From assembly GCF_010119195.1 (NCBI RefSeq), contig NZ_WRXL01000006.1, positions 1 to 64,000 on the forward strand: a stretch of 64,000 nt of DNA, given 5' to 3'. Positions 1-64,000 of the stretch are shown in pieces. Source of the stretch: Haloarcula salina (GTDB lineage Archaea; Halobacteriota; Halobacteria; Halobacteriales; Haloarculaceae). How positions within the stretch are numbered: the stretch's first letter is position 1; the number at the start of each line of letters is the position of its first letter. Below the pieces are notes generated by a model, which was not told the DNA's origin, ran no database searches, and saw only the letters and a list, made by a program, of their open reading frames with translations. A program made the translations under genes and the position numbers.

Positions 1-434
1 TTACCTTCCCGAGGTGTAACAATGACTTACCGACATACTTCCAGTAACCGCAAGACGGAACCGCGAAACCGGCAGGGTCCGTCCAGAGTTTGCATGGTTC
101 TGAGCCAGCGGATATGGCATAGAGAATGTCTGAATTACTCATATCTGATTTCGAGGAGTGGTAGGAGTAGCAGGCGCGCGACCCAACCAGCGCTTGGTTG
201 GGGGTCTTGCCGTTTTGCCTTCTTGAGTAGCCGAACAGGGATAGGTTAGTAATATATGTCCCCAGTCGCGAAATAATCAATTATACGCTCAACTGACAGA
301 CCGGGACTTGTAGGCACCCCAATTTTTTCAATCTCAGATATTCTTTATTGACAACCACAGTTTTCGCCGGAGGACACAAACCACTACTTTTCTGCAGAAC
401 TGGGAATAAATCGGATGGATAACGATCCTCCGCG
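1..434. other. Stretch with no recognisable gene
   Basis: I see no convincing coding sequence here. Frames that stay open are rich in Arg and Ser, unlike the acidic proteins around them. The only structured item is the hairpin at 182-202. The stretch lies downstream of the minus-strand operon that ends at 435, so it may be its 3' flank. Confidence 0.5.
182..202. repeat. Perfect 8-bp inverted repeat (hairpin)
   Basis: CCCAACCA at 182-189 is the exact reverse complement of TGGTTGGG at 195-202, with a 5-nt spacer. It could be a terminator stem for the minus-strand operon or for something off the left edge. There is no clear T-run beside it, so the role is open. Confidence 0.4.
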
Positions 435-1226
435 CTACGCCCAGCCAGCCTCCCGACGCATCACATCATCACGGAGATCCTCTATCGTCTCCACAATGTC
501 AGCTTCTTCCATCATTTCTACACGTCGCACCGTCAGTTCTTCCCGGAGTAGTGTTGTCGTCCGACTCACAATGTCACTATTTGACGGTGGATCGTCGTAT
601 GGGACCTCTTCCTTGACTTCGTTCAGTGTGTCGTGACAGAGGAGATCACCGCAAGCATGTGTGACGGGAACATACCGTGCGAAATTGTGGTCCAGAAGGT
701 CATTTGCAAGTTCCTGAAAACCGAGGACTTGCTTCGTTCGGCTATAGTCTTGATCCTCAACCTCTCCCGATTCACCCTCCTCGTATGTGAGCTCGGCACC
801 CCACCAGATTCGGTGAAGGGCGTTGGAGTAAGCGTCGGTCCCAGCCTTCAGGAACTTCTCTTCCATATTTCCCGGGCTTTCCGGATTGAAGACGTGATCC
901 CACCGGTAGTGAACGAACTCCGGAAACCGTATGACACAGAGGTAGTGCCATAGCCCGGCATCTGCTGCCTCGTTACGTGTCAGGTCAAGAGTGCAGTGGA
1001 GTGTCTGCGCTAGCTCGGCATCAATGAGTGAGTCCTGAGCGTCAATTTCGTCGTCGGCACGGATCTCCTCAATCCGCTCGTCCACCGGGCTAAGATCTAT
1101 AGATCGGCCCAGTGGCTGTAAGTACGGGCGGAGATCTTCTTCTGTGAGATCACGCTCGCCCGCGAGGAATCGATTGTCGATCATCGGATGGGCTGCACTC
1201 TGAAGGTGATAAAGCTCAGTCGTCAC
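435..1226 (-). CDS. DUF6339-like protein, third gene of triad A
   Basis: Third gene of a three-gene operon, overlapping the 3' end of the gene before it by 11 nt. The 263 residues contain a core shared with 13110-13799 and, more weakly, 14148-14948. An L-D-L-T-R motif is followed by a G-L-W-H-Y segment, then R-F-P-E-F-V-H-Y-R-W, then A-Y-S-N-A-L-H-R-I-W-W and a later A-R-Y-x-P segment. I relate this to the DUF6339 family from memory; no biochemical role is known to me. No signal peptide, membrane segment or nuclease motif is visible. The aromatic-rich core suggests a folded alpha-helical protein. Its job is inferred only from constant linkage to a GHKL ATPase. Confidence 0.75.
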   Translation of the reverse strand: MTTELYHLQSAAHPMIDNRFLAGERDLTEEDLRPYLQPLGRSIDLSPVDERIEEIRADDEIDAQDSLIDAELAQTLHCTLDLTRNEAADAGLWHYLCVIRFPEFVHYRWDHVFNPESPGNMEEKFLKAGTDAYSNALHRIWWGAELTYEEGESGEVEDQDYSRTKQVLGFQELANDLLDHNFARYVPVTHACGDLLCHDTLNEVKEEVPYDDPPSNSDIVSRTTTLLREELTVRRVEMMEEADIVETIEDLRDDVMRREAGWA

Positions 1227-2286
1227 TCTGGATCGCCTCCTCGATCAGGTTCGTCGTATCGGACGGGATGTCGTACTGCTGATGCACTGCACGTTCGATC
1301 CGCTGAACGAGGTCTGGGATATCGACGTGACTTCGAACGTCCTCGGCGAGTTGAATCTTCGCCTCGTCATCATCAAGACCTGGGTACAAATCGTCTAGGA
1401 AGATGTCCAATACGTCTTCCTGCCAACTGTACTCTGGTTCACCCGTATCAGGGCTCGTGTCGCGTGCCGTCTGCATCAGTAGTTGCGTCCAGACAGAGTG
1501 TTCGACGTAGTCGTATAGTACGTCGCGCAGCCGGGGTGGTCCACCTGTCGGTCCTGTATTATTCAGAACGTTGATCACTTGTGGATGTCCCTTGTTCAGG
1601 TACAGCTGTGGGTTCCGAGGTGCCTCCAAGCTGAGGTAGTGAATATGGTTCTCGTCGGGGAAGCGGTCGTAGTCGCTGAAGTCCTCGATGATCGGCATGA
1701 GAAGGCTCCCGCCGTCATCCCTCTCGTCAAGTCGAATAATCCACGAGATTCCGTCAGCGACTCGTGCGCCGACCTTGGAGGCGTGCTTCGATCCACTGGA
1801 ACCGCTTCTCTCAGTTCTGGTGAGGAACGGCTTGATTTTCATTCGTCCACGGTGGTCGTCACGTTTGATGCACAAGGTGAATTCGTGAGTTCCTCCATCC
1901 AGCGGTGAGTCGGCGAGTATTTGCCGGTCTCGACTCATTGCGAGTGGATTCTCCTTCACCAATGCGAGGCGACCTGGCGTCTCTTCCCACTCGTCGAACG
2001 GGAAAACTTTCTCGACAGTATCTTGGTCAATGGTAACCGTGCCTTCTAACTCCAGAGTCTCCCAGTTACCTTCGTCCACCAACGACAAATACTGGTCGTC
2101 CTCGTTCAACTCTCCTCTTTCTCCGAGAGAGGCTCCATCTAGACGGAAAGATCCGACATCGAAATCGAGCGCCTCTTTCTTGTATTCGTGTGGGAGGGAT
2201 TGGCTTACTAAACTACCTGTCTGGACGTCTTCTTCCTCTTCTTCGTCCGGTTCAGTCCCTTCGACTCCCTCGTTGACAGTCGCCAT
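1216..2286 (-). CDS. Unrecognised middle protein of triad A
   Basis: The 356-residue protein belongs to no family I recognise. Its ATG overlaps the stop codon of the upstream ATPase gene by one base, so the two are probably translationally coupled. The paralogues at 12071-13108 and 14945-16021 share its layout: an early H-E-Y-K-K-E-A-L-D-F-type start, a beta-rich middle with R-P-Y/F-L-x-R-T, then a segment reading H-Y-L-S-L with P-x-L-Y-x-N-x-x-H-P about 120 residues from the end, and a V-W-T-Q-L-L helix with W-Q-E and L-Y. An acidic D/E-rich N-terminal tract is haloarchaeal in style. It could be an adaptor between ATPase and effector, but that is inference. Confidence 0.75.
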   Translation of the reverse strand: MATVNEGVEGTEPDEEEEEDVQTGSLVSQSLPHEYKKEALDFDVGSFRLDGASLGERGELNEDDQYLSLVDEGNWETLELEGTVTIDQDTVEKVFPFDEWEETPGRLALVKENPLAMSRDRQILADSPLDGGTHEFTLCIKRDDHRGRMKIKPFLTRTERSGSSGSKHASKVGARVADGISWIIRLDERDDGGSLLMPIIEDFSDYDRFPDENHIHYLSLEAPRNPQLYLNKGHPQVINVLNNTGPTGGPPRLRDVLYDYVEHSVWTQLLMQTARDTSPDTGEPEYSWQEDVLDIFLDDLYPGLDDDEAKIQLAEDVRSHVDIPDLVQRIERAVHQQYDIPSDTTNLIEEAIQSDD

Positions 2287-4175
2287 TACTTGTCCCTCCG
2301 TTCTGCTACGTCAACAGATACTTTTATTCTGGTCTCGACTTGTCTGTGATCCTCCGTCGACACACCCTCAAAGGAGATCTTCGATGTGCCAGAAGTTGGC
2401 TCCAGCCGGCCCACTTGGACTCCCTTCTGCTCTGGGAGCGATATCGATACTCCGGTCGTATCTGACGAGATATTCTGTACGGGGAGACGATCGGAAGTAG
2501 CTCTCTCCTCTGCCATCCGAATCAGTGAGACGGTGATCGCCCGGATCTCGTTACGGTCGCTCAAAGGCTCGACCTCACCGCTGAATGACCAATGCGTGTA
2601 CACCTCGTCGAACGAGATATCTGTGTCTCCCGTGACACGCTGGCTACTGGGTGACTCACGATCTGAACGTCCCCCTCGTGATTCGTTTCCGATCTTGAAC
2701 CGGTTTCCTAGACGCTGAGGTCCGGTCGTGCCTCGATCTACTTCGGGTGCGACGAGCCCACGTAACGTCTCGGTCACGTCAGACTTGATACCCTCTACTG
2801 CGGTCCGGAACCCCCGAGAGTAGGTGTTTGCTAGTGTCTCTGTTCGCACCCACTCGTCGTGTTGAGGCGGCTCTGCAGCGGTCAAGAATTCCTCTACGAT
2901 GGTTTCTGCTTCTCCTGGACTCTCATCCGTTCCCCACGGCCGCGCACGTCCCCCGAGAAGGACTCCGTGGAAGTCCTGGTTCCCGACGACGACTCGGTCT
3001 CGGTCGTAGTACTCAACGACCATCCCCGCACCTCGGATGAACGCCACTTCGTTCCGATGCTGATACTCACCTGTATCTGCACGTCGCACCAACAAATCGA
3101 GTTGGCCATCTACACCGCCACCACCGCCGCTCTTTTCTGGTACGTCAAGTGGTATGGCAGCCTGCGCGACATCCTCGGGTTCGTTCAGCTGGCTGACTGA
3201 GTACTCACGGTCGTCCAGACAGTTCGTGAAGGGCTTGTATTGAGGATACTCGTCGATACTTGCTTGTCTCGTCTCACCCTCCACTTCTACTGCTACCTCC
3301 AGGTCGCCACGGTAAACGGCCGGCCAGAACCACTCGATTGCCATCTCCGTGATCTGATCCGCTAATTCTCCGTCGTCCAGTCGCTCTTCCGCTGTAGGTA
3401 CGCGGAAATCCACGACTTGTATGCTTGTTCCTGGTCCGTCTGAACGACTCAACTGAAGGCTGTCTGCTATCGATCCGGCTTCATCGCCCCAAATGGACTC
3501 CGGTCTCGCACCCTCTTCGTCGTGGCTCAGACTACCGTACCAACCGTGCCCTTGATATACCGTATCGCCGTCCTCCGACTTGTGTGTCGGCAAGCGCGTC
3601 CGACCGATCAATCGAGGGGATTGGTCTGTCGGGTTAGGTTCGCTCAGCGTGGAGTTGAACATGACGAGCGATAGGCCTGAGTACAGCCAGAGGACAGCTT
3701 TCCCTAAACCATAACTTCCACCGGCGGTGTCTCCCGACTTGCTACTGAATAGAACGTCTCGGACCAGAGCAGTGAAGTTTGATTCGTCGGCGTTTTCTTC
3801 ACCGAGGAGCCCCTCCGTGTTCTCATCCTCAATAGTCAGAATACGGATCTCTTCATCGTTTTTTATGCGTTCAATCGCCTCAACGATGTGTTTGCCGCTC
3901 TTCGTGTCTGTCGCTAAATTAGCGTGCTTGGACCACGTTTCGATATCAAGTATTTTGAGATACTCTATCGCCTCGTCGCCCTGTAAGGATTCCAGCTTGA
4001 AGGTGACTTGTGCCGGCTGCTCGTTGTCCAACCGAGCGTCGTTCGAGTTTTGCAGGACCTCACGAACGAAGGTCTTCAGCCCTGGTTCACCGTGTGACAT
4101 CGCGTACTTTGCGACGTCGTCGCCGTATCGTGCATCAGTCGGTCGAGAAGTGGTGAATCCCCACTCACCGGTCAT
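2286..4175 (-). CDS. GHKL (Bergerat-fold) ATPase, first gene of triad A
   Basis: About 629 residues if started at the ATG at 4175, which a TATA-like box at 4209-4217 favours over an in-frame ATG 18 nt upstream. The N-terminal third has GHKL motifs: N-box F-V-R-E-V-L-Q-N-x-N-D-A (residues 36-47), E-D-E-N-T-E-G-L (116-123) and A-G-G-S-Y-G-L-G-K (151-159). This pattern fits MORC/MutL/Hsp90-type ATPases rather than histidine kinases; there is no phosphoacceptor His domain. The C-terminal half is beta-rich and unassigned. GHKL ATPases of this kind occur in restriction-modification clusters, so an ATP-driven clamp or sensor role on DNA is plausible but inferred. Confidence 0.85.
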   Translation of the reverse strand: MTGEWGFTTSRPTDARYGDDVAKYAMSHGEPGLKTFVREVLQNSNDARLDNEQPAQVTFKLESLQGDEAIEYLKILDIETWSKHANLATDTKSGKHIVEAIERIKNDEEIRILTIEDENTEGLLGEENADESNFTALVRDVLFSSKSGDTAGGSYGLGKAVLWLYSGLSLVMFNSTLSEPNPTDQSPRLIGRTRLPTHKSEDGDTVYQGHGWYGSLSHDEEGARPESIWGDEAGSIADSLQLSRSDGPGTSIQVVDFRVPTAEERLDDGELADQITEMAIEWFWPAVYRGDLEVAVEVEGETRQASIDEYPQYKPFTNCLDDREYSVSQLNEPEDVAQAAIPLDVPEKSGGGGGVDGQLDLLVRRADTGEYQHRNEVAFIRGAGMVVEYYDRDRVVVGNQDFHGVLLGGRARPWGTDESPGEAETIVEEFLTAAEPPQHDEWVRTETLANTYSRGFRTAVEGIKSDVTETLRGLVAPEVDRGTTGPQRLGNRFKIGNESRGGRSDRESPSSQRVTGDTDISFDEVYTHWSFSGEVEPLSDRNEIRAITVSLIRMAEERATSDRLPVQNISSDTTGVSISLPEQKGVQVGRLEPTSGTSKISFEGVSTEDHRQVETRIKVSVDVAERRDK

Positions 4176-4208
4176 TACGACACCCCACCGCAATTAGTGA
4201 GTCTGAAC

Positions 4209-4217
4209 GAATATATG
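4209..4217 (-). promoter_or_regulatory. TATA-like box for triad A operon
   Basis: On the minus strand an A/T block reading CATATATTC lies about 35 nt upstream of the ATG at 4175. This puts the likely transcript start some 10 nt before that ATG and supports it over the upstream in-frame ATG at 4193. Confidence 0.4.
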
Positions 4218-4313
4218 TCGGAGAAGCGGGCGCTACGATTCATAATTATCACAAATCTTCTGCGCCGACATAAATGTGTGCGGTATGGTGTTCGTTTGGT
4301 TTCCTGATAAAAG

Positions 4314-5837
4314 TCAGAACTGTGAATTTGGAGGAGTACCAGTGGCCAAGTAGTGTGCGCCGACGAGATCGTGGCGGATCTCACTAAGTTCACGCGACCG
4401 ACGTTGTGTATCCGTGCTTAACCCTTCAAGAGCAACGACAGAGAAACGAATGCCGTCACCAAATTCGTTCCGTCGTTTGAATAGACGACTTGATATGGAT
4501 CCGGTTGTTCCGATTTCTTCGAGAGTTTGGCCCCACCGTTTCTCTGTTTCTTCCCGCCACAGTCGAAACGCGTGTACACCGGTACTGTCGATTGTATCTC
4601 TCTCAGAGAGCGGGTGGCTCTCAGTCCAGTTGAGTCCCAACCAGTTTTCGCCGGTCACGTCACGCCAAGGCTGCCACGACGGGGCGGTATACGAGGATCG
4701 TTCTGCGACGTCCTTTAGCTCTTGATGCAACTTGCTGTGGCGGCCGCTCACGTGTTCAACTGGCTCTCGGTTCAGTTGGACCATAGGAGTCCAACCCATC
4801 TCTCGCCGACAAATGGCCACGAGGGTTGACTCAATTGCACGCCGGTGTCTCCTGTTCGGCGATATCGGAGGTGTCGTGACAGAGACCTCCATCTTACCTC
4901 CCGTAATCTCAGCGATTTGCCAAAGGCCACGAGCAGCGCCGTGTTTGTCTCCAGTCGGCCGATCCGATTCTATCATTCCCGCTGACAGATCAAACCCTAC
5001 GCGCTGCCGAACGCCTCCCTCTGACCCCGACTCCCCGACGTACATCAAACCTGGGAGTTCTGAATGTCGAACTCGGTAGAGACCTGGGCGACGTTGTAGT
5101 TCCTTACGCAGCGTTTCGCGGTCCTGAAGGTCAAACCATCTCGACCATTCGAGTCCCATCCACATCTGGGATTGAGGTTCCGGCTCAAGACGGGAGAGTG
5201 GTCCAGGGACGTCTAGGGTTCGTGTTTCTGCCGCGCTCCGTCGTGTAGCCCGATCAACGGTAGCGAGTTCAGACTGAACGATGGGTTTGGAGATCGAGAG
5301 TAAACGGGCAATTGCGTCACTACCTGGGACGTGCTGTGAGAGGATCCATATCGTCACTTGCCGATTCGTCAGTCTGGTCCTGCCCGCCACCGCTACGATG
5401 TCGTCAATAGCGGCTGGCGGAAACTCGGAACACGAGACGACGAACCCACTACTGCCTCTCTCTTCTCTATCTCCAACCACTTTTTGGACCTGCCGGTCGT
5501 GAGCGGTCGCTGCGGCATCACGACCGGCTTCGGTGAGTCCGATTTGACTGGCAACAGCGTCCCAACATCCGTCTCGCTCGACTAATACGTACAACAGCCC
5601 GTCGTCACTCCTTCCTACCGGGAGAGGGTCGAAGCCCGTAAAGAGTGTCTCAGCGTCAATGACCGACGCATTTCGTACTTCTCGAAGGGCTCTGGCAAGT
5701 GAGCCAGCCTCGATGGAATACTGAGTTGCGACAGACTTGACGATGTCACGGGATACAGGCACCCCTACGAACGGATCTCCTACGTACGACGTGTTAGACT
5801 CCCGGTCCAAATACACGTGACACTCGTCGTCGCTCAT
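4314..5837 (-). CDS. Tandem GIY-YIG nuclease with HTH-like region
   Basis: A 507-residue protein. A GIY-YIG core starts near residue 251: P-G-L-Y-R-V (251-256), then L-M-Y-V-G-E-S (264-270), an Arg at 278-279, a probable catalytic Glu in A-I-E-S-T-L (about 336) and an Asn near 355. These match the order Tyr, Tyr, Arg, Glu, Asn of the superfamily, which includes restriction enzyme Eco29kI. A second copy follows: W-L-G-L-N-W at about 399 mirrors W-M-G-L-E-W at about 226, but G-V-H-A-F lacks the active-site tyrosines, so it looks degenerate. Residues about 155-195 resemble a helix-turn-helix. Its start overlaps the stop of the methyltransferase-like gene by 4 nt, the layout expected of a restriction-modification pair. 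Confidence 0.75.
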   Translation of the reverse strand: MSDDECHVYLDRESNTSYVGDPFVGVPVSRDIVKSVATQYSIEAGSLARALREVRNASVIDAETLFTGFDPLPVGRSDDGLLYVLVERDGCWDAVASQIGLTEAGRDAAATAHDRQVQKVVGDREERGSSGFVVSCSEFPPAAIDDIVAVAGRTRLTNRQVTIWILSQHVPGSDAIARLLSISKPIVQSELATVDRATRRSAAETRTLDVPGPLSRLEPEPQSQMWMGLEWSRWFDLQDRETLRKELQRRPGLYRVRHSELPGLMYVGESGSEGGVRQRVGFDLSAGMIESDRPTGDKHGAARGLWQIAEITGGKMEVSVTTPPISPNRRHRRAIESTLVAICRREMGWTPMVQLNREPVEHVSGRHSKLHQELKDVAERSSYTAPSWQPWRDVTGENWLGLNWTESHPLSERDTIDSTGVHAFRLWREETEKRWGQTLEEIGTTGSISSRLFKRRNEFGDGIRFSVVALEGLSTDTQRRSRELSEIRHDLVGAHYLATGTPPNSQF

Positions 5838-6610
5838 CGGAACTCGTCTAACTGGCGATTGTCCTCGCTTTTGCGCTTAGTGTCCATCCGCTCGTCGTAG
5901 TCGGAGTAGTCAACTCGACCTTCCGAGATTCCTTGCTCGTCCTCGTACACCATCAACCACAACCGAATCAGATAGTAAATGTACGGTGCTGGTATTGCGT
6001 TTTTTGCCAAGTGACTCTTCGGATACGGTCCCGGCGGATAGTTCTTGACGGCTGCCCACCACTCTCTGGAACGTTCGGAGAAGAAGAACGACGAAGTCTC
6101 GGCCTTATCAGAGGCACCATCTGTGGTCAAGAGCCGCTTCTCACGGGGGGGCTGTGGAACTTTGAACGAAGTTTCGAACGCTCGCTCGTACTCAATCGGC
6201 ATACCGAACATCCGTCCGTTAAGAATGGCGGGGTCATTGAGTGGTGCGCGCGGAACGTTTTCGATTATGTAGTGGTCACAGTACTTCTCTGAGAGCATCC
6301 GGGCACTCGGGATCATGTTTTCGTGCTTGTCGGGGTCTCCCGAGATGCTCGTCGTCGCCGCCCATCGGGAACAGACCGGATGGAACAGCCCTAAATCGAA
6401 CGTAACATCGTCCTTGACCGGGAGATCCCACTCCTTTTCCTTGATGTGGGCATCTGCTTTGACCGGTGTGCTCTCGTTCGTGTCTTTTGGGTCAATTCCG
6501 ACACGAATTACGTTCCCGAAGTCGCTGAGAACCTCTGACTCCGTCCCATAGTCCGCGAAACAGTGGAGGATGAGCGGCTCTTCGTGTTTCAATTCATCGT
6601 CCGAGGTCAT
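5834..6610 (-). CDS. Short C5-methyltransferase-like protein
   Basis: 258 residues. An N-terminal Rossmann start (L-H-C-F-A-D-Y-G, 15-22) stands where motif I lies. F-H-P-V-C-S-R-W-A (76-84) carries the Cys of motif IV in a phage-type P-x-C context, and I-I-E-N-V-P (115-120) matches the ENV motif VI. Motif VIII and the target-recognition region are short or unclear, and no normal motif X follows. Compact C5 methylases of this kind are seen in phages. It is first in a two-gene operon with the GIY-YIG protein (4-nt overlap), so I read it as the protecting methylase. It could instead have lost activity. Confidence 0.65.
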   Translation of the reverse strand: MTSDDELKHEEPLILHCFADYGTESEVLSDFGNVIRVGIDPKDTNESTPVKADAHIKEKEWDLPVKDDVTFDLGLFHPVCSRWAATTSISGDPDKHENMIPSARMLSEKYCDHYIIENVPRAPLNDPAILNGRMFGMPIEYERAFETSFKVPQPPREKRLLTTDGASDKAETSSFFFSERSREWWAAVKNYPPGPYPKSHLAKNAIPAPYIYYLIRLWLMVYEDEQGISEGRVDYSDYDERMDTKRKSEDNRQLDEFR

Positions 6611-6907
6611 ACGGTATCACCCAATTCATACGCAGCGCCCTGGGTTCTATTGAGAGAACACTGCGCCGAGCACGTCCGTGTAGAGTCCGCGTAGATTGTC
6701 ACTGTTGTGCGCTTAGACAGTGGTTCAATTTAAACTCACCATCTGAAAACGATTCTCAGGTCTGGTTCAATACAGTCAGGTGTTTGGACCCCTCGTATAG
6801 TGACGAATTCCAGTGGTAGTACTGGACAACACGCAAAGATTTCTACAAAACCACCTTATTTCAAATACTTTCAATAAAGCCAAATATGTTCTTGATGTAT
6901 CTATCAT
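6611..6907. promoter_or_regulatory. Divergent promoter region
   Basis: 297 nt without a gene between the minus-strand methylase-like gene and the plus-strand nuclease gene. It becomes very AT-rich near its right end. A T-T-C-A-A-T-A-A-A block at 6870-6878 lies about 33 nt before the nuclease ATG and is a reasonable TATA candidate. The nuclease is therefore transcribed separately from every methylase in the island. Confidence 0.45.
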
Positions 6908-8092
6908 ATGAGTCAGGGTGATGTCTTCCCGAACGATGGACTTGATCGGGCAGATCTGGTAGTTGACGCAGTGTATAAAGGAGGAAGTGAATCCAACCTT
7001 GCCGCGGCAACTCTTCCAGACCTACTGAACGTAGGAAATTCTGGCGGGTTCAGAAAAGCAACCTGCCAGGCAGGATCTGTAGATCTCTCTTACGTTGTCC
7101 TCTTTCACAACGCCAGTGAACCAAGCTGGCCTGATAAACTTGATCCAGAGAGTGGTATCTTCACCTATTTTGGCGACAACAGAAAACCAGGATCACGCCT
7201 TCACGAACCGCCAGGAAACAAATTTCTCAGAAAAGCATATGAATCTCTCCATAACGGAGAACGAACTGATATCCCCCCAATTTTAATCTTCAGTGCAACG
7301 GGTGAGGGCTATGATAGACGGTTCAGGGGACTCGCGGTGCCAGGAACACAGACTGGAAATCAATCTGAGGACCTAGTTGCAGTCTGGAAGAACAAAAGAG
7401 GAGAGCGGTTCCAGAATTACAGAGCTCGTTTTACCATCTTGGATGTCGCTCAAGTCTCCAGAGAGTGGATTGAAGATCTAGAGGAAGGCAATTGCGACAC
7501 AGATAACGCTCCCGACGTGTGGCTAAAGTGGCGTGAAACCGGAACGTACACACCGTTGAAGGCTGAGCGAACGAAAGATCATCGGTCAAAAGAACAGCAA
7601 CTACCATCAACACCTCTGCAAGAACAGATCCTAAAGACTGTATATTCACGGTATACCGAGAACCCGACTGACTTTGAGTACGTCGCCACTGCTATCTTTG
7701 AGTTGATGGACGACAACGTCGGCAACAATGAGATCACACGAGAGACGAGAGATGGAGGCATTGATGCGACTGGTAAGTACAATATTAGTCCCGCATCAGG
7801 GCCAGATAGTGACACTCTCGTAGTAGAATTCGCGTTAGAGGCAAAGTGCCACCATCCAGATTCTGGCAACGGAGTGAGGGAGATTAGTCGGCTTATCTCT
7901 CGACTCCGCCATAGGCAATTTGGCGTCTTTGTGACAACCTCTTATCTCGCCAAGCAAGCCTACAAAGAGATCAAGGAAGACGATCATCCAGTCTTAGTTC
8001 TAAGTGGAGGTGACATCGCCGAGATCCTAATTGAGAATGGATTCGAAACAGAGCAAGCGGTTAAGCAATGGTTAGATCGGCAAGAATACTAG
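6908..8092 (+). CDS. AspBHI-type modification-dependent restriction endonuclease
   Basis: 394 residues with two recognisable parts. Residues about 15-145 resemble the AspBHI N-terminal SRA-like domain, which in AspBHI/MspJI-type enzymes reads 5-methylcytosine; the hallmark is W-P-D-K-L-D-P-E-S-G-I-F-T-Y-F-G-D-N (74-91) followed by K-P-G-x-x-L-H and G-N-K-F-L-R. The C-terminal part is an Mrr-like PD-(D/E)xK nuclease: R-D-G-G-I-D (281-286) and E-A-K (311-313) form the active site. It stands alone with its own promoter and is visibly more AT-rich than its neighbours, which suggests separate acquisition. Whether it truly needs methylated DNA here is unknown, since two C5 methylase genes lie beside it. 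Confidence 0.8.
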   Translation: MSQGDVFPNDGLDRADLVVDAVYKGGSESNLAAATLPDLLNVGNSGGFRKATCQAGSVDLSYVVLFHNASEPSWPDKLDPESGIFTYFGDNRKPGSRLHEPPGNKFLRKAYESLHNGERTDIPPILIFSATGEGYDRRFRGLAVPGTQTGNQSEDLVAVWKNKRGERFQNYRARFTILDVAQVSREWIEDLEEGNCDTDNAPDVWLKWRETGTYTPLKAERTKDHRSKEQQLPSTPLQEQILKTVYSRYTENPTDFEYVATAIFELMDDNVGNNEITRETRDGGIDATGKYNISPASGPDSDTLVVEFALEAKCHHPDSGNGVREISRLISRLRHRQFGVFVTTSYLAKQAYKEIKEDDHPVLVLSGGDIAEILIENGFETEQAVKQWLDRQEY

Positions 8093-8219
8093 GCGCAACT
8101 GTGTCAATTTGAGTGGTTGGCACCTATTGAAAGAAAGACCTAACTGATGGACGATCGGGCTGTGAGTTCAAGGAACGAAGCCGCGTCGAAACTGGTACGA
8201 GGACAATGATTTTGTAGCG

Positions 8220-8855
8220 CTATCCATAGCTTTCCGACTCAATGAAGTAGGCGCAATACTCGTTGGCGAAACACTGTTTACACAGCGGTTCGGACTGGCA
8301 AACCAGCGCACCGAAATCAAGCAACGCGAGATTGTACGCACGGGCCTCGTCAGGAACCAACCTCTGCGTGAAAGTCAGCTGATCCGCTTCTGTTTCGGGC
8401 CACCTGTCTCGAAATACCCGCCTGTACACTCTCTCAACGTTCCTATCCAGTACCGGCAACCGGTCGCCACGGGCGAAGCACAGCGTGGCGTTCGCCACGT
8501 ACTGGCCCACTCGCGGAAGTGCCATCAGTGATGCTGGTTCAGTAGGGAGATGATCGTGTGTTGAGGCAATCTGTTTCAGTGCCGCTGCGCGCATATTTTG
8601 GAATCCGAGAGGTTCAACAACTTCAACGAGCTCATCCTCAGTGGCCTCCGCTATCACGTCCAGGGTGGGGAATTGCTTCAGGAAGCCTGGATAGACCGCT
8701 GCTACGTTTCCAGCTGGTGTCTGAGTCAAGAAGAACTCCGCTACGAACACCTCGTACAGCGTTCGGTTCAACTCGCGCCACGGGTACTCACGGCGGTTCT
8801 TCTGACCCCATTCAAGCAAATTCGTTCGAAACCGGCGCTCTACCTCTGACAACAT
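8220..8855 (-). CDS. HhH-GPD DNA glycosylase, Mig-type (T/G mismatch)
   Basis: 211 residues of the endonuclease III/MutY superfamily. The helix-hairpin-helix is L-P-R-V-G-Q-Y-V-A-N-A (113-123), the catalytic Asp is D137 in P-V-L-D-R-N-V, and four Cys (186, 192, 195, 201) fit a [4Fe-4S] loop, though the first gap is five residues rather than six. Y119 sits where MutY has Ser and where the archaeal thymine glycosylase Mig.Mth has Tyr. The MutY C-terminal domain is absent. It lies 10 nt downstream of the C5 methyltransferase in one operon. Mig.Mth likewise accompanies a restriction methylase and repairs T/G mismatches from deaminated 5-methylcytosine; I infer the same role here. Confidence 0.85.
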   Translation of the reverse strand: MLSEVERRFRTNLLEWGQKNRREYPWRELNRTLYEVFVAEFFLTQTPAGNVAAVYPGFLKQFPTLDVIAEATEDELVEVVEPLGFQNMRAAALKQIASTHDHLPTEPASLMALPRVGQYVANATLCFARGDRLPVLDRNVERVYRRVFRDRWPETEADQLTFTQRLVPDEARAYNLALLDFGALVCQSEPLCKQCFANEYCAYFIESESYG

Positions 8856-8865
8856 CTGCTCTCAC

Positions 8866-9981
8866 TCAGTCGTCGGCGACAGAGGACTCGACAGACGGAG
8901 TCGCAGCCCCGACGTGCGAGAAGATTGCTTGTCCCATGTACTCACCGAGCTTTGGGGGGACCGCGTTACCGATCAATCGGCCCAAATTCGACACGCCGAC
9001 GTCTTCCCACTCATCGTAGAAGTCGTAGTCTTCCGGAAACGTCTGCAACAGAGCTCCCTCAAGCAGTGAGAGTGCCCGATTCTGGTCTGTATCGTAGTGA
9101 CCAAACCGACCGCTGCCGTAATTGTAGAACTGCGTCGTGATCGTCGGAGAGGGTTCGTCAGGTCGCATCCGGCTGTAGGGTGCTTTGTAAGAGCGTCCAC
9201 TCGCCTTCCGGTGGCAGTCCGCCAAGAGATGGTCGAGGCCATCCTCTTCCCAGAGAGTCCAATCTCCACCGGGTTCCATGTTATCGATACGCTCCAAGTT
9301 CTTTTCCGAGAGAGAACGTGCTCTATGCACGTCGTTCTCGTCGCTGACTTCCCCTGCTTCAAGTGATGTCAGGTGATCAATCGTGTCTTTGACCGTAGGA
9401 TAATCTTCCTCACTCTGAATCGGTGGGTCGGGTAGAGAGAGGGGTCCCCGCTTGGACGCCATAACTACCCATCGTTTCCGCTTCTGTGGGACCCCGTACT
9501 CCGGGCAGTAGACGTTCTTGTTCTCGTCACTGTTGACGTGGTAGCCCTGTGATTCCAAACTCTCAACGAACGCGTCGTAGACGCCGTCCTCTTGTTTCAC
9601 TTGGAGCACGTTCTCGGTGACCACCACGTCCGGCTCAACGTACTTTGCTATTCGTGAGACCTCGTTCAATAGCCCCCACTTTTGATGATCCTCGTGCCCT
9701 TTCCCCTTTGAGTGCCCCATCGTGGAATAGGGTTGGCAAGGCGCGCATGCCGCGAGTACCTTCAAATCTGCATCCCACGGGTACATCTGTGCGATTGGCT
9801 CTGGATTCTTTGCCAATGAGCGAATGTCTGCTCTGACGTATTTTCCGTCGATGTTCTGTTCGTATGGGTACTTACAGTCTGGATCTTTGTCGATCCCTGC
9901 GACGACAGATACACCAGATTGCTGGAGGCCATAACTGAGTCCGCCGGCCCCACAGAATAGATCCACTGCGGCTACCTTCAT
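8866..9981 (-). CDS. DNA (cytosine-5-)-methyltransferase
   Basis: 371 residues with the full set of C5 methyltransferase motifs: motif I D-L-F-C-G-A-G-G (7-14), motif IV with catalytic Cys82 in A-P-C-Q-P-Y-S, motif VI E-N-V (123-125), motif VIII Q-K-R-K-R (166-170), and motifs IX and X near the end (S-P-T-I-T-T-Q and G-N-A-V-P-P). It uses S-adenosylmethionine to methylate cytosine at C5 at a sequence that cannot be read from the gene. It is the first gene of an operon with the T/G glycosylase. Divergent from it is triad B, so methylase and triad may share a control region. Confidence 0.93.
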   Translation of the reverse strand: MKVAAVDLFCGAGGLSYGLQQSGVSVVAGIDKDPDCKYPYEQNIDGKYVRADIRSLAKNPEPIAQMYPWDADLKVLAACAPCQPYSTMGHSKGKGHEDHQKWGLLNEVSRIAKYVEPDVVVTENVLQVKQEDGVYDAFVESLESQGYHVNSDENKNVYCPEYGVPQKRKRWVVMASKRGPLSLPDPPIQSEEDYPTVKDTIDHLTSLEAGEVSDENDVHRARSLSEKNLERIDNMEPGGDWTLWEEDGLDHLLADCHRKASGRSYKAPYSRMRPDEPSPTITTQFYNYGSGRFGHYDTDQNRALSLLEGALLQTFPEDYDFYDEWEDVGVSNLGRLIGNAVPPKLGEYMGQAIFSHVGAATPSVESSVADD

Positions 9982-10172
9982 AACCCACTTTCCTGCGTAT
10001 CGTCACATAAGCGTTCGGCAAAATACCTCACGACCACTTCCCACTGTGGAAGGAGTGCGACGATGTCACCTAAGTGAATGTTCTGCCTGCGCCTGCTGAC
10101 GGGACTCATCAACGCATAACAGTAATACTAACTAGGTGGTCATAGTTTCGTACGACTATATCGGTATATAAC
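9982..10172. promoter_or_regulatory. Divergent promoter region, methylase and triad B
   Basis: 191 nt separate the two start codons. Right of centre, A/T-rich blocks at about 10118-10133 and 10150-10171 (ending T-A-T-A-T-A-A-C just before the ATG) can serve triad B. A shared control region would let methylase dosage and triad expression be tied together; no operator is obvious. Confidence 0.4.
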
Positions 10173-12074
10173 ATGGATCAGGAACAGATACAGATCAACG
10201 AAGCGGCCAAGTGGTTCTTTTTCAGTGGTGGACCAGGTGCCCCACGCTACGGCGACGATCCGACCAAACACGCCGTAGATCACGATTCGGAGGCATTCGT
10301 CCGTGAGGTCCTTCAAAATGCGAACGACCAAGGCCTTCCGAACGGCGATCCAGTCGAAGTGACCTTCCGTTTTGTCACGCTCACCGGTGACGAGAAAGAG
10401 GCATTCCTTGACGGACTCGGCTGGAACGACGGACTCGGCGAACGAATGCGATCGGTCGCGGACACACACAATGGCTATCGTTACGAACGGGTCGTCAAGC
10501 GAGTCAACGATCCGAATGCCGAGCTCAGACTGCTCGTCGTCGAAGACAGAAACACGACCGGATTGACTGGAAGCTGGGACGGAGATTCCAACTATGCCGC
10601 TTTGGTGCGTGACGAACTCTACAGCAGCAAACAAGACGACACCGCAGGCGGCTCGTACGGTCTAGGTAAGTCTGTACTCTGGACTTTCTCGGGTGCTTCG
10701 ACAGTCGTCTTCAATTCTCATCTCGCTAGCGAGCGTCAAGACGACTCGCCCCGTCTCATTGCACGTTCCAAGTTCCCCACACACCAACTCCAGGAAGACG
10801 ATACGACGTACCAAGGTGCGGGGTGGCTCTGCCAGCCAATAGAGACCGACGACGGTCCCCGTCCCGAGTCCTTCTGGGGAGAGCGCGCGTCGCGGCTCGC
10901 AGATCAACTGCACGTGGAACGACCCGCTGTCAGCGGAACGAGCGCTATGGTCGTCGAGTTCCAAGATCCGACGCGGGATGAGCGACCGGACGTCGAAGAC
11001 CTCGCACAGGAGTTCGTTGACGCATCTGTCAAGTACTTCTGGCCAGCAATATATCGGGATGATCTCGAAATCACGGTCGAAACACCCGACGAAACACTGA
11101 CCGCAGACGTCGAAAGCGTTCCGGCGATCCGCCCCTTCGTTGAGGCTTACGAGGAGAGGACTACAGATACTCAGACGTTAGTGGACCCTGGAGACGTTGC
11201 TGGACTGGATATCCCAGTCAATCTTCCGCCTCGTGCCGATGGAACCGAGACTCCCGACGGATCGGTTCGGTTGTCGACTCGCCTCGCATCTCCTGCGGAC
11301 GACGATTCTTATTTGAATAACATCGCACTGTTCCGAGGAGCGGGGATGGTGGTCAAGTACTACGACCAGAGTCGTGTCGCCTACGGTGACCGGAACTTCT
11401 TCGGCGTAATAGCTGCCGGCGAAGCGCGGTCGGAAGGGGCCCCCTCAGATAGTGATCGAGAGATCGACCGATTCCTGCGGTTCGCCGAACCGCCAGAACA
11501 CGACGAGTGGGAATCCACTGAGAATCTCCGTGAGCAGTACCAGCGTGGATTCCGGATGGCACTCGACGATATGTTCGGAACGCTGCGTGATGGGCTCCGA
11601 CACTTGATTTCGAAAGGTAGCAAAGGTGATTCCCTCTCCGACAACGTTCTGAACCGGTTTCCGATTCACGGGAGCGGGAATCCCCGATCCACGACGTCGC
11701 CCGCAGACCCTGTCTTCGAAATCGACAGTTCGTCTCGCTTCGACGGCGACGCGTGGGAGATCTCTGGCCGAATCAAAGTCCTCCCAGAAGAGTTCGATGG
11801 ATGGAGTGCCGACATCTCGCTCACCGGTGTTGGTGAGGACGGATCCCGTTACGCCGACATTCCAATCGACTACGTCGAAATCGAACAATCCGGCGTAACC
11901 GTATCGTACGACGACGGAAGTGTCCATCTCGTCGCCGATGAAGAATTCGATGAACTCTCGTTCTCGGGCCGTTCTCGTTCTGACGAACCTGCCGACTTGG
12001 TGCACGGTGACGTCGGTGCGACACAACTAGAGATACTCGCAGAGTTACAGACTCCGGAGGAAGATCAAGCGTGA
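10173..12074 (+). CDS. GHKL (Bergerat-fold) ATPase, first gene of triad B
   Basis: 633 residues, clearly paralogous to the triad A ATPase over the whole length. Motifs: N-box F-V-R-E-V-L-Q-N-A-N-D (42-52), V-E-D-R-N-T-T-G-L (123-131) and T-A-G-G-S-Y-G-L-G-K-S (157-167). Other shared segments are L-I-A/G-R-x-x-x-P-T-H, R-P-E-S-x-W-G, F-R-G-A-G-M-V-V-x-Y-Y-D in the middle, and A-E-P-P-x-H-D-E-W. The conserved Phe-Arg-Gly-Ala-Gly-Met block probably belongs to the transducer domain. The 3' end overlaps the next start by 4 nt. No nuclease or kinase domain is seen. The Bergerat ATPase assignment is safe; its action on DNA or phage is inference. Confidence 0.87.
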   Translation: MDQEQIQINEAAKWFFFSGGPGAPRYGDDPTKHAVDHDSEAFVREVLQNANDQGLPNGDPVEVTFRFVTLTGDEKEAFLDGLGWNDGLGERMRSVADTHNGYRYERVVKRVNDPNAELRLLVVEDRNTTGLTGSWDGDSNYAALVRDELYSSKQDDTAGGSYGLGKSVLWTFSGASTVVFNSHLASERQDDSPRLIARSKFPTHQLQEDDTTYQGAGWLCQPIETDDGPRPESFWGERASRLADQLHVERPAVSGTSAMVVEFQDPTRDERPDVEDLAQEFVDASVKYFWPAIYRDDLEITVETPDETLTADVESVPAIRPFVEAYEERTTDTQTLVDPGDVAGLDIPVNLPPRADGTETPDGSVRLSTRLASPADDDSYLNNIALFRGAGMVVKYYDQSRVAYGDRNFFGVIAAGEARSEGAPSDSDREIDRFLRFAEPPEHDEWESTENLREQYQRGFRMALDDMFGTLRDGLRHLISKGSKGDSLSDNVLNRFPIHGSGNPRSTTSPADPVFEIDSSSRFDGDAWEISGRIKVLPEEFDGWSADISLTGVGEDGSRYADIPIDYVEIEQSGVTVSYDDGSVHLVADEEFDELSFSGRSRSDEPADLVHGDVGATQLEILAELQTPEEDQA

Positions 12075-13108
12075 CCAGACACTCTCAACGCCACCGTACT
12101 ACGACACTTCCGTTCAGCTACCGGGAGAAAGGGGTAGACTTCGGTCTGGACTCGTACACCGTTGACGATGGGGAGCGAACAGCGATCCAACTGAATCCGT
12201 CTCAGACCGAGATCAACCTCGCATCGGCCGTATCGTCGTCTGCCAGTAGTGACGAGTCGGATTGGGACACCATTACTCTCCACGGGAAACTCCGCCTACC
12301 AGAGGAGACTGTACAGGCAGTCTTTCCAAAAGACGAGCGATCAGAGCCACCGGCCAAACTATACGTCACCATTCGCTGCCACGAGACGATCTATCGTGAC
12401 CGGGAGGTCATCTCCGAGACACCTACGACACCCGGAGAATACGACGTTGAGCTGGAAATTCCGAAAAGAACGGTCCGCGGGACTGTCGAACTGCGTCCGT
12501 ATCTCGTTCGCACCGAGACTCGTTCGGGAGAGGAACCGAACGACTACGCCGATCAGAAGAACTTCCGCGTCGCCAGTGGGACACTGTACTACGTCGAGGT
12601 GGACCGCTACGAGGGAGAAGAGCGAGCAGCCATCAATGGGGAGCGCGTCCGGTTCTCACAAAACGCTCACCTCCCAGATGGGAACAAGTTGTACTACCTT
12701 GATTTCCGGAACGAGAGCCGGCCAAAGTTGTGGATCAACTCCGACCATCCACGTATCGCCGAAGTACTACAGAGTAGGGGATCTGTCGGCGCAGAGGCTC
12801 GGATGCGTGACGTGATTCTGGACCAGGTGAGCTACGGTGTGTGGGTACAACTCCTTGTTCGGGCCGGGAGTGCTGTGGACGTAGAGAGCGAGGTTGAACA
12901 CGAATGGCAGGAGATGGTGCTTGAGACATTTGCGCGCAACCTATATGATACCAATAACGTATCGGAGGCGACCCGTCGGCTCAAGGAAGACCTCTCCGAC
13001 TTAGAGACTTTACCCCACGTGATACAGCGGATTGATAGCGAACTTCAGGAGTACATAGACCCTCGAGAACAATTAATCCACCTCATGGAGGAGGGCCTCC
13101 AGATCTAA
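12071..13108 (+). CDS. Unrecognised middle protein of triad B
   Basis: 345 residues from a GTG start that overlaps the ATPase stop (GTGA). It matches the triad A protein in order and motif: F-S-Y-R-E-K-G-V-D-F near the start, L-R-P-Y-L-V-R-T-E in the middle, then L-Y-Y-L-D-F, P-K-L-W-I-N-S-D-H-P and G-V-W-V-Q-L-L with a following H-E-W-Q-E-M. The first half looks beta-rich and the second alpha-helical. I recognise no catalytic triad, zinc site or ATP-binding motif. Its fixed place between the ATPase and the DUF6339-like gene in all three sets argues for a structural part of one complex. Confidence 0.75.
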   Translation: MTRHSQRHRTTTLPFSYREKGVDFGLDSYTVDDGERTAIQLNPSQTEINLASAVSSSASSDESDWDTITLHGKLRLPEETVQAVFPKDERSEPPAKLYVTIRCHETIYRDREVISETPTTPGEYDVELEIPKRTVRGTVELRPYLVRTETRSGEEPNDYADQKNFRVASGTLYYVEVDRYEGEERAAINGERVRFSQNAHLPDGNKLYYLDFRNESRPKLWINSDHPRIAEVLQSRGSVGAEARMRDVILDQVSYGVWVQLLVRAGSAVDVESEVEHEWQEMVLETFARNLYDTNNVSEATRRLKEDLSDLETLPHVIQRIDSELQEYIDPREQLIHLMEEGLQI

Positions 13109-13109
13109 C

Positions 13110-13799
13110 GTGACCGAGACAGAACTACGACGACTGACCGAAGACGGACGCCGCCTCGTCGGTGAAGCGTTCATGAAAGGCGAGGCGACACTAACCGATG
13201 AACAGTTGAATGAGTACCTAGAGCCCATGCCGGGTCATCCGACAGCTGACCTGGATAGAATTGACTCGGCGGTAAAAGATGTGCTGGCGGAGGGCCCAGA
13301 TCACAAGACCGCTATCGATGGCTTACTCGCTGAAGACGTTCATCGCAGCCTGGACATTACAAGACGGACCGCCGGTGACCCGGGTCTCTGGCATTGGCTA
13401 GCAGTTGTTAGGTATCCCGATCTCGTTCGATATCGCTGGGAGTATCGTTCCGAAGAGGCGATGAGAGAGAAGTTCCTCGGTGCGGGCTCCGACTTGTACT
13501 CAAACGCTCTCCACCGGCTATGGTGGATCGCAGAACTAACTTCTCGGGGCGACGATTATTCTACGACAGATGCGGTCTTCGCCAATCAAACGATGGTCAA
13601 CAAAGTGTTTGACCGCTGGTTCGCACGTTATCAACCCGCCGTTAGAGCCATGTGCGACGAACTCGCAGACGAACCGTCGCGTGTTATTGACGAGACGACA
13701 CGTCGATTTAATCACGCACTGACGAACGTACAACTTGAAGGACTATCAGAGAATGACGCGCGGAAGATGATTCGACAAATTGTCGCTGAATCCCACTAA
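13110..13799 (+). CDS. DUF6339-like protein, third gene of triad B
   Basis: 229 residues from a GTG one base after the preceding stop codon. The core repeats that of triad A: H-R-S-L-D-I-T-R-R-T (about 71-80), G-L-W-H-W-L-A-V-V-R-Y-P-D-L-V-R-Y-R-W, M-R-E-K-F-L-G-A-G, L-Y-S-N-A-L-H-R-L-W-W and W-F-A-R-Y-Q-P. The many Trp/Tyr/Arg positions are the best conserved part of the whole triad, so this is probably its functional heart, perhaps binding a nucleic acid or a partner. I know no activity for this family. The A and B copies are closer to each other than either is to C. Confidence 0.75.
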   Translation: MTETELRRLTEDGRRLVGEAFMKGEATLTDEQLNEYLEPMPGHPTADLDRIDSAVKDVLAEGPDHKTAIDGLLAEDVHRSLDITRRTAGDPGLWHWLAVVRYPDLVRYRWEYRSEEAMREKFLGAGSDLYSNALHRLWWIAELTSRGDDYSTTDAVFANQTMVNKVFDRWFARYQPAVRAMCDELADEPSRVIDETTRRFNHALTNVQLEGLSENDARKMIRQIVAESH

Positions 13800-14147
13800 C
13801 TGAAGTCAATATTATGGAAAGAAATACTTGGATATAACTTGAAACCAACATACCAAAACTGGATACTTGTCCCAAAATTTGGTTCTCAATGGGTATAAGA
13901 ACACCACTAATATGATGACGAAGCACGATTTATTGTTGTCGCCGGCTGAGTCGTCGTCTTAATCACGATATCCTGTTCCCCATCGTATTCTGTGAGAGAC
14001 TTCATTGGAGCTTAAAGAGTCTTCCACTCCTCAGAGCACCGTGTCGAAGCCTCAAACAAGAAAATCTGTTTAAATTCATTCCCGTCCACAACAGCAACCA
14101 CCTCTGCCGTCCTTGCCGTCGGCTGAGGACTTGTCCCAAGCGGTCTC
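13800..14147. other. Convergent intergenic stretch, possible decayed gene
   Basis: 348 nt between the 3' ends of triads B and C. It is AT-rich on the left. On the minus strand two short coding-like pieces in different frames can be read, one ending at 14012 (V-V-A-V-V-D-G-N-E-F-K-Q-I-F-L-F-E) and one at 14005-13907 (32 residues from ATG). They may be remnants of a small decayed gene. I see no intact gene, terminator or repeat of note. Confidence 0.3.
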
Positions 14148-14948
14148 TTATGACTTGCTAGCTTTGATCGACTTCTCTACCTCACTGCGGATATTACGAA
14201 TCGTCTCTTCCAGATCAGACTTCCGCTGCCCCTCGTATGGGAAGACCGAGCCAGACTTTCTGAATCGCTTGATTGTCTCATCAATGACTTCGTTCTCTGC
14301 CAACTCCCCATCCTCGTCGTCGTCCTCCGGTTCGTCGTACAATACTTTGAGTAGGGCCCTCACTGCCGGTTCGTACCGTGCCATCGGCGTGTCGAACACC
14401 AGTAGCGAGAACCGTCGCTTGCTGAGTGCACGTCGAGTAGGTTCGTAGTCTACGCTCCCATCACCCTTCTCTTCACACGTTAATTCGGCGATCCACCACG
14501 CACGCTCGAAAGTACTGGCTTTCCCGTCAAGAGCTCTGGCCTGTGTCCAGAACTTCTCTTTCATCGCAGAGACGCTGTTGAACGCCCACCGATGGTCTAC
14601 AAACCACGGGTAGTACAACATCGCGAAGGCGCTCCAGAGCCCCGAATCAGACGCTTCCGCCCGACTCAAATCAACGTTGCGGTGGATGATGACGGCCGAC
14701 TCCGGATCCGCCTGCGCGGTTTCCGGGGTAGTGTCCGCTGCGAGCTCTCTCAATTCCTCTTCCAGCGTCGCTAAATCGGCTGTCAACCCGGCTGACTGGA
14801 TGTGTGGTTTCAGTTCCGAATGAGGGATGCTGTCGTGGTTGCCACGGAGGAACTCATCGTACTTACTGAGCAGACTCTGTGCCCCGTCTGCGAGTCTGAC
14901 CAGCTCCTGTCCGTCCTCCAGATCCGCGTTGGGATCCCAATCGTTCAT
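14148..14948 (-). CDS. DUF6339-like protein, third gene of triad C
   Basis: 266 residues, starting 4 nt inside the preceding gene. The family core is present but diverged: H-R-N-V-D-L-S-R-A-E-A-S-D-S-G-L-W, then Y-P-W-F-V-D-H-R-W, M-K-E-K-F-W, F-E-R-A-W-W-I-A-E-L-T and M-A-R-Y-E-P. The N-A-L-H-R segment of the A and B copies is altered to S-T-F-E-R. This is the most divergent member of the three. An acidic tract (D-E-D-D-D-E-D) lies near residue 220. Role unknown, tied to its GHKL ATPase by position only. Confidence 0.7.
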   Translation of the reverse strand: MNDWDPNADLEDGQELVRLADGAQSLLSKYDEFLRGNHDSIPHSELKPHIQSAGLTADLATLEEELRELAADTTPETAQADPESAVIIHRNVDLSRAEASDSGLWSAFAMLYYPWFVDHRWAFNSVSAMKEKFWTQARALDGKASTFERAWWIAELTCEEKGDGSVDYEPTRRALSKRRFSLLVFDTPMARYEPAVRALLKVLYDEPEDDDEDGELAENEVIDETIKRFRKSGSVFPYEGQRKSDLEETIRNIRSEVEKSIKASKS

Positions 14949-16021
14949 CGGTCACCCACCCGCTGTGCGTGGTTACTAACCTGCTCGGCAGGCTCTAGCA
15001 GTCCTTGGACTGCCTGGTCAATCCGCTCTGTCGCGGCCATGGGGCTCTCCCCCAGTTCTTTTTGTAGCGACTCTGCAGCTTTCGGTGGAGACTTGTCCTC
15101 TCCTTCGTACAGATACTCGCTCAACATCTCAAACACCGCTGGGTGCCACTCTGGGGTCCACTCGTCGGCGTCGGGATCGTACTCGTCAGCAGCGACCTGG
15201 GTCATCCTGGCCCAGACCGGCGTCATCACTTGATCCCAGATCAGTTCGGCTGTGAGATCGTCGTAGGTGCCATCACCGTTCCACACAATGTCAACCACCT
15301 GCTCGTGATCTTCGTTGAAGTAGAGGACAGGATTGTTCGGATCTCGCTTCAAGTCTAAGTAGTACATTCGATCAGCTGGCGGGAACGGGGTCTCGTCAGC
15401 CTCGTTCTCTCGCTCAAACGATGTCCGTTCAACTTGTAGGACATCGTCGCTCCCCGGTTCATGCTCGGTGATCTCAATCCGGCATTCACTACCGTCAGAG
15501 AGGAGGGCTCCTGGCTCTGTCGCGTAGTCGTGTCCCGATCCCAACCCGAGCGACGATTCCGTTTCCGATTTGAGGGGCTTGGACCGGAGGAGGTAGGGAC
15601 GGAGAACGAGCCTATCCGCTATGTCATCTTCGGAGATTGTGAGCGTGTCGTCTACCGTTCCAGCACTGACTTCGTCTCCGTTGTTCAGGACCGTCCCTGC
15701 TCGCGTGTATGTACTGACACAGTGGCCAGCAACGACGACGTTCGCGGGCCCTTCGTCTGGGGGGTCAACCACGGTGCTCTCTCCGATCTCGGGGAGGACA
15801 TCACCGAGGAGCGAATCTGGAACGTCCACACAGAGAGTGAACTCAATCTCCGACCAGCCTTGGTACTCGGTGAGGTCAAGCCGGCGGTCATCTTCCGGTT
15901 GGACGGCCTCGTCACCGTCAACTGAGTACTCTTTGATCCAGAAGTTGAGCTCGCCCAATTCACAGTGGTGGGGGAAGGTCTCGTACTTGAGTGAGCGGTT
16001 GAGTTTGATCGTGCTGGGCAT
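14945..16021 (-). CDS. Unrecognised middle protein of triad C
   Basis: 358 residues. It keeps the shared landmarks of the middle proteins: a start with F-P-H-H-C-E-L-G-E-L-N-F-W, L-R-P-Y-L-L-R-S in the middle, M-Y-Y-L-D-L-K with P-V-L-Y-F-N-E-D-H-E-Q-V, and V-W-A-R-M-T-Q-V-A with W-H-P-A-V-F. It sits 2 nt after the ATPase stop and overlaps the DUF6339-like gene by 4 nt, so the operon is tightly packed. No known domain is recognised. The three homologues differ enough that the duplication is not recent. Confidence 0.7.
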   Translation of the reverse strand: MPSTIKLNRSLKYETFPHHCELGELNFWIKEYSVDGDEAVQPEDDRRLDLTEYQGWSEIEFTLCVDVPDSLLGDVLPEIGESTVVDPPDEGPANVVVAGHCVSTYTRAGTVLNNGDEVSAGTVDDTLTISEDDIADRLVLRPYLLRSKPLKSETESSLGLGSGHDYATEPGALLSDGSECRIEITEHEPGSDDVLQVERTSFERENEADETPFPPADRMYYLDLKRDPNNPVLYFNEDHEQVVDIVWNGDGTYDDLTAELIWDQVMTPVWARMTQVAADEYDPDADEWTPEWHPAVFEMLSEYLYEGEDKSPPKAAESLQKELGESPMAATERIDQAVQGLLEPAEQVSNHAQRVGDR

Positions 16022-16023
16022 GT

Positions 16024-18027
16024 TCAGCTACTCACCTCCACGGAACCGTCTTTCAGCTTGAATCTGGTCTTCGAAACATCTCCTAGCCGCGCCTGACGCC
16101 CGGGGAGTTGTGCTTCAATCTCGTACGTTGAACTCTTGATGTCTCCCTTGACCTCTATATGTCCTTTGTCACCATCGGCAAGGGGTTTCGCCGTGATCGT
16201 TCCACTGCCAGCCGCTACCTCGGCATCCACGTCTTCAATGACGACCGTGTCGGCCTCTCTGTTGTCTTCGAAGAGGGCAACGATCTCGAAAGTCGCCTCC
16301 CATCCTTCAACTGGGTTATCTGCGATCTGCTTCCGTTCGGTGTTCGGGCCGATACTGCCGGTGAACTCCCACTTGTCTCCGACGATCTCGTCATTGATCT
16401 TCCAGTCGAACAGTGGTGGGATGGTCGGTTTCGGCGACTTATTGCGTTCTTCTTTCGCGAGATCGGAACGCGTCTTGGGCAGGATGTCGCGACCGGGTCG
16501 TGTCAGCGATCCCGCTTGGCGTGATTGGTTGTACAGGATCTTCGAGAGGCCGTTCCGGAGAATCTTCGTCGAGAGGTCGTCAGCTGGCCCTTTCGCGCCG
16601 TGTTCGTACTTAGCCTTCAGCTCGTCGTTCTTTTTACCGTACCAACGGTCGTGCATCGGCGGCTCCGCCATCGCCAGAAAGTCGTCGATCGCCTCATCGT
16701 CGGGCTCATGTGACTCCCCCGACGGGGTGCGCGCTTTCCCTGCTGCGAGGAGGGCGTGGTACTTCCCGGAGTGGCCGAGGTAGTGGCCCGATTTGTACTT
16801 CACGACCATGCCTGGACCTCTGAACATGGCGATCTCTCCAAGTCGCTCAGAGGCTGGCCCTTCGGTATCGCTCGGATTGGCCTTCCGGGCAGCGATAGTC
16901 ACATGCCCCTCAGATGGCGTCGGATATTTTTCGTCGTCCCCGCACTCGTCTTCTTTCTTGCTGACGATGGTGTACTCTTCGTCAGTCTTCGCGACCGTTC
17001 CTGGTCCTTTGAACGAGTCCGGGGCCTCACGCATCTGATCGTAGCAGGCGACGAACGGAGCGATCCCCTTGTGGTCCTTAATTGTACCTTTCGTGAGCTC
17101 GGCACTGTAGCCGCACATGTCGATGTGGACCTCCAGGTCGCCTGCCCGGATCGCCGGCCAAAAGTAATCCGCGGTCGCCTCCTCGAACTCCTGACACAGC
17201 TCCTCTGGTGAGGGCTGGTCGTCCATAGCTGGATCGGACGGGTCACGGAACCCAGGAATCATGATCGTCGTTCCGTTACTGTCTGGCCGACCCATCTCAA
17301 GATCCTCTGCCAAGCTGCTAGCGGCGTCACCCCAAATTGACTCTGGGCGTTGGAGCTCTTCACGCTCCATTCCTGACTCGGAGCCAAACCACCCGTCGTT
17401 CGCGTAACAGCCGCCTTCTGGCAGTTCGTGTGTCGGGATGAAACACCGACCGACCAAGCGGGGAGAGGTCTGGTCTTCCATCTCCTTGGCCAAAGTGGAA
17501 TTAAACAGGACGGTCTGGAAGCCGGACGCGACCCAGAGAAGCGTACTCCCCAACCCGTGACGACCGCCGGTGCTCCCTCCTTTGTTACTCGCACCCGGAT
17601 CCCGAATCAGTGCTGCGTAGTCCGAGTCTTGGTCCTCCTCATTTCCTTGGATTCCTTTGCCGTTCTCCTCTTCTATGATCAGGATTCTGAACGTACCACC
17701 GTCTTCTAGGTAGTCTACGTAGTCTGTGAGTCCGTGCCCATCCTGATCCTTCCCGCCGGCATTCACGTGGTCAAACAGGTCGTCCCACTGCAGGGCCTCT
17801 TCGAACGCACTGCGATCGTCGAATTCTCGAAGACGAAACGAGACTTTGACTGGCTTGTCCGGATCCTCTCTTGCATCCGTCGAATTCTGTAGGATTTCCC
17901 GAACAAAGGTTTCGAGATCGCGACTGAACGTCTTCTTCTGTATCAGTCCCTGCTTCCGGGAGCGGCCGCAGGGAACGTCCTCAAACCACCACACCCCAGC
18001 CGAAGTCGCATCGCCACGAGATGTCAC
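16024..18027 (-). CDS. GHKL (Bergerat-fold) ATPase, first gene of triad C
   Basis: 667 residues if started at the GTG at 18027; a TTG 12 nt upstream is also in frame but an A/T promoter block lies directly behind it. Motifs: N-box F-V-R-E-I-L-Q-N-S-T-D-A (41-52), I-E-E-E-N-G-K-G-I (118-126) and S-T-G-G-R-H-G-L-G-S (152-161). Compared with copies A and B the Asp of the second motif is Glu and the Lys after G-L-G is Ser, so nucleotide handling may differ. The middle keeps M-F-R-G-P-G-M-V-V-K-Y and A-E-P-P-M-H-D-x-W. It also carries more Lys than its neighbours. A diverged paralogue rather than a copy of A or B. Confidence 0.85.
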   Translation of the reverse strand: MTSRGDATSAGVWWFEDVPCGRSRKQGLIQKKTFSRDLETFVREILQNSTDAREDPDKPVKVSFRLREFDDRSAFEEALQWDDLFDHVNAGGKDQDGHGLTDYVDYLEDGGTFRILIIEEENGKGIQGNEEDQDSDYAALIRDPGASNKGGSTGGRHGLGSTLLWVASGFQTVLFNSTLAKEMEDQTSPRLVGRCFIPTHELPEGGCYANDGWFGSESGMEREELQRPESIWGDAASSLAEDLEMGRPDSNGTTIMIPGFRDPSDPAMDDQPSPEELCQEFEEATADYFWPAIRAGDLEVHIDMCGYSAELTKGTIKDHKGIAPFVACYDQMREAPDSFKGPGTVAKTDEEYTIVSKKEDECGDDEKYPTPSEGHVTIAARKANPSDTEGPASERLGEIAMFRGPGMVVKYKSGHYLGHSGKYHALLAAGKARTPSGESHEPDDEAIDDFLAMAEPPMHDRWYGKKNDELKAKYEHGAKGPADDLSTKILRNGLSKILYNQSRQAGSLTRPGRDILPKTRSDLAKEERNKSPKPTIPPLFDWKINDEIVGDKWEFTGSIGPNTERKQIADNPVEGWEATFEIVALFEDNREADTVVIEDVDAEVAAGSGTITAKPLADGDKGHIEVKGDIKSSTYEIEAQLPGRQARLGDVSKTRFKLKDGSVEVSS

Positions 18028-18040
18028 TATAATGCCCAAC

Positions 18041-18057
18041 TATATATGTACGTATTA
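18041..18057 (-). promoter_or_regulatory. TATA-like promoter of triad C
   Basis: The minus strand reads T-T-A-A-T-A-C-G-T-A-C-A-T-A-T-A across this block, preceded by a purine-rich GAAGA that could be a BRE. The spacing fits a leaderless or near-leaderless transcript starting at the GTG at 18027. Confidence 0.45.
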
Positions 18058-18148
18058 ATCTTCGGTTGGTTAGCGTCTTGAATTGGCGTGCTATGGGCTT
18101 CTCGGCACAAAATTGGCTCCTGTCTATCGTAACAATTGAAACGATTTA

Positions 18149-18184
18149 CACACCGATCGCACTGCAGTCGTGCGATCGGGTGTG
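18149..18184. repeat. Long hairpin, 14-bp stem with one bulged base
   Basis: CACACCGATCGCAC (18149-18162) pairs with GTGCGATCGGGTGTG (18170-18184), leaving one unpaired G and a 7-nt loop. Outside it, ATTGAAA at 18135-18141 faces TTTCAAT at 18192-18198, giving a second symmetric layer. Such nested symmetry is typical of insertion-element ends, attachment sites or strong terminators; nothing in the flanks decides which. Confidence 0.5.
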
Positions 18185-18475
18185 CATTGAATTTCAATGG
18201 CTACTATAGTTTAGGGGGTTTGTTGGCGTGGATCTACGGCTCTGGAGCGTGGTGCATCAAGGCACCGCTCGGACTGTCTCTTGTTGATTTCGTCAACGCA
18301 GACGATACCACCGTTGCTAATCTCAGAGCGCCGGCTTTCAGTCCCTCAAACCGTATCCCCAGAACATAAAATACCACGCGGTTCCTGATTCATTTCGCCG
18401 ACGGACTGAATGGTCTGTCGAAACATTCAATGATCCAGGTGTGGCTGAAGTGGTGATCTGAAAAAAGGTATCGGC

Positions 18476-18637
18476 TCATCGTACTGTTATTAACTCAATT
18501 ACCGTTGGATCATCATTGAGAACTGAGATAGCTCCGAACGTATCTCCAGATTCTTGACCGAACTCCCGCTCATTGGAGACCCTACGGAGTTCCCGGGTAA
18601 TATCGACAGGGTATAATATCTTTTGAGGTTTGATTGG
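18476..18637 (-). CDS. Possible small protein of 53 residues
   Basis: An ATG at 18637 opens a frame that reads plausibly as protein (I-L-Y-P-V-D-I-T-R-E-L and later V-L-N-D-D-P-T-V-I-E-L) and ends at 18476. Base use resembles local genes, but I recognise no family. It could be a small regulator of the element or the remains of a longer gene. Confidence 0.25.
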   Translation of the reverse strand, partial: PIKPQKILYPVDITRELRRVSNEREFGQESGDTFGAISVLNDDPTVIELITVR

Positions 18638-18824
18638 CATGGTGACGTTGGTAACAACATCGCGTGGAGTCAACCTATCGACTCAAGTGATGGTGTAACT
18701 TTGGCAGACGCCGTCCTGAACAGTATCTCCTCGAACACAACGGCGTGAGTGCATTCCGTCTTCGTTGGGGTGGATTGATACCGGATACCACCATCCCGAT
18801 TCTCCTTTCGAAGCCGCGTTTTAT

Positions 18825-18847
18825 CGACCCCCGAAGGGTGCGGGGCG
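18825..18847 (+). promoter_or_regulatory. Shared promoter dyad, copy 1
   Basis: A run TTTTAT precedes CG-A-CCCC (18825-18831), which pairs with GGGG-CG (18842-18847) across a loop containing GAAGGGTG. It ends 24 nt before the ATG at 18872. Same design as at 20852, 29595, 32416, 34630 and 42014. Confidence 0.55.
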
Positions 18848-18871
18848 ACACAGTCTCCCCGCTGACTACCA

Positions 18872-19498
18872 ATGGGACATCGCGCACTCGTTGCCTACGA
18901 ACGACCGAATAGCTCGTACAACATCCACTACACGCACTGGGGCGGCCTGAATCTCAGACTCACACACGAACTCACACCACAACGGCCCTTCGGCGGCGAG
19001 AGACCGGACGACCAGCAACAGGTAACGTTCGAACAGCTCCTCGATGCAACGACAATCGACGCGATCGACACTGACGCGTTCGACCGCGAGAGCACCAACG
19101 ACCCCTCGGTTCGCCCACAGCCGATGGCCCTCGGCGTGTCCTTCGACGAACTTCTCGAAGAACACCTGAACTATCTCTCGCACGAGGCACTGTACGTCGT
19201 CAACGAAGACTTCCAGGTCACGGCCTATCGGACACACTGGTTTGGGTTACAGTACGACGCGGAGTCAGTCACCGATGAGCCAAAATGCGGGAACGGCGCT
19301 GTCCGAACCGTGCGCTGGTATAATGGCGAGCCAGTCGGTGACGGCTACGTACAGGGCGAGTTCCAGGCGCTCAAGTCCGTCGTCGGCGAGCTGGTCGACC
19401 GCGGCGTCTTCACCCGCTCGTCGGCAGTCACGTATATGGCGCAGAAACTTTCCGAGTGGACCAGCCCGACGCAGGATCTGCATATCTGGACCCCTTGA
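18872..19498 (+). CDS. DUF6735-like haloarchaeal accessory protein
   Basis: 208 residues beginning M-G-H-R-A-L-V-A-Y-E-R-P, then Y-N-I-H-Y-T-H-W-G-G-L-N-L-R-L. I associate this start with a small family on haloarchaeal plasmids and integrated elements (DUF6735, from memory). A segment E-A-L-Y-V-V-N-E-D-F-Q-V-T-A-Y-R-T-H-W-F-G-L follows near residue 105-126. No catalytic motif or membrane segment is visible. The 3' 90 bp are repeated at 20748-20838, behind the toxin-antitoxin cassette. Promoter dyad copy 1 lies directly upstream. Function unknown; the linkage suggests a role in element maintenance. Confidence 0.7.
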   Translation: MGHRALVAYERPNSSYNIHYTHWGGLNLRLTHELTPQRPFGGERPDDQQQVTFEQLLDATTIDAIDTDAFDRESTNDPSVRPQPMALGVSFDELLEEHLNYLSHEALYVVNEDFQVTAYRTHWFGLQYDAESVTDEPKCGNGAVRTVRWYNGEPVGDGYVQGEFQALKSVVGELVDRGVFTRSSAVTYMAQKLSEWTSPTQDLHIWTP

Positions 19499-19500
19499 CC
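19409..19500 (+). repeat. Direct repeat, left copy (3' end of the DUF6735-like gene)
   Basis: The last about 90 nt of the gene, from TCTTCACCCGCTCGTCGGCA to the stop codon, recur at 20748-20838 with a few substitutions. The two copies bracket the PIN/winged-helix cassette. Confidence 0.75.
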
Positions 19501-19586
19501 GGAATCGTCTGAATATCACTTTGATAGCGGATGGACAACACACCCAGTTTCTCTGCGAAGGGTAGAACGAGAGACCACGAGTTGAT

Positions 19587-20132
19587 TCAGTCGAACTCTG
19601 GAACGAAATCCTCGGCGAGTTCGTCAGCGAGTTCACGACCGGCAAGCCACGTAATTTGGTCGTCATCGATCCCGTATTTCGGAATGAGGGCTTCTGCTGC
19701 TTCGCCAAGTGGAATATCGTTCGTTACGACGATAACTCGATCAGCGGTGCCATTGCGGAGCATCTCCAGTGCCAGCCCCACGATTTCAGTATCCGCCTTT
19801 TCGATGATATCCGCTGACCGATCGCTGGAACTTGCAATGAAGTTCCGTGCCTGGTCCATCACAGTGGAGACGTCCGAGTTTGCATAGGACGGGCTTTCGG
19901 TAACTTTCATCCACCCCTCCCGTAGTGCCTCGTCGACAGCGGACTCATCAGTGGTATACGCATCGAGTGCTGGATCGCTGGTCACCTCGGCATGCACCTG
20001 TGGTGAGATCCGGAAGACGGTTTCACGTCGACGGGCTTCACGAGCGAGCGCTCGAAATCGCGTGCTTTCACGCCGACCGCAACTGATGAGGACCGACGAG
20101 TCGATGAATACGATCTCTCTGGCACGTGCCAT
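19587..20132 (-). CDS. PIN-domain protein, probable toxin
   Basis: 181 residues. The PIN start is V-F-I-D-S-S-V-L-I (8-16) with the first acidic residue D11. A second acidic cluster lies in E-K-A-D-T-E-I-V-G-L-A (about 131-141) and a third in V-I-V-V-T-N-D-I-P-L-G-E-A (about 153-165), the usual spacing of metal-binding residues in PIN ribonucleases. Typical length of the family is 130-180 residues. It lies 6 nt downstream of a winged-helix gene read in the same direction, the common antitoxin-toxin order. I infer an RNA-cleaving toxin held in check by its neighbour. Both genes face opposite to their surroundings, as expected for an inserted cassette. Confidence 0.82.
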   Translation of the reverse strand: MARAREIVFIDSSVLISCGRRESTRFRALAREARRRETVFRISPQVHAEVTSDPALDAYTTDESAVDEALREGWMKVTESPSYANSDVSTVMDQARNFIASSSDRSADIIEKADTEIVGLALEMLRNGTADRVIVVTNDIPLGEAAEALIPKYGIDDDQITWLAGRELADELAEDFVPEFD

Positions 20133-20138
20133 ACTGAC

Positions 20139-20654
20139 TCAATCCTTGACGACGGGCCGGAGTGCATCCAGAATGATGCCCGCTTCCATGGGGGTGATCT
20201 CCTGTTCACGGGACATGATCTGATGCGTCACAGTTCCGTCGACATACTCGCGAGCGTATTCGAGTGCAACGGCGAGTCCGTCCAGCCCGTGTCGATCGAG
20301 GTACGTATCGATATCGTCGTCTCGCATCCGACGAGCGATCGCCTCAACCAATTCCGGCGTGATTCGACGTTCGGCATCCCCTGCGATCAGTTGAAGATCG
20401 ATCTCGTGAGCTGTGTACTGCGCCGGTCGCCCGTCATTGGACTGTTCAATGAAACCTGCGGCTTCGAGGTCATCGACGTATTCGTAGACTGTTCGCTGCG
20501 GGAGATCGAGCGTCTCGACGATGTTCTGGACCGTCGTTTCCGGGTTGTGATGGATATAGGTGTAGATCCACGATTTACGAGGGTTCCCGAGAAGCTCGAA
20601 CGCTTCGCCCCCAGTATCGAGTAGAGTATCCGGATTTGCTTCTCGCGTTGCCAT
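20139..20654 (-). CDS. Winged-helix regulator, probable antitoxin
   Basis: 171 residues from the ATG at 20654; an upstream in-frame start at 20684 would read through the operator-like repeat and is less likely. Residues about 15-75 form a winged helix: A-F-E-L-L-G-N-P-R-K-S-W-I-Y-T-Y-I, then T-V-Q-N-I-V-E-T-L-D-L-P-Q-R-T-V-Y-E-Y and a wing with G-F-I-E-Q-S. The C-terminal half is helical and probably binds the toxin. It precedes the PIN gene by 6 nt. Autorepression through the repeat at 20666-20684 is likely. Confidence 0.78.
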   Translation of the reverse strand: MATREANPDTLLDTGGEAFELLGNPRKSWIYTYIHHNPETTVQNIVETLDLPQRTVYEYVDDLEAAGFIEQSNDGRPAQYTAHEIDLQLIAGDAERRITPELVEAIARRMRDDDIDTYLDRHGLDGLAVALEYAREYVDGTVTHQIMSREQEITPMEAGIILDALRPVVKD

Positions 20655-20665
20655 CTCTAGTAGCG

Positions 20666-20684
20666 AATTGCACACAAATTGCAA
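20666..20684 (-). promoter_or_regulatory. Candidate operator of the PIN/winged-helix pair
   Basis: AATTGCA occurs twice in direct orientation (20666-20672, 20677-20683), and TTGCA/TGCAA also form an inverted repeat with a 7-nt spacer. The site lies 12-30 nt before the regulator start codon, beside a T-T-A-T-T block that may be the TATA box. Confidence 0.45.
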
Positions 20685-20747
20685 TAAGGCTTGCTACCAT
20701 AGAATCACTACGGTACCACTGCTTTCCTTGTCGCAATTTCACGGCAT

Positions 20748-20838
20748 CTTCACCCGCTCGTCGGCAATCGCGTACATGGAGCAGAAACTCTCCGAGTGGA
20801 CCAGCCCAACGCAGGATCTGCATATCCGGACGCCCTGA
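20748..20838 (+). pseudogene. Duplicated 3' fragment of the DUF6735-like gene
   Basis: About 90 nt closely matching 19409-19500, encoding the last 30 residues of that protein (R-S-S-A-x-x-Y-M-x-Q-K-L-S-E-W-T-S-P-T-Q) and its stop. No start or promoter belongs to it. The sequence that follows runs straight into promoter dyad 5 and the next gene, so this may be the original gene end and the left copy the one restored by the incoming cassette. Confidence 0.75.
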
Positions 20839-20851
20839 CCGCGGTGTTTGT

Positions 20852-20878
20852 GTGCGCCGGCGACGAGTGCCGGCGCAC
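20852..20878 (+). promoter_or_regulatory. Shared promoter dyad, copy 5
   Basis: GTGCGCCGG (20852-20860) pairs perfectly with CCGGCGCAC (20870-20878) over a loop CGACGAGTG. A TGTTTGTG run precedes it and the ATG of the next gene is 23 nt downstream. Confidence 0.55.
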
Positions 20879-20901
20879 CTCTGAGACCGGCGTGGTTGCT
20901 A

Positions 20902-21099
20902 ATGGAAACATCGAATAGCGACAGTTCGATCCACACCGAACCGACGATAGACGAGACGGCACAGGCACTCGAACAATTCCTCGCAACACGGGCACAGACC
21001 GGGGTATCGGAACTCGTACTCGTCGGCCTGCTCCGCGAGTACGCCGACGAGATTGAAACACTGGGATACATCCCACGGTCGTGGCGAGATGACCGGTGA
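20902..21099 (+). CDS. Small acidic protein of unknown function
   Basis: 65 residues starting at the ATG 23 nt behind promoter dyad 5. A longer frame from 20848 is open but would begin inside the dyad. The second half reads E-T-A-Q-A-L-E-Q-F-L-A-T-R-A and L-V-L-V-G-L-L-R-E-Y-A-D-E-I, two amphipathic helices that could dimerise. No Cys, no membrane segment. I do not recognise the family. It stands 49 nt before the tandem GIY-YIG-like gene and is probably co-transcribed with it. Confidence 0.6.
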   Translation: METSNSDSSIHTEPTIDETAQALEQFLATRAQTGVSELVLVGLLREYADEIETLGYIPRSWRDDR

Positions 21100-21148
21100 A
21101 CCGTCGCCGGAATGCATTTCATTCCGTGACTCGTTCCCCAGATAACTG

Positions 21149-22486
21149 ATGGACGCCAACGCCGCACTGTGGCATAGCTGGCTCGAGGAAACACTGCTCC
21201 GGGATATCGCCGATCCCGACACCGACGACCCGGTTCCTCTGTTCGAGACGACTGCAGACGGCCTCCAGACGAGCGACGCGCTGGGGAGCTACAAGTGGGG
21301 GAAGAACGACGGGGAGTATCTGTATCTGCTGTACCAGCTCACCGGCGACGGGACGGATCCGACCGACGTGATTCCGGTCTACGTCGGCGAATCGTCGGAT
21401 ATCAGCACCCGTATCGGCCAACACTCCCGGAAGATTCGTTCGTCACTCCCGCTGTCGTCGTGGACTGACGACGACTCGTGGGGTAGCTTTTCGAAGTACG
21501 ACCACATCGCAGCGATTCACGAGCGGAGCGAGCGCCCGCTGTACGCCTGGATCCACGACCTCGATGAAGACACCCACGGACCGTACGGCAATCCGACCTA
21601 TCGACAGGAACTGGAAGCGAAGCTCGTGGGCCTTATTCACGGGCAAGACCGGTTCGACCGCGTGTTCGCGAACCGTGAGTTCGTTCCCAATAGCGTTCTG
21701 CAGGCGATCGGACAGGCTGGTCCAGCGTGGGTCACCGAACTCGACACCGAACAATCATCACCCGAAACCAACGACGAACTCGCTCACAAGCCAACCGTCG
21801 CGAAGGCACAGCGCTGGCGTGACTGGGTCGACCAGTATCTGCTGGCAGACCTCCAGAGCGACGACGTCGCGGACCCGATTCCGTTGTTCGAGACCGACGC
21901 GTCGAGACAAGTTGCGCTGACCGACAACCAACGGCTCAAGCGGTCGGCCCGGATCGACGAGCGCATACGCCAGGAGGGACAGCGATGTGTCGACGCCGAC
22001 GGCCTGCGAGACGACGGTTACGACGGTCTGTTGTACGTCATGTACCAGCTCGAAGCTCCAGCCGAGGAAGCGACGCCAGCGGATATCGTCCCGCGATACA
22101 TCGGCAAGGCCGAAGCCTCGGGCAAGAAACGCGACGTGAGCGCGAACTTCGAAGAGATCGCCTACGAGCGAAATAGCACTCGGAGCTTCGCCCGCTGGGG
22201 CGATGGAGACTACTGGCACGTCGGTGAGCTCTCGATGGCGTTGCTGGGTGACGACGACCGGAAATCCCACTGGGTTGACGCGCTGTTCGAACCCGAATCA
22301 CGCCGACTGCGACGCCCCACGTATCTCTGGATCAGGGCGTGGAACCCGACAGAAGACATCGGACCGTACGACCTGTCGACGACACTGGCAGCGGTCGAAC
22401 CACTCTTGATTGGCGTTGCACATGCAGCGGCTCCCGAGACGCTCCTGAACAAGGACGGCGTGCCGAGCACGGACGGGTCGGAATGA
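21149..22486 (+). CDS. Tandem GIY-YIG-like protein
   Basis: 445 residues made of two similar halves. Both begin with a W-x-x-W helix and D-P-V/I-P-L-F-E-T (about residues 30-37 and 245-252). The first then has E-Y-L-Y-L-L-Y-Q-L and V-I-P-V-Y-V-G-E-S-S-D-I-S-T-R-I-G-Q-H (about 54-93), a good GIY-YIG core, with a Glu in R-Q-E-L-E-A-K-L. The second has L-L-Y-V-M-Y-Q-L-E and I-V-P-R-Y-I-G-K-A-E but a less clear active site. Homing, repair and restriction enzymes use this fold, so DNA cleavage by the first half is possible. It shares the two-copy layout with 4314-5837 but the sequences are not obviously close. Confidence 0.7.
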   Translation: MDANAALWHSWLEETLLRDIADPDTDDPVPLFETTADGLQTSDALGSYKWGKNDGEYLYLLYQLTGDGTDPTDVIPVYVGESSDISTRIGQHSRKIRSSLPLSSWTDDDSWGSFSKYDHIAAIHERSERPLYAWIHDLDEDTHGPYGNPTYRQELEAKLVGLIHGQDRFDRVFANREFVPNSVLQAIGQAGPAWVTELDTEQSSPETNDELAHKPTVAKAQRWRDWVDQYLLADLQSDDVADPIPLFETDASRQVALTDNQRLKRSARIDERIRQEGQRCVDADGLRDDGYDGLLYVMYQLEAPAEEATPADIVPRYIGKAEASGKKRDVSANFEEIAYERNSTRSFARWGDGDYWHVGELSMALLGDDDRKSHWVDALFEPESRRLRRPTYLWIRAWNPTEDIGPYDLSTTLAAVEPLLIGVAHAAAPETLLNKDGVPSTDGSE

Positions 22487-22634
22487 CGCGCTGCTGTCGC
22501 TCAGGATCGCGGTCGGAGTGGTGGGCCTGATGGCTGAGACGATCCGTACCCTACTGTGGACATGTCCGAGCATCCCGTGGCTTCTCCCTCTCCGTTAACG
22601 GAATTCTTCACTCCCGTCCCCGTTGATGCCAGCA

Positions 22635-22955
22635 ATGGCCGAGTTCGACCCGGAGAAGTTCGAGGAGAAGTACGTCAACTATTTCGAGGAACTCGAGACG
22701 GCCTACTCGAACGCGTACCAGTCCCTCCACGGGCAGTGTGACTCCGAGATACTCCAAAGAATCGACCGGCAGATCCTTAGCGAGAGCGAACCGGTGTACG
22801 AGGGCGACGGCGACTTTCGCGTCGTACTCCCCGAGGACACCGCCGAGCGGGCGGCGTCACTCCCCGGCGACGAGGAGACAGTCAAGAGCGTGCTCAAACC
22901 CTTTACGGACGCCATCGAACAGGAACTGCAGCAGATGTTCGAGTTTGAAGAGTAA
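22635..22955 (+). CDS. DUF5783 family protein
   Basis: 106 residues from the ATG at 22635 (M-A-E-F-D-P-E-K-F-E-E-K-Y). The start, the Y-F-E-E-L-E-T-A-Y helix and the E-S-E-P-x-Y-E-G-D-G-x-F motif (about 54-63) match the DUF5783 family as I know it from haloarchaea. The protein is acidic, soluble and mostly helical. Its function is not known. It follows the tandem GIY-YIG-like gene by about 150 nt; a GTTAAC-centred palindrome (CCGTTAACGG) lies some 40 nt upstream. Confidence 0.8.
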   Translation: MAEFDPEKFEEKYVNYFEELETAYSNAYQSLHGQCDSEILQRIDRQILSESEPVYEGDGDFRVVLPEDTAERAASLPGDEETVKSVLKPFTDAIEQELQQMFEFEE

Positions 22956-23044
22956 AGCCCGCTTCTGGGATAGAATCGAACAGTGGCTCATCTTGCGGAC
23001 AGGGTTACCACAGTGGCGAACTAGACAGAAGCGCTTTGTAATAG

Positions 23045-23060
23045 TATCTCTATAGAGATA
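23045..23060. promoter_or_regulatory. Perfect 16-bp palindrome, candidate operator
   Basis: TATCTCTATAGAGATA is its own reverse complement. It lies 45 nt before the ATG of the HTH gene and contains a TATA core, so a dimeric repressor bound here would block the promoter. Autorepression is the rule for AbiE-type antitoxins, which fits. Confidence 0.6.
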
Positions 23061-23104
23061 ATTAAGGACCATCCAACTGACGTGACTCAGAGGCCACCAT
23101 TCCA

Positions 23105-23794
23105 ATGACAGAATTACTGGATTCCACAGCCGCAAAGATCGTATTAGCAGCCAAGCGTGGCGACTCTATCAATCGTATTGCGAACAAGATTGACGTCTCG
23201 TACTCCTGGGTATACGACTGGATCGAGCGTCTCGAAGAGGCTGAAATTATCGCTATTACAGATAACGGAATTCAGATCGTCGATCACGAGATGCGCCAGC
23301 AATACGCCGAGATGATGGGGGCGGTGTGTCGTCGTGACACCTCCTCACAGGAGGATGCATACGTAATCCCGCATTTCGCTGGCATGGAGTTCGCGTACAC
23401 AGAGATCGACGCAGCGTACGTCTGGACACACGGCGGCTACCAGATCGCTCGGAGTCACGACGACTACCCGATCTTTATCGAGGTACACGACAGGGATCTC
23501 GAGCGGTGGATCGCGTTCTTCCAGCAGTTCGGCCTCGATACGACAATCGGCGAACGGCCAGATGCCGACGATATCGACGGGAACATCCACTATGTGCTGT
23601 TTCCGGAAACCGATGGTATCGAGACCGACTGGGTCGATGGCAACCCCGTCATCCCGCTGGACGACGCCGTGGACCAGATGATTGACCACCGGTCGGCCTA
23701 CGAGCCTGCACTGGAGCAGATCGCCGACGAGTACGACATCGACATCGACGCCACCCACCACGGCACAGCGAGTGCGGACGGATCGGTGCGATAG
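23105..23794 (+). CDS. HTH protein, AbiEi-like antitoxin
   Basis: 229 residues. The first 60 form a helix-turn-helix: T-A-A-K-I-V-L-A-A-K-R-G-D-S-I-N-R-I-A-N and then I-D-V-S-Y-S-W-V-Y-D-W-I-E-R-L-E as recognition region. The rest is acidic and unassigned. One base after its stop codon begins a nucleotidyltransferase gene, the arrangement of type IV (AbiE-like) toxin-antitoxin pairs, with a perfect palindrome upstream for autoregulation. The partner of such toxins normally represses its own operon and neutralises the toxin. The assignment rests on order and domains, not on close similarity to AbiEi. Confidence 0.7.
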   Translation: MTELLDSTAAKIVLAAKRGDSINRIANKIDVSYSWVYDWIERLEEAEIIAITDNGIQIVDHEMRQQYAEMMGAVCRRDTSSQEDAYVIPHFAGMEFAYTEIDAAYVWTHGGYQIARSHDDYPIFIEVHDRDLERWIAFFQQFGLDTTIGERPDADDIDGNIHYVLFPETDGIETDWVDGNPVIPLDDAVDQMIDHRSAYEPALEQIADEYDIDIDATHHGTASADGSVR

Positions 23795-23795
23795 A

Positions 23796-24509
23796 ATGAG
23801 CCTTCCCGAGCGCCAGTCAGAGCTCGTCGAGACGCACCGCGCGGTACAGGAAGCCGGGTTACCGTACGTTCTCGTCGGTGGGTGGGCGGTTTCCGCGTTC
23901 CAGACACGATTCACGACCGACATCGACACCGTGGTTCCGGGGACGGCACTCGACGACTACGATTCGCTTCTCAGTGAGCTCGGCTACCAGAAGCGATTCG
24001 AGACGGAGGTCTCGAACGAGTACGAGGGTCGGATGATCCAGTACAGGAAGCCAGTGGGGGATAACGAAGTCACGTTCGAGGCGCTCGTCGACGCGATGGG
24101 CTGTCGACAGACCGACGCTGAGTGGTCGTATCGGTATCTCCACGAATACAGCATTGTCGAGTCTATCGATATTTCCGGAGACCTCGAAGGACGCATTCCG
24201 GAGCCTGCACTTCTGTTCGCGATGAAACTTCACAGTGGACGGAAGGCTGATACACGCGACCTCGTCGTCATCAGTACGCGCGCGGAACTCGATCGCATCG
24301 CGCGCCATGTCCATCGCGGCGATCCCCAGAAGCTTGGCAAACAGATCGAGGTCGTACTGGACCGACTCCGACAAGATGGGTTCGAGGACTCGTTCAAGGG
24401 CGTGTTCCGACAGGAAGAGCTACCGGCGACAGCGGTCAGTGACCTCGTTTCGTTCCTGTCCAGCCAGCGAGACAGACTCGTAGACGACGAAAGCGACGAC
24501 ACGAATTGA
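23796..24509 (+). CDS. Nucleotidyltransferase, AbiEii-like toxin
   Basis: 237 residues from the ATG directly behind the HTH stop codon. It has the DNA polymerase beta-type nucleotidyltransferase signature: Y-V-L-V-G-G-W-A-V (24-32) followed by R-F-T-T-D-I-D (38-44), with the two metal-binding Asp in D-I-D. A third acidic residue may lie in V-T-F-E-A-L-V-D. L-L-F-A-M-K-L near 144 followed by K-A-D-T-R-D-L matches the KLxAxxxRxxxRDxxD-type block of DUF1814/AbiEii proteins. AbiE toxins transfer nucleotides to RNA and stop growth on phage attack; the same is inferred here. Confidence 0.78.
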   Translation: MSLPERQSELVETHRAVQEAGLPYVLVGGWAVSAFQTRFTTDIDTVVPGTALDDYDSLLSELGYQKRFETEVSNEYEGRMIQYRKPVGDNEVTFEALVDAMGCRQTDAEWSYRYLHEYSIVESIDISGDLEGRIPEPALLFAMKLHSGRKADTRDLVVISTRAELDRIARHVHRGDPQKLGKQIEVVLDRLRQDGFEDSFKGVFRQEELPATAVSDLVSFLSSQRDRLVDDESDDTN

Positions 24510-24510
24510 C

Positions 24511-24577
24511 GGCTTTGTTGAGACCCTCAATCGGTGAGAGGTTTCAGCCGTCCTGCTGAATATAGGGCGCATATCGT
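24511..24577 (+). repeat. Insertion-element end relic, copy 1
   Basis: About 65 nt from GGCTTTGTTGAGACCCTCAA to GAATATAGGGCGCATATC. A clearly related copy in the same orientation lies at 34081-34145, and a shorter one at 32276. I associate the GCTTTGTTGAAACCC start with haloarchaeal insertion-sequence ends, from memory. No transposase is present. Confidence 0.5.
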
Positions 24578-24656
24578 CTATACGTGTAATGGAATAGTAG
24601 AATCAGGACAGGCACAGCAAGAATATTGTTTCGATAAATGCATATTCGAATACATA

Positions 24657-24911
24657 ATGGCACAATACCCAGACTTGGCTGAATTAGATAAGCTCTGGCC
24701 AGACGAGGGCTATGCGGTAATTATTGCGGATCAGTTTAAGCCACCAGATAGTGATGACTTTGTCAATGTGTTGAGTCAGTTTAATAATCCAGATTTTGAG
24801 GTCCCCTCCCCGAAACCGGGATACTCCTATTGGGTTCACGATGCTGATGGGAACTCGTATTCCCGAGAAACGTGGCAAAAATACAAACAAAAAGTCGGTG
24901 ATCCTGACTAA
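24657..24911 (+). CDS. Unrecognised 84-residue protein of an AT-rich pair
   Basis: The ATG at 24657 gives M-A-Q-Y-P-D-L-A-E-L-D-K-L-W-P; an upstream in-frame ATG at 24534 would begin inside the insertion-end relic and is unlikely. The C-terminus has P-G-Y-S-Y-W-V-H-D-A-D-G-N-S-Y-S-R-E-T-W. No family is recognised. The next gene starts one base after its stop, so the two form a pair. Their low GC and higher Lys, Asn and Ile content differ sharply from the flanking genes, which points to separate acquisition. Confidence 0.55.
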   Translation: MAQYPDLAELDKLWPDEGYAVIIADQFKPPDSDDFVNVLSQFNNPDFEVPSPKPGYSYWVHDADGNSYSRETWQKYKQKVGDPD

Positions 24912-24912
24912 G

Positions 24913-25596
24913 ATGCACCTTGATGAACAGCGCATCAACGATCTTGCGCACCGGATTGCGGACGAAAAAATCGGGGATCGACACCGGAAACGCACCCAGC
25001 AAGAATACGAGACTATCTTTCGTATCAAGACAACGAGAGATAGTGGTCACGAGAATCTGGACTTGATCTTCAAACGAATTATTCAAGCCCGAGCAACCCC
25101 GCTCAACAGGGATCAATATCAGGAAATTTTAGAGCAGACCTCGCCGGGAGAAATCATCGACAAAGGCACGCACCAAGCTGCGTTTGACACGCTATACACT
25201 GAGCGCCATATCGGCCAGAAGATCGCTAATGAATTTCTCCGACATGTGGTCGATGTCTTCGGCATTCGACGCTCCGACTGGGGCGGCCAATTGGATGTCG
25301 CACTGGATACCAATGTCATACAGGCTCTCGTCAAGACGGGTGCTATTGTGCTTGAAGAGTCTGAACGAAATCGTGGGACAGGGCAAATAATCAACACAAA
25401 CCCAAATAGTGACCCAACCAAACTAATACCGTATAAAAAAGTACAAGACGAGTTTCAACAGGCCGCCAACGATGCTGGCTTCCATCGTATTGTCTTCGAC
25501 GAGCTCTGGCTTGAACATCGAGAATTCATTAGCGACCCACTTCTCCAATCTGAGAGTGTATTCTTCGACTTCATTTTAGATCGCTACCGATATTGA
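24913..25596 (+). CDS. HhH-glycosylase-like protein, uncertain
   Basis: 227 residues from the ATG just behind the preceding stop. One block resembles the helix-hairpin-helix and Asp region of DNA glycosylases: I-G-Q-K-I-A-N-E-F-L-R-H-V-V (about 99-112) followed by L-D-V-A-L-D-T-N-V-I-Q-A-L-V-K-T-G (about 127-143), where the Asp of D-T-N-V would be the catalytic one. No iron-sulfur Cys set is seen. The match is by eye and moderate; it may be a DNA-binding protein without glycosylase activity. With its small partner it could be a base-excision or defence module. Confidence 0.45.
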   Translation: MHLDEQRINDLAHRIADEKIGDRHRKRTQQEYETIFRIKTTRDSGHENLDLIFKRIIQARATPLNRDQYQEILEQTSPGEIIDKGTHQAAFDTLYTERHIGQKIANEFLRHVVDVFGIRRSDWGGQLDVALDTNVIQALVKTGAIVLEESERNRGTGQIINTNPNSDPTKLIPYKKVQDEFQQAANDAGFHRIVFDELWLEHREFISDPLLQSESVFFDFILDRYRY

Positions 25597-25722
25597 GCCA
25601 CTCTCTGGATTCTGCTGGTTGTATCCTCTTCATCTCACGTATCGAAATACAATATCGGGATAGCGTGTTGGAAACTACTCGCGAGGGCATGAAACAGCCC
25701 ATCAGACTCCCTGTCACACCGT

Positions 25723-26484
25723 CTATTCGTCATCCACGTACTGAAACGCGACGTAGGATTGGCGACCGAGTTCGGCGGGCCTGACAATCTTCTGGCGGCC
25801 CCGTTCCTCGATCTCAATATAGCCTTTTTCCAGGAGCGGATCGAGAACGTGGGTTTCGAGGCGGCGGTAGTAGCCGTTGTACGAGTCGCCCTCATAGTGG
25901 GCGGCAAAGGGGAGATTCTCTTGCTCGCCGAACTCGATGAGGTCTTTCTTGCTGACGGAGTAGCTGATACCCTCGCGCAGGCCGTCTTCCTCCCGGACGA
26001 GATACCCGAGCACTGCGATGCGCTGTGGCGAGGGCTTCGCGATGGGATACTGTGGGAGTTCCATCTTCGTCTCGACGCCGTGGCCGACCGGCTCGTCACC
26101 GGCCGAATACTCCTCAGCTCGGACGTAGTACGGTTCGGCTCCACCGGTTACCATACAGGCGATCATCCCACCGATTGCAGTGATCTTGCTCCCCGTCGCG
26201 AGGTTGACGTAGACGTCGTTGCCGGCCTCACGTTCGCTGACAATCAGGTCGGCGATGACAGAGATCGTCTCGTAGAGGTCGAAGATATTGCACTCAATCT
26301 CCGTCGTCACGACGGGGCTGTCGGCCAGCGCCGTGCGCACGTCCTCGTGATAGGGCGGGCGTTCGATATCGTCGAGCCAGTCCAGCAGGACGACTTTGTC
26401 AGCGTTCGAGCGTAATGCCGTCTCGACGATACGGTCTCGCTCGAACCCGAACGGCATGATATGGATGTTTTCTGGAAAGTCCAT
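25723..26484 (-). CDS. CARF-type transcriptional regulator, HFX_2341 family
   Basis: 253 residues. The N-terminal half is a Rossmann-like CARF domain: I-H-I-M-P-F-G-F-E-R-D-R-I (7-19), then D-V-Y-V-N-L-A-T-G-S-K-I-T-A-I-G-G-M-I-A-C-M (about 90-111), the ligand-binding loop with T-G-S. This matches the haloarchaeal HFX_2341 family (DUF6293) as I know it. The C-terminal half is a winged helix (I-A-V-L-G-Y-L-V and Y-Y-R-R-L-E-T-H-V-L-D-P-L). CARF domains bind cyclic oligonucleotides or other nucleotides, so a nucleotide-sensing DNA-binding regulator is likely. No CRISPR array or cas gene is in the window. Confidence 0.82.
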   Translation of the reverse strand: MDFPENIHIMPFGFERDRIVETALRSNADKVVLLDWLDDIERPPYHEDVRTALADSPVVTTEIECNIFDLYETISVIADLIVSEREAGNDVYVNLATGSKITAIGGMIACMVTGGAEPYYVRAEEYSAGDEPVGHGVETKMELPQYPIAKPSPQRIAVLGYLVREEDGLREGISYSVSKKDLIEFGEQENLPFAAHYEGDSYNGYYRRLETHVLDPLLEKGYIEIEERGRQKIVRPAELGRQSYVAFQYVDDE

Positions 26485-26786
26485 GATGGCCTGATTTCGC
26501 GCCGCGAATCGGAGTGTCGGACAGTCCGACCCTGATTTATACAGTTATATCACCGAACGAATAGTATTGATTGTAACGATACTCCCGTACTAATACTCAT
26601 GAACTGACATCCGCTCCCGATAGCTGTGAGGTCTCAGAGACAGTCGCCACGCGACGAGGACGAATGGTATCGACAGACCGGAACCGGACTCCAGAAGACA
26701 GAGAGACAGGTCTGGTGGACGCATGGGTATCCCACAGCTGGCAGCCGGAGCGTCCAACAGATAGCACACGGCTCGAGGAGGGGACG
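26485..26786. other. Divergent intergenic stretch
   Basis: 302 nt between the CARF gene and the small DUF7344-like gene. A/T-rich blocks at about 26537-26565 probably hold the promoter of one or both genes. A purine run GAGGAGGGG just before 26787 may act as a ribosome-binding site. No repeat or RNA gene is seen. Confidence 0.4.
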
Positions 26787-27128
26787 ATGACAGCTGACGG
26801 GCCGACACAGGCTGCGCTCCATGGGTTCGAGATCTTTCGACACGAAGTCCGGATCGGGACCGTCGAAGTACTGTCCCCGGAGCAGGTCCCGATGGAGTGT
26901 GCGACGCTCGTGGCGAAGCTCTCGGAACAGCCGACCGTGCCGACTGACTCCCCAGATCAGTTGGCGGATTCACTGCACCATCGCCACCTGCCTGCCCTGG
27001 ACGAGACTGACGTCATCGACTACGAGCCATCCAAGCAACAAATCACTGCGTTCGACCCCGAACGGCTCGAAACGCTCATCGACGCTGTTCAAGATCTGAC
27101 GGAATCACTGGAACCTGACGGTACCTGA
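26787..27128 (+). CDS. Small DUF7344-like protein
   Basis: 113 residues from the ATG at 26787, which has a purine-rich GAGGAGGGGAC before it; an upstream ATG at 26664 is in frame but opens a basic, Ser/Arg-rich stretch. The motif L-H-H-R-H-L-P-A-L-D-E-T-D-V-I-D-Y-E-P (about 69-87) is the wing region of the DUF7344 winged-helix domain common in haloarchaea. The helices before it are short and diverged, so DNA binding is uncertain. A regulator of the element is the likeliest role. Confidence 0.6.
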   Translation: MTADGPTQAALHGFEIFRHEVRIGTVEVLSPEQVPMECATLVAKLSEQPTVPTDSPDQLADSLHHRHLPALDETDVIDYEPSKQQITAFDPERLETLIDAVQDLTESLEPDGT

Positions 27129-27423
27129 GTGGGAACGGTTCGGGTAGCGTGACGCACCGACCTCCTATCGACGAGGATACTCCACGACTAGTTGCGTGAA
27201 TCCGTCCGAACTATGCTACTGTCAGTGGCAGACTGCTCGGCCAGCTGTGTCGGTACCTCAGCAGGTAGTCGTTTCCAGGAAGGTAAACCTCTCAGTACTG
27301 AATAGGGCTCGAAACGACCCCCATAGGCCCTTAAATCACCGATCCACTCTCTCGGAGAACTTGTTTCCGGAAACGCCCCGGTCACACTTTTGTGAACCCA
27401 CGGGAAACAGGGGACAACACGCT
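27129..27423. other. Origin-like region with ORB-type motifs
   Basis: Non-coding stretch in front of the broken orc1/cdc6. ACCCACGGGAAACAGGGG at 27396-27413 closely resembles haloarchaeal origin recognition boxes, which carry GGAAAC followed by a G-run. TTTCCGGAAACGCCCC at about 27363-27378 and TTTCCAGGAAGGTAAAC at about 27272-27288 are weaker versions. Origins in haloarchaea normally sit beside an orc1/cdc6 gene, so this may be a dead or borrowed plasmid origin. Confidence 0.45.
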
Positions 27424-27790
27424 ATGATTCGCGATGCTCGCGTGCTCCGGGCCGGCTTCGTCCCCAGTGAAATTGAGCATCGGGATGCCGAAGTCAACCA
27501 TCTCTCGACCGTTCTCCAGCCGATCACTGACGGAGAGCCCGCTGATACGGCAGTTGTGACGGGGGCCAGCGGTGTCGGGAAGACCTGTATCTCGAAGTTC
27601 GTGACCGAGCGGCTTCGCGAAGAGGTCCTCGACGTCGAGGCGACGTACGTCAACTGCTGGCGGAACTTCACCCGCTATCGAACGCTCTATCAGATTCTCG
27701 ACGATCTCGGGCAGACAATCGACATTCATCGCCAATCGACGCCCCACGACGAGCTGGTCGACCGACTCCAGCAATACGAAGTACACCGTC
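27424..27790 (+). pseudogene. Truncated orc1/cdc6 replication initiator
   Basis: The ATG at 27424 opens a very typical haloarchaeal Orc1/Cdc6 N-terminus: F-V-P-S-E-I-E-H-R-D-A-E-V-N-H-L, Walker A G-A-S-G-V-G-K-T-C-I-S (about 43-53), Y-V-N-C-W-R-N-F-T and L-V-D-R-L-Q-Q-Y. After about 120 residues similarity stops, before Walker B, where D-E-V-D-Q-L would be expected, and the frame continues into unrelated sequence to 28029. The sensor and winged-helix domains are missing. The stretch 27791-28173 shows only mixed-frame pieces. Initiator activity is therefore lost, and the element must replicate by another initiator or only as part of a larger replicon. Confidence 0.82.
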
Positions 27791-28173
27791 CGCACGTAGG
27801 CTGCTCGTGCTTCGATCGAACTCGCTCACGAAACCACTTTCCTGACATCGAAGACGACGGTGTTCACGGACTTCACGGACGAAGTCAACCGGCATACGCC
27901 GGATGGTTCAGCCGGAATCGTGGATCACTTCTCGACACCTCTCCGGCAGCGTTCCAGGTTTATTTTCTCCAGAGTGGTCGTGGCCAGATCAGCCTCGCAT
28001 GTTTCGAGACAGCTTCTGATCCCCATTGATGAGGGTCCGATTCGGATCATCCGCGAAGAGATTTCACCGACTGATCCTCTCTTCTCAGAGAAGCCAGAAT
28101 ATTATGACCCAGACTATTATAGTCCAATTCATAACTTCGGAGAACATATGTATCTCCCACACCGATTGGAGGT

Positions 28174-29589
28174 ATGGACCAGTTCGTCAATCGTATCGAG
28201 GAGCTTGATCGGTTGCAGACGCTCTATGAGAGTGATAGTGCAGAACTCGCAATTATCTATGGACGTCGCCAGATCGGCAAGAGCGAACTCGTCCGGCAAT
28301 CGATTGGCGACCGCGACGATGCCGTGTACTATCAGGCAGTCCAGGGAACAGCGACGACACAGCTCAGGCGGTTCGTTGAGGCAGCAGCGACGACTTACCC
28401 AGACATCACGGCTGTCAAAGAGGAGTGGGAACCGCTCTTAACGTATCTCGCCGACAGAGACGCCATCATCGTCATCGACGAATTCCCGTACCTCATCGAA
28501 TCAAACGAGGGGCTTGCCTCGGTCATTCAACACCTGTGGGATACCGCCGTTGACGAGAGTCAGGCAACGCTTGTACTCACAGGCTCTGCAATCGGCATGA
28601 TTCATACCCACGTCCTCGACGGCGGTGCGCCACTCTACGGTCGGGTGTCCCAGACACCGAATGGCCGCCTCGAACTCACCCAGTTGCCGTTTCGCTCCAT
28701 CCAGGATTTCGTGCCGACGTACGATCCCGAAGAACGGGTGTTCACCTATGGTGTCTTCGGCGGCACACCACGATATCTCAGCCCTCTCGATCCCTCACAG
28801 AGTCTTGGAGAGAACATCACGCGTCTACTGTGTGATCCGGATGGCCCACTCCATGACGAGCCCGAGACCGTTCTCCAGATGGAGCTCAACGAGGTGAACA
28901 CGTATTTTTCGGTCCTGGAGTCGATGGCCAGCGGGAACCGCAGTCGAAACGAGATTGCCCAGGGGGCCGGCATCGAAAGCACCAACACGTCGTACTACTT
29001 CGACCGGCTGGAAACGCTGCAGATCATCGAGAAACACCATCCAGCACTCGCCGACCCGGTGCGCAGCAAGCGGACTCGATACCAGATTCGGGATCCAGTA
29101 TTCCGGTTTTACTTCCGATATCTCTACGGTCGCGGGGGACAGTACGAACTCTACGGCGAGAACGCCTACGCGGATCTTATCGAACCGGAATTGCCCGACT
29201 TCGTCAGCGAAACGTTCGAATCACTCTGTCATCAAGCAGTGCCAGCGCTCTATGCAGACTACCAGCTCACACAGATGCCGACTCAGTGGTGGTACAGGGG
29301 CCGGGAGATAGATGTCGTCGCACCAACTGACGAGTCAACCCTGATCGCTGGCGAAGCGAAATTCACCAACACCCCCCTCGGTTATGACGTGCTCGCGGAC
29401 CTCGAAGATGACGTTGAGCACATCGACTGGACACCCACCGAAGGTGGTGAACCGACGTATGAGTTCGCCTTGTTCAGTCGCTCTGGGTTCAAACGCTCCG
29501 TCGAGGAAGCTGCAGACGAGCGTGATGAGATCCGTCTCTTCGATCTTTCCGATATCGTTGCCGTTCTCGAGAATAACGCCGAGGGATGA
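28174..29589 (+). CDS. Archaeal ATPase with DUF234 C-terminal domain
   Basis: 471 residues. It starts with M-D-Q-F-V-N-R-I-E-E-L, Walker A Y-G-R-R-Q-I-G-K-S-E-L-V (29-40) and Walker B A-I-I-V-I-D-E-F-P-Y-L (about 95-105), the pattern of the archaeal ATPase_2 (STAND-like AAA) family. A winged helix follows (about 250-300, with S-R-N-E-I-A-Q-G-A-G-I). The C-terminal DUF234 part has W-W-Y-R-G-R-E-I-D-V-V and G-E-A-K-F-T, a PD-(D/E)xK nuclease-like site (D, E-x-K). The family is widespread in archaea, with no settled function; nuclease or defence activity has been suggested from the fold. Confidence 0.85.
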   Translation: MDQFVNRIEELDRLQTLYESDSAELAIIYGRRQIGKSELVRQSIGDRDDAVYYQAVQGTATTQLRRFVEAAATTYPDITAVKEEWEPLLTYLADRDAIIVIDEFPYLIESNEGLASVIQHLWDTAVDESQATLVLTGSAIGMIHTHVLDGGAPLYGRVSQTPNGRLELTQLPFRSIQDFVPTYDPEERVFTYGVFGGTPRYLSPLDPSQSLGENITRLLCDPDGPLHDEPETVLQMELNEVNTYFSVLESMASGNRSRNEIAQGAGIESTNTSYYFDRLETLQIIEKHHPALADPVRSKRTRYQIRDPVFRFYFRYLYGRGGQYELYGENAYADLIEPELPDFVSETFESLCHQAVPALYADYQLTQMPTQWWYRGREIDVVAPTDESTLIAGEAKFTNTPLGYDVLADLEDDVEHIDWTPTEGGEPTYEFALFSRSGFKRSVEEAADERDEIRLFDLSDIVAVLENNAEG

Positions 29590-29594
29590 TTTTT

Positions 29595-29618
29595 CGACCC
29601 CCGAGAGGGGTGCGGGGC
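29595..29618 (+). promoter_or_regulatory. Shared promoter dyad, copy 2
   Basis: TTTTT precedes CG-A-CCCC (29595-29601), pairing with GGGG-C (29614-29618) over a loop with GAGAGGGGTG. It ends 23 nt before the ATG at 29642 and begins just behind the stop of the ATPase gene. Confidence 0.55.
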
Positions 29619-29641
29619 CACCCAGCCTCGCACGATTCGAG

Positions 29642-30583
29642 ATGGCTTCTGACGCGAACTCGCGAGTGAGCTTCGAAACGAGCGACACTCGCAAAGACGA
29701 GATGCACAGTACGATCGAACAGTGGGCCGAGGAGTTGGTGGAGAACGTCGAAGCGGCGAAAGCCAGCGACCAGTTTCAGCAATGGCTAGACGTCCAGAGT
29801 CGGTTCCACGACTATTCGCATCGGAACACGCTCCTGATCGCACGGCAGTGTCCCGATGCGACGAAGGTTGCGGGCTACCGAACGTGGCAAGAGGAGTTCG
29901 ACAGGCAGGTCAACGAAGGCGAACAGGCCATCTGGATCTGGGCACCCATCATCGCGAAACAGTGCCCGGACTGTGGGAACTCACCGAACTACCACGAGAA
30001 CACAGACTGTGAGTACGACGAGACACCGCCCGAAGAGTGGTCGAAGGGAGCAGTCTCGTTCCGGCCAGTACCCGTATTCGATATCTCCCAGACGGAGGGC
30101 GAACCACTCCCAGAATTAGAGACGGCAGCACGCGGGGACGCCGCTGACCTGTTGCCAAGGGCCGCTGCAGCCGCAGACAGGCTCGGTGTGCGGGTGACCA
30201 TCGTCGACTCGGAAGATTGGGAGCACGGGAATGCGAAGGGCGTCTGTCAATCGACGAACGACCCGGAGGAGTACGATGCTGCTGTCGCGATCAAAGCCCG
30301 TGAGAGTCCTGCGGCGATGGCGGCGGTCCTCATCCACGAGTACGCTCACGCGTTGCTTCACACCGACGTTACCGACACCCCCGAACGAGAGAAACGGGAG
30401 GTCGAGGCCGAGTCAGTCGCTTACGTCGTGGGTCGACACTTCGGCCTGGATATGAGCGGGTCGGCGCTGTATCTCGCGGCCTGGCAGTCCGAGGAACCGG
30501 AGACGATTCTCGAGCGACTGGGCCGGATCAGTCGGACGGCGACCGAGGTGATCGACGCGATAGAAGAGTGTGAAGCGGAGTAA
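29642..30583 (+). CDS. ArdC-like antirestriction protein with zincin domain
   Basis: 313 residues from the ATG at 29642. The N-terminal part (about 20-105) resembles the ArdC single-strand DNA-binding domain: W-A-E-E-L, F-H-D-Y-S-H-R-N-T-L-L-I, then A-T-K-V-A-G-Y-R-T-W and A-I-W-I-W-A-P. A Cys-rich insert C-P-D-C with a later H and C (108-123) may bind zinc. The C-terminal metallopeptidase-like domain has H-E-Y-A-H-A-L-L-H (232-240) and E-A-E-S-V-A-Y-V-V (256-264), the zincin H-E-x-x-H plus Glu set. ArdC proteins protect incoming plasmid DNA from restriction, which fits a conjugative element lying beside a restriction island. Promoter dyad 2 precedes it. Confidence 0.82.
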   Translation: MASDANSRVSFETSDTRKDEMHSTIEQWAEELVENVEAAKASDQFQQWLDVQSRFHDYSHRNTLLIARQCPDATKVAGYRTWQEEFDRQVNEGEQAIWIWAPIIAKQCPDCGNSPNYHENTDCEYDETPPEEWSKGAVSFRPVPVFDISQTEGEPLPELETAARGDAADLLPRAAAAADRLGVRVTIVDSEDWEHGNAKGVCQSTNDPEEYDAAVAIKARESPAAMAAVLIHEYAHALLHTDVTDTPEREKREVEAESVAYVVGRHFGLDMSGSALYLAAWQSEEPETILERLGRISRTATEVIDAIEECEAE

Positions 30584-30887
30584 ATATCTCGAATACAATA
30601 GGATTTCAACAGAGTCAATGTACGACTAATTCAACGAACCGGAATGAAGGCCATTCTGACATGATATCACTCTAAGTTCATCACTTGAGTTCCCGATGAT
30701 GTTTTATCACGAATTTAATAGAGGTACAGTGTGCACATTGCCTTGCTCCGATAATGCTACATTCATAATATAAAATATAATATAATCAGGGAAAAATAAG
30801 TATACAAACACATAAAATTACTGTTGCCTTTGGTTGGCTACCGGTAACCAATGTGTCAAGTAATCTCTCTCCGGAAATCCTATCGCA
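30584..30887. other. AT-rich intergenic stretch
   Basis: 304 nt, strongly AT-rich between 30750 and 30810 (runs such as T-A-T-A-A-A-A-T-A-T-A-A-T-A-T-A-A). It likely holds the promoter of the Tat-exported protein gene. No hairpin or small ORF stands out. The base composition marks the left edge of a low-GC block that runs to about 32.3 kb. Confidence 0.4.
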
Positions 30888-32027
30888 ATGTCCCTGAAAT
30901 TTCCCCGCCGAAGCTTCCTCACCACTGTTGGTGCTACATTCCTAGTAAGTGGAACTGCATCTGCGAGTAAAAGAACAGAAATCAACCCAGTGACACTGAA
31001 AGGAGATCTAGAGGAGCCAGTTCAACCGAAACACGTCAAGGAAGAAAGGCGCCGGCTTGTTCAACAGTACAACCTAGATGATGGAACCAATTTCCCACTT
31101 TACTCGTTTGAAAACGACTCCACAAAAATAGTTGTAGGATATGGGTTCTCAATTGATAATGGAGTCCCTGTCGAGACTGTGTATAAAATTCCAAATATTG
31201 AGGGTAACAGCTCGACCGGTGCGAATAGGACTCAAAGCCGATTAGAAACGCAAAAGAGTCCTCCAGAAAACGATCAAGTTGATGAAACAATCGAAAATTT
31301 CCACTCTGAGATCGACCAATTTGAACAGGGTAGCCGGAATTCAATTATAAATGACGATCAAGTTTCAACGAACCAAGTCGGAAATCCAGAACCGGGTTGG
31401 GACAAGCAGGGAGAATTAAACGTAGCAACAGCAGTACATAGGACTTATTATGATGGTAGTAGTCGGCAAATAGGTCGTATCGATCTTGACTCGGAAGTTT
31501 GGAAATCAATGGATGAAAACCGCGACTCAGAGGATAAATATGCCTGTGCACTTCGCGGCGAAATGTGGCCATCGAAAACAATTGACCATATCGGAGAACC
31601 GTATTACAGAAATGATTACTCTCATCTTATTCAGGATTGGGATGCCACGATGATGGGAAGTCCGACAATAACGGAATCAGATCCAGATAATGACGAGAGC
31701 GAGTCTATTGATATGACATTATCTATCACAACTAGCAAAAGTGCAGGGCTTACTGTAGACTGGCAAACTCCTTATATTTCCCGCTCCGAAACTTCACAAC
31801 CGGATGAGACAGTCGGCTGGGAGTTCACTTATCCTTGGAGAGCAGGTTCTGATGCTAGGCACGACCATATCCAACTCTATTGCTTAGGAGAGTCTTGGCT
31901 TGATTCATCTCACCGAGAGTACGATATGATCTTGGATACGAAATTTGAAGGTAGATTTAAAAAGGATAATCCAGAGGCAGAAGGGGATGATACGCTTCAC
32001 TCCCCAGTACGGTGGAATAAGCTGTAA
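30888..32027 (+). CDS. Tat-exported protein of unknown family
   Basis: 379 residues with a clear Tat signal: R-R-S-F-L-T-T-V-G-A (6-15) then a hydrophobic stretch to T-A-S-A-S near 27, where signal peptidase I could cut. The mature part is rich in Asn, Ser, Gln and Asp, with a beta-rich C-terminal region (about 200-370) containing W-D-A-T-M-M-G-S and several Trp. No Cys pair pattern, lipobox or C-terminal anchor is visible. I do not recognise the family. It is low in GC, like the 58-residue membrane gene that follows. Secreted halocin-like toxin, adhesin or enzyme are all possible; the sequence does not decide. Confidence 0.7.
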   Translation: MSLKFPRRSFLTTVGATFLVSGTASASKRTEINPVTLKGDLEEPVQPKHVKEERRRLVQQYNLDDGTNFPLYSFENDSTKIVVGYGFSIDNGVPVETVYKIPNIEGNSSTGANRTQSRLETQKSPPENDQVDETIENFHSEIDQFEQGSRNSIINDDQVSTNQVGNPEPGWDKQGELNVATAVHRTYYDGSSRQIGRIDLDSEVWKSMDENRDSEDKYACALRGEMWPSKTIDHIGEPYYRNDYSHLIQDWDATMMGSPTITESDPDNDESESIDMTLSITTSKSAGLTVDWQTPYISRSETSQPDETVGWEFTYPWRAGSDARHDHIQLYCLGESWLDSSHREYDMILDTKFEGRFKKDNPEAEGDDTLHSPVRWNKL

Positions 32028-32097
32028 CCCCATACCGTACTTCACTCTTTCACTTTGGTATCAATAGTTTCATGAGTTAAGTAATTCAAATGATAGT

Positions 32098-32274
32098 ATG
32101 TCCGTAGACAAACTTCGAAACGATATTCAGATCCAATTAGTGGGGATACAAATCACTCTTGTTGCAGGAATGATCTTATTGGGACTTCCATTTCCATCAC
32201 ATATCCAGTTATTCATAGTTTGGCCGATTGTGGCAATAGGCACTATTATGACAATATTTGGATTGATTAGATGA
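32098..32274 (+). CDS. Two-TM small membrane protein, 58 residues
   Basis: ATG at 32098 to TGA at 32272-32274. After a short charged start (M-S-V-D-K-L-R-N-D) it has two hydrophobic helices, about 13-32 and 37-57, joined by L-P-F-P-S-H, and ends in R. It follows the Tat-exported gene by 70 nt in the same direction and shares its low GC. Small two-helix membrane proteins next to secreted peptide toxins are often immunity proteins, so that is one idea. It is too short to place by family. Confidence 0.55.
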   Translation: MSVDKLRNDIQIQLVGIQITLVAGMILLGLPFPSHIQLFIVWPIVAIGTIMTIFGLIR

Positions 32275-32275
32275 T

Positions 32276-32294
32276 CGGCTTTGTTGAAATTTCT
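32276..32294 (+). repeat. Insertion-element end relic, short copy
   Basis: GGCTTTGTTGAAATTTCT resembles the first bases of the relics at 24511 and 34081, then diverges. It lies directly behind the 58-residue gene and ends the low-GC block, which suggests that the block came in with an insertion element. Confidence 0.35.
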
Positions 32295-32415
32295 ATTCCC
32301 AGACATAGCACACAGTGAAACAGCCGCTCGCAGAACGAACTGTGAAGAGATAGAATAGTTCCAGAATACGGGCCACATCAAGACAGCTAGTTGTTCTCAC
32401 CGCAGCGGGTTTTGT

Positions 32416-32437
32416 CGCCCCCAGAAGGGTGCGGGGC
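32416..32437 (+). promoter_or_regulatory. Shared promoter dyad, copy 3
   Basis: GTTTTGT precedes GCCCC (32417-32421), pairing with GGGGC (32433-32437) over a loop with AGAAGGGTG. It ends 27 nt before the TFB start at 32465, so the element's own transcription factor gene carries the same site as its possible targets. Confidence 0.55.
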
Positions 32438-32464
32438 CAGTCAGATTCGGCCTCGTACTGACAG

Positions 32465-33403
32465 ATGGCTTCCAGAGAGATCTACGAAACGGGATTCGAC
32501 GAATCGAGCGGTCGAACGATTGCAGCGGACACCTGCCCGGAGTGCAGTGGTCACCTCGAAACAGAGAGTGGTGAAATCGCCTGTCGTGACTGTGGCATCG
32601 TCGTCGAGAGTTGTCGCCTCGACCGGCGTGGGCCACGGCTATTCGCCGACGACGAGACGTCGAAAGCACGAACCGGAGCGCCGCTGACGGAGGCGAGACA
32701 CGACAGGGGCCTCTCGACTGAGATCGGCTACAAGACGGATGGAAACGGAAACACGCTCTCATCGAAGAAACAGCGGCAACTCAGTCGCCTCCGTCGAGAA
32801 CACGGACGAGCGCGCTGGCGCTCGAAAGCCGAGCGAAACCTCGCGACTGGCCTGGTCGAAATCGCACGGATCAGTAGCGACCTCGAGTTGTCACAGTCGC
32901 TGCGCGAACAGGCGAGTGCGCTCTTCCGAACCGCACAGGACAGTGACCTGCTTGTCGGTCGTTCGATCGAATCCATCGCGGCGGCGAGCGTGTACGCCAC
33001 CTGCCGGCTGAACGGAACGACGCGGACACTGGCGGAGGTCGCAGCCGTCGCGCCGGTCGATGAAGACCGCGTCGAGAACGGATATCGGACGCTCAACGCC
33101 GACCTCGAACTGCCGGTCCCCCCACAGTCCCCGGTCGCGTTCCTCCCGTCGCTCGCGGCCGAGTTCCAGCTGCCTGCCAGAGTGGAACAGCGGGCTCGGA
33201 CACTCGCCGTTCGTGCCCACGACGAAGGCCTGAGCAGCGGAGCCCATCCCGCAGGCTTCGCGGCGGCCTGTCTCGCGGTTGCTGCCTCAGCCATGGCGAA
33301 TTCACCGACGCAGCTGGCATTCGCCGATGCTGCAGACGTGTCGGCGGCGACGATTCGCAATCACCGCGACCGACTCACGGCGCTCCTCCCGACGGACGAA
33401 TGA
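32465..33403 (+). CDS. tfb: Transcription initiation factor TFB (TFIIB-like)
   Basis: 312 residues. An N-terminal zinc ribbon uses C24-x2-C27 and C40-x2-C43, followed by a B-finger/linker region and two cyclin-like repeats (about 110-205 and 210-305) with A-A-A-S-V-Y-A-T-C-R in the first and A-A-A-C-L-A-V-A-A-S-A in the second. TFB recruits RNA polymerase to TATA/BRE promoters. Haloarchaea carry several TFBs with different promoter preference. This one is diverged and Ala-rich, sits on an accessory element and has the shared dyad in front of it. It overlaps a 50-residue zinc ribbon gene. Confidence 0.92.
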   Translation: MASREIYETGFDESSGRTIAADTCPECSGHLETESGEIACRDCGIVVESCRLDRRGPRLFADDETSKARTGAPLTEARHDRGLSTEIGYKTDGNGNTLSSKKQRQLSRLRREHGRARWRSKAERNLATGLVEIARISSDLELSQSLREQASALFRTAQDSDLLVGRSIESIAAASVYATCRLNGTTRTLAEVAAVAPVDEDRVENGYRTLNADLELPVPPQSPVAFLPSLAAEFQLPARVEQRARTLAVRAHDEGLSSGAHPAGFAAACLAVAASAMANSPTQLAFADAADVSAATIRNHRDRLTALLPTDE

Positions 33404-33552
33404 TCGGCGACTGGCTTCGGGGGTTGTTCGAATGTGAGAAGACAGTGTATCGGGAGTGTCGTCGTTGTGGAACAACCATCGCGAACGGGGCTGAACCCGA
33501 TGCCTGTCCGCAGTGTGGGCACACTGAGGTTGCCGTCTACGAATTTCCCTGA
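33400..33552 (+). CDS. Zinc-ribbon protein, 50 residues
   Basis: The ATG at 33400 overlaps the TFB stop (ATGA), so translation is probably coupled. The protein has C-R-R-C-G (20-24) and C-P-Q-C-G (36-40), a standard two-knuckle zinc ribbon, after a short amphipathic start (M-I-G-D-W-L-R-G-L-F). Zinc ribbons of this size often contact polymerase or nucleic acid. The fixed link to a TFB suggests a helper in transcription from element promoters; this is inference. Confidence 0.7.
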   Translation: MIGDWLRGLFECEKTVYRECRRCGTTIANGAEPDACPQCGHTEVAVYEFP

Positions 33553-33618
33553 GTGGGCAGTACAGGGGGGGACTCACTTGTCGTTCGGGATAAACGGGGA
33601 AGGGTCGTTTGCGGTCGG

Positions 33619-34020
33619 TCAATCCAACGAGTCGTCGGAGTCACTATTGAGTGCCAGACTCATCAGGCCCAGTAGTGCGCCTACTACCGTCACACCACCA
33701 GCGAGACCACTACTCAAGGTGAGCAACGTGCCGTATCCCCGTGTAGTGTTCGCAACGTCGGCGAGTAAGAGTATACAGAAGCCGAGTTGAAAAACGATTA
33801 CGAGCAGGAGACTACGGATCGAGAGGCGAAAAGCGCTGGAGGGCATCAACGAGTGTTCCACTGTGGTGAATGAAGTTGTTTCGGCATTTCGCTTAGATCC
33901 ATTTTCAATTCGCACATCTACTGAGCCGAGCCTTCTCTCGTCTGACCCTGAGATGAAATAGGTATCTTGAGGATAGACTGGCTCGTTCCCCTCGATTCGA
34001 TCAGTTTGGCAAGCCTCCAC
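33619..34020 (-). CDS. Small membrane protein, unknown
   Basis: 133 residues with two hydrophobic helices near residues 68-89 and 98-124 and an acidic tail S-D-S-D-D-S-L-D. The first 60 residues are polar. The frame is open and reads like a real membrane protein, but the start is uncertain; an internal ATG before P-S-S-A-F-R-L-S is also possible. No family recognised and no operon partner on this strand. Confidence 0.45.
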   Translation of the reverse strand: MEACQTDRIEGNEPVYPQDTYFISGSDERRLGSVDVRIENGSKRNAETTSFTTVEHSLMPSSAFRLSIRSLLLVIVFQLGFCILLLADVANTTRGYGTLLTLSSGLAGGVTVVGALLGLMSLALNSDSDDSLD

Positions 34021-34080
34021 AGCACGACTGTCACCAGAGTTCGCGTATGAGGTCCCTCAATTCGAGTTCTCTGTAGTATA

Positions 34081-34145
34081 GCTCTGTTGAAACCCTCAAT
34101 CGATGATAGTTTATCGGGAGTGTGCTGAATACAGGGCGCGCATCT
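34081..34145 (+). repeat. Insertion-element end relic, copy 2
   Basis: GCTCTGTTGAAACCCTCAAT to ACAGGGCGCGCATC, with clear similarity over about 65 nt to 24511-24577 and the same orientation. Two such copies may be solo ends left by deletion, or small non-autonomous elements. Confidence 0.5.
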
Positions 34146-34162
34146 GGTATCAGAAGGGTGCT

Positions 34163-34507
34163 TCAGGCCACCTCTTCGAGTACAGACTCGCCACTGCCGT
34201 CCTGTGACTCCCATTCCCACTCATCTTCGACACGAACGCGGCCGTCGTCAAGCAGTGTGACGGTGCCAACGGAATGTCCGCTAGCAGTATCATACTCCGA
34301 ATTGATCTGTGAATATCTGATATCCCACTCACGGCCGTCGAAGGTGCCAACAAGATAGCCGTCGATGATATCTCCACCAGAGTAGTGTGCGTAAATCCGT
34401 TCTCCCTCTTGTTCGAACTGGAAGCGGGTATCGCTACTCACCTCACCATCTTCGGTGTTTGCAGTTCCAACAAGCGTCCGACCATCCAGAGAGATCTCCT
34501 CCGTCAT
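34163..34507 (-). CDS. Small beta-barrel-like protein, so-called N-acetylglutamate synthase-like
   Basis: 114 residues. The order L-D-G-R-T-L-V-G-T-A-N-T-E-D-G-E-V-S (7-24), F-E-Q-E-G-E-R-I-Y-A-H-Y-S-G-G and G-Y-L-V-G, then D-G-R-V-R-V-x-x-E-W-E-W and a final S-V-L-E-E-V matches a small family often annotated in bacteria as N-acetylglutamate synthase. That name is probably a database artefact; there is no acetyltransferase motif. It looks like a single antiparallel beta barrel of ligand-binding type. Role unknown. Confidence 0.65.
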   Translation of the reverse strand: MTEEISLDGRTLVGTANTEDGEVSSDTRFQFEQEGERIYAHYSGGDIIDGYLVGTFDGREWDIRYSQINSEYDTASGHSVGTVTLLDDGRVRVEDEWEWESQDGSGESVLEEVA

Positions 34508-34629
34508 GTGCAGTTACATCCATCGTAGAGTCAAAAAGCCGCGGTGACAAGTTCTGAATACATCCTCCGTATCTTGCACGCCACTTGCAGCAATTGTCAA
34601 ATATTCCAACAGAACCTGTAGTGTATATT

Positions 34630-34655
34630 GTGCGCCCTTCGGGATGCGGGCGCAC
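34630..34655 (+). promoter_or_regulatory. Shared promoter dyad, copy 4
   Basis: GTGCGCCC (34630-34637) pairs perfectly with GGGCGCAC (34648-34655); the loop is TTCGGGATGC. TGTATATT lies just before it and the ATG at 34679 is 23 nt downstream. Confidence 0.55.
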
Positions 34656-34678
34656 TGAGGTGCGCCGCGGAATCGATC

Positions 34679-35116
34679 ATGCACCCACTGGTAGCACTGA
34701 CGTTTTCGACCCGAGTCGCAAAGCGCGCACAGTACGAACGATTCGCAATCGAGCCAGTTGAGTCCGGCTTTCGCGTTCGCAACGAAAGTCACGCGAATCC
34801 GGCAGAACACGAGTATCTCGTCGAGATGGATGGAGCAGTCCCGACAGCGTGTACCTGTCCGGCCGACGAGCGATTCGACGGCGCGTGCAAACACCGGGTC
34901 GCGATCGCGATTCGACGCCCGGACCGTGGCTCCGCACAGTCCCCCTCCAAAGACACAACTCGCATTCGTGGCGATGGCGGCCCTTCGGTCAACTCAGATA
35001 CTGGCCACGGAATTCACTCAGACGAATCTGATTCCGACGACTGCAAGGAATGCCTACCAGACGTTCCCTGCTGGGAGTGCTACCGACAAGAACGGCGAGG
35101 GTTTGTCGACCAGTAA
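34679..35116 (+). CDS. SWIM zinc-finger protein
   Basis: 145 residues from the ATG at 34679. The SWIM motif is C-T-C-P-A-D-E-R-F-D-G-A-C-K-H (about 59-73), giving the C-x-C...C-x-H zinc set. After it comes an Asp/Ser/Gly-rich linker and a Cys-rich tail with C-K-E-C-L and C-W-E-C-Y, perhaps a second zinc site. SWIM domains bind DNA or proteins and small SWIM proteins are common in haloarchaeal accessory regions. Preceded by promoter dyad 4. The longer frame from 34628 would begin inside the dyad and is not used. Confidence 0.75.
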   Translation: MHPLVALTFSTRVAKRAQYERFAIEPVESGFRVRNESHANPAEHEYLVEMDGAVPTACTCPADERFDGACKHRVAIAIRRPDRGSAQSPSKDTTRIRGDGGPSVNSDTGHGIHSDESDSDDCKECLPDVPCWECYRQERRGFVDQ

Positions 35117-35194
35117 TACATATTTCTCTTACTAAACTTAGATGGTTAAATTTATATCTCAAACCCTGTCTTCTACAAAATAGTCGCTGAGGGA

Positions 35195-35656
35195 ATGGGT
35201 TTCCGGGGGGAAACTCACCGACTTAGTGACGACTATGGAAGAATGATGGGGGTCACACCGAATGCCGAGGAATCGGCGAACACACAGAGTCGCATCGCAC
35301 TGCTGAAACAGTACAGTCTACAGGCATCCGTTGGGGTGGTGGCACTGACACTGCTATGTGTCGAGCCGGCCGCTGCACAGGATATCGGTGAGGAGTTCTG
35401 TCAGACGGACATGGCGGTAACGATCAAGAACATCTTCACGCTGATCCAGTTCGGAGGGCCACTGGTCGGCGGCACGCTCGCACTCGGTGCAGCCGTTGCG
35501 ACGCCGATGGTCAGGCAGTCGGACATGAAACTGGAGCTCAAGCAAATCCGGACACAGGGCCTGGTTTGGGGGGTCATCGTCGCACCGCTGGCGACGACCA
35601 TCATCCAGTTCCTGCTATCGTCTGTCGTCTCGGGCGGGACGAGCTGTAACTTCTGA
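35195..35656 (+). CDS. VirB2/TrbC-like pilin candidate
   Basis: Up to 153 residues; the start may be any of three in-frame ATGs (35195, 35243, 35246). After a polar leader there is a signal-like segment A-S-V-G-V-V-A-L-T-L-L ending in A-A-A-Q near residue 62, then two more hydrophobic helices (I-F-T-L-I-Q-F-G-G-P-L-V-G-G-T-L-A-L and V-W-G-V-I-V-A-P-L-A). Signal plus two helices on a small protein, first in a gene row with VirB6- and VirB4-like proteins, is the pattern of type IV secretion pilins. Two Cys (in F-C-Q and S-C-N) may form a disulfide. Confidence 0.55.
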   Translation: MGFRGETHRLSDDYGRMMGVTPNAEESANTQSRIALLKQYSLQASVGVVALTLLCVEPAAAQDIGEEFCQTDMAVTIKNIFTLIQFGGPLVGGTLALGAAVATPMVRQSDMKLELKQIRTQGLVWGVIVAPLATTIIQFLLSSVVSGGTSCNF

Positions 35657-35660
35657 GCAG

Positions 35661-37352
35661 ATGCGACAACGCATCCTGCTCGGACTCGTCTGCCTCTGTG
35701 CCGTTCTTGGGACGGCTCTTCCGGTTGCGGGCCACCCACCGGAGGAACCAGACCACGGCATCAACGAGTCGTCGTTCTGGGACCTCTGGAGCGGCGACGA
35801 CGAGCGACAGATCCCAGCCACCGAAAACGTGTCGGCAGCGAAATCGCTCAGGGTCACGAGCGACGTGCCGCTCGACGCACCGCCGAAGGCAGTCGAGGCG
35901 TGGAACCGACGCGATATCGCCGAGATGCCCACAACCAATAGTTCGACTGTTGTCTATCCGACTGGTGCGGCACGCACTGACGGCAGATATCTCAAAGACG
36001 TGAGTGTCGCAATCGCCGGGGTCACACCGTCGACGAGAGTGCTGCTGTCTGATCGACGCCAACCGCTGTATATCGCTCCGAACGGGACGGTTCTCGGAAC
36101 GGTTGATTACCGGGTTGCCGTTCCAGAGGAGACGGATTCGTCGACGCATCGGACGGAGTGGAATGTCACCGCACACGAGATTGAATCCGTAACGCTCCTG
36201 ATGGACGGCGAGCCGGTCGCGAATACGACGACAGATTCCGTTGTCCGTCTGGACTATCGGAACCAATCGAAAAACGTCACGGGGAGCCAGCCGCTGACGC
36301 TTCGAGCAACGGCGACCGTCGAGCTGACAGAGACGAGACACAGAGAGAAAACCGTCTGTGCTCCGGTCGGCGAGAACAGAACCTGTCGGGATTACTGGAC
36401 GGGACAGACAAAGGTCCACAATGAGACGGTCACCGTCCATCAGACGCGGGAGGTGAACGTCTACGAGCCGGCGCTGTCGGGCTATCGGACGACGTATCCC
36501 AACGGCAATATGGGTGTCGTGGTCTTCCGAAGTCAGCCCTGGTACGGACTCCAGTTGCCAGCGGGAGAGATCCGCGGCATCTGGCGATTCTATGTTGCGC
36601 GTGACCAGCAGTGGGACAGGTTGGTCGAAACTGATGGAGAAACGACGACAGCACGACACTCGCCGGTGCATCCGGTCCAGGTGTACGCCTATCCCATCCG
36701 AACCGGGACGACACAGGACGCCCACCGTGACATCACGGTCCTCGATTCGTATGGGCGGATATTCCCAGCACCAGATCTCGATTCCTCGATCGCGCTGGAT
36801 ACAGTGAGTGGAACCTACGTCGGGAGTTTCGGGATCGCTGCCAGAGCACCGCCAGGAGATGGCGACCAGACGGTTCGAGCCACGGGACTCGTCCGGGGGA
36901 CACAGACTCGACTGTCACCGGACTCAACGGCGAATCTCTCAGTCAATCGCAGCGAGATCGATCTCACCGTACAGAATACGACCGCGAACACCGTGACCGT
37001 CGAGGTGACACTCACAGACGCGAACACAGGTGCGCCTATCGAGACGGCATCGCGTGGCGGCTATATCCAATTGGACGGCCAGCGGGTCAATACGACGGCG
37101 AACGGGACTGTCCAGGCGATAGTCCCTCGGCAGGGCGACGCGATCACCGCGACGTACAAACCCGACGACTGGTGGCGGACCGCGCCGGGATATGTGGGTG
37201 ATTCGGAGACCGTCCACGTCGAGGGAACCGTCCTTCGCTACGTCGACCTGCTGTTCACGCTGGGAGTTCAGGTCGGCGCACTCTTGCTGGCCGGGTTCCT
37301 GATCGACCGCATTACGGGCTGGGGCTTCTGGCCGCCGTGGAGGGACCTGTGA
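35661..37352 (+). CDS. Surface protein of the conjugation module
   Basis: 563 residues. A signal peptide (M-R-Q-R-I-L-L-G-L-V-C-L-C-A-V-L-G-T-A-L) is followed by a long beta-rich, Thr- and Asn-rich exterior part, many N-x-S/T sites, and a single C-terminal helix at about 536-553 (L-F-T-L-G-V-Q-V-G-A-L-L-L-A-G-F-L-I) with a short W-G-F-W-P-P-W tail. One C-A-P-V-G-E-N-R-T-C loop probably forms a disulfide. It begins 4 nt after the pilin-like gene and leads into the VirB6-like gene. I infer an outer part of the mating apparatus; no closer family is known to me. Confidence 0.65.
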   Translation: MRQRILLGLVCLCAVLGTALPVAGHPPEEPDHGINESSFWDLWSGDDERQIPATENVSAAKSLRVTSDVPLDAPPKAVEAWNRRDIAEMPTTNSSTVVYPTGAARTDGRYLKDVSVAIAGVTPSTRVLLSDRRQPLYIAPNGTVLGTVDYRVAVPEETDSSTHRTEWNVTAHEIESVTLLMDGEPVANTTTDSVVRLDYRNQSKNVTGSQPLTLRATATVELTETRHREKTVCAPVGENRTCRDYWTGQTKVHNETVTVHQTREVNVYEPALSGYRTTYPNGNMGVVVFRSQPWYGLQLPAGEIRGIWRFYVARDQQWDRLVETDGETTTARHSPVHPVQVYAYPIRTGTTQDAHRDITVLDSYGRIFPAPDLDSSIALDTVSGTYVGSFGIAARAPPGDGDQTVRATGLVRGTQTRLSPDSTANLSVNRSEIDLTVQNTTANTVTVEVTLTDANTGAPIETASRGGYIQLDGQRVNTTANGTVQAIVPRQGDAITATYKPDDWWRTAPGYVGDSETVHVEGTVLRYVDLLFTLGVQVGALLLAGFLIDRITGWGFWPPWRDL

Positions 37353-37365
37353 CGAAGAGGGGTCC

Positions 37366-38727
37366 GTGGTCAAGGCTGACGATCAGAGAGTCGGACGGGG
37401 AGAGTTCGACGGGCACAGCCGTCACACGGAGGAGCTGATGCAGACACTGGGAGACGTCTTCGTCGACTCATTCGAGCGATTCCTCGAGAAACTGTCCGAC
37501 TCGGTGTTCGGCTTCGTCGGCGACAACGTCGAAGCGCTGGTCGACCTCATCGTAACGACACCGCGCCCGGACGCGATATTCAACGCACCGACGAATGGCG
37601 GATGGCCATCGCTGTACACCTACTACTGGGAGACGATGGTGCCGCTGTCGCTCTTGCTGTGGGCGCTCTCGCTCGGCGTGGTCATCTTCCTGGAATCGAC
37701 GAGCCACCTGTTCAGCGGCTACCACCGAACGAAGCTGAAAAAGCGGGCCTTTGCGGGCCTACTCGGCATTCTGTCTTGGTGGTGGCTGGCCGCAATCTCA
37801 TTGCGATTCGTCGACGGTCTGGTCGAGTTTCTCGTGCCGAACCTCGACAGTATCGGACTGTTCGAGACGGTGTCATTCGGTGCGATGGGAGTTGCGGGGA
37901 TGACGCTCGCGGCGTCACTCGACGTGGCGATTTTCCTCGTGCTCGCGCTCATCTATCTCGTGCGCCAGATGGTACTGTACCTGTACGTGCTGTTGGTGCC
38001 GCTGGTGATCGTCTTCTGGGTTCCAGGAGTCGGTCCGTTCGCCCCTGTTGCACGACTAATGTCGCGACTCGCGGGCTTTTACGTCCCGTTCCTGTTCATG
38101 GCGGTGCCGGTTGCGGTGCTGTTCCGTCTGGGGAAGGTGCTTGGTGATTCGGTCACACTGTCAATCGGTGGGTTCGGCCAGTGGTTGCTGGCGATCGTCA
38201 CGCCACTGATCGCGATTATCGTCCCATTCGTGCTGTTCTGGCAAGCTGGGGCCCTGTTCTTCATGGTCGACCGGGCGTCTCAGCACAGTTCACGCCGGCG
38301 TGTACACGACCGGAAAGAACGGGTGGAGAACACCGGCGAACAGGGAGTGCTGGGTGTGAAGAACCTCCGACGAGGACTCGCCGGTCAGTCGGCGATCAGA
38401 GCCAGCGGCCAAACCGTGCTTAGATCGGGGTCATCCCGGGCACACGCTGTCGGCCAGAAGGCGTCGCGAGCGAGGGGAACGCTTCGCTCCAGACTCGGCA
38501 GATCATCGACCGAGAGGTCGGGATTCAGCGATCGGAACCGCTCTGGTTCTTCCGAGAAATCAAGCGACGACACGAGTCGAGACGACGGTGAGAGGACAGC
38601 GAATCGGGACGAAACAGAACCGACCGACGCGGAGGCGTCCGGTGAGAGAGGGTCCGAGCCTGAATCGACTGAAACAGACGATTCGGACTCTGACTCGGAT
38701 GATGACACGCCACGGTACATCTACTGA
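37366..38727 (+). CDS. VirB6/TrbL-like multi-spanning membrane protein
   Basis: 453 residues from a GTG 13 nt behind the previous gene; an ATG at 37438 is a possible alternative. Six or seven membrane helices lie between about residues 90 and 310, including L-S-L-L-L-W-A-L-S-L-G-V-V-I-F-L, L-L-G-I-L-S-W-W-W-L-A, V-L-L-V-P-L-V-I-V-F-W and V-T-P-L-I-A-I-I-V-P-F-V-L. The last 140 residues are hydrophilic, Arg/Ser-rich then Asp/Glu-rich, and probably cytoplasmic. Topology and position fit the VirB6/TrbL channel component of type IV secretion; sequence alone is too diverged for proof. Confidence 0.6.
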   Translation: MVKADDQRVGRGEFDGHSRHTEELMQTLGDVFVDSFERFLEKLSDSVFGFVGDNVEALVDLIVTTPRPDAIFNAPTNGGWPSLYTYYWETMVPLSLLLWALSLGVVIFLESTSHLFSGYHRTKLKKRAFAGLLGILSWWWLAAISLRFVDGLVEFLVPNLDSIGLFETVSFGAMGVAGMTLAASLDVAIFLVLALIYLVRQMVLYLYVLLVPLVIVFWVPGVGPFAPVARLMSRLAGFYVPFLFMAVPVAVLFRLGKVLGDSVTLSIGGFGQWLLAIVTPLIAIIVPFVLFWQAGALFFMVDRASQHSSRRRVHDRKERVENTGEQGVLGVKNLRRGLAGQSAIRASGQTVLRSGSSRAHAVGQKASRARGTLRSRLGRSSTERSGFSDRNRSGSSEKSSDDTSRDDGERTANRDETEPTDAEASGERGSEPESTETDDSDSDSDDDTPRYIY

Positions 38728-38729
38728 CA

Positions 38730-39743
38730 ATGGTTGAGAGAAATCCTGCGAAACGAATCCCGAAGTCGCTCGGCACAGAAACGAAGCTGCTGGGGTCCTA
38801 TACCCTCGGTGACGCTGGCGTGGCGCTGTTGCCGGCCGTCGCCGTCGTCTTGCTCGGACAGTTACTTGTCCCGCCGTCAACGCGGGTCGGTGGCTACGGG
38901 ATCCAGACACTACTGCTTCCGATTGCCGCAGTTGCTGTCGGTGTGGGTGCGGTGTTCGTGTACGTAACACCGGCGTACACGTCGAGTCTCGACTGGCTAC
39001 TGATGATGCTCCGGTTTCACACGAATGCGACCGAAGAAGCGCATGCGGAGACGGTTGACCATCATCAACTCAAGCGCGTGTATCCGATGCAGGACGTAAT
39101 CGAGCGCCGTGACGGTGCGGTCATCGGCCTCGTTCGAGTATCGCCGCCGTCGATGGCGCTGGCGACGGCAGACGAGTGGGCCTCGGTGGCGGATGGCTTT
39201 CAGGACTTTCTGAACACGTCGGTGACGTTCCCGATACAGATCTACTCGACGACACAGTCGTTCCCCGTCGAGACGTACCTCGACCACTATCGTGACCGAC
39301 TGGACGATCCCGACGTGAAGGCGAACCCACAGTTGCAGACGCTCATCGAGCGTTATGTCGAATGGTACGAACGGGACCTGGCCGCTCGCCAGATGACGAT
39401 TCGGGACCACTACGTCATCGTCACAGTCTCGCCGGAGGAGGTCCAGTTCGAGCAAGAGAGCGTACTGTCGGCACTCGGCGACGTGCCTGTCCTCGGCGTG
39501 TTCGTCCGAGCAATGACCGCACCACCGCTCGAAGTACAACGCAAGGCGCTGTTCGAGACGCTCGACGAGCGCCTGTCTCGTGTGCAGTCCGGCATTCGTG
39601 ACCTCGACGGTTGTGAGGCAATGGTCGTGGATGCGAGCGAGGGGGCGAAGGTCATCAGTGAGTTCTGGGCCGGCCAGACGCTAGAATACGGTGATTTCGA
39701 GCAGACACTCCGGACGCGCCCGCTCGTGGGAGAACGACCATGA
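38730..39743 (+). CDS. PrgI/VirB3-like protein with VirB4-type N-terminal region
   Basis: 337 residues. Two N-terminal helices (about 30-46 and 60-80) follow a start P-A-K-R-I-P-K-S-L-G-T-E-T-K-L-L-G-S-Y-T, as in PrgI/VirB3 proteins. The soluble rest (L-K-R-V-Y-P-M-Q-D-V-I-E-R-R-D-G-A-V-I-G and V-R-V-S-P-P-S-M) looks like the N-terminal domain of VirB4/TraC ATPases. The 3' end overlaps the VirB4-like ATPase gene by 4 nt. Thus VirB3 and the VirB4 N-terminus seem to be one polypeptide here with the motor domain separate. Confidence 0.6.
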   Translation: MVERNPAKRIPKSLGTETKLLGSYTLGDAGVALLPAVAVVLLGQLLVPPSTRVGGYGIQTLLLPIAAVAVGVGAVFVYVTPAYTSSLDWLLMMLRFHTNATEEAHAETVDHHQLKRVYPMQDVIERRDGAVIGLVRVSPPSMALATADEWASVADGFQDFLNTSVTFPIQIYSTTQSFPVETYLDHYRDRLDDPDVKANPQLQTLIERYVEWYERDLAARQMTIRDHYVIVTVSPEEVQFEQESVLSALGDVPVLGVFVRAMTAPPLEVQRKALFETLDERLSRVQSGIRDLDGCEAMVVDASEGAKVISEFWAGQTLEYGDFEQTLRTRPLVGERP

Positions 39744-41671
39744 CGTGGGACTGGCTTCCTTTCGGTGGTAACAGCGAGGCAGGCCACGAAGAGGGACCGC
39801 CTACAGACGGCGAGCCATCGTTCGAGGTGGTCGAGCGAGAGAGTGATCAGGCGCTGGATACACCGGAATCGATCCATCAGTCTCTCGTCGCACCATCGGA
39901 ACTCGAACGGACACCGACCGCAGTCCGAACTGGTGAGCGATGGGCACGAACCCAGTGGATCGGACAGTTTCCAGATGCACCGAGAGATGGTCTCTTCGAA
40001 AACTTGTATTCGACAGCCGAGACACGGACAACGGACATCTCGCTGCACATCACACCACGGGACACTGAGACGACGCTGGATTCCCTGGAGAACAAGATCG
40101 AGGACTTAGAGGCGGAGATGGAGTACCTCTCGGAGAAGCGCCGGGCAGGGTCCCGCGGTGTCAGCAAGGACTTACAGGACTACCAGGAACTGTACGACAT
40201 GCTTCGGAACACGTCGATGGAGGCGTTCGACGTCTCGATGTATCTCACCGAGCGCGGTGAGACGCGCGAGGATGTGACGGGCGATGCGGTGGCGAACACG
40301 GCGAGGCGAGCGCCAGCGAACCTCACACCAGTAACGCCGCGCTGGTCGCAACTGGACGCCCTGGTATCGGCGAGTCCAGTGGGTGTAGACAAGCTGAATC
40401 TGGAACAGGAGACGCAGACGCCGATGCTGGGAGGTGCGCTGGGTGCGATGTTTCCGTTCGTCGCGGGGGCGCTGGCCGAACACGGCATCGAGTACGGGAC
40501 GTACGCGCTCAACGAGAGTCCCCTGTTGCTCGACCGATTCGCCAGACAAACGGGCTACTGTATGATGGTGATCGGAAAACTCGGTGCGGGAAAGTCCTTC
40601 TCGACGAAACTACAACTCCTCCGGCGTGCGATGCACGATCAGGACACGGTGCTGGTGATGCTAGACCCGCTGGAAGGATTCGCGACGCTCAATGAGGCAC
40701 TAGGTGGTGAGCGCGTTACCGTGGGTGGATCACGGGCGTTCAACCCACTGGAGATCCAGCCAACACCTTCGTCAGTGTTAGACTCGGTGCCGGATCTGGA
40801 CCCCTGGGCCGAGCAGGTCGCGTGGGTGCTCACGTTCTTCGAGACGTTCTTCGAACACGTGGCAGGGAATCCACTGGATGATCGGAAGCAGACGCTTCGA
40901 CGGTGCGTACAGGAGACGTACGAACAGCAGGGCATCACCCGAGACCCAGCGACACACGACCAGCCGTCGCCGACCGTTCGCGATGTCATCGACGTGCTCG
41001 AACAACTGCTGGAGGAACCCGGCGAGTTCGGCTATGTCACTGAAGGCGAGCAGGAGAACGTCCGATCCGATGCGGAGTCACTGTTGATCGATCTACGGCC
41101 GTCGTTCAGAGAAGGTGGTGACCTCGCGAACTTGGCTGAGCCGACGGAGTTCGACATCTCGAACGACGTGGTGTATCTCGACTTGCATCAAGAGGAGGGG
41201 ACGCGCGGGCGGTCAGAGACGAGTCTGATGATGCAGGTGCTGTTCAACGCAGTGTACGAACGGGCAAAGCAGACGGACAAACGGGTGGTATTCGCCATCG
41301 ACGAAGCGCACTACCTGATGAACGATGCGACGTCGCTGGACTTCCTCGAAACGGCCGTGCGCCACAGTCGCCACTACGACATCTCGCTACAGTTCATCAC
41401 ACAGACCGGCGGCGAGTTCGCATTGACACCCGAGGCTCGGACGATTGCGAACCTCTGTTCGATGACGATTATTCATCGCGTCGACGAGGCAGCCGATCAA
41501 CTTGCGGACTGGTTCGGTCTGAGCGAGCGCGAGGTCGAGTGGGTCCAGACCGCGACGGCTGGCAACGGCACTGACGGCTACTCTGAAGCGTTGCTTGGCG
41601 TCGACGAAGAGGGCTGGTTCCCGATTCGAATCCGGGCCAGCGAGTACGAAGTTGACGTTATTGGGGACTGA
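39740..41671 (+). CDS. VirB4/TraC-like conjugation ATPase
   Basis: 643 residues. Walker A is G-K-L-G-A-G-K-S-F-S-T-K-L (about 277-289) and Walker B is V-V-F-A-I-D-E-A-H-Y-L-M (about 514-525). F-I-T-Q-T-G-G-E-F near 552-560 is the following Gln-containing sensor of the HerA/FtsK/VirB4 superfamily. A coiled-coil stretch with E-N-K-I-E-D-L-E-A-E-M-E-Y-L lies at about 115-130. The enzyme is expected to power pilus assembly or DNA transfer at the membrane. It closes a five-gene row with 4-nt overlaps or short gaps. No relaxase or TraD coupling protein is seen nearby. Confidence 0.88.
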   Translation: MTWDWLPFGGNSEAGHEEGPPTDGEPSFEVVERESDQALDTPESIHQSLVAPSELERTPTAVRTGERWARTQWIGQFPDAPRDGLFENLYSTAETRTTDISLHITPRDTETTLDSLENKIEDLEAEMEYLSEKRRAGSRGVSKDLQDYQELYDMLRNTSMEAFDVSMYLTERGETREDVTGDAVANTARRAPANLTPVTPRWSQLDALVSASPVGVDKLNLEQETQTPMLGGALGAMFPFVAGALAEHGIEYGTYALNESPLLLDRFARQTGYCMMVIGKLGAGKSFSTKLQLLRRAMHDQDTVLVMLDPLEGFATLNEALGGERVTVGGSRAFNPLEIQPTPSSVLDSVPDLDPWAEQVAWVLTFFETFFEHVAGNPLDDRKQTLRRCVQETYEQQGITRDPATHDQPSPTVRDVIDVLEQLLEEPGEFGYVTEGEQENVRSDAESLLIDLRPSFREGGDLANLAEPTEFDISNDVVYLDLHQEEGTRGRSETSLMMQVLFNAVYERAKQTDKRVVFAIDEAHYLMNDATSLDFLETAVRHSRHYDISLQFITQTGGEFALTPEARTIANLCSMTIIHRVDEAADQLADWFGLSEREVEWVQTATAGNGTDGYSEALLGVDEEGWFPIRIRASEYEVDVIGD

Positions 41672-41776
41672 GAAATATCAATCGCAACTGAGTAGCGTAG
41701 ACACCAAGCAACACCGAAGTCCTGCGGGAAGAACACGAACCTCATCGATTCAGGAAGGAACGGATCTGGGGTTCTT

Positions 41777-41947
41777 CTAGACGAGACCATTGACGAGCGA
41801 CTCAATGTCCCCAACGTGAAGTCGTAGGTCGAACGACGAGTTTGTCGCCCCGAGTAGATCACGACGGACGTAGTAAGTCAGAGCGTCGAGTCGGTTGGCG
41901 ACGGACCGGTTATCGACCGGTGTGACGGTGAGATCAACAGCTGCCAC
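41777..41947 (-). CDS. Possible small protein of 56 residues
   Basis: From a GTG at 41947 the minus strand reads A-A-V-D-L-T-V-T-P-V-D-N-R-S-V-A and R-L-D-A-L-T-Y-Y-V-R-R-D-L-L-G, ending at 41777. Composition is protein-like and acidic-balanced, better than chance frames nearby. It may also be the tail of a gene cut upstream. No family recognised. Confidence 0.35.
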   Translation of the reverse strand: MAAVDLTVTPVDNRSVANRLDALTYYVRRDLLGATNSSFDLRLHVGDIESLVNGLV

Positions 41948-42013
41948 CGCAACTCGATGTAACGTTCAACTCGGACCAGTAGGCAGACAGCTCACGGAAT
42001 ACGTGTATTTTTG

Positions 42014-42036
42014 CAGCCGGCAATGGGTGCCGGCTG
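42014..42036 (+). promoter_or_regulatory. Shared promoter dyad, copy 6
   Basis: TATTTTTG leads into CAGCCGG (42014-42020), pairing with CCGGCTG (42030-42036) over a loop CAATGGGTG. Same plan as the other five, but the gene behind it seems to be lost. Confidence 0.5.
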
Positions 42037-42140
42037 TCAACAGAATCCCAGTACCGGATTGGAAGCAATGCCTGCGGACGGCGAACCCTTATCAGTGAAA
42101 ACGGGCCCAACCAGCGTGTGACAGTCGGGAGCAACAATTT

Positions 42141-43391
42141 ATGATCCGAACGAACACCTTCGAAGTAGCGCCACGGACAGATAATGCTGAGAGTATGCTC
42201 CGACGTATGCTTGATGCGTCGGCGAGCCTCTGGAATGAAATCAACTACGAACGACGTCAGCGATTCTTCAGCGGTGAAGATATCTGGGAATCAGAGGAGT
42301 TCTACGATCGCTATGTGGACGTTCTCGGTGGTGCGACCGCTCAAACGATTATCCGGCGGAATAGCGATGCCTGGAAATCGTTTTTCACACTCTGTGACAA
42401 CCCGGATGAGGACCCCTCTCCCCCGGGATATTGGGGTAACGAAGACGAAGGTCGAGACCAGCGAACCTACATCCGAAACGATGCGTACACTCTTCGATGG
42501 GGCGAGCGGTCTCGGCTGGAGATACGGATTGGGCTAGACCTCAAAGAAGAGTATGGACTGGGGTACTACGAGCGATTGCCGCTTGAAGTTCGAGGCGAGC
42601 CACACTGGAACGGAGATTCCGGGCGGGTGACAATCGAATACGACGAGTTGACTGAGACGTTTCCCGGATACCAATCTGTGACGGTGCCCGAGGATCAACA
42701 GGATGCACCACTGGCCCAACAGACCGTTGCCATTGATATCGGAATCAACACGCTCGCAGCCTGCACGACGACTACTGGGCAGCAGTACAGATACGATGGG
42801 ATCGAGATATTCGAGCAGTTCCGCGAGACGACCGAATACATCGCTGACTTGGAATCAAAATTGCCGGACGACAGATCGTGCAGCCGCCGCATTAAACGAC
42901 TATATCGAAAGCGGACACGGCGTCGCGATCACGCCACAGCCGCGCTCATTCGTGATCTCGTTCCGCGACTCCATGAAGACGGAATCGATACGGTGGTCAT
43001 CGGTGATTTATCCGGTGGCTTCGGTGCCAAATGGACTGCCGAAGCGAACGAGATGATTCACAACTTCTGGGCGTACCGGAAGTTCAACACACAACTAGAG
43101 TCAGTCTGTGAGGAGTACGGTATCGAGGTCGTCACCCGTTCGGAGGCAGAAACCTCACAGTCGTGCCCGGACTGTGGGCGTACCGATACGACGACGCGTC
43201 ATCGGGATTCACTCACCTGTATCTGCGGTTTCGACGGACACGCTGATCTGGCTGCATCCAGGAATCTCTTGAATCGTGCTACAGAAGATTCGATACCAGG
43301 GCCGACGGCTCGGCCCATGCGGTTCCAGTGGGACAATCACGAATGGCGTTCGATCAGAGACGCTTCAGAAACCCCAACGAACAGCGCATGA
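42141..43391 (+). CDS. tnpB: TnpB, RNA-guided nuclease of an IS200/IS605-type element
   Basis: 416 residues. RuvC-I is V-A-I-D-I-G-I-N-T-L (about 196-205, Asp near 199), a zinc finger has C-P-D-C-G and C-I-C-G (about 340-362), and RuvC-III is G-H-A-D-L-A-A-S (about 366-373). The RuvC-II position, where most TnpBs have Glu in E-D-L, reads I-G-D-L-S (about 286-290), as in other haloarchaeal members I recall, so activity is uncertain. No tnpA is present, making this a tnpB-only (IS1341-type) element. TnpB proteins use an RNA from the element's right end as guide. The C-terminus R-F-Q-W-D-N-H-E-W-R is typical of haloarchaeal copies. Confidence 0.88.
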   Translation: MIRTNTFEVAPRTDNAESMLRRMLDASASLWNEINYERRQRFFSGEDIWESEEFYDRYVDVLGGATAQTIIRRNSDAWKSFFTLCDNPDEDPSPPGYWGNEDEGRDQRTYIRNDAYTLRWGERSRLEIRIGLDLKEEYGLGYYERLPLEVRGEPHWNGDSGRVTIEYDELTETFPGYQSVTVPEDQQDAPLAQQTVAIDIGINTLAACTTTTGQQYRYDGIEIFEQFRETTEYIADLESKLPDDRSCSRRIKRLYRKRTRRRDHATAALIRDLVPRLHEDGIDTVVIGDLSGGFGAKWTAEANEMIHNFWAYRKFNTQLESVCEEYGIEVVTRSEAETSQSCPDCGRTDTTTRHRDSLTCICGFDGHADLAASRNLLNRATEDSIPGPTARPMRFQWDNHEWRSIRDASETPTNSA

Positions 43392-43403
43392 ACCCGCAAG
43401 ATG

Positions 43404-43435
43404 CCGCTACAGCTCGCTGTGACCGCTGGTAGCGG
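43404..43435 (+). mobile_element. Right-end hairpin of the tnpB element
   Basis: CCGCTAC (43404-43410) pairs with GTAGCGG (43429-43435), with a partly paired 18-nt loop. It starts 12 nt behind the tnpB stop. IS200/IS605 elements have subterminal hairpins here and the omega RNA of TnpB normally ends at this point. The element boundary probably lies between 43436 and 43490. Confidence 0.5.
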
Positions 43436-43442
43436 ATGCTCA

Positions 43443-44075
43443 TCACGAGTGGAAGTCGATTCGTTGTGAACGGGTCTTCATTTCCATATTAACCGGGATC
43501 TCGAACTCGTGGAACCGGACGGTATGCCGTTCGACCCGCTCGCTCGTGAAGCGATCGAGATAGTCTGGCTCTGGATCGAGGGCGGTCGACGCCGGTGCGT
43601 AGTCGTCCGTGTGAACGACGACGCCGTCCGAAGTCACGTCGGCGACGTCGATTCGCGGATCGAGTGCGTACGGAGTCAGGTCGTCGAAGCACGCGAGCGA
43701 CGACAGCGCGTGGTACTCGATCCGACGCCGACTGGCCGGCGATACGTCCACGAGGCGGTCGATGACACGTCTGTGTTTCGCGTCGAAGCCGCCCTCCATC
43801 CGCTCGACCGCCCCCTCGCGCGTCCGGGGCCGTTCGATATGTGCGCCGTCGAAGTACGTCTCCACGGTCGACAGCGCGGCGGCGTCCGCCGCCGAGAGGG
43901 CAGGCTCGCGGACCTGGTATCGGAAGCCGGCCTCGCTCCGACGCACAGTCACGACGACGCCGGGATACACCTCGTCCTGTTCGCGGACATCCGGGGCGTA
44001 CCAGGCGTCGGCGTCGTCCGGCGGGAGCGGTTCAGGAACCACCGGCGCAGCGTCCGTCTCGGCCCGTGTAGTCAT
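43443..44075 (-). pseudogene. Truncated type II/IV secretion-system ATPase
   Basis: About 210 residues from an ATG at 44075, supported by a TATA-like T-T-T-A-A-A-T-A block some 25 nt upstream; a longer frame to 44159 crosses the promoter. The sequence resembles the N-terminal part of haloarchaeal PilB/GspE-type ATPases: Y-A-L-D-P-R-I-D-V-A-D-V-T-S-D-G-V-V (about 150-167) and T-V-R-F-H-E-F-E-I-P-V. Here similarity stops near 43490 and a foreign tail of some 14 residues follows. The whole ATP-binding domain is missing, so the protein cannot work. The break coincides with the right side of the tnpB element or of the larger accessory segment. Confidence 0.7.
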
Positions 44076-44286
44076 ACACGGGCGTAACCCCTCGTTCGTA
44101 TTTAAATTTATAGAATTTAGTTTTGAATTATTATGCTGGTCGAAGAGTATTTCAGACAACGGCTCGCTCGCATCAGTCGGATCTTGCCGAGCACCTCGCT
44201 ATCCGTCCGTGAGAGATCGTGAAAAGACGCAGTGGCGATCTGGTCACCGATGATGGACCAGGTCCCTCTTGTCGCCGCTATCGCTG

Positions 44287-45708
44287 TCAGGTCAGATAGC
44301 CAAGGTCCCGGAGTTGCGCACGCATCCGGTCGTCGTACTCCGCCTCCTCTCCCTCCGAGTGGGAAATCCACTGGATCTCCTGGTCGACGACTGCCGACAG
44401 TTCCCGAGTGAGTTCGGGATCGGCCTCGCTCACGTCCGCCGTCTCGTCGGGGAGTTCGTACAACACCTGCCGATTCCGGTTTCCGAGGTACTTGTGGGTC
44501 GCCGTCCGCACGCACGTGTAGGGCTCTTCGAAGAACTCCGACGTGTCGAACTCCGGATTGTACTTCCGGTACTCGTCGAGGTGCGCGATGCCTCGCTGGC
44601 TGATCCCCCACTCTCGGTTCCCCTCCCGGAGGTCCCGACCTTCGAACTGCTCGGTGAGCGTCCCAGTGAGGTTCGCCAGGGTGTAGGTCATGTCGATGTG
44701 CTGTGAGACGTCGGTGCTGGTCGAGACGATGCCGTCGATGCCGGAGACGATCAGTGGAACGTTGATCAGTTCGTCCCGGAGCACCAGGTTGTGTCCGAGA
44801 AGGCCGTATTCGCCGAACATATCCCCGTGATCCGCCGTGACGACGATGATCAGGTCGCGATCCGAGCGGGCCCGAGCGGCCTCGACGATCTGTCTGACCG
44901 TCTGATCTGCGTACCGGATCTCGGCGTCGTAGAGCGTCTTGGCCAGCTCGGTCTGCTGAGGCGTCAACTCGTTCCCGTTTGCCATCCGGTCCATGATCGC
45001 CTCCGTTCCCTCGTAGATCCGCTCGATCGTGTCGTACGCCGCGGGGAGGTCTGGACCGTCGTAGTACTCCTTTGCAACGGTCGATATCGGTACGTAGGGA
45101 TGGTGCGGAGACGGAACGTGGACGTACGAAAAGGCCGGCGAATCGGGGTCGGACTCGTTCCGCATCCACCGTTTCACCCGGGTCGCTAGCAATCCGTTGG
45201 TGCTGTTCTCGATGTCGCGCTTCAGCGTGCGCAGATCCAGCGTCGGGTTCTCTCGGAACCGCTTGAGCGCTAGCTTCCAGCTGAGCCGCCCGGTCTCGTC
45301 GAATTTCGAGAAGTTCTCTTTCCGTAGCTTGATGAGTTCGCTGTGGGTGAACCCGGACGTGAGCCCCGTCGCGTCGCTGATATACGTCGACGGCGAGAAC
45401 AGCGCGGTCTCGTATCCCGCATCGGCGAGGACGCCGGGGAGCGTGTCTAGCTCGGAGTGCAGTTTTCGCTTGACCTTCCCGTCCTGACCGACGTTGTGCG
45501 TCGACAGATACGTCCCCGTGAGGATCGACGCGGTCGACGCGGGTGTCCACATGGACTGGCTGATGCCGTTTTCCAGCACGGTCGAGTCCGGGGAATCAGC
45601 GATGGAGTCGATGAACGGGGTCGTATTTCGGTCGTACCCGTACATCGGCGTATGATCGGCTCTGACACTTTCCAGCGTCACCCAGAGGATATCGTTGTTA
45701 CCCGCCAC
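44287..45708 (-). CDS. Sulfatase-like hydrolase with Thr nucleophile
   Basis: 473 residues from a GTG at 45708, placed about 26 nt behind the TATA box at 45727-45737; the frame is open further upstream but would include the promoter. Alkaline-phosphatase superfamily landmarks: T-L-E-S-V-R-A-D-H (11-19), M-W-T-P-A-S-T-A-S-I-L-T-G (53-65) and V-T-A-D-H-G-D-M-F-G-E-Y-G (D-H metal ligands). Where true sulfatases have C-x-P-S-R this has W-T-P-A-S, so formylglycine cannot form and Thr is the likely nucleophile. Such proteins may be phosphotransferases or phosphodiesterases in surface glycan work. It stands at the left edge of the polysaccharide locus. Confidence 0.78.
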   Translation of the reverse strand: MAGNNDILWVTLESVRADHTPMYGYDRNTTPFIDSIADSPDSTVLENGISQSMWTPASTASILTGTYLSTHNVGQDGKVKRKLHSELDTLPGVLADAGYETALFSPSTYISDATGLTSGFTHSELIKLRKENFSKFDETGRLSWKLALKRFRENPTLDLRTLKRDIENSTNGLLATRVKRWMRNESDPDSPAFSYVHVPSPHHPYVPISTVAKEYYDGPDLPAAYDTIERIYEGTEAIMDRMANGNELTPQQTELAKTLYDAEIRYADQTVRQIVEAARARSDRDLIIVVTADHGDMFGEYGLLGHNLVLRDELINVPLIVSGIDGIVSTSTDVSQHIDMTYTLANLTGTLTEQFEGRDLREGNREWGISQRGIAHLDEYRKYNPEFDTSEFFEEPYTCVRTATHKYLGNRNRQVLYELPDETADVSEADPELTRELSAVVDQEIQWISHSEGEEAEYDDRMRAQLRDLGYLT

Positions 45709-45726
45709 GACGGATTGCAGCACTGT

Positions 45727-45737
45727 GTTATATATAG
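45727..45737 (-). promoter_or_regulatory. TATA box of the sulfatase-like gene
   Basis: Minus strand reads C-T-A-T-A-T-A-T-A-A-C. Distance to the GTG at 45708 is right for a leaderless transcript. Confidence 0.5.
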
Positions 45738-46085
45738 TTACAAATCCGTTACCACACACGTAATTAAGGGTGAATGATCGGCCTACCCGGACTCGTCCGG
45801 AAGCCTTCCGCTGTCGCTGACACCGGACTGGTCTCGCATCCGAATCGTGCAAGTTTCGAGCCAACCGGTCCATTACCATCAGATCCCAGAACTACCGTCC
45901 GTGGCGTACGGATATTCTAGTCCCGTGACTGATGGGCGCCCGTCGGGCACGGATTGGCTACCGACGTCGATGCGGTCGACCGTCGATCGAAGGCCACCTA
46001 TTCCATGGTAATACAGGGTCGTAGTGCGTCTCTAACTCTGAAAAACGTCTCCGTATTATTTAATGCAGTCGTAAGTACGTGAACT

Positions 46086-47573
46086 ATGGATGTGGGTCTC
46101 CGTGGAAGCCACAGGGGCGAACTCTCCGTACGCGCTATTTCGGGCATTATCCTGGCGCTGGTGGTTCTCTCGCTACTGATTAGTGTCGGCGCCGGCTGGG
46201 TCGGTTCATCGGGAGGCGAGGCACTGGACGGTACCGACTCCGGTGAGACCGGTGGAAACTCCAGTGTTCCCGACGACGCAGTCGAAAACGGGTCGTCGAC
46301 CGGAAGTACGGTACCAGCTGAGCCAGTCCATATCGCGGGGAACCAGCAGGCCTGTCGATACGAGGTCCCCGAACCCCGGGAGCCGGACTTCACGGTGTCT
46401 CCCGAGGACGGTGCCGCTGGGATTCAGCAAGCGATCAACGACTCGGGCCCGGGCGATCTGATCTATCTCGAGGGCGGCACCTACGAGATGGAGTCCACGA
46501 TCACGATAGACGGCGACGGCTCGGCGAGCGATCGAATCGTCATCGCAGGCAAGCCGGGGGAGCGGCCGGTACTCGACTTCTCAGCGCTCTCAGCGCCGGA
46601 TACCGAGGATCCGGAGTTCGACTTCGGTGCGGCGGTTGAGGCCGAGGGAGACTACTGGACGATCCGAAATATCGAGGTGAAAGAGAGTCCGGGATTCGGC
46701 ATCCGGGCACGCGGCGGCGAGAACCACCTGGTGTTCGAGAACGTGGAGTCTCACAACAACGTGCTGACCGGCCTCGCGCTGATCGAGAGCTCTCACAACG
46801 AGATTAGACACTCCAGGTTCCACCACAACTACGACGCGATGAACGCCGGTGAGCACGCCGACGGCGTCGGAATCAAGCAGGGCCCCGACCCAGAAGGCAA
46901 GACCGCCAACGAGAACCTGCTGTACTGCACGGACATGTATCTCAACTCCGACGACGGTTTCGACGGCTACCGGTCGAACGACAACGACATCATCTACAGC
47001 AGAGCCTGGGAGAACGGCAAGGTGAACGAGACGACGCTGGCGGACTCGGGGAACGGAAACGGGTTCAAGTTCGGCCCGCACACCGCAAGCGGGCACGTCA
47101 TCGTCGGGAACCTGGCGTGGGGGAACGTCCGAAAGGAGGAAGGTGAGTACGCGCAAGGAACTGGATTCGACTACAACGGTGCCGAAGGACCGCTCATCCT
47201 GTACCACAACACGGCGTGGAACAACGACATGGGCTTCGACTTCCAGAACGAGGGCGCGGTCTTGATAAACAACCTCGCGGTCGGGAACGCCGTCGAAAGC
47301 CGGGTGTGGACCAGCTATCCCGAGAAGTACAATATTTTCACGACGGCAGAAGACGGGATCACCTTCCAGAGCACCGACCCAGCGGACCCTGGTTTTCTCG
47401 TGCCGGAACCCGAAGCGAGAGCGGTCGGTGCGGGAGACACCATCGACTCGGTGACGTGGGTGAGAGAACGGTCGGCCCCGGATATCGGCGCGCTACAAGC
47501 CCGTGCAGACGCGGAACTCGATGCGAGAGCTGCTGAGAACAGGACCGAGCGGAACCGCGATCTTGGCAGCTAG
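46086..47573 (+). CDS. Membrane-anchored beta-helix protein, PL9-like lyase candidate
   Basis: 495 residues. One helix at about 16-37 (A-I-S-G-I-I-L-A-L-V-V-L-S-L-L-I) acts as signal-anchor and is followed by a Gly/Ser/Glu linker. From about residue 100 it reads as a right-handed parallel beta helix: G-I-Q-Q-A-I-N-D-S-G-P-G-D-L-I-Y-L, then repeated turns such as I-R-N-I-E-V-K, L-V-F-E-N-V-E-S-H-N-N and L-N-S-D-D-G-F-D-G-Y. The D-D-G-F-D cluster resembles the calcium site of family 9 pectate lyases. A TATA-like block at 46055-46063 suits the ATG at 46086. Likely a surface enzyme cutting acidic polysaccharide. Confidence 0.72.
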   Translation: MDVGLRGSHRGELSVRAISGIILALVVLSLLISVGAGWVGSSGGEALDGTDSGETGGNSSVPDDAVENGSSTGSTVPAEPVHIAGNQQACRYEVPEPREPDFTVSPEDGAAGIQQAINDSGPGDLIYLEGGTYEMESTITIDGDGSASDRIVIAGKPGERPVLDFSALSAPDTEDPEFDFGAAVEAEGDYWTIRNIEVKESPGFGIRARGGENHLVFENVESHNNVLTGLALIESSHNEIRHSRFHHNYDAMNAGEHADGVGIKQGPDPEGKTANENLLYCTDMYLNSDDGFDGYRSNDNDIIYSRAWENGKVNETTLADSGNGNGFKFGPHTASGHVIVGNLAWGNVRKEEGEYAQGTGFDYNGAEGPLILYHNTAWNNDMGFDFQNEGAVLINNLAVGNAVESRVWTSYPEKYNIFTTAEDGITFQSTDPADPGFLVPEPEARAVGAGDTIDSVTWVRERSAPDIGALQARADAELDARAAENRTERNRDLGS

Positions 47574-47647
47574 GACGCCGTCAGGAGCGCGCCGTCGCCC
47601 GTTCGTGAAGTGCGGTGAACGACGGCCCAGAAACGGCATCTCCCGGT

Positions 47648-48400
47648 TTACTGCTCGACGTTGTAATTCAACTCTATTTCGTCTCTCGACTCCTTCAGAA
47701 GTTGGACGATGCTTTCTTGTTGGTTGTTGATTTTCGATTTCGGGCCGGCCACGCTAATTGCGCCCTCCACACCGTCTCTCGAGAGTATCGGGACGGCGAT
47801 TCCTTTCCAACCGCGGAAGTCCTCTTCGTCGTTTATCGCGTAGCCCTGGTCGACAACGGTATCGAGGTACTCTCTCAAATCGTCCGGGTTTGTGATTGTT
47901 TTGTCTGTGAACTCGGGGAAATCGAGGTCGACCAGTATCTCCTGCACCTCTTCTTCCGGAAGGAACGCGAGGATGGCCTTCCCCAGCGCTGCCGAGTGGA
48001 ACTCGGTTCGCTTTCCATCGTGGTCTCCGATTATCGACGTCCCTTCCATCGAAATCGAAGCGATGTGCACGATCTCTCGCTGGTCTTCGATACCGAGATA
48101 TACAGCCAAATCGGTCTCGATGGCGATTCGATCCATATGGGGCTTAGCATACGTGTATAGCTGCGTTCGGGACTTTACGATGCCACCGTATTCGAGTAAT
48201 TGATATCCAAGGTGGTATTGATTGCCACGTTTGTCGACGACATTATGAGATTTTAGCGTAGACAGGTGGTAGTGAGTAGTACTTTCAGAAAGACCGATTT
48301 CATCGGCGATGGTTGTGAGGTTCGCACTTCCCTGGTCGCGAATAAATTCGATAATCTGAAAGGCGTTTTCCACGCTTTGAATTTTCCCTGGGTGTTCCAT
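47648..48400 (-). CDS. IclR-family transcriptional regulator
   Basis: 250 residues. The N-terminal winged helix (about 8-65: V-E-N-A-F-Q-I-I-E-F-I, then T-T-I-A-D-E-I-G-L-S-E-S-T-T-H-Y-H-L) and the C-terminal effector domain (about 80-245, with G-K-A-I-L-A-F-L, G-Y-A-I-N-D-E-E and G-V-E-G-A-I-S-V-A-G-P) are standard for IclR proteins. These bind sugars or organic acids and control catabolic operons. Placed between the lyase-like gene and the ABC transporter, it is the likely regulator of the locus. No Cys or insertions of note. Confidence 0.88.
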   Translation of the reverse strand: MEHPGKIQSVENAFQIIEFIRDQGSANLTTIADEIGLSESTTHYHLSTLKSHNVVDKRGNQYHLGYQLLEYGGIVKSRTQLYTYAKPHMDRIAIETDLAVYLGIEDQREIVHIASISMEGTSIIGDHDGKRTEFHSAALGKAILAFLPEEEVQEILVDLDFPEFTDKTITNPDDLREYLDTVVDQGYAINDEEDFRGWKGIAVPILSRDGVEGAISVAGPKSKINNQQESIVQLLKESRDEIELNYNVEQ

Positions 48401-49287
48401 ACGTGAACGTGGAGCGGGACGATATTATGTCTATCGTCCGTCGCCGACACGGCTGACGAGGAGCCGCTGTTCTGACTCGAACCCGTCACAGGCTCCGGCG
48501 TAAAATCTGGACGAAGCCGACGACGGTGACGGCATCACGACCGCTGCCGACGCGACGGGTTCGAGTTTCTCTGGTGGGAATCGCGACATCGATTGAAACC
48601 GGCAACGGGCCAGAACTCGCTGGAGTTTCTACGATATAGAAGATAATCGCGCTTTGATTATTTTCAGAATTTCTCATACGACAGTATCGAATGTAAACAA
48701 GATGATTAAATATTAGCAACTTCAGACGAGGAGAGCGAGTAAATAACAAGAGTACGTTCGTTACACTTCTGTGGTAGTAGTTGGCAATCGCAGATAGACT
48801 GATTTCTATCACATAGAATTGTATCGTTTGACAGACTGAGGCTGCCGCGGGAGTTACTCGAGAAGGCCACCGAACCACCGTCCGTACACCGGCTGTTTAA
48901 TTTCCGCTATCAGGGTGAGGAACTAATAAGCGTCGGCCGAGTCGTCTCTGTCTTCTTCGTGACTATTGCTTCGATAATATAGAAGAAAGTGCGGGACGGT
49001 ACCTGGATTGGAGCGTGGGACTCGGAACGCACGACAGACGTGGTATCCAGACTGGTGGACCAGTCAGCCCGTTACGTGGAATACAGACATCGAAAAACCG
49101 TTCGGCGGCGCCCACCGAACGCGTGAGCTATGGTCGCCAGTGACACTCAGTGCACGCCCAATCGCACTCAGACGACACCCCCGACCGGTGCGTAAACTGC
49201 GTCAACTGGTCCGATGGCAGTCAGTTCCGTTCGGACTGAACCGGTCCCGTACAGAGAGCGCCGGGCTGCTGGAGTCGACGTGTTCAG
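48401..49287. other. Long intergenic stretch with possible gene relic
   Basis: About 890 nt with no intact gene. On the minus strand from about 48650 to 48486 a coding-like tail can be read (P-A-S-S-G-P-L-P-V-S-I-D-V-A-I-P-T and A-V-T-V-V-G-F-V-Q-I-L-R-R-S-L then stop), perhaps the last 50 codons of a lost gene. The part from 48640 to 48840 is AT-rich and can hold the IclR promoter. A frame at 49008-49427 is basic and looks spurious. Confidence 0.35.
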
Positions 49288-50442
49288 TTAGTCAGCTCTG
49301 GACCCGATCTGCTCGACCGTCTCGGCATCCCGCAGTTCTCTGTTGTGCAGTGCCTCGCCCGTCGCTGCATCGAACAGATGGACCGCTTCGGGGGGGAGTT
49401 GCGTTTTCGTCGTTTCCCCCAGTGTGAGCGAGCGCATGCCATCGATTGTCGCAGTCATCACACTTTGGTCGCTCGACTGCCCCTCGAACTGGAGGTGAAC
49501 CGTATTTTCGTCGCCCATCGGTTCGACGACGTCTACGACGGCGGAGTAGTCGTAGTCCGTCTCCTCGGCCTCACCGATTTTGATGTCTTCCGGTCGGATG
49601 CCCAGCACGACCTCTCGGTGGCCGTCGACTGCGCTGGCCAACGCGTCCGACAGTGGATACTCGAAGGCGTCCGTGACCAGCGACCCATCACGGACGTTAC
49701 CCTCGTAGAAATTCATTGACGGTTCGCCGAGAAACCCAGCCACGAAGAGGTTGTTTGGCTCGTGGTAGCACTCTAACGGGGTCCCGACTTGCTGGAGTTG
49801 GCCGTCGTTCAAGATGGCGATGCGGTCAGACATCGTCATCGCCTCAGTCTGATCGTGTGTGACGTAAATCGTCGTGGTCTCGAGATCGTCCTGGAGCTTC
49901 TGGAGCTCCGTCCGCATTTCCGCCCGAAGTTTTGCGTCGAGATTAGCCAGGGGCTCGTCGAGCAGGAACACCTGTGGGTCACGAACGATAGCTCGCCCGA
50001 GGGCGACACGTTGCTGCTGCCCTCCTGACAGCTCCTGGGGCCTCCGGTCCAGCAAGTCGGCCATCCCCAACATAGTGGCCGTGCTCTCGACTCGCGACTG
50101 TATTTCGTCTTCCGGGAGCTCACCTGCCTCCCTGAGTCCAAACGACATGTTCCCGCGCACACTCATGTGCGGGTACAGCGCGTAGGACTGGAACACCATC
50201 GCGATATCCCGCTGCTGTGGCGACGCGTTCGTTATCGTCCGCTCACCGAGCTGTATCTCACCACGTGTCGGAATTTCGAGTCCCGCAATCATCCGGAGTG
50301 TGGTCGACTTTCCACAGCCGGACGGCCCGACCAGTACGAGGAACTCGCCGTCCCTGATATCTAAGCTCAAATCGTCAACGGCGACGATCTCTCCGTCGTC
50401 TTGAAACGTCTTTGTTACGTGGTCGAGACTGACTCTAGCCAT
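49288..50442 (-). CDS. Sugar ABC transporter ATP-binding protein (MalK/UgpC type)
   Basis: 384 residues from the ATG at 50442 (M-A-R-V-S-L-D-H-V-T); a start 42 nt upstream would add a non-conserved leader. Walker A G-P-S-G-C-G-K-S-T (39-47), Q-loop V-F-Q-S-Y-A-L-Y-P-H-M, signature L-S-G-G-Q-Q-Q-R-V-A-L (about 139-149), Walker B V-F-L-L-D-E-P and H-loop T-H-D-Q-T-E-A complete the set. The C-terminal TOBE-type extension (about 240-370) is the MalK-like regulatory part. It energises uptake through the two permeases at 52059-53935 and faces the binding-protein gene across a shared promoter region. Confidence 0.93.
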   Translation of the reverse strand: MARVSLDHVTKTFQDDGEIVAVDDLSLDIRDGEFLVLVGPSGCGKSTTLRMIAGLEIPTRGEIQLGERTITNASPQQRDIAMVFQSYALYPHMSVRGNMSFGLREAGELPEDEIQSRVESTATMLGMADLLDRRPQELSGGQQQRVALGRAIVRDPQVFLLDEPLANLDAKLRAEMRTELQKLQDDLETTTIYVTHDQTEAMTMSDRIAILNDGQLQQVGTPLECYHEPNNLFVAGFLGEPSMNFYEGNVRDGSLVTDAFEYPLSDALASAVDGHREVVLGIRPEDIKIGEAEETDYDYSAVVDVVEPMGDENTVHLQFEGQSSDQSVMTATIDGMRSLTLGETTKTQLPPEAVHLFDAATGEALHNRELRDAETVEQIGSRAD

Positions 50443-50588
50443 GTCAGGCCATCTCTCCTTTTCTATGATAAATTTTTTGGTCAATTATCCCACCCCGTCC
50501 GTCCGAAACCGCGGCGAGACGTTAGCACGGCCGTCCTAACCACAACGATTATATGCCATAATAGATAATCCACGTATGGAGCATTCGC

Positions 50589-51983
50589 ATGAGCAATTCA
50601 GCAGAAGGACCCGATAGAGAGCGTCGTTCGTACCTGAAAGCAATCGCCGCTGCCAGTGTATTCGGTACTGGGGCGCTGGCTGGTTGTAGCGGCGATGGAG
50701 GGAGTGGCAGCGACGGAGGGAGCGACGGGAGTAGCGGTGACGGAAGTAGCGACGGGAGCGATGGCGGCGGTAGCGGTTCCACTGACCAGAGTTCACCGAC
50801 GTACAATAGCACCGCGCTCGAAGTCCTCCACCCGTGGACTGGCGGTGGCGGTCAGAATGCCATAAATGCGGTCATCGAGGGCTTCCACGAGGAGTATCCC
50901 GATATCGAGACCGATATCCGGGGCGTGGGCGCAACAGCCAACGTGCAGTTGAACCAGATGGTCAACCAGCGGTTGGCGAATCAGGACCCGCCGGCAGCGT
51001 TCAACGCCTGGCCCGGCGCACATCTCACGCAGTTTATGCAGAGCAGCCGTCAGCTCCTGGGAGATATTACTGAGTCAGTTTGGCAGCACGACGACATGGA
51101 GGGCGCGTTCGTCGATGAAGCCAAAGAGCTCAGCCGGTTCGACGGTCGATACGTCACCGTGCCGATAGGGTCCCACCGACTCAACAACCTCTTCTTCAAT
51201 CTCGATGTCATCGAGAGCGCCGGTGTGACGCCCGAAGACGTGGAATCCCCCGGCGACCTCATCCCGCTGATGGAAGAGGTGGAGGCGAACACGGATGCCG
51301 TGGGAATGGCGCAGTCGATGGTCAACGCGAATACGCAACTGCAACTGTGGGCCGCGATTCACCTCGGCATGCACGGCTACCAGTCCTACATGGACCTGAT
51401 AAACGGTGAGGGAGACCTCCAGTCCGTTACCGAGAGCGTTGAGATGACCAGTCGGTACGCGGAGTTCTTCAACGAGGACGCTTCGACCGTCAGCCCGCCA
51501 TCGGCCAACCAGAAGATAATGAACGGCGAAGCCGGCTTCTACCACCAGGGGAACTGGATGGCCGGGGGATACAACGCAAACGATCTCACGTACGGTGAAG
51601 ACTGGGGATGGATTGCCTTCCCGGGAACGTCCAACATGTACACCCTCCACATGGACGCCTTCGTCTATCCGAACAACAACCCTGCACCGGAGAAGGCGAT
51701 CCGGTGGCATCGGTACGTCGGGTCCAAGGAGGCTCAGGTGAACTTCAACAAGCACAAGGGCTCGATTCCGCTCCGTACCGACGTCTCGATGGAAGAGTTC
51801 GGCCCGTTCCTCACTGAGACCATGGAGGACTTCCGGAACATCGAATACCGACCGCCGACACTGGCGCACGGACTGGCGGTGGCCCCGACGACGCTCGTGA
51901 ACCTCAGAGAGGTCTTCTCGAGTAACTTCATGGGCCCCTACGAGGTCGAAGCGACGGCGCAAGGGATTATCGACACCATCTGA
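50589..51983 (+). CDS. Sugar ABC transporter substrate-binding lipoprotein
   Basis: 464 residues. A Tat motif R-R-S-Y-L-K (12-17) and a lipobox G-A-L-A-G-C with C33 mark it as a Tat-exported lipoprotein. A Gly/Ser/Asp-rich linker of some 40 residues follows, then a family 1 extracellular solute-binding domain: V-L-H-P-W-T-G-G (about 78-85), Y-P-D-I-E-T-D-I-R-G and W-A-A-I-H-L-G-M-H-G. Binds an oligosaccharide outside the cell and hands it to the permeases. First gene of the transporter operon; the ATPase is divergent. The ligand cannot be read from sequence, but the sulfatases beside it point to sulfated sugars. Confidence 0.9.
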   Translation: MSNSAEGPDRERRSYLKAIAAASVFGTGALAGCSGDGGSGSDGGSDGSSGDGSSDGSDGGGSGSTDQSSPTYNSTALEVLHPWTGGGGQNAINAVIEGFHEEYPDIETDIRGVGATANVQLNQMVNQRLANQDPPAAFNAWPGAHLTQFMQSSRQLLGDITESVWQHDDMEGAFVDEAKELSRFDGRYVTVPIGSHRLNNLFFNLDVIESAGVTPEDVESPGDLIPLMEEVEANTDAVGMAQSMVNANTQLQLWAAIHLGMHGYQSYMDLINGEGDLQSVTESVEMTSRYAEFFNEDASTVSPPSANQKIMNGEAGFYHQGNWMAGGYNANDLTYGEDWGWIAFPGTSNMYTLHMDAFVYPNNNPAPEKAIRWHRYVGSKEAQVNFNKHKGSIPLRTDVSMEEFGPFLTETMEDFRNIEYRPPTLAHGLAVAPTTLVNLREVFSSNFMGPYEVEATAQGIIDTI

Positions 51984-52058
51984 GAGGGCGGACCTCCAGA
52001 ATAGTACGATTAATATACGACGTACCGAAAAAGTCCATTCAGGAAGTCTTTCGAAAAA

Positions 52059-52997
52059 ATGTCAACTGAAACAGAAAATACGGGCGAGGCACTCGATTCC
52101 AGTCAGAGCCAGTTACGCCGGCTGATCGGGGCAGACGCCATCAAATCGATGCCCTTCTGGCTCCTGCCGGCCTTTCTGGTCGGGTTGTTTATTTACGGCG
52201 CAGTCCTCTGGAACTTCGTAATCTCTCTGACGGACTTGCAGGGTTTCGGAACCCCCTCGTTCAGTCAGCTCGATTTCGATATGTACGGTCGAGCGTTCTC
52301 TGACCCTCAGTTCCTCTTTGCGGGCCAAAACACGATTGTTCTCCTGGTCGTGTTTACCATCGTCTGTCTGGTGCTCGGACTGGGCCTGGCAATCCTGTTA
52401 GATCAGGATATTCGCCGCAGGGGACACCTCCGAACGATCTATTTACTGCCGTTCAGTCTGGCGTTCATCGTCACAGGACAGGTCTGGCTGTGGATGTACA
52501 ACTACAATTACGGCGTGGTCAATACGTTCACCAGGGCGCTAGGCCTGGGTCAGTACCAGATCATCGGTAACTCGCAGATTATTCTGGGCGCGATTATCAC
52601 CGCGTTAGCGTGGCAGTTCGTCGGCTACACGATGGTCGTGTACCTGGCCGGGCTTCGGACGATACCCGACGACCAGTTCGAAGCCGCCCGCGTGGCCGGA
52701 GTGAAAGATTACCGAATCTACTGGAAGGTCATCATTCCGCAACTGAAAGCCTCAGCGGCTTCCGCGGGAGTGATACTGATGGTGTTCGCGCTCAAGACCT
52801 TCGACTTCCTCTTCGCGATGTTCGGGCAGTATCGGCCACAGAAAGGGGCAGACATCCTCGCGACGATGATGGTCCGCGAAGCCTTTCAGAAGCTCGAGTG
52901 GGCCTACGGGGCATCCATCGCGGTCATACTCTTTCTGATGGCGCTTGGAATCATCTCGCCGTACATTTACTACCAATACAAGGTGAACGAAATATGA
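52059..52997 (+). CDS. Sugar ABC transporter permease (MalF/UgpA type)
   Basis: 312 residues with six membrane helices, the first at about 32-55 (W-L-L-P-A-F-L-V-G-L-F-I-Y-G-A-V-L) and the last near 285-305. The EAA loop that docks the ATPase is E-A-A-R-V-A-G-V-K-D-Y-R-I-Y-W-K-V-I-I-P-Q-L (about 209-230), a textbook form. Its stop codon overlaps the start of the second permease by 4 nt. It forms the channel with that protein. Confidence 0.92.
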   Translation: MSTETENTGEALDSSQSQLRRLIGADAIKSMPFWLLPAFLVGLFIYGAVLWNFVISLTDLQGFGTPSFSQLDFDMYGRAFSDPQFLFAGQNTIVLLVVFTIVCLVLGLGLAILLDQDIRRRGHLRTIYLLPFSLAFIVTGQVWLWMYNYNYGVVNTFTRALGLGQYQIIGNSQIILGAIITALAWQFVGYTMVVYLAGLRTIPDDQFEAARVAGVKDYRIYWKVIIPQLKASAASAGVILMVFALKTFDFLFAMFGQYRPQKGADILATMMVREAFQKLEWAYGASIAVILFLMALGIISPYIYYQYKVNEI

Positions 52998-53935
52998 GCT
53001 CAACGTCACTCCCGAGTCAGCTAAGCCGGACAGTCGTGCCGAACTTCGAGCGGTGGACGCTGCGGAAGCTGCTGCTATACACCGCGGTGTATACCCTCGC
53101 CATCGTCTTCCTCTTCCCACTGTTCGTGGCGGTGATAACGTCGTTCAAGACGCGAGCCGCCGTGACGCAGACGCTGCCCTTTATCCCTGTCTTCCCCTGG
53201 CAGGAGGGGTTCACTATCGCGCAGTGGGCGCAAGCGTTCAGCGTACTCCAGAACGGACTCCTGAACAGTTTCCTCCGCGTCATTCCGGCGACGACTCTCA
53301 CGGCGATACTGGGCAGTCTAACCGCATACAGCCTCACGAAGATCAAATGGCGCGGTCAGGTCGCCGTCCTCCTGATGATGGTCGCAGCAACGTTCTTCCC
53401 GACGCAGGCCGCAATCGTTCCGATTGCCCGGTTCTGGTCGGTGTACGTGCCGCTAGACCAGCTCTTGGGCCCGGTCTGGACGCTCCCGCTCCTGGAGCCC
53501 TACCACGGGGACCTCCTCGCGCTAATCATTACCGACATCGCGTACGGATTACCGGTGGTCACGGTCCTCTTCCGCGGCTACTACCAGACGATTAACCAGG
53601 AGCTCATCGAGGCCGCGAAAATCGACGGCGCGAATATGTACAGTATCTACCGTCGCATCATCCTACCCATGTCCGTCCCGATGTTCGCTGTCGTGTTCAT
53701 CTTCCACTTCACCCAGGTCTGGAACAGTTTCCTGTTCCCGCTCATCATCATGTCCGGCGCGGGTCACTCAGCGGCCCCGGCCACCCTCGCCCTTGGGGGG
53801 CTTGGCCAATCGTTAGAGGGCACGAATTACGGGCTCCGGATGGCAGGCGCGCTCCTGACGGCGCTCCCGACCGTCATCGTCTTCATTCTCGCCGGGGACA
53901 AGTTCGCCAGCGGCATTCAGGGAGGGCGGGCGTAG
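52994..53935 (+). CDS. Sugar ABC transporter permease (MalG/UgpE type)
   Basis: 313 residues from the ATG at 52994, overlapping the previous stop. Six helices are visible, starting with L-Y-T-A-V-Y-T-L-A-I-V-F-L-F-P-L at about 26-45. The EAA loop is E-A-A-K-I-D-G-A-N-M-Y-S-I-Y-R-R-I-I-L-P (about 207-226). A longer open frame from 52610 lies over the first permease and is not used. It pairs with the MalF-type protein. The operon ends here; the next gene starts 163 nt on with its own AT-rich promoter. Confidence 0.92.
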   Translation: MSSTSLPSQLSRTVVPNFERWTLRKLLLYTAVYTLAIVFLFPLFVAVITSFKTRAAVTQTLPFIPVFPWQEGFTIAQWAQAFSVLQNGLLNSFLRVIPATTLTAILGSLTAYSLTKIKWRGQVAVLLMMVAATFFPTQAAIVPIARFWSVYVPLDQLLGPVWTLPLLEPYHGDLLALIITDIAYGLPVVTVLFRGYYQTINQELIEAAKIDGANMYSIYRRIILPMSVPMFAVVFIFHFTQVWNSFLFPLIIMSGAGHSAAPATLALGGLGQSLEGTNYGLRMAGALLTALPTVIVFILAGDKFASGIQGGRA

Positions 53936-54098
53936 GGCGGCCCGCCGTCCCGGGCCGTCGGAGACGGCAGCCGTCGACCGACAGACACGGTCCGAACCAC
54001 CCTCGTCCGAGTTTCTTAGTAACATCTTAAGAGATAGTTCAAATAATTATATTGTAGTAAACAAAACATTAAAGGCGTCTGGAGGCCATCCACACTGT

Positions 54099-55472
54099 GT
54101 GACGACGATCTTCATAGACATCGATTCGCTCCGACCGGACCACGTCGGTGCCTACGGATACGACGCCCCGACGACTCCGAACATAGACGCGATGGCGTCC
54201 GACGGTGTCGTGTTCGAGCGCGCCTACTGCGCGAACTCACCGTGTATCCCGTCTCGGGCCGGGACGATCACAGGTCGCTACGGAATCGACACCGGAGTCG
54301 AAACACACGGCAGGGCGTCACAACAGCTCAATCACCCGGCGACGATGGTCGACTGGGCCGGTGGGCCGAGCGAAGCGGCCGACCTCACGGAGTGGTACAC
54401 GTTGCCTGAGCTCTTCTACGAGCGCGACAGGACGGCCGTCGGTATCGGCTCGTTCCCACAGCATCCGGCACCGTGGTTCTACCACATCTGGGACGAGTAC
54501 CACCAGCCCAAATCACCGGACACCGACGACTTCCAGGCGATTGAAGCGGAGTACATCATCGAGCGCGCACTCGACACGCTCGACCGTCTCAGCGACGAGG
54601 ACCTGTATCTGTACGTCCAGATGTGGGACCCGCACACTCCGTACAACCGCACCGAGGAAGAGATCGAGCCGTTCCGGTCGGCGGACATCCATCCCTACCC
54701 GACACAGGCGGACGTCGAACGCCATCAGGAGTGGGACGCGTGGCGGTCGGCGTCTCACATGGATATCGAAGATCGGTCCGATCTCAACGAGATGCTCTCA
54801 CGCTACGACGCCGAGATTCGCCACGCGGACGAGCAGGTCGGGCGGCTGATCGACCGGCTCAAATCGCTCGGACTGTACGACGACGCGACGATTGTACTCA
54901 CCGGGGACCACGGCGAAGAATTCGGAGAACACGGTCTCTATCGCGAACACTGGAGTACGCACGACGGGACCCAGCACGTCCCGCTGATCGTCAAGCCGCC
55001 GTCCGACGAATCGAGAGCCCGAAAGTCTCGACCAGAACTCGTAACCAACGTGGACATCGCACCGACGATTGCCGAGTACGAGGGGCTCGACAGACCGAGC
55101 CGGTGGCAGGGCCGCTCGCTCCGAGGGCTCGTGAACGGGTCCGCGGACGACTGGCGCGATTACATCGTCGTCGACCACGGTCTCTACACCGCCCAGCGCG
55201 CCGTCAGAACCGACCGCTGGAAGTACATCAGGACCTACCACGCCGGGATGTGGGACGGCGTCGTGCCGGCCGAGCAGTTGTTCGATATGGAGAACGACCC
55301 GTGGGAGCAAGACAACGTCCTCGACGACCACGAGGACGTCGTGGCCGAACTCCGCGGACACCTGGAAGAGTGGGTCGAAACCCACGGAGGCGACGACGAC
55401 CCGCTCCAGACCGTCGCCAGCGAGGGCCCGTCCGGATACAACGTGTTCAAAGACGACTGGGACGGCATCTGA
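54099..55472 (+). CDS. Sulfatase, formylglycine-dependent (first copy)
   Basis: 457 residues from a GTG. The alkaline-phosphatase superfamily start is I-F-I-D-I-D-S-L-R-P-D-H (4-15), with the sulfatase signature C-I-P-S-R-A-G-T-I-T-G-R (49-60); Cys49 is the residue turned into formylglycine. Metal ligands also lie in T-G-D-H-G-E-E-F-G-E-H-G (about 268-279). No signal peptide, so it acts in the cytoplasm on imported sugar. An AT-rich promoter region (A-T-A-A-T-T-A-T-A-T-T at 54044-54054) precedes it. Gene order with the transporter and the formylglycine enzyme supports a sulfate-ester substrate. Confidence 0.92.
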   Translation: MTTIFIDIDSLRPDHVGAYGYDAPTTPNIDAMASDGVVFERAYCANSPCIPSRAGTITGRYGIDTGVETHGRASQQLNHPATMVDWAGGPSEAADLTEWYTLPELFYERDRTAVGIGSFPQHPAPWFYHIWDEYHQPKSPDTDDFQAIEAEYIIERALDTLDRLSDEDLYLYVQMWDPHTPYNRTEEEIEPFRSADIHPYPTQADVERHQEWDAWRSASHMDIEDRSDLNEMLSRYDAEIRHADEQVGRLIDRLKSLGLYDDATIVLTGDHGEEFGEHGLYREHWSTHDGTQHVPLIVKPPSDESRARKSRPELVTNVDIAPTIAEYEGLDRPSRWQGRSLRGLVNGSADDWRDYIVVDHGLYTAQRAVRTDRWKYIRTYHAGMWDGVVPAEQLFDMENDPWEQDNVLDDHEDVVAELRGHLEEWVETHGGDDDPLQTVASEGPSGYNVFKDDWDGI

Positions 55473-55550
55473 CGGGGGCGCCGCCCGCGAATAGGACGCG
55501 GCTGTCAGTCGCAAGTTGCAGACGCCGGGCGTATCCGCCCGCGCCGGAAG

Positions 55551-56843
55551 TTACGGCCCTGCGACCGGTCGGAGCCACTGCTCTTCGTCACCACCGGTCT
55601 CGTCCCACCACCGCTTGACTTCTCGCTGGAGTCGCGTGACGGTCTCGGCGTGATCCGGGTCCGCCGCCAGATTCGTCATCTCGTGGGGGTCGTGCGTCAC
55701 GTCGTACAGTTCGTTCGGGCGGTCCCACCAGTACTCGACGAACTTCCACCGCGCGGTCCGGACGCCGCGATACGGGTGTTCCCCCCAGTATGCGTACCGA
55801 TGTTCGAAGAAGACGCGCTCGTCGTCTGGCGGCGACCGACGACCGAACGCGTCCAAGACGCTCTCAGCGTCGAACGCTGGTGGCGCGTCGACGCCGGCAG
55901 CATCCAGTAGCGTCGCCGGAATCGTCCGGTTCGAAACCAGGTCAGGAATCCGGTCTCGCTTCGACGTCCGGTCTGGTATCCTGAGGACCAGCGGCACGCG
56001 GAGTATCTCGTCGTAGGCGATTACGCCCTTCTTGTTGAGGCGGTGAGCCCCCTGCATGTCACCGTGGTCGCTGGTGAAGGCGACGACCGTCTCCTCACCG
56101 AGGCCGCTCCTCTCCAGGGCATCGAGTATCCGCCCGACGTGGTCGTCGATACGGGCGACCATCGTCCGGTACTGATAGCCGATCTCTCGGACGGCGTCTT
56201 CGTCGAGGGCGCACTCCTCGTCGTTCGCTCGCTCGCGCTGGAAGGATGGCTTACCGGCGAGGTCGTCGGTGAAGCTCTCTGGTAACGGCGTCGTGTCCCT
56301 GTCGAAGCGCTCGGCGAACTCCGTGTCTGTCACGAACGGGGGATGGGGGAGATTGAACGAGACGGTCACGAAGAACGGAGCGTCGTCGTCGTGAGATGAG
56401 AGGGCGGAAACGGCCCGTTCACACGTTCGCTCGTCTGTCGGAAATCCGGCCGGTGGGTTCGACGTCTCGTGAACGTTCTCCGCAGTCTCCCAGCCGTACT
56501 CGCCGAGGTCGGTCTCTCCCAGGTGCCACTTCCCGATGTACGTGGTCCGATAGCCGGCATCACGGAAGGCCCGGGCGACGCTCGGATTCCGCGTGTCGAG
56601 CGGCCCCGGACCCCATTCCGGGAGGGTTCGCATGCCGTTTTGGTGAGGATAGCGCCCAGTAAAGAGGGACGACCGGGACGGGGAACACTGCGGGCACGTC
56701 GAGTGACACCCGGTGAACTGCGTTCCCGAGGCGACTAATCTATCGATGTTCGGCGTCTCGAACGAGTCGTCTACAGCTCCGATTGCGGCCGCCTGTTGCT
56801 GGTCGGTGACGATCAGCAGGACGTTCGAGCGAGTCTGAGCCAT
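55551..56843 (-). CDS. Sulfatase, formylglycine-dependent (second copy)
   Basis: 430 residues. V-L-L-I-V-T-D-Q-Q (8-16) and C-S-P-S-R-S-S-L-F-T-G-R-Y (53-65) give the metal and formylglycine sites, Cys53 being modified. Further landmarks are G-K-W-H-L-G-E and F-T-S-D-H-G-D-M-Q-G-A-H. No signal peptide. It is the only sulfatase of the three read from the minus strand, convergent with the first and divergent from the third, so it has its own promoter. Its overall layout is closer to the third copy than to the first, which suggests different ester positions. Confidence 0.92.
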   Translation of the reverse strand: MAQTRSNVLLIVTDQQQAAAIGAVDDSFETPNIDRLVASGTQFTGCHSTCPQCSPSRSSLFTGRYPHQNGMRTLPEWGPGPLDTRNPSVARAFRDAGYRTTYIGKWHLGETDLGEYGWETAENVHETSNPPAGFPTDERTCERAVSALSSHDDDAPFFVTVSFNLPHPPFVTDTEFAERFDRDTTPLPESFTDDLAGKPSFQRERANDEECALDEDAVREIGYQYRTMVARIDDHVGRILDALERSGLGEETVVAFTSDHGDMQGAHRLNKKGVIAYDEILRVPLVLRIPDRTSKRDRIPDLVSNRTIPATLLDAAGVDAPPAFDAESVLDAFGRRSPPDDERVFFEHRYAYWGEHPYRGVRTARWKFVEYWWDRPNELYDVTHDPHEMTNLAADPDHAETVTRLQREVKRWWDETGGDEEQWLRPVAGP

Positions 56844-57363
56844 CGTCCATCGATACGAACGCGACCGTGAAAGCTTTCGGCATCCCGTTCAGTGGGGTTT
56901 CGGGGGCCTCGGCTGACAGAGACCTGTTGGGAGTGGTGGCGTGGCGGCGGACGGAGTGGACGTTCGAGACAGGCCGCCCGAGGGCCCGAACGGACTCCGC
57001 CGTCGGCAGTTGCAGACGCCGGGCCCGCGGCGGCCAACGCCGACGCGGCTATCGGCATCGGTCGTCCCGGCGCGAGCCACGGAGACGGCCGAGACGAGTT
57101 CGCGCCCCCGGGATTCGACACGCTGCCGGAGAGTGCGGGTCGTCGAGCGTCTCGGCGACCGTCTCATGCGACGGGGGCGTGAATGGCGGCGGTCGACACC
57201 TCGGCGCGGCAGGCATCGAATCGCTGTACCCACGCGGCCGCGGGCAATCGAATACTGACGCCGGTGAGGCGGGTGCTGCAACTGCGACCGACGCCAGGGA
57301 CACACTGCTGTTGTCGGGGGCGATACCTTTTTATTGCCGGGCGGGCCCTCTTCGATAGACACG
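56844..57363. promoter_or_regulatory. Divergent promoter region between two sulfatase genes
   Basis: 520 nt of GC-rich sequence. Open frames across it are Arg/Ala/Pro-rich and cross both starts, so I reject them. A C-T-T-T-T-T-A-T-T block at 57328-57336 lies about 30 nt before the ATG at 57364 and suits a TATA box. A 17-nt word AGTTGCAGACGCCGGGC near 57006 also occurs near 55513. Confidence 0.4.
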
Positions 57364-58830
<1,467 letters not shown>

Positions 58831-58933
58831 CGCGTACGGCACCGAAGACCGGCGTTCGCCAGTTCGAATCGTCCGCGCGAGTCGGTCCCGGCATGGCGAA
58901 CATATTTGTGAGTCGCTCACAAGTATCTCTACC

Positions 58934-59185
58934 ATGACGAGCGAACCTTTCGTCTCCGTCGGTGCGACAGAAACCAAGTACCATTGCGACTGTGGGTGGA
59001 GTGGGCTGGAATCGGCTCTTTCGGAGTGGGACGTCCAGGTGGAGAGAGACCGCGTCGTTCGCGTCTGTCCGGAGTGTGCAACGCCAGTTCCTGAGTGGGG
59101 GACGCTCCGACCGATAGACGGTGTCGAAAAGGTGGCTTCGGGGGACCTGGAGTCGGCGCTCGAACGGGACCAGGCGACGGAGTGA
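58934..59185 (+). CDS. Small zinc-ribbon protein next to the sulfatase-activating enzyme
   Basis: 83 residues. Y-H-C-D-C-G-W-S-G (17-25) and V-C-P-E-C-A-T-P (44-51) form a four-Cys zinc (or other metal) site. It ends 6 nt before the formylglycine-generating enzyme gene, so the two form an operon. I do not recognise the family. Prokaryotic formylglycine enzymes need copper, so a metal chaperone or a substrate-delivery factor are both conceivable; neither is shown by the sequence. Confidence 0.65.
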   Translation: MTSEPFVSVGATETKYHCDCGWSGLESALSEWDVQVERDRVVRVCPECATPVPEWGTLRPIDGVEKVASGDLESALERDQATE

Positions 59186-59191
59186 GAGCGC

Positions 59192-60187
59192 GTGTCGGAC
59201 GACCACCACAGTTGCTGTGCGTCCGGTCGCGAGGGCGACATCCCGCCGGCAGACGACGGGACCGCGAATCGAGTCGAGACGACGCCTGCGACGTCTGCCG
59301 ACGACCGAACGGAGCGGATGGTCCGTCTCGACGGAGGGACGTTCCGCATGGGAACGGACGACGATATCGGCTTTCCGGAAGACGGGGAAGGGCCGATTCG
59401 GCAGGTCGGTCTCGACCCGTTTTTCATCGACAAGTACGCGGTGACCAACGCGGAGTTCCTCGAGTTCGTCCGCGAGACGGGATACAGAACCGACGCCGAG
59501 CGCTATGGCTGGTCTTTCGTCTTCGAGGACTTCGTCGCCGACGCGGACCGCGAGGCCGTTCAGCAGAGCGTCGCCGAAACCCCGTGGTGGGTTGCAGTAC
59601 AGGGAGCGAGTTGGCTGCGACCGTACGGCCCGAGCTCGTCAGTCCTCGACAGCAAGGAACTGCTCAAGCACCCCGTGACGCACGTCTCCTGGCGCGACGC
59701 GACCGCGTACGCCGACTGGGCCGGGAAGCGCCTCCCAACCGAGGCCGAGTGGGAATACGCCGCCCGCGGGGGTCTCGAGGGAAAGCGCTACCCATGGGGC
59801 GACGAACTGACGCCGGACGGCGAGCACCGCTGTAACATCTGGCAGGGAGAGTTCCCGGAGAACAACACGGGTACCGACGGCTACGTTCGGACCGCTCCGG
59901 TCAACGAATACGAGCCGAACGACTTCGGGCTGTTCAATCCAACGGGGAACGTCTGGGAGTGGTGTGCGGACTGGTTCAGCCCCGAGTACCACACGACCGA
60001 TGCGTACGACGACGAGAATCCGACTGGTCCGAGCGACGGTGACCAGCGGGTGATGCGAGGCGGGTCGTATCTCTGTCACCGCTCGTGGTGTAATCGATAC
60101 CGTGTCGCTGCGCGGTCGAAGAACACGCCCGATAGCTCGACCGGCAATATCGGCTTCCGGTGCGTTGTCGACGCAACCGCCGAGTGA
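59192..60187 (+). CDS. Formylglycine-generating enzyme (sulfatase activator)
   Basis: 331 residues from a GTG 6 nt behind the zinc-ribbon gene. The FGE-sulfatase domain runs from about residue 42 to the end: M-V-R-L-D-G-G-T-F-R-M-G-T, D-K-Y-A-V-T-N-A-E-F, L-P-T-E-A-E-W-E-Y-A-A-R-G-G and G-N-V-W-E-W-C-A-D-W. The catalytic pair is Cys295 and Cys300 in Y-L-C-H-R-S-W-C-N-R-Y-R, as in human SUMF1. It oxidises the Cys of C-x-P-S-R in sulfatases to formylglycine, here most likely in the three linked enzymes. The N-terminus D-D-H-H-S-C-C-A is an extra possible metal-binding site. Confidence 0.92.
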   Translation: MSDDHHSCCASGREGDIPPADDGTANRVETTPATSADDRTERMVRLDGGTFRMGTDDDIGFPEDGEGPIRQVGLDPFFIDKYAVTNAEFLEFVRETGYRTDAERYGWSFVFEDFVADADREAVQQSVAETPWWVAVQGASWLRPYGPSSSVLDSKELLKHPVTHVSWRDATAYADWAGKRLPTEAEWEYAARGGLEGKRYPWGDELTPDGEHRCNIWQGEFPENNTGTDGYVRTAPVNEYEPNDFGLFNPTGNVWEWCADWFSPEYHTTDAYDDENPTGPSDGDQRVMRGGSYLCHRSWCNRYRVAARSKNTPDSSTGNIGFRCVVDATAE

Positions 60188-60869
60188 GTGGGTCAGGTGA
60201 ATTTATATACCATGAACGTAAATGGAGTATTGGCTGCTGAAAGAGAATCGATACCGCTACCGGATCACGGAACGCTATGACGTCCAGCGGGACGGACATA
60301 GACGCGTCCTGATCTGTGGAGTCTCGCGCACGGTTCTCGCTCACAGTCTGTCAGTCACAGTCACAGTCACTGGGTACACCAATGCCATCACCCCCAGTGA
60401 TTTAGCACGAGACGCCTCCAGAGGCGAATGTACCCATTCATCACAGCGGAATCGACGACCGAAACAGAGCTATCTCGGTCCCTCTCTTCGCGTCTCGTCG
60501 GAGAATTGGCTGGTGGCGCTGTCGGCGTTGACGATGCCGCGAATCGAAGCCACAGTCGCTCTCGTGCTGTGCCTCGAATTGTCGCTCGACAGTCGAACGA
60601 ACAGCGACGGCTCAGCGCTACCCGCGACACAGGTATCCAGCCCTCGAATAGTGAACTATCGCGTCTTATTCTACGATACCTCTCTGGATAATCGAGGTAA
60701 GTCCCCATCCCATCCGATATGAGATAATACTACGCAGTATAGGTATATTATTCCCTATAATAACACCATATCTCCGAATTATATCTCTTAACGAGGACTC
60801 CTGGACACAGCCATACGTCTCGTCGTAGGGAGAATCTCAACGCGTTCCCGAAGCCGTGGGCAGCCGGTG
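60188..60869. other. Intergenic stretch, 3' flank of the sulfatase locus
   Basis: About 680 nt without a convincing gene. Frames at 60222-60722 and 60428-60691 are open but Ser/Arg-rich with no family features. A short CAGTCA tandem repeat lies at about 60350-60370. The end from 60715 to 60790 is AT-rich. I see no tRNA, terminator stem or insertion end. Confidence 0.4.
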
Positions 60870-61190
60870 TCAGTCTTCGCGGGCCTTCGCGATCGCGTCC
60901 CGCGGCGCGCCGCAGTTCGGACAGTTGTCGGGACGCCCGCCGTCGAGGTCCCCCATCTCGCCGCACTCGGTACAGCGCCACATGAGATACCCCTCGCCGA
61001 ACTCGTCGCCGGGGACGTTCTCGTCGCTGTCGAACGAGCCGTCGACGGTCGCCTCGTCGACGGTATCCACGGTGAACGTCCCGGACGAGACGCTCTGGAC
61101 GACACCGACGACGGTGCCCTCCTCGTCGTGAACCGTTTCGCCAACTTCGACGGTCTGTCCGTCCGTTTCGGTCGGAATCTCGTTCGTCAT
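60870..61190 (-). CDS. DUF7130 rubredoxin-like protein
   Basis: 106 residues from the ATG at 61190; the frame is open far upstream but that part lies over the eIF2B-like gene. The N-terminal half is a small beta domain (V-E-V-G-E-T-V-H-D-E-E-G-T-V-V-G), and the C-terminal half has M-W-R-C-T-E-C-G-E-M-G-D-L (70-82) and C-P-N-C-G-A-P (90-96), a rubredoxin-like metal knot. This matches the haloarchaeal DUF7130 family as I remember it. Iron or zinc binding is likely; role unknown. Confidence 0.82.
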   Translation of the reverse strand: MTNEIPTETDGQTVEVGETVHDEEGTVVGVVQSVSSGTFTVDTVDEATVDGSFDSDENVPGDEFGEGYLMWRCTECGEMGDLDGGRPDNCPNCGAPRDAIAKARED

Positions 61191-61392
61191 GTGCGTGGGT
61201 CGGGCCGCGACGGCCCCACGACTGTTGCTTGCCTGTGCAACGTCGCTGGGATCGCCAGCCGTCGGCAGACGTCCCGGTCCGACCTGTCCGGTCGGGCGAG
61301 CCGCACACAGGGGAGCCGTTCTGCGATTCGCGGCCGGAGCGAACGGTTGTCGGCTTGAAATAATTATAAGGGTGGCTTCCCCACGTAGTGGT

Positions 61393-62244
61393 ATGATAGA
61401 CGAGACGGTGCGCCAGATCGAGGAGATGGAGACGCAGAGCTCCTCTATCGTCGCCGTGAAGGCCGCGAGGGCACTACAGGAACTGACCGACCGCGAGTGC
61501 CACACGGTCGAGGACTTCGTCCGTCTCGTCGAGCGAAACAGCAGCGCGCTCCAGCGGGCGAACCGGTCGCACGCGCCGCTGTACACGACCCAACAGCGCA
61601 TCGTCTCCGACCTGAAAGACGCCGACCCCGAGTCCGTCGAGGCCGCTAAGACGGAGTTGCTCGCCGCGATCGACGAGGTGGTGACGGAGGTCGAATCGAG
61701 CAAGGAACGGGCCGCGGAGCGGGCCGCGACGCTGATCGACGACGGCGACACGCTCCTCGTCCACGAGAACTCCTCGACGGTGATGGCGACGCTCACGCAG
61801 GCGCTCGACGACGGCAAGGCGTTCGACGTGTACGCGACCGAGTCGCGGCCGCACTTCCTGGGGCGGCGGACCGCCCGGCAACTGGGAGCGCGCGAGGGCG
61901 TCGACGTGACGCTCATCGTCGACGGCGCGGCGGGACACTACCTCCCCGAGTGCGACCGGGTGTTCACGGGGATGAACTGCCTCATCGAGGACACGGTGTA
62001 CAACCGCATCGGGACCTACCCCATCGTGGCGACGGCCAACGACGTGGGCGTGCCGGCCACCGTCGTTGGGTCGTCGTCGAAGTTCATCGGCGGCGGGTTC
62101 ACGTTCACGAACTCGTATCGCTCGGCCTCGGAGGTGATGCTCGAACCGGCGGAGGGGTTCGAGGTCGCGAACCCCGGCTACGACGCGACGCCGACGCGAC
62201 TGCTCGACACGGTCGTCACGGAGAACGGCATTCTGGAGTTCTGA
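61393..62244 (+). CDS. eIF2B-family protein (NagB/RpiA-like fold)
   Basis: 283 residues from the ATG at 61393, preceded by an A-A-T-T-A-T-A-A TATA block about 30 nt upstream. The N-terminal third is helical; the rest has the eIF2B-alpha/ribose-1,5-bisphosphate isomerase-like pattern L-L-V-H-E-N-S-S-T-V (about 122-131), Y-A-T-E-S-R-P-H-F-L-G, then D-R-V-F-T-G-M-N-C-L and Y-P-I-V-A-T-A-N-D-V-G-V-P. Archaeal members act as sugar-phosphate isomerases or have unknown roles rather than in translation. Residues do not let me choose. It seems to be an ordinary chromosomal gene. Confidence 0.75.
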   Translation: MIDETVRQIEEMETQSSSIVAVKAARALQELTDRECHTVEDFVRLVERNSSALQRANRSHAPLYTTQQRIVSDLKDADPESVEAAKTELLAAIDEVVTEVESSKERAAERAATLIDDGDTLLVHENSSTVMATLTQALDDGKAFDVYATESRPHFLGRRTARQLGAREGVDVTLIVDGAAGHYLPECDRVFTGMNCLIEDTVYNRIGTYPIVATANDVGVPATVVGSSSKFIGGGFTFTNSYRSASEVMLEPAEGFEVANPGYDATPTRLLDTVVTENGILEF

Positions 62245-63000
62245 AGGCGCACCCGGCCACCGAGCGTGACGGTGATAGGAAACTCGGATCACGGGATGGT
62301 TAGCGAGACTGTCAGCCGGTTCTCAGCTGTACCAGTGATCGAAGCCACCCAGACCAGCCCTCAGTCACGCTGTCTCGTGGGACAATTATCTGAACGATCG
62401 AATAGAGAACACACTGCGATCGGGTGGGAACCGATTTTTCAAATGATAGATATCAGGGTGCGTGAGCCGACGAGAACCCATACCGACCACAAACTGAAGG
62501 TATCTCGCTCAGACAAGTGTTCTCCCCATACACCTGGAGGAGTATTGGAGGTGAAAAACGGTACAATGGTATCAAATATCTTAATTTCTCCCCAGTATTG
62601 CCCTTCACGCGCCCACGCCGCTCCAAATATCTGTTTCTATGAATAAACCTCCGCCTTGTGGATTCGAACGGGAACAGACGGTCGAGGCTGCTTCGGGACG
62701 GGTGACCCCAGTTCCGCGTCGGGTAGCTCATCACTCCGAGAGGATCGGTTCCTGCACCGCCGTGTCCGAGGCTCAGCGACGCATCTCGTCGACGCTCACT
62801 CGCATATCAAATGACCACCGGATCACGTCGTCGTCACCGAATCCTCCCGATACGTACTCCTCCAGTGTGCACGATGCGTGGGGGCAGTCGAGGTATCTCT
62901 CTCCGGGTCGGGAGCTCGACAGCGGACGCGGTTTCGGTCCAGACGGTGTGAATCGACGGTGTCGCCACTGCGCCGCTGTGGTGCGGTCACGCCGTCGGGT
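62245..63000. other. Intergenic stretch without a gene
   Basis: About 755 nt. Frames at 62266-62646 and 62639-63010 are open but look non-coding (Arg/Ser/Pro-rich). The word GGATTCGAAC near 62659 hints at a tRNA T-arm, yet no cloverleaf can be drawn around it. No repeat or strong promoter stands out. Confidence 0.4.
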
Positions 63001-64000
63001 TCAGTCCTGAGTCGGTGCGGTGGCTTCGGTGTCCGGAGTCCGTTCTTCGATGAGGGTGAAGCCGCGCGCCTCCATCTCCTCGAAGTAGCGGTCGGCGTCG
63101 AGACCACTGGTCTCGGTGATGAAGATGCCGTCCTCGTCGACAGCGCCGTCGGCCATCAGCTGCAGCGTCACCGAGAGCGGGACGCCGACGTAGCACCCGT
63201 ACTCGCGCATGAGCGTGATCTCCTTCCCGTCGAAGAACGGGAACGGCTGCTCGAAGTGGAGCACCGTCTCGTCCTCGTGTCCGTCGACCGAGCCCGTGAC
63301 CTCGGCGGACAGGATCGTCTGCGGGGTCCACTCCGTCTCGGGCGACAGTTCTTCGGGCGGTTGCCACTCGGACTCGCGGGCTTGCCCCTCGGCCTTGACC
63401 TGGTTCTGCATCACTTCGACGGGGTCGACCGTCGTCCCGTCGACGTCGACGCCCTCCGTCTCGAACGCGCCCGATGCGTGGAGGGTGCGCTCGTATTCCT
63501 TCCACTCGTCGTGCCACGCGCCGCGCGTGATGATGGTGTCCACGTCCTTCTCCTGTGCGACCGGAGCCTCGGGGAAGGTGATCGGTTCGGGGTGGGAGAT
63601 GACGTAGGTGGACTCCTCGCCGATGGGGTCGGGGAACTCGAAGATCCGCTCCTCGCTGAACGCCGGGAGGTCGTCGACGACCTCGCCGTCGACCCACTTC
63701 GCCCGCTCGTCGACGTTCGGGTCGTGTTCGTAGGTCACGGTATCGGTCAGGCCGGGTGTCGTCTGGGTGAGCAGACGCCACATTCCCCAGTAGAAGTTGA
63801 CGTCTTCGACGTCGTCGAGCGTCTCACAGCCGGCCATCCCGAGGGCGATCGTGCTCACGAGGCCACCGTTGGCGAACCACAGCGAGTTCCCGGCTTCGGC
63901 GAACTCCTCCGAGCGGCTGAGCACGTCGTCGAAGTCGAAGGCGTTCAGGTCGACGCCGGTGAGGTCTCCGACCTGCGCCATCGCGTCGAGGACGTTCTCC
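63001..64000 (-). CDS. Saccharopine dehydrogenase-like protein, 5' end outside the window
   Basis: At least 333 residues; the reading frame stays open to the right edge (E-N-V-L-D-A before the first Met at 63981), so the N-terminal NAD(P)-binding Rossmann part is missing from view. F-A-N-G-G-L-V-S-T-I-A-L-G-M-A-G-C-E and F-Y-W-G-M-W-R-L fit the middle of saccharopine dehydrogenase-like/lysine 6-dehydrogenase-like proteins, and E-Y-G-C-Y-V-G-V-P-L-S-V fits their C-terminal domain. Function cannot be fixed without the rest of the gene. Confidence 0.6.
   Translation of the reverse strand, partial: ENVLDAMAQVGDLTGVDLNAFDFDDVLSRSEEFAEAGNSLWFANGGLVSTIALGMAGCETLDDVEDVNFYWGMWRLLTQTTPGLTDTVTYEHDPNVDERAKWVDGEVVDDLPAFSEERIFEFPDPIGEESTYVISHPEPITFPEAPVAQEKDVDTIITRGAWHDEWKEYERTLHASGAFETEGVDVDGTTVDPVEVMQNQVKAEGQARESEWQPPEELSPETEWTPQTILSAEVTGSVDGHEDETVLHFEQPFPFFDGKEITLMREYGCYVGVPLSVTLQLMADGAVDEDGIFITETSGLDADRYFEEMEARGFTLIEERTPDTEATAPTQD

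Follow-up and report, generated by a model that had tools for sequence, protein, structure and literature searches.

We found that the gene at 6908-8092 of the window, by which we mean the whole 64,000-nt stretch of Haloarcula salina DNA analysed here, is predicted to encode a modification-dependent nuclease of the AspBHI type that keeps its 5-methylcytosine (5mC) pocket, and that it lies close to a C5 cytosine methylase gene with complete catalytic motifs. The reading that we favour, with a probability of roughly 0.6, is that an intact 5mC-dependent nuclease spares the methylation context of its host and attacks 5mC standing in foreign contexts; what the analysis shows is the gene itself, its fold, the residues of the pocket and of the catalytic site, the cargo slot, the motifs of the methylase and the linkage across the family, and the nuclease activity, the promoter of the gene, the compatibility of its motif with that of the methylase and the complementary role of the enzyme are what we infer. 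The tension with a resident C5 methylase, already pointed out in a sequence-only reading of this DNA, is real. The nuclease gene comprises the following features:

6820..6907, forward strand: AT-rich upstream stretch (30.7% GC), presumed nuclease promoter, missing from the aligned empty islands (composition)
6908..8092, forward strand: predicted AspBHI-type modification-dependent restriction endonuclease (Pfam, PADLOC, PDB, AlphaFold2 model)
7004..7543, forward strand: N-terminal SRA-like domain, PF18062, residues 33-212 (Pfam)
7103..7186, forward strand: 5mC-pocket segment, residues 66-93 (residues of PMC4499157 mapped by alignment)
7202..7216, forward strand: shortened Loop-6C, H99-E-P-P-G103 (alignment column counts)
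7661..8026, forward strand: C-terminal Mrr-type catalytic domain, PF04471, residues 252-373 (Pfam and column counts)

In the ORF listing, an ATG-start frame coincides exactly with 6908-8092 on the forward strand and encodes 394 aa with no internal stop. Pfam matched RE_AspBHI_N at residues 33-212 (E = 1.7e-59) and Mrr_cat at residues 252-373 (E = 5e-12), PADLOC matched mREase_II at 477 bits over near-complete length, and among PDB entries the best match was AspBHI (4oc8, E = 7.9e-95, residues 7-390), followed by LpnPI (4rzl, 2.2e-44) and MspJI (4f0p, 2.6e-22). The assignment to the AspBHI type, made earlier from the letters alone, is thus confirmed by all three collections. No other gene of the host genome matches PF18062, and a search of genome contigs for a close relative with the nuclease protein alone as query returned no match. 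An AlphaFold2 model, built on an input alignment of 51 sequences (the window protein and related loci), reached a mean pLDDT of 86.5. VIA-align superposed it on AspBHI 4oc8 with a Z score of 37.4 and an overall rmsd of 18.5 Å, which is large because the two domains are set at a different angle, and on LpnPI 4rzl with a Z score of 31.0 and 1.8 Å across 218 residues; the MspJI structure was also matched by VIA-align and Foldseek, while matches outside the MspJI family were interpreted at the level of SRA and PD-(D/E)xK folds. Residues D282, D286, E311 and K313 (codons 7751-7846) are the same in all 87 aligned rows. The protein therefore carries what characterizes the MspJI/AspBHI family, namely an SRA-like N-terminus, an Mrr-type PD-(D/E/Q)xK domain with its catalytic residues and a 5mC pocket. 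It resembles AspBHI, LpnPI and MspJI in its two-domain architecture, pocket, catalytic D..ExK and full-length alignment, but it is archaeal, its Loop-6C is shorter and has no equivalent of R98, and its Loop-B3 reads G-N-S.

The AspBHI pocket consists of N63, W69, D71, Y82, Y83, G84, D85 and R87 (PMC4499157). The corresponding residues of the window nuclease in the alignment are N68, W74, D76, Y87, F88, G89, D90 and R92, among which W74, D76, Y87 and D90 do not vary in any of the 87 rows, and phenylalanine in place of AspBHI Y83 is also found in MspJI (F115). The comparison with AspBHI and MspJI that had been proposed as a check thus found the residues kept, and a lost pocket, named there as part of a refutation, is ruled out by the presence of W74, D76, Y87, G89, D90 and R92. 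The differences lie in the loops. Loop-6C contacts the bases upstream of 5mC. Measured from H to G, this loop has 5 residues in the window nuclease against 7 in 76 of 87 rows, and it is equally short in six rows (three haloarchaeal orthologues, L101, L102 and L159). The position of LpnPI R98, a residue whose change to alanine leaves 0.03% of the activity (PMC4499157), has no counterpart in the alignment, and Loop-B3 (G-N-S) is nearer to that of LpnPI (G-N-M) than to that of AspBHI (S-R-Q). The shortened Loop-6C suggests an altered upstream context, and with the pocket kept and this loop changed, reading of 5mC would be expected to persist in such an altered context. AspBHI itself prefers S immediately before 5mC (PMC4499157), and enzymes of the MspJI family accept 5-hydroxymethylcytosine (5hmC) as well (PMC3874153).

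The nuclease gene stands in an island made up of the following features:

435..4193, reverse strand: first triad (PDC-M33C, middle gene, PDC-M33A; PADLOC)
4314..5837, reverse strand: 507-aa island protein conserved alongside MT258, no family assigned (ORF list, Pfam, island comparison)
5834..6610, reverse strand: MT258, divergent C5-methylase-like protein (PHROG, hhalign, motif alignment)
6611..8219, no strand: variable cargo slot between the glycosylase and MT258 genes, 1609 bp in the window (island comparison)
6700..6722, reverse strand: inverted repeat CACTGT-N11-ACAGTG in the MT258 upstream region, immediately following a TTTAAA box (island alignment)
8220..8855, reverse strand: HhH-GPD DNA glycosylase, 211 aa, Mig.Mth-like (PF00730, PADLOC, PDB 1kea)
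8866..9981, reverse strand: C5 cytosine DNA methyltransferase, 371 aa, catalytic motifs complete (PF00145, PADLOC, profile alignment)
10173..13799, forward strand: second triad, adjoining the C5 methylase in the island (PADLOC)

The methylase at 8866-9981 matched PADLOC DrmMII with 855.7 bits over 371 of 371 positions, has M.HaeIII as its nearest solved structure (1.8e-13) and is the single PF00145 match in the host genome. It lies 774 bp from the nuclease, with the glycosylase gene intervening, and is also kept in nuclease-free islands. The description of the nuclease as standing between two C5 methylase genes consequently holds in part: the gene on the right is a genuine methylase, although separated by the glycosylase gene, whereas the gene on the left, MT258, is degenerate and unmatched by PF00145.

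The glycosylase matched PF00730 (E = 1.2e-12), the Mig.Mth structure 1kea (1.5e-27) and the PADLOC nicking endonuclease model. It is MutY-related, scoring 142 bits with the mutY model against a cut-off of 286.5, and combines the HhH-GPD fold with absence of the MutY C-terminal domain, as expected of a Mig/TDG-type enzyme; by resemblance it would be of the T:G/U:G mismatch type. The close neighbourhood of glycosylase and C5 methylase resembles the arrangement in Methanothermobacter, where the Mig.Mth gene is paired with a 5mC methylase gene, except that the pair in the window belongs to an island with a mobile cargo slot. Complete methylase motifs with a Mig-type glycosylase alongside would be sensible if the DNA of the host carries 5mC.

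MT258 matched no family at E 0.1 in Pfam (PF00145 included), NCBIfam or PADLOC. It matched the PHROG annotation 'DNA methyltransferase' at E = 0.0075 and was colinear with the C5 methylase profile at an hhalign E of 0.0077 and a probability of 5%. Its motif I departs from FxGxG, reading FADYG in 11 of 13 rows and FADEG or FADKG in two, while the motif IV cysteine (C80, in HPVC) and the motif VI pair E117 and N118 (in ENVP) are invariant in all 13. Folded alone it reached a pLDDT of 33, and a PDB profile search returned only chance matches to immunoglobulin-binding proteins. We rejected MT258 as a plain second C5 methylase on the missing PF00145 match and the 5% profile probability; its methylase activity is doubtful, and it might bind DNA rather than methylate it. 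The TTTAAA box and the inverted repeat, with about 50 bp on each side, are conserved in most aligned islands and occur as a single copy in the window. This stretch, the presumed promoter and operator of the MT258 side, was left undisturbed by insertion of the nuclease.

Three triads of the PADLOC candidate type PDC-M33 (435-4193, 10173-13799 and 14148-18039) occur in this one island, with mutual identities of 25-38%. Each is made up of an ATPase-like A gene, a middle gene that no model matched and a C gene (DUF6339 in the first triad), and relatives of the island contain up to four such triads within 20 kb.

Of 391 genomes searched in the class, 31 contain the methylase at E 1e-60. We fetched 20 of the islands that carry it; counting the window, 12 islands share 88-100% methylase identity. 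All 12 contain the methylase, MT258 and M33-type triads, and 11 each contain the glycosylase (not found in L077) and the 507-aa protein (not in L079). The slot between glycosylase and MT258 is variable: it is empty in four islands, holds other cargo in seven and holds the nuclease in the window only, so that the nuclease was rejected as a fixed component of the island. In the empty islands L072, L075, L076 and L079, which have no ORF of at least 130 aa at this place, glycosylase and MT258 point in the same direction 204, 219, 263 or 278 bp apart, while the window nuclease lies between them in the opposite direction. The other cargo comprises an extra triad in L069, L073 and L078 (with one more gene in L069), an ApeA-type HEPN protein in L070 (11629-12996), a GHKL-type ATPase and a further gene in L077, where the slot spans methylase to MT258, and small genes without assigned function in L071 and L074.

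The GC content of the nuclease gene is 48.3%, against 53.8% for 5834-6610, 55.2% for 8220-8855, 55.0% for 8866-9981 and 57.3% for the window; only 3.9% of 1185-bp segments are as low. The lower GC noted earlier was therefore borne out, and together with the variable slot, occupied by the nuclease in one of 12 islands, it indicates that the gene is probably a late single-gene insertion, as the sequence-only reading had supposed. Since both neighbours are on the opposite strand and 6820-6907 is AT-rich, the nuclease gene presumably has its own promoter; a promoter scan built for bacterial promoters, and thus ill-suited to archaea, gave one site against 1.9 expected by chance.

PF18062 occurs in 52 of 391 haloarchaeal genomes, in most cases joined to an HNH or a distant Mrr-type C-terminus, and orthologues of the window nuclease were found in two of them only (G045, 61% identity, and G269, 60%). 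One has no PF00145 gene in its genome (G269) and the other has an unlinked one, which suggests that the haloarchaeal branch needs no methylase partner. PF18062 was as frequent in genomes with the window-type methylase (4 of 31) as in those without it (48 of 360; P = 1). When any PF00145 gene was counted, 34 of 52 PF18062 genomes had one, compared to 154 of 339 others (odds ratio 2.27, P = 0.011); these P values are rough, the genomes not being independent. Avoidance of C5-methylase genomes by PF18062 was consequently rejected in favour of a mild positive association, and there is no sign of mutual exclusion in the 391 haloarchaea. Among the other haloarchaeal PF18062 genes, five of another type (G187:C6, G034:C4, G349:C4, G233:C5 and G207:C1) lie 14-16 kb from a C5 methylase (760-795-aa frame), as if these pairs were parts of one recurrent island. 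A second haloarchaeal group (L033-L038) has an Mrr-like C-terminus and is 27-31% identical to the window nuclease; proteins of this group were found in 10 of the 30 haloarchaeal PF18062 loci retrieved.

Other members of the family pose the same paradox, with strong linkage to C5 methylases. We collected the best 80 of 218 genome relatives by similarity together with five from viral contigs, giving 85 AspBHI-like loci (66 clusters at 80% identity), and searched their flanks, up to 10 kb long and in some cases shorter, with a C5 methylase profile, discarding matches below 80 bits. A methylase lay within 1 kb of the nuclease gene in 34 of 85 loci (27 of 66 clusters), and in 29 of the 74 loci with at least 1.5 kb of flank on both sides. 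The first kilobase held 34 methylases in 164.3 kb searched and the remainder (1-10 kb) 19 in 1272.7 kb, that is, 0.207 against 0.0149 per kb, a 14-fold difference. PF00145 genes were present in 43 of the 45 genomes of these loci for which they were counted, and because such genomes mostly carry one to three, chance adjacency is negligible. The co-occurrence check suggested earlier thus gave a divided answer: the nuclease accompanies the methylase island in one of 12 cases, while AspBHI-like genes at large often have a methylase next to them.

Many of the adjacent methylases are of one kind. All 21 flank methylases with a SPECT or SPECS motif IV lay within 1 kb of an AspBHI-like gene, with gaps of 10-136 bp in 13 of them, and the catalytic cysteine was retained in 16 of 16 aligned. 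Genomes with SPEC methylases numbered three of 172 in one class (E <1e-100) and four of 244 in one order, with an index genome counted once in each; among the five non-index genomes, three have a PF18062 gene within about 100 bp on the same strand (one pair broken by stops) and two have no PF18062. A tree of 87 rows places 32 of the 34 methylase-adjacent pairs in a single clade of 38 rows, and clustering of the adjacency labels exceeds that in all 500 shuffles. The window nuclease falls outside this clade, in a well-supported set of nine rows with the haloarchaeal copies, L101, L110, L111, L113, L114 and L155. A Mig-like glycosylase was found in L101 and L114 only among the 85 loci, both in the clade of the window nuclease. 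A homologue on a Priestia aryabhattai plasmid has dcm, a MutH/Sau3AI-type gene and a DUF6339 triad as neighbours, so the neighbourhood of nuclease, methylase and triad arose in bacteria too. In two further loci (L091 and L092), bacterial homologues of the window methylase (45-47%) have as partners a DUF262 protein and an HEPN-like nuclease of the MAE_28990/MAE_18760 type.

Part of the family is embedded in DISARM loci. With drmA and drmB queries taken from L101 and L155, which PADLOC confirmed as DrmA and DrmB, both genes were found in the examined flanks of 16 of 85 AspBHI-like loci (14 of 66 clusters). One arrangement runs NERD-helicase, drmA, drmB, C5 methylase and nuclease in one direction (L100, L106 and L154), or the same without the methylase (L105 and L155); in the other, the nuclease directly precedes drmA and drmB (L130, L158, L160, L171, L172 and L174), a PLD protein carrying an HxK(x4)D motif coming next in most of these loci, and L158, L171 and L174 have a methylase 44-46% identical to that of the window 7-8 kb upstream. 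The bacterial loci L100, L106 and L154 are contiguous operons with a SPEC-type methylase in which a PLD-type drmC was not found, and represent a DISARM variant. L101 and L155, DISARM loci themselves, belong to the clade of the window nuclease. DrmB occurs in six of 172 genomes of one class, and PF18062 accompanies it in the index genome but in none of the five others, a point against a general link.

DISARM uses its methylase to mark self, and DrmAB favours unmethylated DNA, the methylated context of one such system being T-mC-G (PMC9142583). The window resembles class 2 DISARM (DrmMII, DrmA, DrmB and DrmC) in its full-length DrmMII methylase and through a drmB-like gene in the examined flank of five of the 11 other close islands (L071, L072, L074, L075 and L076), which shares 91-100% identity with the DUF1998 gene that adjoins the island of a Halomicrobium urmianum plasmid (L071). 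It differs in having M33 triads instead of DrmA and DrmB, neither of which was found in the window by tblastn; the single MZB match of the host genome is a 1125-aa frame on another contig. We therefore rejected the window as a DISARM locus despite the DrmMII match, and its methylase would be DrmMII-like by descent, with no DISARM core around it. The related proposal that nuclease and triads jointly police the state of methylation loses ground in haloarchaea, where the gene does not track the island (one of 12; for all PF18062 proteins taken together, 4 of 31 against 48 of 360 genomes), but is live for the family, whose bacterial members are linked to C5 methylases and DISARM.

How the nuclease and the methylase might coexist can be outlined as follows. 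The gene of an AspBHI-branch nuclease would have entered a haloarchaeal defence island, one that uses 5mC as its self mark, by insertion into the variable slot; it would have come as a single-gene cargo and brought along the AT-rich stretch upstream of it. The SRA-like domain of the nuclease would flip out 5mC, or 5hmC, in a short context, and the Mrr-type domain would cleave the DNA a set distance away. The host would survive because the one C5 methylase that it has methylates in a context that the nuclease refuses, and the targets would be incoming DNAs with 5mC elsewhere, owing to foreign methylases or in modified viruses, so that the island would cover both unmarked and wrongly marked DNA. 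Of the three options offered by the sequence-only reading, a host motif that the nuclease does not recognize agrees best with the data, with the two-residue shortening of Loop-6C as a hint, and reviewers of these enzymes expect selection to spare co-resident methylases (PMC3874153). BREX with BrxU provides a parallel, a self-marking system and a modification-dependent nuclease forming complementary layers in one island (PMC8565348), and a nuclease for 5mC in another context would stop invaders from escaping through over-methylation, much as BrxU does for BREX. The BREX mark, however, is N6-methyladenine, which BrxU ignores, whereas mark and target in the window are both 5mC, so that a rule of sequence context is needed. 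Weighing against the favoured reading are the single occurrence of the nuclease among the 12 close islands, the two haloarchaeal orthologues that have no linked methylase, the finding of no PF18062 in the five non-index genomes with DrmB and the lack of a DISARM core in the host.

Other explanations must be weighed against this one. A nuclease of normal AspBHI-like specificity would be harmless if the island methylase were silent or inactive in the host, for which there are precedents, since the MspJI gene adjoins a cytosine methylase gene thought to be inactive (PMC3874153) and a silenced archaeal 5mC methylase is on record (PMC10609329). We nevertheless hold this to be unlikely: all catalytic motifs are present in 8866-9981, and its 88-96% identity over 371 aa in the 11 other islands, from several families of the class, with the glycosylase kept alongside in 10 of them, looks like use. 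It is also quite improbable that the SRA-like domain ignores plain 5mC and reads another mark, such as 5hmC or a bulkier viral base. The shorter Loop-6C with the lost R98 position and the acceptance of 5hmC by MspJI-family enzymes (PMC3874153) point that way, but the residues holding the 5-methyl group are all kept in a protein that aligns with AspBHI end to end, and the sequence-only suggestion of a changed target drew support limited to that loop.

Two further possibilities appear very unlikely to us. The methylase could mark invading or replicating DNA during infection for destruction by the nuclease, with the chromosome spared through repression or protein cover, and the tight association of SPEC-motif methylases with AspBHI-like genes would suit such a conditional system; the window nuclease, however, belongs to a different clade, and the Mig-type glycosylase beside its methylase suggests lasting methylation. 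Equally, the nuclease gene could be a passenger swept in with other cargo and not expressed or inactive, as its low GC and its presence in one of 12 islands might be taken to mean. Against this, the 394-codon frame is open, pocket and catalytic residues are complete, and an identity of 60-61% to the two other haloarchaeal copies speaks for a gene that decay would otherwise have eroded.

Beyond the window, we tentatively consider it possible, though doubtful, that a large AspBHI-type branch constitutes the second half of 5mC-marking systems, both C5 methylase pairs and DISARM. The marking side would condemn DNA without the self mark and the nuclease would condemn 5mC in other contexts, so that only the exact self pattern would pass, and the window gene would be an independent recruitment into a DISARM-related M33 island. 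Modification-dependent enzymes are called unpaired in one review (PMC12707154), and a recent survey of DISARM-type helicases names PLD, PD-(D/E)xK and Vsr nucleases; in the mostly open-access literature searched, neither the presence of AspBHI-like nucleases in DISARM operons nor a family-wide pairing with methylases was found described. The linkage to methylases and to drmA and drmB raises the question of how a 5mC writer and a 5mC cutter coexist side by side. If exclusion by context is true, each linked pair would be a natural experiment on the specificity of the SRA loops, and the haloarchaeal copy would be a particularly simple example, in which a single methylase meets a single nuclease and islands with an empty slot serve as natural controls.
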